Shown here piece by piece: positions 1 through 28,064 of a DNA stretch of 28,064 nt. The stretch lies in the IMG/VR virus record IMGVR_UViG_3300008339_000373, positions 1 to 28,064 of that record; one strand, 5' to 3'. The first letter of the stretch is position 1. The number at the start of each line of letters is the position of its first letter. The DNA comes from a virus. Under the pieces are notes generated by a model, which was given only the letters and a program-made list of their open reading frames with translations, made no database searches and was not told where the DNA came from. The position numbers were made by a program, and so were the translations under genes.

Positions 1-23
1 ACAATTGCGGCCCTGCATCATAA
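1..23 (+). CDS. C-terminal end of an upstream gene (partial)
   Basis: The third reading frame is open from the window edge and ends at a TAA at 21-23, giving the residues NCGPAS before the stop. The next gene starts 11 bases later, which fits the tight + strand packing of the whole window. In T4-like phages a baseplate wedge gene often precedes gp8, but six residues cannot identify it. That this is a real gene end is inferred only from the spacing. Confidence 0.35.
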
Positions 24-34
24 CGGATATAAAA

Positions 35-1837
35 ATGGCAAAAAAACAAAAAGACATTAAAAAATATTTATCTAGTATAGGAAAAACAGAAAATCTTCAT
101 TTTCTTATAGGAAAAACTGACAACTATATTGAAACTGGTAGCAATGAGGCTGGTATAGATTTATGGAATAATTCAATTTTTTCAAAGAGAGTCACTAGAA
201 ATGATGCTGTTGGAGTCATACCAAATATAACATGGAAAAGTGGCGGTGTTTATTATCCATGGAAAGCATTTTCTACATCAAATTCTGATTTCTATGTTTG
301 GAATAAAGAAAATGGAAATGTTTATATTTGTTTATCAAATAATGAATTCAATAGAAAAGATCTATCTGGAACAATTGCCTCAACATATATTCCAAATCAT
401 GCCTATGGAATAAAAAAATATCCAGATGGGTATACCTGGTTGCCAGTTTATAGAATAACTGGAGACTATTTAAGATTTGTTAAAACTAATTGGATTCCAA
501 TTATTTCATTTGAAGATTTTAAACTTTCCTCATTCAGTACAGAGCAGCAAAATATTGAAAGTTTCTGCGACGACTCAATTGATACTAGTGGTTATTGTTC
601 TCTGTATTTCAAAGATAACAAAAAAATAGCAATTACTGGTGGAACATTTGAGGATTATATCAAGGGTGAAAGATATAAAACTGTAGAATCTTCTTGTGGT
701 GAGTGTTATTATCTTTTTGATGAAAATAACACACTACAGCCAGTTTTTTATGGAAGCACTGGAGATATAGTAGAAAATATATCAATTTTAGATAAATTTG
801 ATGAGATAGGGCAATTAATAGCTGACAATAGAATTCCATCATCCTCTGCATTCTATGCATTATATGAGATAGCAAATAATGGTCCAGACGATGGTGCTAT
901 AATATCTGCATCGCTTAATTTAAGCGATATACCATTAAGTCAACTTGTTGTAAATCAAGAAAATCCAGAATTTACAGTTATTTCCTTAACTGGATCTGGG
1001 GCAAGAATAAGATTAAAAACTTATAGAAATATAAATGGAAAATTTATAATTAATGGAATTGAAGTTATTGAGAACGGTAAAGATTATAAAGATATAATTT
1101 TAGATATTTCATCTAATATTTTTGCATCAAATATAAAATCACAAATTTTATCAAGTATAGAACTAAATCTTGATATTATTGATGGTTTAAATGTTGACCC
1201 ATACGATGTATTGGAATGTAAAAATGTTTTAATCGATTCTAGAATAGAAATTCAGGAACTAGATCTGGCTGGAGTCCCATATCCAACAGAATTCAATTTA
1301 TATGGATTGGTGTCCAATCCACTACAAAAACTTCCATCTGGCGATTATATCGTATCTGGATCTGAGTTGCCCCCAAATGTTACAAAAATTGCATCTAATT
1401 CTATAGAAGCAGCAGTTATTTATGAGGATGATATAGGAACTGGTACTATTACTAAAGCACCAGTAACTGGAAAAGTTTATGTTCCAACGATTGCAGATCA
1501 AACAGATCTAACCCAATTAGCAGCCTTAGTTCCAACTATACCACCATCACCAACCACCATTGTTTCCGCAAATATAACAACAGATGCAACACCAACATCT
1601 GAAGAATCATTTGTTACATTGATTGGAAGTAATCATGAAAATGTTTTGAATTCCCAATATGTAATTGATACTGATAATGAGAAGTTTTTCATCAATAGAA
1701 TAATTAAAGAACCAGATCTAAAACAATATAGCGGAAAAGTTCTACAAGTTGTAAAAACTCCAGCAAATATAAAAATTGCAGATACTAATGGAAATTTATC
1801 TAGAATAATTAGAATAAATATAATAAGAGAAATTTAA
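35..1837 (+). CDS. 8: gp8-like baseplate wedge protein, enlarged
   Basis: Probable baseplate wedge subunit, which with gp6, gp7, gp10, gp11, gp25 and gp53 would build the baseplate arms of a T4-type tail. The N-terminal 170 residues carry the gp8-family pattern: an early 'FLIGKT' strand, 'KRVTRNDAVGVIPNITWKSG', then 'FYVW..ENGNVYICLSNN', and 'PDGYTWLPVYRI' before 'WIPI'. The ATG at 35 is chosen; a TTG at 5 would overlap the upstream stop and gives an atypical start. The protein is 600 residues, against 334 in T4 gp8. Residues from about 200 to 600 are beta-rich and include a Pro/Thr-rich stretch near residues 490-520 that I do not recognise. The gene ends in a TAATG overlap with the next gene. 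The gp8 assignment rests on motif memory, not alignment; another wedge or fibre-connector protein with a gp8-like N-terminus is the alternative. Confidence 0.65.
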   Translation: MAKKQKDIKKYLSSIGKTENLHFLIGKTDNYIETGSNEAGIDLWNNSIFSKRVTRNDAVGVIPNITWKSGGVYYPWKAFSTSNSDFYVWNKENGNVYICLSNNEFNRKDLSGTIASTYIPNHAYGIKKYPDGYTWLPVYRITGDYLRFVKTNWIPIISFEDFKLSSFSTEQQNIESFCDDSIDTSGYCSLYFKDNKKIAITGGTFEDYIKGERYKTVESSCGECYYLFDENNTLQPVFYGSTGDIVENISILDKFDEIGQLIADNRIPSSSAFYALYEIANNGPDDGAIISASLNLSDIPLSQLVVNQENPEFTVISLTGSGARIRLKTYRNINGKFIINGIEVIENGKDYKDIILDISSNIFASNIKSQILSSIELNLDIIDGLNVDPYDVLECKNVLIDSRIEIQELDLAGVPYPTEFNLYGLVSNPLQKLPSGDYIVSGSELPPNVTKIASNSIEAAVIYEDDIGTGTITKAPVTGKVYVPTIADQTDLTQLAALVPTIPPSPTTIVSANITTDATPTSEESFVTLIGSNHENVLNSQYVIDTDNEKFFINRIIKEPDLKQYSGKVLQVVKTPANIKIADTNGNLSRIIRINIIREI

Positions 1838-2514
1838 TGGCTACTACTTATTTCGGACAAGTAACAGGAACACAAAAAACATCTTTAGGAAGAGAACCAT
1901 ATTATTCTAGATTCACTGAATTTGAAAAACTAGATAAAAATTATATTTTAATTGGTTTTACACCTGGAATGGCTGTTCAAGCAGCTGAATTGAATGAAAT
2001 TCAAGATAATTTTCAGAAAAATTTAACATTATCAAATTATATGTTTTCTTTCTGGACTCCAGTACTAGCTTCATATTTACAGGCCAATCCAGATGAAACT
2101 GTAGAATCCATACTATGGAACGGTGCTGTACCTTTGAATCCAGCACAAGTTCAAGTTATATCTGGCGGTATTAGATTTTTAGTTGGATGGTATTATTATA
2201 CCCACCCAAGTGGTTTATGTTACTGGGTACATAATAATACACAGTTTGACTTATCCATTCAAATAAATTCATCAACAATTGGAACTTTTATAGGTTTAAC
2301 AATTGATTCGTCGGACATCTCTGCCTTTGAGGATCAATTATTATTTGATAATTCTGGTGGATTTGTAAATACAAGTTCTCCAGGTGCTTATAGAATTAAA
2401 AATTCAATTATTGAATTTACAAATACTGGAAATCTAACAGCAATCAAACCAATATTGACAGTAACTAGCAATGGATATGAATGGATGAACGGGATTCCAC
2501 TTTCAGGAGCATAA
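1837..2514 (+). CDS. Virion protein with PG-x-AVQAAELNEIQ motif
   Basis: A 225-residue probable structural protein. Near residues 40-60 it has 'GFTPGMAVQAAELNEIQDNF'. This motif (PG..LQA.ELN.IQ) is seen near the N-terminus of many baseplate or fibre-linked proteins of marine T4-like phages, where it precedes a helical segment. Here 'QKNLTLSNYMFSFW' follows, then a beta-rich C-terminal part with no motif I recognise. There is no signal peptide or membrane segment. It starts in a TAATG overlap with the gp8-like gene and ends three bases before the next ATG, so it is probably translationally coupled to the baseplate gene. A role as baseplate or short-fibre connector is inferred from motif and position; the exact T4 counterpart is unknown. 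Confidence 0.55.
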   Translation: MATTYFGQVTGTQKTSLGREPYYSRFTEFEKLDKNYILIGFTPGMAVQAAELNEIQDNFQKNLTLSNYMFSFWTPVLASYLQANPDETVESILWNGAVPLNPAQVQVISGGIRFLVGWYYYTHPSGLCYWVHNNTQFDLSIQINSSTIGTFIGLTIDSSDISAFEDQLLFDNSGGFVNTSSPGAYRIKNSIIEFTNTGNLTAIKPILTVTSNGYEWMNGIPLSGA

Positions 2515-2517
2515 TAA

Positions 2518-4827
2518 ATGGGTGTTGAATTAAACACATATAGCATAACAACATTAAATTCTACGAATTCTTTTTATGATTGGTTTTTAAAAGAAAATAC
2601 CGATATCATCGGTAAATTAAATCTTTTAAAGGTTTATGGTGCTACAAGTGGTGATGGGATTCTAGCCACCACTGATACAAGTGGTTTGCTTACTCTTTCA
2701 ATTGGTGGAACTTCTGGAATTATAAAATCTCCATTAATATTCAACAATACTGTAACATTCAATGGACAAGTAAATGTTGGCTCTGTAAATGTTCAAATTT
2801 ATGGAATGACTGCTGGTGCTGGATATACTTTTGGTATGCCAGTAAGAGTATACCAAAGTGGATCAGTAATAGGATATACAGCAGCAAGAGCAAACAATCC
2901 AGAGAATGCAGAGGTTATGGGTATAGTAACTTCTGTTGGAAATACTTATTCCTTTGTAACTGTTGCTGGAAAAATCGAGGGCGATTTTACAACCAGTTAT
3001 GGTAAAGGATTAAGTGCTGGTTGTGTCTATTTCTTAGATCCAACCAATCAAGGAAAAATTACCGATGAGGAGCCAGCAGTAACTGGTTATGTGTCAAAGC
3101 CACTTCTTCTTGGTCTTTCTGGAAATGCGGCAATAATTCTACCATATAGAGGAAACTATTTAAATTCAGATTTAACAAGTTATGGATCTAGTGGCTCAAA
3201 CCAAATAGTAATAATCATTGACTCTGCTTACAATGCATCATCAGAATTTAATTATATCGAAGTTGGTGATATTTTCTCCTATAGTCCATCTTATGCTGCT
3301 TCTGGGGCATTAGAAACTGGAAATAGGGTAAACTATGGTGGATGGTTCCATAGTATGAACTTGACCAATGAATTAAATTATATTGTTGGTGTTATAATTA
3401 ATAAAACTATAGACGGCAGTGGTGATGCCATATTAACAATTCAATTGTCTGGATATACAAATGTGTATGACATTGAAACAAATGGTGGAATATATCTTAC
3501 AGATAGTTTAGATTTAACCAGTAAAGCTGCAAATCCACAATGGATAAACACTGGTGGAGATCCTGGAACATATCTCCCAATCGCAACAATATATGATGAT
3601 TCTTCAGATTCTGCTGTTATTAATATTCGTTCAGTTGGTGGTCAGAGTAATGTATCACTAAGATCCACTAGTGGTGAAGCAACATATGTCGATAATACTG
3701 TCGATAATATGCTTGTCAATGGTAATTTTGAAGTATGGCAAAGATCTGAAATTGGAAGAGAAAATCAATATACAACTACTGGAAATGTTGTTTTTGCCGA
3801 CTTGTGGAGAAGACACGATGGACTAAGTGGAGATTCATCTACAAAAAATTATTATATAATTAGACAATCATTTGCCGATTATCAAAATGAAATTGAAGGT
3901 AATCCAAATTACTACATTGATGTAAAAGCACTTGGTGCAACTGGAATAACATATCCAGGTTTGATAAACGACGAATATCCATCATATGGAAGCTATAATC
4001 ATGTTATGGTTGGGCATGTTGTTCCAGGTTGTAAAGTCTTTGATGGTAAAAAATTAGCAGTATCATTTTATGGTAAGACTTCACACTCTTCATATAATGA
4101 TGTCAATGTTTATCTTGCAAGATATGCTGGAACTACACTATTGGATTATAAAGTGTTGGGAACTGCAAGTCTCGGAACAAACTGGGATAGATATGATTTT
4201 AATGTTGCAATTAGTGGTTTGACATCTTCAGCAACACCAATTGAAAATGATTACTGTGAAATTGGTTTTGATTTAATACCACTGATAACTCAAGCAAGAG
4301 CTGCTTCGGAATCGATAGCAACCAATGTTTTCATCTCTCTTGCTTCTGTAAATGCTGGAGCTGTGGATGGAAATATTCAGGCTCATAATTTCAAAACCTA
4401 TGACGAGCAATTGAGATATTGTAGGCAGTTCTATTATTCAACATATTCTAGATCTGAAAGAGTTGGATCTCCCACCATGATTTCAACATTTGATGTTGCG
4501 GAGTCAACTCCAATTATGGTTCCAATTCCAAATTATTCGGAGAAGGTGCATGAGCTGAATATTGAGATGCGCACAACTCCAAGCGTAACAATTTATTCTC
4601 CATATTCGGGATCTTCATCGGAAGCCTATAATAAAACAGCAAATAGAGAATTGATATTATGTAATGGAACATATGGATATGGCGGTGCTGAGAGAACTTA
4701 CACATCTGGAGATAGAATAACTGCAACTGCAAGAATAAATAGTGTTAGAATTAGTGCTGTTGCTGGAAATGTACCATATGATAAAATCTATTATCACTTT
4801 GTAGCCGACGCAGATTATCCAATATAA
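2518..4827 (+). CDS. Tail fibre or fibre-like protein with carbohydrate-binding-like domain
   Basis: A 769-residue probable receptor-binding or fibre protein. Residues 1-90 form a fibre-like N-terminal part. Residues about 95-212 form a compact beta domain ('GMPVRVYQ', 'AEVMGIVTSVG', 'AGCVYFLDP', 'NAAIILPYRG') that recurs alone in the following gene. From about residue 397 comes 'NMLVNGNFEVWQR' followed by 'FADLWRR', a signature I know from phage fibre regions resembling carbohydrate-binding modules (N-L-I-N-G-x-F-x-V-W-Q-R then A-D-R-W). Residues about 628-650 have 'DEQLRYCRQFYYSTYSRSE', which usually ends such regions. The start has an AGGAG eight bases upstream of the ATG. Sugar binding at the host surface is inferred; no catalytic residues are recognised. 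Confidence 0.7.
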   Translation: MGVELNTYSITTLNSTNSFYDWFLKENTDIIGKLNLLKVYGATSGDGILATTDTSGLLTLSIGGTSGIIKSPLIFNNTVTFNGQVNVGSVNVQIYGMTAGAGYTFGMPVRVYQSGSVIGYTAARANNPENAEVMGIVTSVGNTYSFVTVAGKIEGDFTTSYGKGLSAGCVYFLDPTNQGKITDEEPAVTGYVSKPLLLGLSGNAAIILPYRGNYLNSDLTSYGSSGSNQIVIIIDSAYNASSEFNYIEVGDIFSYSPSYAASGALETGNRVNYGGWFHSMNLTNELNYIVGVIINKTIDGSGDAILTIQLSGYTNVYDIETNGGIYLTDSLDLTSKAANPQWINTGGDPGTYLPIATIYDDSSDSAVINIRSVGGQSNVSLRSTSGEATYVDNTVDNMLVNGNFEVWQRSEIGRENQYTTTGNVVFADLWRRHDGLSGDSSTKNYYIIRQSFADYQNEIEGNPNYYIDVKALGATGITYPGLINDEYPSYGSYNHVMVGHVVPGCKVFDGKKLAVSFYGKTSHSSYNDVNVYLARYAGTTLLDYKVLGTASLGTNWDRYDFNVAISGLTSSATPIENDYCEIGFDLIPLITQARAASESIATNVFISLASVNAGAVDGNIQAHNFKTYDEQLRYCRQFYYSTYSRSERVGSPTMISTFDVAESTPIMVPIPNYSEKVHELNIEMRTTPSVTIYSPYSGSSSEAYNKTANRELILCNGTYGYGGAERTYTSGDRITATARINSVRISAVAGNVPYDKIYYHFVADADYPI

Positions 4828-4839
4828 TAGGAAAAAAAT

Positions 4840-5310
4840 ATGCCATCCTGTAGTACCAGTTCAAATATTAAATCATCAAACACAGTCGTTAGTTCATCAG
4901 ATGGTGGAAGTAGACTTTCCTTTTTACTACAATCTTCAGCCATTGTAGCAACTGGACTCTCTTTGGGTGATGCTATTTATTACGATGTTGCCAGTGGCAA
5001 ATATACAAAATCAAAAGCAGATAATGCCGTTACCGCTGAAGTTTTTGGTGTGGTTGAATCGATAGATGGAAGTGGTAATGCAAATGTAGTCATGTATGGT
5101 TCTATTGGTTTAACTGGAAACATTAACTTGAGCACAGGCGGTGCTGGTGGACATGATATTTACTTTTTAAGTGGATTAACTGCTGGTAAATTGCAGTCAT
5201 TGGCTCCTACAGATTCGAACCATATAGTGAAAGCTGTTTATCAGGTAGCACCACATGGTGCTTATACTGGTGTCGTTGTAAATTACATAGGATATAAAGT
5301 TCAAGCATAA
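4840..5310 (+). CDS. Small protein duplicating a fibre domain (decoration-like)
   Basis: A 156-residue protein made of one beta-rich domain with a Ser-rich N-terminus. Its order of segments ('GLSLGDAIYYDV', 'AEVFGVVESIDGSGNANVVMY', 'GHDIYFLSGLTAG', 'HIVKAVYQV') follows that of residues about 95-212 of the preceding fibre ('GYTFGMPVRVYQ', 'AEVMGIVTSVGNTYSFVTV', 'AGCVYFLDPTNQG', 'YVSKPLLLG'). It is therefore probably a stand-alone paralogue of that domain. An AGGA lies upstream of the ATG. The stop overlaps the next ATG by one base (TAATG). A virion decoration or fibre-tip role is an inference; no function is proven by sequence. Confidence 0.55.
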   Translation: MPSCSTSSNIKSSNTVVSSSDGGSRLSFLLQSSAIVATGLSLGDAIYYDVASGKYTKSKADNAVTAEVFGVVESIDGSGNANVVMYGSIGLTGNINLSTGGAGGHDIYFLSGLTAGKLQSLAPTDSNHIVKAVYQVAPHGAYTGVVVNYIGYKVQA

Positions 5311-8150
5311 TGGCAGATGAACCATTCATACCAGATTCAAGTAATATCCCATATAGGGGTTTGACTTTTTTTCGTAATTTTATTGGTATAACTGGACCAA
5401 CTGGAAATCAAGGACCACAGGGTCCAGCTGGTGCTTGTGGTCCAAGTATTGTTGGCCCAACTGGACCAACTGGTGCTACACTAGTCAATATAATAAAACT
5501 TAGTGATAATTATTTTGAATTTTTCTATAGCGATAACACATCAAAACTAAGCCAATCTGAAATAGTTGGAATATCTGGGTATTCTAAAATATCTCTGGAA
5601 GGAATAAGTCTAGCCTCCTTTAGCGTTTTATCAAATTCTTTAATTGATCAAACTTATGACGGCGATTTTCCAGTTGATATACTGACATTTAAAGGTATAT
5701 CGTCAAACTATGAAAATATTTTAAGAATATATTACGACAACACTTCAAATCCACCAGAAACAGTTGTTGTGGATTATAGTGCAGTAAATCTTGGCTTTAT
5801 AGGAATTTCTGGTGGAACTCTTGGAAATTTACTTTACAATAGAACTGGGCAGAAACAATATGGAATTACAGCATCATTTTATGATGATTATGAAAAAGCT
5901 GTATTAGTACAAAATAAAAATATTCAAGAAGGCTTGGTAATTGCGAATCCAACTATATTCAGCAATTCATTGGCATGTTATAAAATAAATCCAGATGATG
6001 GTAGTGTCTTTTACATAAGTCCATACACTCAAAATTTGTCTACAAATAATGGAATAAATGGTTTTGCTTTCCTGATAAAGAAACCAGAACTAACCACACA
6101 CTCTAGTGGATTGTCTCTACACATTCCAAATGGTTTTACTTATGGTGGAAACATTTACTACGCTACTTATGAAGATGAATCAGATATATCAAATGGAATA
6201 ACATTTGCATCTAATTTTTTTGAAAGATTTGATTTATCTGGAATTGTTTGGCAAAATGATTCATATTTTTGTCCAGCAAAACAAAAATTTAATGTTATTA
6301 ACATGATATCTTTAGGTGGAAGATATCTTGCAATCCCCGCTCAATATGATTCGGCACAAGCAGATATAACATCAACTCACGATACAATACCAACAACATG
6401 TTATCCTTTTGAAGATGAGATTGATGTTAATGCATCTGTAAACTTTGCAGAAGGATTATGTTGTCCAGTTAGCTGTTTTGGATCTGTGTCTGAATCATTT
6501 AAATCAAATTGTCCTGGATATTTTTATTATGGAAAAACTTTAGGCGATTCATCTCTATGCTCTTCACAAGGATTCTGCTGTTTTTACAATGGTAATGCAA
6601 GTGCAGATCTAACATTTTGTCAATGCAAGGCAATTGATCCAAATGCAATTTGGCATCCATATAGAGGAATAGTTACAAATAGTTCATTCTTTCAATGTTC
6701 CCAAACTGTTGTTGAACAGGAACAGGGTGCTTATTGTACTGGAGTAAATCAAACAGGTGGAATAACATCAAAATCTAATGCTATATTGAATCAATGGTAT
6801 TTTCATGGAACATGTACTAAAAATTTTGGAACTGATAATGGGCAACTTGCATATATTTGTCAGGATGGTTATGGTGCGTGTTGCGATAAAGGAATAACAT
6901 GTGAAAATAATGTTATTTATAGTGATTGTTTTGCAGATAATAAAAGTTATTCTGGTGCAAATTTAACATGTCAAGAAATTAATTGTTCACCTGATAACAT
7001 TCCATGCTTTCAGGGAGTTCCTGGAATAGGGGAATTGAAACAGGGAGATGAATTTGCTGGTGGTGTCGTTGCTGGCTTTTTTGATTTTTCTAATATAGTT
7101 TCTGGACATAAAGTCTTTGATAATTTTAATTATGATGTTAATTTATTTGGAAAGCCACCAGCAGACTTAACAAATAGCTATAATAATATTTTTCTAAATG
7201 CTAGTGGATTTTATAAGAGAAATTATAGATCTCTTAAAGATTATTCAGGATATGGTGTAAATGCGTATCCTGAATCTAATATATGTGGAAATTCTGATAC
7301 ATTTATTATAATTGTTGCAAAAGAAGATATAGAAATAAATGGAAATAAAAATTTTATATGGAGTAAAAATAATCTTTCTTGGGGTCCATTATATGATCCA
7401 ATAACATTAACAAAAGACACAGAAGATATTTTAACTAAAACATATGCAGATGAAGGATATATTTTTGAAAATAATTCAACTATATCTGTAGCATCTTATG
7501 CTTCTTTATATTCAAATTCTTTCAGAAGTTGTGCTACGGTAAGAACGATAAATGATTATGCCATCTGGATTTATAATGCACCCAAGCAATCTATAAATGG
7601 TTCATGGACTAGAAATTATGGGTTATATAATACTGGTAGACTATGTGGTGCTAGAATTTCTTCTTTTGATCCAGCATATGCACCAGATCCAATATATGCT
7701 AATAGTACTAGTTTAGCCGATGCTATAACAAAATTTAATATAGATAATCCACCAACATCAGATATAGAATCAAGTTGGTTTGTTCCTAGTCATGATGAGA
7801 TGGGATTTTTATTTAATTTAGTTTTAACTGATACTGATTTTAATTTAAATTCATCATTATTATTGAGTGGATTTGAACCAATTATTGGAAGTTATTGGAC
7901 ATCTACTGGATCATTTGATCTAGCTTTATTAAATGGTTTTGCAACATCAACAACAATAGGAACAAGAGCTTGGGCATATGATTTATTTACAACTCCTTTT
8001 GGATCTTCTACTTATTCTTTCGATGTAGCATATACAAGAACAAGTGAGAGAAAAATAAGACCAATTAAATTAATAAGATGTGATGGAAGACATCCACTAC
8101 CAGGTTCAAATAATTATAAATTCTGGAGATTCCCAATCATAAATATCTAA
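5310..8150 (+). CDS. Collagen-like fibre with Cys-rich modules and Lcl-type C-terminal domain
   Basis: A 946-residue probable fibre or adhesin. Residues 29-57 are collagen-like Gly-X-Y triplets (GPTGNQGPQGPAGACGPS, one interruption, GPTGPTGAT). A beta-rich part follows to about residue 380. Residues about 382-567 are cysteine-rich with CC pairs starting modules 'GLCC', 'GFCC' and 'GACC'. From about residue 570, 'GDEFAGGVVAGFFD' opens a domain with 'IIIVAKEDIEINGNKNF' and 'SSWFVPSHDEMGFLFNL' near 822. 'GSYWTSTGSF' follows near 860 and 'ERKIRPIKLIR' near 914. This W-x-V-P-S-x-x-E-hydrophobic / YW-S-S / R-P-I pattern is that of DUF1566, the C-terminal domain of Legionella Lcl. There is no signal peptide, as expected for a virion protein. 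The role in adsorption is inferred. Confidence 0.65.
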   Translation: MADEPFIPDSSNIPYRGLTFFRNFIGITGPTGNQGPQGPAGACGPSIVGPTGPTGATLVNIIKLSDNYFEFFYSDNTSKLSQSEIVGISGYSKISLEGISLASFSVLSNSLIDQTYDGDFPVDILTFKGISSNYENILRIYYDNTSNPPETVVVDYSAVNLGFIGISGGTLGNLLYNRTGQKQYGITASFYDDYEKAVLVQNKNIQEGLVIANPTIFSNSLACYKINPDDGSVFYISPYTQNLSTNNGINGFAFLIKKPELTTHSSGLSLHIPNGFTYGGNIYYATYEDESDISNGITFASNFFERFDLSGIVWQNDSYFCPAKQKFNVINMISLGGRYLAIPAQYDSAQADITSTHDTIPTTCYPFEDEIDVNASVNFAEGLCCPVSCFGSVSESFKSNCPGYFYYGKTLGDSSLCSSQGFCCFYNGNASADLTFCQCKAIDPNAIWHPYRGIVTNSSFFQCSQTVVEQEQGAYCTGVNQTGGITSKSNAILNQWYFHGTCTKNFGTDNGQLAYICQDGYGACCDKGITCENNVIYSDCFADNKSYSGANLTCQEINCSPDNIPCFQGVPGIGELKQGDEFAGGVVAGFFDFSNIVSGHKVFDNFNYDVNLFGKPPADLTNSYNNIFLNASGFYKRNYRSLKDYSGYGVNAYPESNICGNSDTFIIIVAKEDIEINGNKNFIWSKNNLSWGPLYDPITLTKDTEDILTKTYADEGYIFENNSTISVASYASLYSNSFRSCATVRTINDYAIWIYNAPKQSINGSWTRNYGLYNTGRLCGARISSFDPAYAPDPIYANSTSLADAITKFNIDNPPTSDIESSWFVPSHDEMGFLFNLVLTDTDFNLNSSLLLSGFEPIIGSYWTSTGSFDLALLNGFATSTTIGTRAWAYDLFTTPFGSSTYSFDVAYTRTSERKIRPIKLIRCDGRHPLPGSNNYKFWRFPIINI
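8138..8145 (+). promoter_or_regulatory. T4-type late promoter box (CATAAATA)
   Basis: CATAAATA matches 7 of 8 positions of the T4 late promoter TATAAATA and lies six bases before the ATG of the next gene, which has no Shine-Dalgarno sequence. It overlaps the last codons of the preceding gene. By T4 geometry transcription would start at about 8151, next to the start codon. Confidence 0.4.
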
Positions 8151-8151
8151 T

Positions 8152-11100
8152 ATGTCGATTTTAGGAAGCTCAAATTTTGTCTTTTCAACGATCAGTACAA
8201 GAGTTTTTGGTGTTACTGGTCCAACTGGCCCTGTTGGTATAACTGGTGCTACTGGAATCACTGGACCTTTGGTTCGTGGAGCCACTGGAAATACTGGTTA
8301 TGGTATAACTGGATTTACTTCGACATCTTCAAATATTTTAACTATATTTTTAGGTGATACTGGAACGATTCAAATTAATATTCAGGGTGCAACCTCAGAG
8401 TATGAAAATCAGTATGCTGTTGTTAAGGGTGTAACTACTAATGGAATATCCGTATTATATCATTACAACGAAGTTCAAAAATCTCAAAATTTATTAGAAT
8501 TGGGAAAAACTGATTATCTGAAAATTAAAGGTATAACTTTTAGAAGTTCCACAGGATCTATAGAATCAGTTTCAGTAACATCTAATCAAATTATAGTTCA
8601 GGGTAAAACCTATAATTTTTTCCCAGTTGGTGAAACTGGAAATATTGCTTATATCTACACACCAACAAAGGCAAAGGGAGTTCCGAATAGTTATTGGGAT
8701 GCTACAACGCAGACCTTAAGAATTCCATTAGCTGGTGAAAGAATAACATTATACAACACTAAAAATTTTAATGAAACACTAGCAAATTTAACCCAGGATA
8801 TAGTGGGTTATACTGGTGCAACTGGAATAGCAGTTCCAGTTTATTCATATTCTCCAGATATTGGCTATAATGTAAATAAACAAAGATTTGAAGAAAAGAT
8901 AAACAATACTTTAAATGGATTTACATATACACCGAATCTCTTCATTGGAAGTAGTGGTGGTGTCGATTTAGATTATAAGTTTTTACCAGTTACTATTAAG
9001 AAAAATTCTATATTTACTCCACAAGTAATAGGTGCAACTGGGAATATAGGTTCATGCTGCTTCTGTGCGTTAAATGAGACAGTATCAGATATTAAATGTT
9101 TAGATTATGTTACAAAGCAATATTGCTATGATATGGGTGGAAGTTTCAGCACGGTAGAATGCGTTAAAAGATATGTTTCAAGTTTAGAAAATGGAAGTGG
9201 TGATTGTTTCGCAGAAGGTGCTTGCTGTGTTAACGGGGAATGTATAAGCACCTCACAAGAACTATGTTTGAAATATAATGGAATTTTTTACCCAAATGAA
9301 GTCTGTCATCCAGTGAGAGGTAGTATTGGTGAGGGATATTTTAATTGCCCAAGTTATTGTCCTCTAGATGATCAAACTGGAAAATGCTGCGTAAAAGGTA
9401 AATGCTACGATGATATAACAAGTTTTGCTTGTGAAAGCATACCAAATAGTTCATTTCATCCAGGAGAAAGCTGTGATGGTGATTGTGATCCAGATTGCTT
9501 AGATACCTTACGGGGTGGATGCTGCAAAGCTGATGGTAGTGAATGTAACGATGGTTATACACCAGTAGAGTGCAAAGAAAGTGGTGGAATTTTCTTAGGG
9601 CCAGGTGAAGTTTGTGGTCTAAATTCCTGCTGCGGAAACAACTTCAGAGGTGAATATTTCAATTCATCTGAAGCGTGTAAATATTCAGAATTGATCCCAT
9701 GTTTACCAATAGGGACTTATGTTGGTGGTGGATATCTTGTTGGTATTGTTGGAGCACCATCACCCTGTTCAGTTTATTCAAATCCATTGGTTGCTGAAGG
9801 TCAACCACTTTCTTGTAGATATTTTCCAAGAGGATTTATGCCAACAGATCCAACTTGGAAATATAAAAACTGTTTTGGTGAATCTGGTGTAACTTTTGGC
9901 ACTACTTCCCTTCCTCCATCATCACTTAATATCAAGTACTTTACAAGAACCTATCCAGAAGTTTTGACAGAAGATAAGCAAAGAATAAATTCTTGCTTGT
10001 TAAAAGCTGGTTTACCATTCATAATGCAAACATATGAAGGTGTTGCCAGACAAACTGCAACATTAAATACTCCAGTTGAGTGGGATGATGGAATCATGTT
10101 CAAGGATAACCTAGAATATGATATTAGAAATGGAACTTTCTCATATTCATTAGAACATCTTTCAAATATTTCAATGTTTGAACCTTTAGGTTTTGTTGGC
10201 TCCTCAACTTATCTTAAGTTGGCAAAACAATTTTACGGTGAAACTCAAATTCATATGCTTTGGGCTATAATCGTTGCCCCAGAAGATATTGAAATATCTG
10301 GTAGTAAGAATTTGTCTTGGGGAATATCTGAATCAAGAGTAAGAGGTAATGGTGAATTTGGATATAATTTGGAACCAATTTCAACATGCATGATTGACGG
10401 TCTTCTAACCACAAGAATGCATGACGAAACTTCCAAAGAAAATACTTATTTTTGGTTTAGAGATTTAGCTGAAAACGATTCAAATACTGGGGTAGATGCA
10501 CTTGCTTTTGATAGATTCGTATTCTATAGCAATGGAGCCTATCCAAATAGTAAGTGGCAAAATAATACAATTGAAAATACCATTGAAACAAATGAAAATG
10601 AATTTAAAAATTCATATGCAATTTTATGGGATAATATGACTGATTCCGACAGCTGTATGAAGCAAATTTCTGTTTTGAATCAAACTGGATTAAATGGATA
10701 CAATGATTGGTATGTTCCAAGTATCATTGAATTGAACCATATTTATGGAAATCTAACTGAACTAAATACTGCAATAGCATTAAATGGTGATGATGTGTTT
10801 GCAGCACAAAAATATTGGAGTTCTTCCAGTATGTGTACTCTACACAAGTGGAATGTAAATAATCATTTGGATAAGAAATACTATGAAATATTCGAAACTC
10901 CAAGTGGAGAATTTAATTCTAAATTTAGATTTACAAAAAATGATTTTAATCTAACAGAAGATAAATTATACGATTTAAGTATGAATGCTTGTGCTGGTGA
11001 AAAAATGCTAACGCAAAATTTTTCAAATGGATTTGTAGAATCACAAAATAGAGATTCTAAAGTAGCCAGATTGAGGCCAATAAGAAGAATTCCAATTTTA

Positions 11101-11190
11101 GTTTATGAAGATTCTTCTTATTCTATAAAACTAGCTGAGGATGATTTTAACTATAATTCATGCCCAAGTTGTCCAGATGGAACTACATAA
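8152..11190 (+). CDS. Collagen-like fibre with four Cys-rich modules and Lcl-type C-terminal domain
   Basis: A 1012-residue paralogue in architecture of the preceding gene. Residues 20-38 are uninterrupted Gly-X-Y triplets, followed after a break by GATGNTG at 43-49. A shared N-terminal domain with 'GDTGTIQINIQGATSEYENQ' follows. Residues about 301-500 hold cysteine modules starting 'GSCC', 'GACC', 'GKCC' and 'GGCC', each with a pattern close to CC..G.C......C...GG.F.G..C....C. The C-terminal part from about 505 has 'WAIIVAPEDIEISGSKNLSW', 'GYNDWYVPSIIELNHIYGNL' near 849-868, 'KYWSSSSM' and 'ARLRPIRRIPI', the DUF1566/Lcl pattern. No Shine-Dalgarno is visible; a late promoter box sits just before the start. 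Multiple disulphides would form only outside the reducing cytoplasm, consistent with an exposed virion fibre (inference). Confidence 0.65.
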   Translation: MSILGSSNFVFSTISTRVFGVTGPTGPVGITGATGITGPLVRGATGNTGYGITGFTSTSSNILTIFLGDTGTIQINIQGATSEYENQYAVVKGVTTNGISVLYHYNEVQKSQNLLELGKTDYLKIKGITFRSSTGSIESVSVTSNQIIVQGKTYNFFPVGETGNIAYIYTPTKAKGVPNSYWDATTQTLRIPLAGERITLYNTKNFNETLANLTQDIVGYTGATGIAVPVYSYSPDIGYNVNKQRFEEKINNTLNGFTYTPNLFIGSSGGVDLDYKFLPVTIKKNSIFTPQVIGATGNIGSCCFCALNETVSDIKCLDYVTKQYCYDMGGSFSTVECVKRYVSSLENGSGDCFAEGACCVNGECISTSQELCLKYNGIFYPNEVCHPVRGSIGEGYFNCPSYCPLDDQTGKCCVKGKCYDDITSFACESIPNSSFHPGESCDGDCDPDCLDTLRGGCCKADGSECNDGYTPVECKESGGIFLGPGEVCGLNSCCGNNFRGEYFNSSEACKYSELIPCLPIGTYVGGGYLVGIVGAPSPCSVYSNPLVAEGQPLSCRYFPRGFMPTDPTWKYKNCFGESGVTFGTTSLPPSSLNIKYFTRTYPEVLTEDKQRINSCLLKAGLPFIMQTYEGVARQTATLNTPVEWDDGIMFKDNLEYDIRNGTFSYSLEHLSNISMFEPLGFVGSSTYLKLAKQFYGETQIHMLWAIIVAPEDIEISGSKNLSWGISESRVRGNGEFGYNLEPISTCMIDGLLTTRMHDETSKENTYFWFRDLAENDSNTGVDALAFDRFVFYSNGAYPNSKWQNNTIENTIETNENEFKNSYAILWDNMTDSDSCMKQISVLNQTGLNGYNDWYVPSIIELNHIYGNLTELNTAIALNGDDVFAAQKYWSSSSMCTLHKWNVNNHLDKKYYEIFETPSGEFNSKFRFTKNDFNLTEDKLYDLSMNACAGEKMLTQNFSNGFVESQNRDSKVARLRPIRRIPILVYEDSSYSIKLAEDDFNYNSCPSCPDGTT

Positions 11191-11195
11191 TATCT

Positions 11196-11203
11196 TATAA
11201 ATA
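11196..11203 (+). promoter_or_regulatory. T4-type late promoter box (TATAAATA)
   Basis: An exact TATAAATA in the 22-base gap between two collagen-like fibre genes, nine bases before the ATG at 11213. No Shine-Dalgarno lies between box and start. T4 geometry predicts a transcript start near 11209, so the message would have only a few leader bases. Confidence 0.55.
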
Positions 11204-11212
11204 ATTAAAATT

Positions 11213-14200
11213 ATGTCAAGCAGCACTATTGGAACACATTCATATATCGGACCAAAAGGACCAAGTGGAGCAACTGGTTCAAGGGGTGTAACTGGAAGTA
11301 CTGGAAATACTGGTCCAATCGGAGCAACTGGTCCATATGGTGTTTATATATTATCATCAAATCCAACAAATACTGGAATAATTTTAAATCTTTCTGATGG
11401 ATCTACAAGCACAATAACTGGAAATTTTAGAGGTGCTACTTCTGAATTTTTGATCGCTGGAGTGAGTAGTGGTGACGGTATAACTTTATACTATACATAC
11501 TCTTCTGGTGAGTTGCAAGTAAAGGGTCTTTCGGCCACTGGTTCTTTATATTTGACAGAAGATGAAAACTTCGTTTACTTCAACACAACATTGGCAGAAG
11601 TTCAGTCGGAGTTAGATATTGCCAATTTGAATGTTGATACTTTGGTATATTTAAAGACAAATTATCAAATTTCAAGTACTACAATCGGTGTAACTTATGA
11701 CGGTGTTTATAACAGTGGAACCTTGGTATACGATGATAAGGGAAATACAAAATCAAAATTAAATTCTAGATCAAAAATTAAGTTTGTACAATCTAGAAAC
11801 ATTTTTGATACACCAACATATCTAAATGTTGATGATGCTGGATTATTCTATATAACGACTCCAAACGGTATTGCTGGATTCACTGGAACATTTAATAAAA
11901 ATGAATCAGTATCTATAACTTTAATTTTCCAAAATGAAGATATATGGTATTTTCCAGAAAATGTGTATTTTGAAAATGGTGAAAACTACTTAACTTGTGG
12001 AAAATCCATAGTCAACCTGACAACCACAACTCAAGGTGAGAGCTGGTCAGCGACGGTTGCTGCTAGAGGTTTTGATGTTGATAATGACAATTGTCCAATA
12101 ACATATACTTTTGGTTCTTGCTGTTATACAAATTTTGATGGAACTCTTGGTTGTAATGAATATGTCACAAAGGATCAATGCGATAGATTATTTGGAACAT
12201 TTAATGCCCTTCAATCGTGCATAAATTCCTGCGGTATAACTGGAATTTGCTGTTCAAATGGTAGATGTCTTGAAAATAGCAATCCAACTGAATGTGAATC
12301 ATTTGCTGGCACATTCTACAGGGGAATAACATGTGGAGCATACGCAAATGACCCACAGGGTACAAATTTTGGAAATAGATTGTGTCCATACTACTGTGGC
12401 GATTATGAAATTGTTTCCTGCTGTAAAGATGGTATATGTTTAGGTAGCAATTTTACCAGACTTTTATGTGAGGAATATCTTGGCGGTGTTGGATATACTG
12501 GATCATGTAACGATGTAAATTGTTGTGAAGATGCTGTTGGTGTTGGCCCATGTTGCACAACAGCTGGCTGTGTTGAACTAAATAAAGTTCAATGTGATGC
12601 AGCTGGTGGTGTTTTTATGGGTGAAGATTTAAACTGTTCAGAAATTAACTGTGATTGCATATATTCTGTTCCAAAAGGTGCTTGCTGTTATTCAGATGGT
12701 AGTTGTTCTATTTTATCATTTACCGCTTGTGTGAGTAGTTCTGGTTCTTATCTTGGAGATTACACCACATGTGATCAATGCCCACAACCAGAAGAAACTG
12801 GAGCATGTTGTAAAACAGACGGTACTTGCTCTGTTATAACTCCAGCACAATGTGCTGCGGCTGGTGGAAATTATAAAGGTAAAAATACAAATTGCTCAAC
12901 ATGTGATACTGGTGGTGATCTTGGTGCTTGCTGTGATGATATAAATCAAATTTGCGATCAAAGGACACAATCAGAGTGTGAAGCAATTGCTGGAAGATAT
13001 TTGGGTGAAAATACTGATTGTCAGCAATGTGGTTTTGGTGGTGGTGGTGGTCCCGATCCAGATCCATGCCCAGCAGTTGAAGATGAATCAGATTGTTTTT
13101 CAGCTCAGGCAAGAGTATTAACATGTGAAGGTGTTGTAGATTTTAATCGTGGTCAGGATGCTGTATCTTCACCAGTAAATAATACAAGTACAACTGTAAC
13201 ATTTTTATCACCAGATACAAGCGTAGATTCTATTTTGACCCCAGGAGTTGTAAACTATGCATTGTCTGAAACTAATCAAGTAATTACTGGTGCTCCAAAA
13301 ATATATTTCAGACAGGGTATTGGTGTAAAAGATATATTCATAACAAAGGAAAATTTTAGATCTATAACACCACAAACTGGAGTTGCTTATCCAAATTATT
13401 TTTACAATGGTGAACTAGCAACAGATCCAAATTTTCCACAGGGTGAAGATAAACTTGCTAGAATTTGCTTAAAAATAAAATGTGATACTGGAAATCCTGA
13501 AAATTTTAGATTTTATCTGTTAAGAACACATTATCCAAGACACTTTGCACATAATTTAGCGGCACTCAATGGATATGTCGATGAAAATGATAATCCATTT
13601 GAGTTTATTAATCCAACTGATCGAAGTTTAGAAGAAAATTTAGATCCAACTACTGGATCAATAAAATATAAAATTAGTGTTGATCTTGTTGATGAATTTG
13701 CATATATGCCATCTACTGTTCAGTTGAGAGATCAATTGAATAATCCATTGTTGGGATTGAAGCGAGAACCAAATAGAAGTGCAGACTTCGATATTAATGG
13801 AAATGCACTATTTAATACAATTCCACAAGAACTTACACCAAGACCAGAAATAATTCCAGGTGGATTGACCACTGCCTCAGATTTGACTGATTATTATCTC
13901 AAATTGGGTCTTAACATAATGGGACTCACTAAAGGTTTTGAAAATTCTACTGGATATGTAAAAGGATTTACAACTGCTGGTGATATAGTAAATTTTAATA
14001 GTTCTGGAAGTATTAATATTTCTGGAACTTCAAAGCCCTTTCAATATACGACCAATACAACTTCTAGAATGTTTGTTACTTATAATTATCCATTAATTAA
14101 TACTAATTATACCGTTTCAACAAACATATCACAATTAAAAGTATATAATATTTTAGAAACATTTCAATTACTAACTCCAGTTTCAACCTCTGGGGATCAA

Positions 14201-16150
14201 AGTCCATTTCATGATCGAATGAATGCGATCATTCAGTTTTATTATAATAAAGAATTACTAGATAGATCTAATAACAATCTATATACTGCATCAGAATCTG
14301 AACCTGGTAAAATAAATCCACAAAATAATAGCAGTGCTGTCTCTGCCACTATAAATTCTAGTGGAAATATAGTTGGAGGTATAGGAATTCCAGTTGGTTA
14401 TTTTAATATGGGTTACACCTATATGAGAGCTTCCGATTCCATATTTCCAACTTTTCCAAATTCTAATACAAATAGTATAAGATCAGTATATAAAAAATAT
14501 GCGAGAACATCAAATTCATTTTCAAATACATTCATAAATAATATTGAAGCCGAACAATCAGATTCAGTACCATATCAATTTTATGGATTAAATTATCCAG
14601 GACATCCATTAACAGTAGACCTATTGAATCCAAATTATCAGGCTAGAAAAGAAACTACTGGAGGTTTTGGTCCTGGTGGTTCGACAGTAATACCAGCCGT
14701 TGTATCTGCGAATACTTATAAAACAAAACCATATGATATTATATACGACAGCGGACATATAGAATTTAATCCGAATGACACAAATGCTCCATATAAAAGA
14801 TATCTTTCAGAAAGCAATATTGGAAATTTTAATACTAGCACTCAAATAGTAGAACAAGATTATACAACTGAAAGAGTTATCGGTTATTTATCCAAAGCTA
14901 TTAATGATCCTTACGATCAAGACAGCATAACTTTACCATATGGTAGAATGAAGTATTTGGGAGATGGTGAATTTGTCTTCTGTATAACTATACCAAATCC
15001 AAAAGATTATATTAATTACAATGATACAGGAGATGGAGAAGCTGGAATTGATATTGATCCAGATAAATTTACAGATAGAAGATTAGTTGCTCATAATACT
15101 CTCAGACTTGTTTTATTCACAGACATAAAACCAACTGAAAATGATTCGGTTAATCAAAGTACTAGATCTAAAATAACATTAGGAAATGAATGTCACGGTT
15201 TAGCCTGTGGATTTTCTGTTCCAAATTATGAACCAACATGTCCACTCTGTAAGGATTATCAAGTTCAAAATGAAACAAATTATGTTATAGGTTCTGGAAT
15301 TCCAACTTTAAGTGGTTGGGGTGTTCAAACTATTAGAAACAATCCAGATTGTGACGAACAAACTACATCCCTTTGTCAATTTGGCTCTCAAGATCCAAAT
15401 TGTTCAGAATGTTTACCTTGTTGCTTTTCTCCAAATAGAATAGACAAAGCCATAATAACATCTTGTCAGGATTCTGAATCTTCTTGTGGTTGTAGAGGTT
15501 CTATAGAATACAATAGTGCTCAATCTTGTCCAACTGGTACAGTAAGTTGTGTTGAAGTCGGAGATCCATGCATACAGCATAGAACTGTTTTAAATGTTTT
15601 AAAGAATCAATTAGGTGGAGATTTTACATGCACTGGTGGTGGATTAATTCAATATTGGTTCCCACTTCCTGATGTCTTTTTAGATACAGCCCCCGATTTG
15701 GTTCAATATTTGCCAAGATTTGCCATCTATACTTCTCAGGGAAGTAGCACTTCATCAATAAGAGATAAAATGTGTGCTCCAGTAAATTCTGGAACAGACG
15801 AGTGCCCAAATGAACAAAATAGTATTTGTGGAAATTTCTGTTTAACAAAGAATGACGGAACGAAGATAACCTGTCAACAATTTATAGATCAATATAATAA
15901 TAATCCTGGATTTGAAAAAATAACAAATATACCTCAAAATCTTTTACTAAATTTACAACAAAATCAGGTAAATATTCCAGGAGAAATGTTCTATAGAGAA
16001 AGACCAAACAATAGCTGTGTAACTGCATTTGCTGGTACTGTTTTAAAGAAACTATATATTTCTGATACCGATTATGTTTGTGTACCTGTAGATGCAACTG
16101 ATCTTACGGCAATAAACAATCTTGAAGATTGCGTACAAGGAGAATCATGA
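11213..16150 (+). CDS. Giant collagen-like protein with seven GACC cysteine modules
   Basis: A 1645-residue probable virion fibre, the largest gene here. Residues 13-43 are ten uninterrupted Gly-X-Y triplets. Next comes the shared N-terminal domain with 'FRGATSEF' near residue 80. Residues about 300-607 hold seven tandem cysteine modules beginning GSCC, GICC, VSCC, GPCC, GACC, GACC and GACC. The best-kept read like 'GACCKTDGTCSVITPAQC' followed by 'AAAGGNYKGKNTNCSTC'. A glycine/Asp-Pro linker (GGGGGPDPDP, about 610-620) joins them to a long C-terminal part (about 620-1645) that I do not recognise. That part contains a second, differently spaced cysteine cluster at about 1340-1460. The Lcl-type ending of its neighbours is absent. 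The stop overlaps the next ATG (ATGA). Binding to a host surface or scaffold role for other fibres is inferred. Confidence 0.6.
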   Translation: MSSSTIGTHSYIGPKGPSGATGSRGVTGSTGNTGPIGATGPYGVYILSSNPTNTGIILNLSDGSTSTITGNFRGATSEFLIAGVSSGDGITLYYTYSSGELQVKGLSATGSLYLTEDENFVYFNTTLAEVQSELDIANLNVDTLVYLKTNYQISSTTIGVTYDGVYNSGTLVYDDKGNTKSKLNSRSKIKFVQSRNIFDTPTYLNVDDAGLFYITTPNGIAGFTGTFNKNESVSITLIFQNEDIWYFPENVYFENGENYLTCGKSIVNLTTTTQGESWSATVAARGFDVDNDNCPITYTFGSCCYTNFDGTLGCNEYVTKDQCDRLFGTFNALQSCINSCGITGICCSNGRCLENSNPTECESFAGTFYRGITCGAYANDPQGTNFGNRLCPYYCGDYEIVSCCKDGICLGSNFTRLLCEEYLGGVGYTGSCNDVNCCEDAVGVGPCCTTAGCVELNKVQCDAAGGVFMGEDLNCSEINCDCIYSVPKGACCYSDGSCSILSFTACVSSSGSYLGDYTTCDQCPQPEETGACCKTDGTCSVITPAQCAAAGGNYKGKNTNCSTCDTGGDLGACCDDINQICDQRTQSECEAIAGRYLGENTDCQQCGFGGGGGPDPDPCPAVEDESDCFSAQARVLTCEGVVDFNRGQDAVSSPVNNTSTTVTFLSPDTSVDSILTPGVVNYALSETNQVITGAPKIYFRQGIGVKDIFITKENFRSITPQTGVAYPNYFYNGELATDPNFPQGEDKLARICLKIKCDTGNPENFRFYLLRTHYPRHFAHNLAALNGYVDENDNPFEFINPTDRSLEENLDPTTGSIKYKISVDLVDEFAYMPSTVQLRDQLNNPLLGLKREPNRSADFDINGNALFNTIPQELTPRPEIIPGGLTTASDLTDYYLKLGLNIMGLTKGFENSTGYVKGFTTAGDIVNFNSSGSINISGTSKPFQYTTNTTSRMFVTYNYPLINTNYTVSTNISQLKVYNILETFQLLTPVSTSGDQSPFHDRMNAIIQFYYNKELLDRSNNNLYTASESEPGKINPQNNSSAVSATINSSGNIVGGIGIPVGYFNMGYTYMRASDSIFPTFPNSNTNSIRSVYKKYARTSNSFSNTFINNIEAEQSDSVPYQFYGLNYPGHPLTVDLLNPNYQARKETTGGFGPGGSTVIPAVVSANTYKTKPYDIIYDSGHIEFNPNDTNAPYKRYLSESNIGNFNTSTQIVEQDYTTERVIGYLSKAINDPYDQDSITLPYGRMKYLGDGEFVFCITIPNPKDYINYNDTGDGEAGIDIDPDKFTDRRLVAHNTLRLVLFTDIKPTENDSVNQSTRSKITLGNECHGLACGFSVPNYEPTCPLCKDYQVQNETNYVIGSGIPTLSGWGVQTIRNNPDCDEQTTSLCQFGSQDPNCSECLPCCFSPNRIDKAIITSCQDSESSCGCRGSIEYNSAQSCPTGTVSCVEVGDPCIQHRTVLNVLKNQLGGDFTCTGGGLIQYWFPLPDVFLDTAPDLVQYLPRFAIYTSQGSSTSSIRDKMCAPVNSGTDECPNEQNSICGNFCLTKNDGTKITCQQFIDQYNNNPGFEKITNIPQNLLLNLQQNQVNIPGEMFYRERPNNSCVTAFAGTVLKKLYISDTDYVCVPVDATDLTAINNLEDCVQGES

Positions 16151-17604
16151 GTATTCAATTTAGATCAAGAGTTAAATCAGTAAAGGATTTTGGTTCTGAT
16201 CTAAAAAAAATTGGAACTTGTTGTTATACAGATGGAACCAGCGACCAAATAACATTTTATGAATGTTTTATCAATAATGGAACTTTTTTGGTAGGTGATA
16301 ATGTTTCTTGCCCACAACAAGGGGAAATTGGAAATTGTTTTGCTTGCTCTTATCTGACATTTGATCAAAAAATACAAGTAGCAAACAATCCAGCAGTTCT
16401 TGGTGCGAATCCAGATTGGGGTAAAGCTACAACATCACAATGTGAGTGCTCAAGAATAGGTGGAGTTTTTCATCCGACAAATCCCTTAAATCTTCTAGGT
16501 ATCGATGCAAGAATTCCTCAATCTTGTTGTTATTTTGCATATGATGCCTCTGGATTTCCTATAGGAATAACATGTGAGAATGTTTGTTCGGAGAGAGAAT
16601 GTTCATTGAGAGGTATAACATTCAATGATGGAACATTGAGAAATGTTCCAGTTTACAACAGTTCTGAAACTTGTGCGACATCTAACTGCTCAACATCTGG
16701 ACTTACAGATTTCCTTTACAAACAAATGGCAGTTGGTGCTGCATCTACCACCACAGAGGATGTTGGTGCATGTTTTGATTTGACTAAAATTACTACTGGA
16801 TTTTCATATGAGTGCAATCTTTCATTTAAGGATGATTGTTTTGGATACTGGATTTCTCCAGAAACTGAAGAAGATGGTTTTGTCTTCTGCAATTCAAGCT
16901 TTTCACCAGAAAATCCAACGAAACTAGCAAATAGAAAAATAGAACCATACAGTATGTCCGAGGTTGATTTTGACCTTTTAGGGTTGACTTCTGGTGATGA
17001 ATTCCAGGGTGGAATTTATATAGGAAAATTTACAGTAAATTCGTCATCCTCTAAAGTTTATGGATCTTTGAATCTCAAAGAACCAGTTGAACAACACTAC
17101 AATGATACGACACCAAGAGATGTTTATTCGAAATGGGCCTTGATTGTTGATAAATATGACTACTATGCAGTTTATATGTCTCCAGAAGAGCAAACTTCTA
17201 CGATGCCAAATACATCGTTATCGGATGGTTTTTACAATTGCTATGGGGATAGAATAAATTTCTATGGGCATGGAACAAAACTCATAAATACTATAACAGG
17301 ACAAATTAGAAGAGGTTTTGCCGATTATTACATACCAAGCATCATAGAATTGTATTATTTATCAAATAAAATAAATAAAGATTCTTCGCTAAAGACCAAG
17401 TTGAATATCAAGAATAAATTAGCTTCTTCTTCTATATTTTATGAAAATATTTTATCAAATAGTAGTGAAAAATATAGTTTTAATGGGCATGTATTTGTTT
17501 ATGGGCAAAATTTTACAAATACCACAAAGTTTGGATATACCGTATTGATGCCAACTGACACGAATGTATATTTAAGATTATTCAGAAAGGTGATTTTAAC
17601 ATGA
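16147..17604 (+). CDS. Cys-rich fibre-like protein with degenerate Lcl-type domain, no collagen
   Basis: A 485-residue protein. The ATG at 16147 is preferred over in-frame starts further upstream because an AAGGAG lies six bases before it and it forms the ATGA overlap with the preceding stop. Residues about 20-180 carry three cysteine modules ('GTCCYTDGTSDQITFYEC', 'GNCFAC', 'QSCCYF') like those of the collagen-type fibres, but there is no Gly-X-Y stretch. From about 278, 'SGDEFQGGIYIGKF' matches the opening of the C-terminal domain of the 946-residue fibre, and 'FADYYIPSIIELYYL' near 391 matches its V-P-S-x-x-E-L core. The later YW-S-S and R-P-I parts are weak, so the domain is diverged or reduced. 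It ends in an ATGA overlap with the next gene. Probably an accessory partner or chaperone of the other fibres (inference). Confidence 0.55.
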   Translation: MSIQFRSRVKSVKDFGSDLKKIGTCCYTDGTSDQITFYECFINNGTFLVGDNVSCPQQGEIGNCFACSYLTFDQKIQVANNPAVLGANPDWGKATTSQCECSRIGGVFHPTNPLNLLGIDARIPQSCCYFAYDASGFPIGITCENVCSERECSLRGITFNDGTLRNVPVYNSSETCATSNCSTSGLTDFLYKQMAVGAASTTTEDVGACFDLTKITTGFSYECNLSFKDDCFGYWISPETEEDGFVFCNSSFSPENPTKLANRKIEPYSMSEVDFDLLGLTSGDEFQGGIYIGKFTVNSSSSKVYGSLNLKEPVEQHYNDTTPRDVYSKWALIVDKYDYYAVYMSPEEQTSTMPNTSLSDGFYNCYGDRINFYGHGTKLINTITGQIRRGFADYYIPSIIELYYLSNKINKDSSLKTKLNIKNKLASSSIFYENILSNSSEKYSFNGHVFVYGQNFTNTTKFGYTVLMPTDTNVYLRLFRKVILT

Positions 17605-18101
17605 GTTGTAACTGCAATAAAAATAAAAATAATGAAAAGTTTAGAACAGAAGAAATCAAAGAAGATACATCTATAAAGAATAAAATTAGCATGGTGCAAA
17701 ATTTTGCATCGGCCATAGCTTCAAGGGGAATATCGAATAAAAAAGTAAGTCTTCCAGTAAAACAGTTAAGGGTCATGTCTTGCTTTGGAAATATGAAGCA
17801 GGGTGGAGAGCTTCCACCATGTGAGCATCTCAAACCAAGCGTCACTCCTGGAAAATTCTTCTGCGGTGGTTGTGGTTGTGGGGATAGAAAAGGCACTTGG
17901 CTTGTATCTAATGGTGATGAATATTCAAAGTTGGATTATCCAAAACTTTCTTGTCCATTACAAATGCCAGGATTTAGCAATTATAGAAAATCTGAAGAAT
18001 CAGAGGGTCAAGATCCAATAACTAGAAGATATTACATCGAAAATAACATAAATTATTCAGATCTTGAGAAAATTCCAGTAACAGTCCCCGATCCAAAATA
18101 A
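17601..18101 (+). CDS. Small cysteine-rich protein with CxxCxC motif
   Basis: A 166-residue hypothetical protein. It has eight cysteines: C3, C5, C61, C74, the cluster FFCGGCGCGDRKGTW (C88, C91, C93) and C118 in 'LSCPL'. The spacing suggests metal binding (zinc or iron-sulphur) or disulphides. Residues 10-50 are charged and lysine-rich, and the C-terminus is acidic and proline-containing. It starts in an ATGA overlap with the Cys-rich fibre gene and ends 21 bases before gp13, so it is the last gene of the accessory block. I have an impression of similar 'CGGCGCGD' proteins in other phages but cannot name a family. A role in folding or oxidising the cysteine-rich fibres is speculative. Confidence 0.5.
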   Translation: MSCNCNKNKNNEKFRTEEIKEDTSIKNKISMVQNFASAIASRGISNKKVSLPVKQLRVMSCFGNMKQGGELPPCEHLKPSVTPGKFFCGGCGCGDRKGTWLVSNGDEYSKLDYPKLSCPLQMPGFSNYRKSEESEGQDPITRRYYIENNINYSDLEKIPVTVPDPK

Positions 18102-18107
18102 TAAATA
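18100..18107 (+). promoter_or_regulatory. T4-type late promoter box (AATAAATA)
   Basis: AATAAATA, 7 of 8 matches to the T4 late box, overlaps the stop codon of the preceding gene and lies 15 bases before the gp13 ATG. An AAGAGA ribosome binding site follows, so the predicted transcript start near 18113 leaves a short leader. It could drive the neck-terminase genes. The surrounding AT composition makes chance matches possible. Confidence 0.4.
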
Positions 18108-18122
18108 TTTTAAGAGATAAAA

Positions 18123-18926
18123 ATGTCAAGACCAAATTCTAGACAAACAATAATAGACTATGCTCTAAGAACACTTGGATTTCCAGTTATCGAAATAAAT
18201 GTCGATACTGAACAATGTGAAGATCGTCTAGATGAAGCTCTTGATTTTTTTGTGGAAAGACATTTTGATGGAGTCGAGAAAGTCTTTTTTAAATATCAAC
18301 TGACATCAACCGATGTTGAAAATAAATATATCAATACTAATAATATTTTAGGTTGGGATGGAAGTGCTACATCAAAGCCAAATGGTAGCAACATAGTATC
18401 CGTTGTCAAATTATTTCAATTTGGAAATTTTGCAAACATCGACATGTTTGATCTAAAATATCAACTTGCATTAGTTGATTACTTTGGAATAAACAGAGGA
18501 TATAACGGTGGTGGCTCTATGGGTCTGGCTTCATATGATTCTACGAAAAGATATATAAAACTCATTGAAGATTTCTTTCAAGGTGAAAAAGCACTAAGAT
18601 TCAGCAAAGTCACAAATAGAATACACATAGATTGCAATTGGAGTGAACTCAAGGCTGGAGACTATTTGGTTTTCGAGACATATGCAGCCCTTGATCCTGA
18701 ATTATATACAAAAATATTTGATGATCGTCTTTTAAAGAAATACTTAACTGCATTGATTAAAAGACAATGGGGAGCAAACATGGCAAAGTATGATGGAGTT
18801 CAATTGCCAGGTGGAATTGTGATGAAGGGTGGTCAGATTTATGCCGAAGCAGTTCAAGAAATAGCAGCCATAGAAAATGAGGTTTTGACATCATACGAAT
18901 TACCAGCATCTTTCTTTATGGGATAA
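18123..18926 (+). CDS. 13: Neck protein gp13
   Basis: Head completion (neck) protein. Together with gp14 it closes the portal vertex of the filled head and forms the connector to which the tail attaches. The N-terminus 'SRPNSRQTIIDYALRTLGFPVIEINV' and 'EDRLDEALDFFVERHFDGVEKVFFKY' are hallmarks of the T4 gp13 family, and 'KWNW'-type residues recur as 'HIDCNWSELKAGDYLVFETY' in the middle. Length 267 residues, against 309 in T4, is in the range of marine relatives. It is followed after three bases by gp14, the conserved T4 order. A late promoter-like box and a weak ribosome binding site precede it. Confidence 0.9.
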   Translation: MSRPNSRQTIIDYALRTLGFPVIEINVDTEQCEDRLDEALDFFVERHFDGVEKVFFKYQLTSTDVENKYINTNNILGWDGSATSKPNGSNIVSVVKLFQFGNFANIDMFDLKYQLALVDYFGINRGYNGGGSMGLASYDSTKRYIKLIEDFFQGEKALRFSKVTNRIHIDCNWSELKAGDYLVFETYAALDPELYTKIFDDRLLKKYLTALIKRQWGANMAKYDGVQLPGGIVMKGGQIYAEAVQEIAAIENEVLTSYELPASFFMG

Positions 18927-18929
18927 TAA

Positions 18930-19811
18930 ATGGCAACTAATCCATTTTTTAAATTTTCACAACTAGATCAAAAATTACTAGATGATCTAACAATAGAAAC
19001 CATAAAAGTTACTGGTCAAGATGTTTTATATGTTCCTAGAGAATATTTTAAATTGGACAATATTCTTGGTGAAGATATACAGTCGAAATTTTCAACAGCG
19101 TATAAGATAGAAGCATACATCCAAACGATCTTTAGTTTCGATGGACAAGCTGATGTCATCAGCAAGTTCGGCGTACTCATTACCGATAGAATGACAATTC
19201 AATTGTCTAAGACTAGATTTAAGAGAGAAATATCCACAAAAGAAACAGAGATCTTAAGACCAAGAGAAGGTGATTTGGTTTATTTTCCATTATCTGGAAC
19301 AATATTTGAAATTAACAAATTGGAAGACGAGATTCCATTCTATCAATTGGGAACATTGAATTGCTATACATTGACACTGGAGGCTTTCGTGTATTCTCAC
19401 GAAGAATTTACAACTGGAATCGATGTTTTGGATTCTGCGACCACTGACAGAACATCCTATGTCAGAAGATACAATCTGGTTGGAAAGACAAATGGAACTT
19501 ATCTTGTTGGGGAATTTGTAAATCAATCTGGTTATACAGCAACAGTTCAAGAGTTCCAAAAGGGTTATACCTATTCAAGACTCTTTGTTTATGATGAAGT
19601 TGGAACTTACATATCTGGGGCCACATTGAGTGGTGCTATTTCTGGTGCTGGATATACAGCATTCTCAACCTATCTGACAAATACCATTATCCAAACTGAT
19701 CCAATCAGAGAAGAAAGCGATGGTGATAATTCATATCTGGAAGCTGAAAGATTGGATAAGACTTTATTCAATCAAAGTGAAACAGATCCATTCTCGGAAG
19801 GACAATATTAA
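18930..19811 (+). CDS. 14: Neck protein gp14
   Basis: Second neck protein, the partner of gp13 in head completion and tail joining. The N-terminal segment 'DQKLLDDLTIETIKVTGQDV' then 'YVPREYFKLDNILGED' and 'ILTDRMTIQLSK'-type 'GVLITDRMTIQLSKTRFKRE' match the gp14 family. 'RPREGDLVYFPLSGTIFEI' is also typical. It has 293 residues, against 256 in T4; the extra length is in the C-terminal third, which has a Gly/Ser/Thr-rich stretch near 215-250. Its TAA overlaps the gp15 ATG by one base, and it follows gp13 by three bases. Confidence 0.9.
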   Translation: MATNPFFKFSQLDQKLLDDLTIETIKVTGQDVLYVPREYFKLDNILGEDIQSKFSTAYKIEAYIQTIFSFDGQADVISKFGVLITDRMTIQLSKTRFKREISTKETEILRPREGDLVYFPLSGTIFEINKLEDEIPFYQLGTLNCYTLTLEAFVYSHEEFTTGIDVLDSATTDRTSYVRRYNLVGKTNGTYLVGEFVNQSGYTATVQEFQKGYTYSRLFVYDEVGTYISGATLSGAISGAGYTAFSTYLTNTIIQTDPIREESDGDNSYLEAERLDKTLFNQSETDPFSEGQY

Positions 19812-20554
19812 TGTTTGGAGAGACAAATGCCTATTACAATGAAACTCTGAGAAAAAGCATAGTTGCTTTTGGATCTTTATTTAATCAGATAACCATCTTG
19901 AGAAAAGACTCAGAAGATGAGATAACTTCAAAGATAAAAGTTCCAATCGTCTATGGTCCAAAAGAGAAGTTTATCTATAGACTGACAACCGAAACTGGCG
20001 TTACTGATAAGACACACATACAGGCAACATATCCAAGATTAGGCTATGAGATAATCAACATTCTATATGATCCTACTAGAAAATTAAATAGAATGATACA
20101 GAAAAGATTATCCACTGAAAACTATACAGATACAACATATATGGAAATACCATATAATATCAATATAAATCTGTATTCATTTACAAGATCTCTGGAAGAC
20201 AATCTACAAATTATAGAGCAAATTGCTCCATACTTTCAACCAGAATTCAATTTGTCGATCAACTACAACACAATAAATCAGGCAATAGATGTTCCTATTG
20301 TCTTGAACGATATAAGCACATCTGAAGATTACGAGGGTGATTTTTCTACCAGAAGATCAGTAACCACGGTCTTTAACTTTACAATGAAAACCTATCTCTA
20401 TGGTCATATTAAGAGAAATATTTCTATGATCATAGAAAATGCAAATGTAAGAATTTACAATGGTCTAACTACAGCCCCATCAGCTTTGGTTTACGATGTT
20501 GGATATACTGGAGATTCTATAACTGGAAGTGGAATATACTACTATGAGAATTAA
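19811..20554 (+). CDS. 15: Tail sheath terminator gp15
   Basis: Tail completion protein forming the hexameric ring that caps tube and sheath and joins the tail to the neck. Features of the family include 'RKSIVAFGSLFNQITILR' at the start, 'KVPIVYGPKEKFIYRL', 'TYPRLGYEIINILYDPTRKLNRM' and 'VPYNI..NLYSFTRSLEDNLQIIEQI'-type residues near 115-140, with 'ATYPRLGYEI' especially diagnostic. It has 247 residues, against 272 in T4. An AAGGA lies upstream of its ATG, which overlaps the gp14 stop. It sits in the conserved gp13-14-15-16 order. Confidence 0.9.
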   Translation: MFGETNAYYNETLRKSIVAFGSLFNQITILRKDSEDEITSKIKVPIVYGPKEKFIYRLTTETGVTDKTHIQATYPRLGYEIINILYDPTRKLNRMIQKRLSTENYTDTTYMEIPYNININLYSFTRSLEDNLQIIEQIAPYFQPEFNLSINYNTINQAIDVPIVLNDISTSEDYEGDFSTRRSVTTVFNFTMKTYLYGHIKRNISMIIENANVRIYNGLTTAPSALVYDVGYTGDSITGSGIYYYEN

Positions 20555-20556
20555 AA

Positions 20557-20997
20557 ATGAAAGACCCTTTTGAAAATATTGCAAATGCTTTAGAAATTAC
20601 GAACAATGATGTTATTAATAAACCAGTTGAAAAAACAGCAATAACTAAAGAAATAAAAAGAAGTAGAGAAGAAGTTTTAAATAATGATTTCAACGATGCT
20701 AGAACAAATTTAAAAGAACTAATTTCAAATGGAATGGATGCTCTAGATGGAATAATGAAGGTTGCAAATGCGAGCGACTCTCCAAGAGCCTATGAAGTTG
20801 CAGCTTTACTTCTAAAGACAGTTTCCGAGATGAACAAAGATCTGATTGTTGTTCATGAGAAAACAGAAAACATTCAAAGAGAAAAAATTACAAATATAAC
20901 AAATAATTCAATTTATGTTGGATCAACGACAGATCTACAGAATTTAATTAATAAATCTAGAGCACAGAACAAGGTTATAGAAAATGACAGCGTATAA
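20557..20997 (+). CDS. 16: Small terminase subunit gp16
   Basis: Small terminase, which recognises concatemeric DNA and stimulates the gp17 motor. The 146-residue length fits the family (T4: 164). The middle part 'DFNDARTNLKELISNGMDAL' followed by 'VANASDSPRAYEVAALLLKT' is characteristic, and the surrounding segments are predicted helical or coiled coil (about residues 45-120). It lies directly between gp15 and gp17, and its end overlaps gp17 by 14 bases, as the two genes also overlap in T4. No DNA-binding motif is obvious, which is usual for this family. Confidence 0.85.
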   Translation: MKDPFENIANALEITNNDVINKPVEKTAITKEIKRSREEVLNNDFNDARTNLKELISNGMDALDGIMKVANASDSPRAYEVAALLLKTVSEMNKDLIVVHEKTENIQREKITNITNNSIYVGSTTDLQNLINKSRAQNKVIENDSV

Positions 20998-22696
20998 AAA
21001 AGCTCCAGGTTATTTGGGAAATGCGAATTTAAAACCCGCAGGGGTCAAAATTGAATTTACCGAAGATCAGGTGAAAGAATATATCAAGTGTGCAAATGAT
21101 CCAATATACTTTGCAAAAAAGTATGTAAAGGTTGTTACCCTAGACAAAGGTGTTACCGACTTCGATCTATACGATTATCAGCAAGAACTGGTAAAGGCTC
21201 TATGCGATCACAGATTCGTAATAGGAAAGGTTTGTCGTCAGGCTGGTAAGACCACTACGGTTGGTTGCTGCTACCTTCTTCATAGAGTCTTATTCAATCA
21301 AAACATGAGTGTTGCTATTCTGGCAAACAAGTTAAATACTGCAAGGGATATTTTAGGCAGAATAAGAGAAGCCTATGAACATTTACCACAATGGTTGCAG
21401 CAAGGTATAATAGAATGGAATAAAGGTTCAATTCAATTAGAGAATGGCTCAAAGATATTGGCAGCTGCAACCTCATCCTCAGCGATTCGTGGTGGATCTT
21501 TTAATATAATTTTCTTGGACGAGTTTGCCTTCGTTCCAACTACTGTTGCTGAAGAATTCTTTTCGTCAGTTTATCCAACGATCACTGCTGGTCAAAGCAC
21601 TCAAATGATCATCATCTCAACCCCAAGAGGGTTGAATATGTTTTATCAGTTGTGGAAGGGTGCAAGCACTGGACAGAATGAATATTTTCCATTTGAGGTT
21701 AGCTGGAGGCAAGTTCCCCAATATCCAGGTGGACCTCTGAGGGATGATGCTTGGAGAGAAATTCAAATAAGAAATACATCGGAAAGACAATTCGATGCAG
21801 AATTTGAATGCTCATTCATAGGATCTGCGAATACCTTAATTGATGCAAATAAATTAAATGTATTGAGTTATGGAAAATCCAGATTTAAGAATCATGAGGG
21901 ATATACCGTATATGAAGAACCTATAAAGGGTGACGAGGAAAAGAAAACAGACGATCATCTCTATTTCATGACCGTGGATGTTTCAAAAGGTCAGGGTAGT
22001 GACGATAGTGCATTTACAGTTGTCGATATATCAACTATTCCATACAAAGTGGTTGCAGTTTTTAGAAATAATACAATATCACCATTACTTTTCCCATCAT
22101 ATATTAGAGCCGTGGCTAAAAAATATAATAACGCCTATGTGATGGTGGAGATTAATGATATTGGAAATCAGGTTGCAGAAATCTTACATAATGATTTACA
22201 ATATGAGAATTTGATAAAATCTAGTTTTAAAGGTCACCATGGACAAATTATTGGAGAAAATGTCAACGCAAAAAGAACATACCTAGGTGTCAGAACCACA
22301 CATCCAGTAAAAAAACTAGGATGTACGATATTAAAAAATTTAGTAGAGAATGATAAAATCGTCTTCCACGACCCAGATATCATAGATCAATTAACGACCT
22401 TCATTGCTGATGGTCAATCGTATAAAGCCGATGATGGACACAGAGATGACTTGGTGATGTGTTTGGTTCTTTTTGCTTGGGCAACCAGACAAGATTTTTT
22501 TGAAAACATCACAAATAAAGATATAAGAATTGAACTATATAATAATGAAATTGAAAAAATAGAATCAGAATTAATTCCTTTTGGTTTTATAGAAGATGGT
22601 ATGAGTTTTCTTGATGGCGATTGGGATGGTGAAGATAGATGGTTTGATGGTAAGAAAGGGAAAAATTCCATTTCAACGCAATTTTGGATGTTTTAG
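20984..22696 (+). CDS. 17: Large terminase subunit gp17 (packaging ATPase-nuclease)
   Basis: Motor that cuts concatemeric DNA and pumps it into the prohead using ATP. The N-terminal ATPase has Walker A 'CRQAGKTT' at residues 84-91 (K89), Walker B 'IIFLDE' at 175-180 with the catalytic Glu at 180, and the coupling motif 'STP' at 212-214. The C-terminal RNase-H-like nuclease begins at about 326 with 'YFMTVDVSKGQGSDDSAF' (catalytic Asp332). Glu389 follows in 'MVEINDIG', and the final acidic site is 'GHRDDLVMCL' near 485-493. All key residues are present, so it should be active. It has 570 residues, against 610 in T4. It overlaps gp16 by 14 bases, suggesting coupled translation. Confidence 0.95.
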   Translation: MTAYKKAPGYLGNANLKPAGVKIEFTEDQVKEYIKCANDPIYFAKKYVKVVTLDKGVTDFDLYDYQQELVKALCDHRFVIGKVCRQAGKTTTVGCCYLLHRVLFNQNMSVAILANKLNTARDILGRIREAYEHLPQWLQQGIIEWNKGSIQLENGSKILAAATSSSAIRGGSFNIIFLDEFAFVPTTVAEEFFSSVYPTITAGQSTQMIIISTPRGLNMFYQLWKGASTGQNEYFPFEVSWRQVPQYPGGPLRDDAWREIQIRNTSERQFDAEFECSFIGSANTLIDANKLNVLSYGKSRFKNHEGYTVYEEPIKGDEEKKTDDHLYFMTVDVSKGQGSDDSAFTVVDISTIPYKVVAVFRNNTISPLLFPSYIRAVAKKYNNAYVMVEINDIGNQVAEILHNDLQYENLIKSSFKGHHGQIIGENVNAKRTYLGVRTTHPVKKLGCTILKNLVENDKIVFHDPDIIDQLTTFIADGQSYKADDGHRDDLVMCLVLFAWATRQDFFENITNKDIRIELYNNEIEKIESELIPFGFIEDGMSFLDGDWDGEDRWFDGKKGKNSISTQFWMF

Positions 22697-22743
22697 TCAA
22701 AATATTTAAAAAAATATATATTTAAAGAAAATAGGAGAAAATC

Positions 22744-23955
22744 ATGCCATATCCAGGCGTAACTGTAAGAATATTAGACGAATCATTGGTAGTTTCAAAT
22801 TCAGAGCTAGACTCACCCACAATAGGTGGGTTTTTAGGACTACCTGGAAACCACTCAATGAAATTATTTGCCTATAATGGGCCAACTGGAACTGAAGCAC
22901 AACAAGGATATTACTATGTTGAAAATCTAGCCGATTGGTTTGCTAGATTGACTTCATTTTATAATTATAACTACCCAGGTTTTTCTGGAACCAACGGTGC
23001 TACTCTAGCCGCTAGAGATCTTTTAACCAATGGTGCTACCGCATGGACTGATGAATGGTATCATGTTCACAACTTCCTTCAATATGGAGCACCATGTTAT
23101 GTAACATGGCAAGATTCTGGTGCAACTATGGACTTCAAGTATCTTGACATTGATGTTGTATTCTCTGGTTCTACAGGAAATGGGGGAACTCCAGCACATA
23201 ATGCTTATGTTTCTTCCATGATTGACGAAAGAGCATCTACACCAAATCCAGTTTTTGGAGTTTTAGCTGTGCATTCTGGAACAACTATAACTGGAGCCAT
23301 GACTGTTACATCTTCACCAACCTCAGCACAATATGCTGCTGCTGCATTTGGTGAGAAGAAACATTTCAATGTTGCAGGAGATCCAGCAAATCTAATTATC
23401 AGTTCTCTAGCACCAGATGTTGCTGGTTGCATTGCAAGAACAGACAGAGAATCATATCCTTGGTTCTCCCCAGCTGGAGCAAGAAGAGGAAGAATTGCAA
23501 ACGCTGTTTCCACAACAAGATATTTGTCAGAAGCAGATAAGAGCACCCTATATGGGGCAAGAATCAATCCAATATTTAATGTTCCTGGTGAAGGAATTCT
23601 ACTCTGGGGAGATAAGACTCTATACACTGGAACTTCAACTCTTAGTGGAATCAATGTCGCTAGACTCTTCATATACCTAAAGAAAACAATTGCACCAATC
23701 GCAAGAGGTGTGCTATTCGAACAAAATGATCAGATAACCAGAAATCTGTTTATCAGTGCTGCCGATTCAGTTCTAGCAGATGTCGTAGCCAAGAGAGGAA
23801 TTTCTGAGTATAAGATTATTTGCGATGAAACAAATAACACCCCAGAAATAATCGAAGCCAAGACATTCGTTGCTGATATCTTAGTTAAACCAATCCCATC
23901 AATCAACTTCGTAAGACTAACCTTCACTAACAAAGATTTATCATCAACCCTATAA
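22744..23955 (+). CDS. 18: Compact tail sheath protein gp18
   Basis: Contractile sheath subunit; hexameric rings surround the tube and contract on infection. The start 'PYPGVTVRILDES' and the C-terminal half are sheath-like: 'YPWFSPAGARRGRI', then 'LSEADKSTLYGARINPIFNVPGEGILLWGDKTL', written here in part only, then 'NVARLFIYLKKTIAPIARGV' and 'FEQND...TRNLF'. The protein is 403 residues, much shorter than T4 gp18 (659), so it probably keeps the conserved core and lacks most of the outer protruding domains. An AGGAG is eight bases upstream of the ATG. The 47-base gap before it is AT-rich with no clear promoter or terminator. Confidence 0.9.
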   Translation: MPYPGVTVRILDESLVVSNSELDSPTIGGFLGLPGNHSMKLFAYNGPTGTEAQQGYYYVENLADWFARLTSFYNYNYPGFSGTNGATLAARDLLTNGATAWTDEWYHVHNFLQYGAPCYVTWQDSGATMDFKYLDIDVVFSGSTGNGGTPAHNAYVSSMIDERASTPNPVFGVLAVHSGTTITGAMTVTSSPTSAQYAAAAFGEKKHFNVAGDPANLIISSLAPDVAGCIARTDRESYPWFSPAGARRGRIANAVSTTRYLSEADKSTLYGARINPIFNVPGEGILLWGDKTLYTGTSTLSGINVARLFIYLKKTIAPIARGVLFEQNDQITRNLFISAADSVLADVVAKRGISEYKIICDETNNTPEIIEAKTFVADILVKPIPSINFVRLTFTNKDLSSTL

Positions 23956-23966
23956 GGAAAAAATAA

Positions 23967-24509
23967 ATGGCAACATTAAATGAATTTAGAACACAGTTTG
24001 TTGGCGTAAGACAAAATAGATTTAAAGTCTCATGTCAATTTCCTGGAAGCTCAGTAGCTCCAGCGACATTTGAATTCTATTGCAAAGCCGCAACAATTCC
24101 TGGATCAGCTATTGGAGTTATTCCAGTAGGTTACAAAGGAAGGCCAGTAAAATATTCTGGTGAAAGAACATATGCTGATTGGCTTGTTCAAATTTATGAT
24201 TCACCAAGACAAGATATTCGTGGCGATATCGAAGCTTGGATCGAAAGAATGAATGGTAGAAATACTCTAGATATTAGACCAAATATTCCAGCGAGTGGTG
24301 GTGATTACATAACTGTTGAATACATGGAGCAAGATGTAAGTGGTGATGATGTTGATGGTGGAGTAAACGATTATCAAAGAAAAATTAAATTGGTCAATGC
24401 TTTCCCAGTAGAGTTAAGCCCAATGGAATTTAGCTATGATACTCCAGACACATTTGCAGAATTTGCTGTTACCTTCACCTATGATTATTGGGAATACCAA
24501 GGAGTTTAA
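23967..24509 (+). CDS. 19: Tail tube protein gp19, copy 1
   Basis: Tail tube subunit, forming stacked hexamers through which DNA passes. Diagnostic parts are 'NRFKVSCQF', 'FEFYCKAATIPGSAIGVIPV', 'GRPVKYSGERTYADW' and the C-terminal 'PVELSPMEFSYDTPDTFAEF' followed by 'VTFTYDYWEY', which correspond to the T4 gp19 pattern CKA..LP / GDRTFDDW / ALDYWE. It has 180 residues, against 163 in T4. An AAGGA precedes the ATG. It follows gp18 by 11 bases, and its TAA overlaps the next tube gene. It is the best candidate for the main tube protein because of its position. Confidence 0.9.
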   Translation: MATLNEFRTQFVGVRQNRFKVSCQFPGSSVAPATFEFYCKAATIPGSAIGVIPVGYKGRPVKYSGERTYADWLVQIYDSPRQDIRGDIEAWIERMNGRNTLDIRPNIPASGGDYITVEYMEQDVSGDDVDGGVNDYQRKIKLVNAFPVELSPMEFSYDTPDTFAEFAVTFTYDYWEYQGV

Positions 24510-25093
24510 TGTCTCAGTCTATCTCTACATTTAGAGATGAGTTTGTAGGAAATAGGGCCAATCGATTCAAAGTCGTTGGCTCTTTTCCCGTTATTACTGC
24601 ATATTCTGGTTACGAAAAAACAGAAATGGAATTTTATTGTAAAGCTGCTTCAATGCCAAGCTCAACAATAGGAACTGTTTCTGTTGGGCATGGTGGTAGG
24701 GCAGTAAGATTGCCTGGAGATAGATCATATTCTCCATGGACAATACAAGTGTATGAGTCTCCATATGTTCAATTAAGAAATTTATTTGAAGATTGGATAG
24801 AGTACATGGATACTCGAAAAACTCATGAAACTAATAATGTTGTAAACACCGATTTTTTCTGGGAATTTCATTATCAGGATCAAAAATCTAGTGGAAATAC
24901 AACACCAACCGTAGAAGTTCAAAGAGTAACAGGAAATGTTACTACTACCCCAGCTCAGTATAGAAAAAAGATAAAATTCTATGATGTTTTTCCAATAGAA
25001 ATAAGTCCAATAGAATTTAGTTACGATAACCCAGATACATTTGCAGAATTTACAGTTACTTTTAATTACCTTTACTGGGAATACTTGAGATGA
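24509..25093 (+). CDS. Tail tube paralogue, copy 2
   Basis: A second gp19-family protein, 194 residues. The ATG at 24509 is chosen over a TTG at 24488 because AAGGAG lies six bases before it, it makes a TAATG overlap with copy 1, and the resulting start 'SISTFRDEFVGNRANRFKVV' lines up with copy 1. Shared parts are 'MEFYCKAASMPSSTIGTVSV', 'GRAVRLPGDRSYSPW' and 'PIEISPIEFSYDNPDTFAEF' followed by 'VTFNYLYWEY'. It has an insertion at about 115-150 relative to copy 1. It may form mixed tubes or act at the baseplate, as the gp19-like gp48 and gp54 do in T4 (inference). Confidence 0.85.
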   Translation: MSQSISTFRDEFVGNRANRFKVVGSFPVITAYSGYEKTEMEFYCKAASMPSSTIGTVSVGHGGRAVRLPGDRSYSPWTIQVYESPYVQLRNLFEDWIEYMDTRKTHETNNVVNTDFFWEFHYQDQKSSGNTTPTVEVQRVTGNVTTTPAQYRKKIKFYDVFPIEISPIEFSYDNPDTFAEFTVTFNYLYWEYLR

Positions 25094-25626
25094 ATTTAGA
25101 TGAATTTAGAGTTAGATTTAGACCTGTAGCTGGAAATAGATTTAGAGTTTTTGCTGAGATTCCTCTATTCAATGGTTCTTTTTCACAGTTAAGTACAAAT
25201 CCATATGAGTCAAGAAAACTTGAAGTTTATATAAAATCTATTCAAATTCCTGGATCAACAATAGGAACTGTTCCCATAAATTATAGAGGTAGGGAAATTA
25301 AATTTCCAGCAGAAAGAGTATTTCAAGAAATAAGCATGAACATCTATTGTTCATCCGAGTTAGGAATTCAATTGAGAAGTGAATTGATGTCTTGGATGGA
25401 TAGAATCAACTCCCCAGACCATACAGCTATGGATTATTTTCCGACCTCTAAATGGGAAATTTATTATGATACAGAAGACGGAAATACTTTCGGTAAAAGA
25501 GTTGTTTTATCAAATTGCTATCCAATAGAAATGACACCAATAGAATTAAATAATGATATACCAGACTCAATTGCAGATTTTGTTTTAACATTAGCATATG
25601 ATTATGCTGAAGAATTCGCAATCTAA
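25090..25626 (+). CDS. Tail tube paralogue, copy 3 (diverged)
   Basis: A third gp19-family protein, 178 residues, more diverged. It keeps 'LDEFRVRFRPVAGNRFRVFA', 'LEVYIKSIQIPGSTIGTVPI' and 'GREIKFPAERVF', plus the C-terminal 'PIEMTPIELNNDIPDSIADF' followed by 'LTLAYDYAEE', where the Tyr-Trp-Glu end of the family has become Tyr-Ala-Glu. It starts in an ATGA overlap with copy 2. The first ten bases, ATGAATTTAG, are repeated directly behind themselves. The divergence suggests a specialised place such as tube tip, tube end or baseplate hub (inference). Confidence 0.8.
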   Translation: MNLDEFRVRFRPVAGNRFRVFAEIPLFNGSFSQLSTNPYESRKLEVYIKSIQIPGSTIGTVPINYRGREIKFPAERVFQEISMNIYCSSELGIQLRSELMSWMDRINSPDHTAMDYFPTSKWEIYYDTEDGNTFGKRVVLSNCYPIEMTPIELNNDIPDSIADFVLTLAYDYAEEFAI

Positions 25627-25630
25627 TTTA

Positions 25631-25638
25631 TATAAATA
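25631..25638 (+). promoter_or_regulatory. T4-type late promoter box (TATAAATA)
   Basis: An exact TATAAATA in the 17-base gap between tube copy 3 and the portal gene, five bases before the ATG at 25644. No Shine-Dalgarno is present. With T4 spacing the first transcribed base would be at about the A of the start codon. Confidence 0.55.
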
Positions 25639-25643
25639 GTAAT

Positions 25644-27239
25644 ATGAATTTATATGGATTTCTTTTCGGCAAAAAGCAGGATGATAAAAATTCTACAGAT
25701 GGAAATGCTGTAGAGACACAATCATCCTTTGTACCGCCAGATACCTACGATGGAACTGTTACTGTAGAAAGTGGTGGTTTTTTTTCTACAGTATATGATT
25801 TCGGCGGCTCTATAAGAGATGAAAATACTCAACTTTCACAGTATAGATCAATGGCTCTATATCCAGAAGTTGATATGGCTATAGAAGATATAATTAACGA
25901 ATCTATAGTTTTTGACCACGATAATAATGCTATATTTTTAGATTTGAAAAATGTTGAAAGTTTATCACCACAGATAAAAGAAAAAATACACAAAGAATTT
26001 AAAAATATTTTAAAACTATTAAAATTTAATCATCACGGCTATGACATTTTTAGAAAATGGTACATAGATGCTAGATTGTATTTTCATATTATTATTGATG
26101 ATACTAGACCAGAAAAGGGAATACAAGAAATTCGCCTGATCGACCCAATGAAAATTAAAAAGATCAGAAAGGTAAATAAAGAAAATAAAGTAATTAATGG
26201 CGTTCAAACACCAATAATTAAAAGTCTTGAAGAATATTTTCTTTATACCGATCTTGATCCAGATGCAATCATACAAACGAATAGTTCTGGTTTAAAAATT
26301 GCGGTTGATTCAATCTCCTATGTGCATTCTGGATTGATCGATTCCAATACCAAGAGAGTAATCGGATACCTACACAAAGCCATTCGCCCATTAAACATGC
26401 TTCGTCAGATTGAGGATGCTGTTGTCATTTATAGAATGACCAGAGCACCAGAGAGACGAATTTTTTATATTGATATCGGCAATCTTCCAAAACAAAAAGC
26501 CGAACAATATATGAGGGAGTTGATGAATCGTTATAGGAATCGTCTTGTATATGATCAAAAAACTGGTGAAATCAAAGACGATAGAGCGCATTTGACAATG
26601 CTTGAAGACTACTGGATTCCTAGAAGAGATGGTGGAAAGGGAACAGAAATAGCTACTCTGGATGGTGGACAGAATCTTGGACAGATGGATGATGTTGACT
26701 ATTTACAAAGAAAATTATATAGAGCTTTGAATGTTCCTATTTCTAGACTTGAATCAAATAGTGGTTTCAATATGGGAAGAACCACAGAAATCAGTAGAGA
26801 TGAGGTTAAATTTTTCAAGTTTATTGAAAGATTGAGAAGCAAATTCTCTATGTTATTCTTGGATGTTTTGAAAAAACAACTATTGTTGAAGGGAATTATT
26901 ACCCTAAACGATTGGGAAAAAATATACCAGGATATCAATTTCGTCTACAATAAAGATTCATATTTCAATGAATTGAAAGAAAATGAATTGTTGAGGGAAA
27001 AGGTAGATATGTTAAATGTATTATCTTCTTATGAAGGTAAGTATTTCTCAACAAAATATATCAGAAAACATATTCTGAAGCAATCTGATGATGTTATGGA
27101 AGAAATTGATAAGCAGATTTCTGAGGAGCAGCAGATGGCTATGGAGGCTCAGGCGCAGCAACAAGCAATTCAAGCGTCTAGTTTAACGGCTCAAGCTGAT
27201 CAGGGAACAGCAGATCAAAAACAAAAGACTAACCAATGA
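25644..27239 (+). CDS. 20: Portal protein gp20
   Basis: Portal vertex protein; a dodecameric ring that initiates head assembly, docks the terminase and later the neck. Diagnostic parts are 'YRSMALYPEVDMAIEDIINE' near residues 66-86, 'RAPERRIFYIDIGNLPK' near 266-283, 'WIPRRDGGKGTEIATLDGGQ' near 322-342, and 'LYRALNVPISRLE' near 358-370. It has 531 residues, close to T4 (524). The last 45 residues are Gln/Ala-rich. The N-terminus 'MNLYGFLFGKKQ' is like that of marine relatives and supports the ATG at 25644 although there is no ribosome binding site. The stop overlaps the next ATG (ATGA). Confidence 0.95.
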   Translation: MNLYGFLFGKKQDDKNSTDGNAVETQSSFVPPDTYDGTVTVESGGFFSTVYDFGGSIRDENTQLSQYRSMALYPEVDMAIEDIINESIVFDHDNNAIFLDLKNVESLSPQIKEKIHKEFKNILKLLKFNHHGYDIFRKWYIDARLYFHIIIDDTRPEKGIQEIRLIDPMKIKKIRKVNKENKVINGVQTPIIKSLEEYFLYTDLDPDAIIQTNSSGLKIAVDSISYVHSGLIDSNTKRVIGYLHKAIRPLNMLRQIEDAVVIYRMTRAPERRIFYIDIGNLPKQKAEQYMRELMNRYRNRLVYDQKTGEIKDDRAHLTMLEDYWIPRRDGGKGTEIATLDGGQNLGQMDDVDYLQRKLYRALNVPISRLESNSGFNMGRTTEISRDEVKFFKFIERLRSKFSMLFLDVLKKQLLLKGIITLNDWEKIYQDINFVYNKDSYFNELKENELLREKVDMLNVLSSYEGKYFSTKYIRKHILKQSDDVMEEIDKQISEEQQMAMEAQAQQQAIQASSLTAQADQGTADQKQKTNQ

Positions 27240-27502
27240 AAATATACTTTCATGAAAGAGAAAAAATAGTATCTTTATTAAAAAATCCAAAAAGAGAAAA
27301 AAGAGGTATAAATTTATTTTTGAGAAATAGTGAATCTGTAAACATAACCCCAGAACAAATTAATATACTTTCTACTGTTTTTGGGCCAAATTATAAGAAT
27401 ATTAAACCTATTTTATCAAATAAAAATACCCTATTTTCATTTTTTAAAGAATATCTTGAAAAACTTAAAAAAATAAATAATAAAAGAATTAGGAGAAAAT
27501 AA
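27236..27502 (+). CDS. Small basic protein between portal and core genes
   Basis: An 88-residue hypothetical protein, strongly basic, with many Lys/Arg residues and a basic end 'KKINNKRIRRK'. It has predicted helical character in the C-terminal half and no cysteines, signal peptide or membrane segment. It starts in an ATGA overlap with gp20 and ends one base into the next gene. In T4 the same place holds small prohead core genes (67 and 68), so a core or scaffold-related role is possible by position. I do not recognise the sequence. Confidence 0.6.
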   Translation: MKIYFHEREKIVSLLKNPKREKRGINLFLRNSESVNITPEQINILSTVFGPNYKNIKPILSNKNTLFSFFKEYLEKLKKINNKRIRRK

Positions 27503-28032
27503 TGAGCGAATTTTCAGAAATTATACCACTTATTTTAGAGAAAAAATACAGCCAAGCAAATGAACTTCTTGAGAAGAGAATGTATAAGAAGCTTGGAAAA
27601 AAGTTAGAAGAATCGTTACTTGAATATGCACCAACCGTTTTTATGAATCCAAACGACAGAGATGCCTATTTAGAGGAAATGAAAAAATCAAAAGAAAAGA
27701 AATCAAAGCCAGATGAAGACGGCGATGGCGTTCCCGATTACGCCGATGAAAAGGCTGGCGAAGATGATAACCCAGAAGACTCAACCGAGGCTGGAGAAAA
27801 TAAAAAGGGTATGAAGGTAGCAAAAGAAGACTATGAAGTCTTCCTTGATGAACTCACCCAAATAGTCGAAGATATTGAAAATGAGTTGGGTGAAGAACTT
27901 TCAGAGGAAGAAATTGCCGAGATAGCCAGTGAACTTCTATCCGAAGAAGCAGATGAAGATGACGATTTTGATAATTACGATGATGATGAGGATTCTGAAG
28001 AAGAAGAAATTTGCGAAAACTGCGGAGAATAA
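27502..28032 (+). CDS. 67: Acidic gp67-like prohead core protein
   Basis: A probable internal prohead core (scaffold) component, later degraded by gp21 in T4-type assembly. The N-terminus 'IIPLILEKKYSQANELLEKR' is a short amphipathic helical segment like that of T4 gp67, followed by a long Asp/Glu-rich tail. It has 176 residues, against 80 in T4, so it is larger. Residues 71-82, 'DEDGDGVPDYAD', match the calcium-binding loop pattern DxDGDGxxDxxD of thrombospondin type 3 repeats. The tail ends with a CENC pair (C171, C174). An AGGAG lies eight bases before the ATG. Its place between gp20 and the probable gp21 supports the call. Confidence 0.65.
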   Translation: MSEFSEIIPLILEKKYSQANELLEKRMYKKLGKKLEESLLEYAPTVFMNPNDRDAYLEEMKKSKEKKSKPDEDGDGVPDYADEKAGEDDNPEDSTEAGENKKGMKVAKEDYEVFLDELTQIVEDIENELGEELSEEEIAEIASELLSEEADEDDDFDNYDDDEDSEEEEICENCGE

Positions 28033-28035
28033 TAG

Positions 28036-28064
28036 ATGAAACTAATCACCGAAACAATTGAAAA
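28036..28064 (+). CDS. 21: Start of probable prohead protease gp21 (partial)
   Basis: An ATG at 28036, nine bases after GGAG in the end of the preceding gene, opens a frame reading MKLITETIE to the window edge. The conserved T4 order puts gp21, the serine protease that matures the prohead, right here, and this N-terminus resembles those of marine T4-like gp21 proteins. Only nine residues are visible, so the call depends mainly on gene order. Confidence 0.6.

Follow-up and report, generated by a model that had tools for sequence, protein, structure and literature searches.

A conserved four-gene cassette of a T4-like phage group encodes putative host-recognition tail fibres with collagen-like stretches, cysteine modules and C-type-lectin-like tips

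Four adjacent large genes, designated F1 to F4, were found in the tail locus of a T4-like virus, and their products are quite probably host-recognition tail fibres of a T4-like myovirus that end in lectin tips, with F3 and F4 probably acting together. This reading is based on the order of the domains, the relations between sequence profiles, the fold predicted for F4 and the synteny of the cassette among relatives.

Results

Genomic setting of the cassette

The window, that is, the whole stretch of 28,064 bases analysed here and the entire IMG/VR record IMGVR_UViG_3300008339_000373, represents part of the structural gene region of a T4-like virus. Its genes run from the baseplate wedge through small proteins to F1-F4, a small conserved gene and the neck genes, and downstream of the cassette lie the head-tail adaptor, head closure, sheath stabiliser, terminase subunits, sheath, tail tube and portal. 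The phage tail context of the cassette is supported by the wedge upstream and by the neck, tail and head genes downstream. Pelagibacter phage Mosig and marine cyanophages, which are filed in Kyanoviridae, have portals that share about 50% identity with that of the window. The phage group is known here from metagenome contigs alone, and the cyanobacterial marker psbA was found in none of 12 related records, none of which is known to be complete.

All four reading frames of the initial annotation were recovered on the plus strand: F1 at 5310..8150 (946 aa), F2 at 8152..11190 (1012 aa), F3 at 11213..16150 (1645 aa) and F4 at 16147..17604 (485 aa from its ATG). They are followed on the same strand by P0009 (17601..18101), a small protein with conserved cysteines. 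Three genes lie between the wedge and F1 (1837-5310), all with counterparts in the relative L004; the first has matches to two PHROGs without assigned function and a weak one to DUF4815, and the second and third matched nothing in Pfam and PHROG searches. The gp19-like tail tube gene is present as three tandem paralogues (23967-25626), with at least two in the L004 lineage before the contig end and a single one wherever else among the relatives this region was found.

Alignment searches of IMG/VR yielded 58 F4 loci, or 44 distinct ones after identical ends had been merged. The order F1-F2-F3-F4 was observed in 16 of the 17 loci with more than 8 kb upstream of F4; in the exception, L065, the frame in the first slot is cut by the contig end and carries the lectin motif. 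F3 preceded F4 in 21 of 22 loci with more than 3 kb upstream, the exception being L052, and P0009 directly followed F4 in all 43 loci with more than 700 bases downstream.

Collagen stretches, beta domain and cysteine modules

F1 and F2 share the order collagen, beta domain, cysteine modules and Lcl_C-like (DUF1566-like) domain, and this order, which had been read from the sequence at the outset, was borne out by profiles and motif counts. Gly-X-Y runs lie near the N-terminus of the large F1-F3 proteins, encoded at 5385..5480 in F1 (where PHROG tail-fibre matches cover the stretch), 8209..8313 in F2 and 11249..11347 in F3, all on the plus strand. The longest unbroken runs were 7, 7 and 11 triplets, respectively. 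The single proteins scored 13.3 (F1), 11.6 (F2) and 21.8 (F3) bits against Pfam Collagen, all under the curated cut-off of 27.2, and the collagen stretches are therefore short. The beta domain that follows was aligned by hhalign with E-values of 1.9e-7 (F1-F2), 3.2e-8 (F1-F3) and 1.4e-4 (F2-F3), the scores being raised by a collagen remnant with which the compared regions start.

The cysteine modules are encoded on the plus strand at 6459..7007 in F1, 9049..9702 in F2 and, as an array, 12107..13030 in F3. The motif GxCC occurred 3 times in F1, 4 times in F2 and 6 times in F3, against means of 0.06, 0.14 and 0.32 in 1000 shuffled sequences (highest counts 1, 2 and 3); in F4 it occurred once, against a mean of 0.06 and a highest count of 3. 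The bare CC pair did not rise above the highest shuffle in any of F1-F4. A module HMM built from nine rows, two of them F3 modules of the window, gave best domain scores of 18.3 for F1, 26.2 for F2 and 40.8 for F3, while the best of 120 shuffled proteins reached 3.9. The tandem spacing GACC-xx-(D)G-x-C-x7-C is present in the F3 modules (up to 40.8 bits). The same HMM found no module in F4 of the window and exceeded 8 in 3 of the 41 F4-family rows. F4 had been described as lacking collagen, keeping cysteine modules and ending in a reduced DUF1566-like domain; the first and last points stood, and its front is cysteine-rich but holds such modules only in degenerate form.

Neither Pfam nor NCBIfam searches reported a model covering the phage modules. 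In the PDB, the vitamin D receptor came up as a weak profile match (E 0.088) to the F1 region with the cysteines; this was taken as chance. The cysteines may form disulphides or may bind metal instead. Since phage proteins fold in the cytoplasm, any disulphides would have to arise at a late stage.

The C-terminal domains of F1, F2 and F4

The C-terminal domain of F1 (7020..8147, plus strand) is a long Lcl_C/C-type-lectin-like domain with the motifs GDEFAGG ... WFVPSHDE ... YWTST ... RPIKLIRCD, and that of F2 (9703..11187, plus strand) carries WYVPSIIEL ... YWSSSS ... LRPIRRI. F2 of the window matched PF07603 (Lcl_C/DUF1566) with an E-value of 3.8e-6, at 27.6 bits for the whole sequence and 29.1 as a domain, which is below the cut-off of 34.9. 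Neither F1 nor F4 of the window, searched alone, gave a PF07603 match. At E-values up to 0.1, Lcl_C was found in all 18 F2-family rows, in 8 of 18 F1-family rows (best 0.0017) and in 5 of 41 F4-family rows (best 0.00085); an F1 relative in one record matched PF07603 at 4.6e-6. Among ten closer related records, which were searched first, seven had an Lcl_C match and none was above the cut-off. In 16 related records the match was present in every one and exceeded 34.9 bits in five, each time in an F2 relative (567-1038 aa); two of the five are near-identical and reach the cut-off only with neighbouring in-frame matches added.

Comparison of the C-terminal profiles with each other gave E-values of 3e-10 (F1-F2), 3.4e-8 (F1-F4) and 2.5e-7 (F2-F4), against 0.33-0.86 in six reversed controls. 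With profiles of just two sequences each, F4 matched F1 and F2 weakly and over a short length. At the level of sequence profiles, the link of the tips to Lcl_C/DUF1566 thus becomes firm once relatives are included. The DUF1566-like ends noticed initially were accordingly recovered by different routes: in F2 directly, at a score under the cut-off, in F1 through its relatives, and in F4 through relatives and the predicted fold.

F4 carries its short C-type-lectin-like domain at 16957..17601 (plus strand). The F4 model, built from 41 rows, had a pLDDT of 85, with low confidence in the N-terminal peptide (residues 1-15). In VIA-align, residues 271-482 matched the C-terminal domain of Lcl (8q4e) with Z 10.4 and an rmsd of 2.9 over 120 of 131 residues; a Bacteroides fimbrial protein (4eps) was matched at Z 10.9, the next row stood at 5.4, and C-type lectins followed at about 4-5. 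Foldseek also placed 8q4e first, but with an E-value of 0.05 and a probability of 0.91, not below 0.001. A C-type-lectin-like fold for the F4 C-terminus is supported by this model. For F1 the model (18 rows) was of low confidence, with a pLDDT of 66; VIA-align gave 4eps at Z 12.8 (rmsd 4.2, 201 residues) and C-type lectins next at 4.9-5.7. Direct Foldseek with this model returned poor hits only, nothing sensible, and 8q4e was absent from its VIA-align rows, an absence that proves nothing either way. The fold expected at all these ends is supported for F4 by prediction; F1, whose model is poor, may share it. For F2 the evidence of a shared tip comes from sequence profiles alone, the structure models covering F4 and F1. 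Searched against the PDB, the sequence profiles gave nothing significant: those of F1 and F4 did not find Lcl, and that of F2 found it only at E 0.89.

F3 ends in a conserved tail

The collagen, beta domain and cysteine modules of F3 are followed by a C-terminal half that is poorly conserved or exchanged between relatives, and by a conserved tail. The expectation that the third protein ends differently held: no Lcl_C domain was found in F3, and the W/Y-x-x-P-S/T-x-x-E motif occurred in none of 24 distinct F3 proteins longer than 800 aa. Of the eight relatives compared, two aligned with F3 past residue 590 or so (26 and 22% identity), and six gave no hit. Judged from these alignments, much of the C-terminus of F3 is diverged or exchanged among relatives, tail aside.

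The tail (16013..16147, plus strand) has the pattern K-x-Y-I-x-x-T-D-Y-x-C-V-P ... E-D-C. An HMM of the last 70 residues only matched 32 of 33 distinct proteins whose end adjoins F4, and the count was the same after model rows at least 50% identical to the tested tail had been dropped. The control set, 210 other C-termini drawn from these loci with F3 frames left out, gave no match. The single miss, L078, belongs to a divergent branch. L052 is among the hits; there the F3 slot beside F4 is taken by a frame of at least 2460 aa (positions 2-7381). Collagen runs were not found in this frame, and apart from its end, a variant of the F3 tail, it is not recognised as F3.

On the other side of the gene border, F4 opens with a conserved peptide. 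The ATG at 16147 rather than the TTG at 16129 is most likely its start, since the relatives begin with M-S-x-Q-F-R-S-R there. A peptide of this kind opens F4 in 32 of the 41 rows, the other rows being cut inside the protein. In 15 of 33 cases, as at the F3 stop in the window, the F4 start overlaps the final base of the gene before it.

Divergence of the tips and the trimerisation alternative

Over eight relatives, identity was 25-39% for the F1 lectin domain, 29-58% for the F4 tip, 59-81% for P0009 and 60-84% for the gp13-like protein, and the exchanged C-terminus of F3 was less conserved than any other part. Host recognition is suggested by the tail position, by the collagen and lectin-like tips, and by how fast the F1 tip and the F3 C-terminus diverge, as parts exposed to the host would; weak constraint could also account for this divergence. 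These figures also bear on a rather unlikely alternative, in which the Lcl_C-like domains would be mainly trimerisation caps that fold the collagen and register the fibre, and the variable C-terminal half of F3 would be the real receptor binder. Such a role for F3 would fit its position as the least conserved and exchanged part, and a cap would fit the fairly conserved F4 tip; the authors of the Lcl structure also suggest that DUF1566 could promote trimer formation (PMC11162425). Against this, F4 lacks any collagen that would need registering, divergence is fast in the F1 tip too, and the diversified DUF1566 and C-type-lectin folds described in phages and microbiomes point to binding (PMC8143477, PMC4159848).

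Variable repeats are described in DUF1566 proteins of Bacteroides phages (PMC8143477), and the cassette might by analogy be a target system of a diversity-generating retroelement. We consider this very improbable: the reverse transcriptase domain PF00078 was found in none of the 26 related records searched, none of them known to be complete, and six overlapping loci on four other contigs (two of 54 and 57 kb) differed from the window by only 0-1 bases in the overlap.

Charge of the tips

The net charge of the C-terminal domains was -7.0 in F1 and -19.7 in F2, both acidic, and +3.0, mildly basic, in F4, as totals over each domain. The C-terminal domain of Lcl binds through a basic outer face (PMC11162425). 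Given acidic tips in F1 and F2 and a mildly basic one in F4, the binding of sulphated glycans by Lcl should not be transferred to them. The Lcl equivalog model NF046116 of NCBIfam, with a cut-off of 500 bits, gave 11.6 for F1, 11.9 for F2, 14.0 for F3 and no score for F4. The analogy with glycosaminoglycan binding by Lcl, which had been drawn at the start, is not supported by these two results.

The same charges bear on the idea that the phage uses the fibres to hold on to particles, mucus or matrix and not to a host receptor, as Lcl attaches to glycosaminoglycans (PMC11162425). The architecture, with the F4 model, is Lcl-like, and several different lectins per virion would suit general attachment. 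An Lcl-like site for sulphated glycans is nevertheless unlikely on the acidic F1 and F2 tips, F4 being mildly basic, and we regard matrix attachment as improbable.

Discussion

Taken as host-recognition fibres, F1 and F2 would each be a complete fibre with an N-terminal root, a short collagen triple helix, a beta domain, a spacer of cysteine modules and an Lcl_C tip of C-type-lectin-like fold; the tip would bind some surface structure, probably a glycan, on the bacterial host. In F3 this type of stalk would carry no lectin tip, whereas F4 would be a tip that lacks the collagen and the beta domain. The two probably act as a pair, with the conserved F3 tail and the conserved N-terminal peptide of F4 as the likely contact. 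From the domain order, the profiles, the F4 fold and the synteny we infer the location of F1-F4 on the particle, their role in adhesion, their assembly into trimers, the binding of glycans and the contact by which F3 and F4 would form one fibre. The F3 tail could instead serve the folding of F3 itself.

A more specific version, which we put forward tentatively and hold to be rather less probable than its opposite, is a multi-lectin system with one fibre split over two genes: F3 would supply the stalk and a docking tail, F4 the docking tip, and the modules would be spacers stabilised covalently once the phage has left the cell. If the fibre is split in this way, whatever lies between stalk and tail in F3 would be freely exchangeable without loss of the tip.

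Should the fibre reading be true, a group of T4-like phages recognises its hosts via several lectin tips on stalks of collagen and cysteine modules, the fast-changing parts of the cassette probably set host range, and the cassette is a testable case of one fibre made from two genes. F4 and the P0009 gene are ready markers for finding such phages.

Several elements are known already, namely collagen-bearing side-tail proteins of phages (PMC3368898), DUF1566 in phage proteins (PMC8143477) and in targets of diversification (PMC4159848), and collagen combined with DUF1566 in Lcl (PMC11162425). The domain combination, the four-gene cassette and the relation of F3 to F4 appear to be new, none of them having been found in isolated phages or in the print searched; a literature search found no description of the cassette. 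In tblastn against 50,697 phage records, S-SM2 and Mosig included, F1, F2 and F4 found no relative, and a divergent F4 and a divergent F2 found nothing. For F3, these records gave hits to mycobacteriophage proteins, all confined to short collagen-bearing stretches at the N-terminus, and these were set aside. The F4 profile, searched against bacterial and archaeal genomes, gave 36 pattern stretches, none of them a relative.

Among the phages of comparable organisation, S-SM2 has a large VrlC gene ahead of its neck genes, in a slot comparable to that of the cassette. Mosig has two putative tail-fibre genes before the neck with ten other genes in between, and these differ from the cassette in carrying CBM_5_12 (three stretches in one of them) and glycine-rich domains. 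The side-tail fibres of E. coli O157:H7 prophages bear collagen triplets in large tail-locus proteins, as F1-F3 do, and recombinant collagen-like proteins of E. coli prophages form trimers and are likely side-tail proteins (PMC3368898). Coiled-coil and C-terminal trimerisation domains are described for those fibres, whereas a lectin-like tip and cysteine modules are not named in the available part of that paper (PMC3368898).

The closest counterparts of the cysteine modules were observed in proteins, mostly of Planctomycetota, with the same spacing, GACCxxDGxC-x7-C-xxx-GG, often in tandem. At least 117 such stretches were obtained, and among the 80 listed, 64 titles name planctomycetes (counted by eye), many of these hits coming from the same few assemblies. 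The repeats form tandem arrays of up to 19 modules, by a loose count, in the planctomycete proteins of loci L095-L174. Unlike the phage fibres, none of the 82 GACC frames in the 80 listed loci has the lectin motif or a run of at least eight collagen triplets, and the titles are of bacteria, not phages; no family name was found for these proteins.

For the tips, BACOVA_04982 of Bacteroides ovatus (4eps) was the top VIA-align match of both the F4 and the F1 models, and a DUF1566 target of a retroelement has itself been modelled on 4eps (PMC4159848). DUF1566 domains are known in phage proteins, those of Bacteroides phages included (PMC8143477), and occur in phage proteins among BFVD entries; a loan from Lcl itself therefore need not be invoked. 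The cassette is unlike BACOVA_04982 and these DUF1566 proteins in having four genes with collagen and cysteine modules, and no reverse transcriptase was found with it in the related records searched.

The nearest architecture is that of Legionella pneumophila Lcl, a trimer, in which, as in the cassette, a collagen-like stalk precedes a C-type-lectin-like Lcl_C domain (8q4e), a combination of collagen and DUF1566 that is known in Lcl and its homologues (PMC11162425). The cassette is unlike Lcl in that it lies in a phage tail locus, has only 7-11 triplets and places a beta domain and cysteine modules between collagen and tip; the F1 and F2 tips are much longer and acidic, F4 is without collagen, and all scores are far under the Lcl equivalog cut-off. 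The settings known for the Lcl_C domain are thus extended by a conserved phage cassette, with a tip charge that argues against the known ligand of Lcl.
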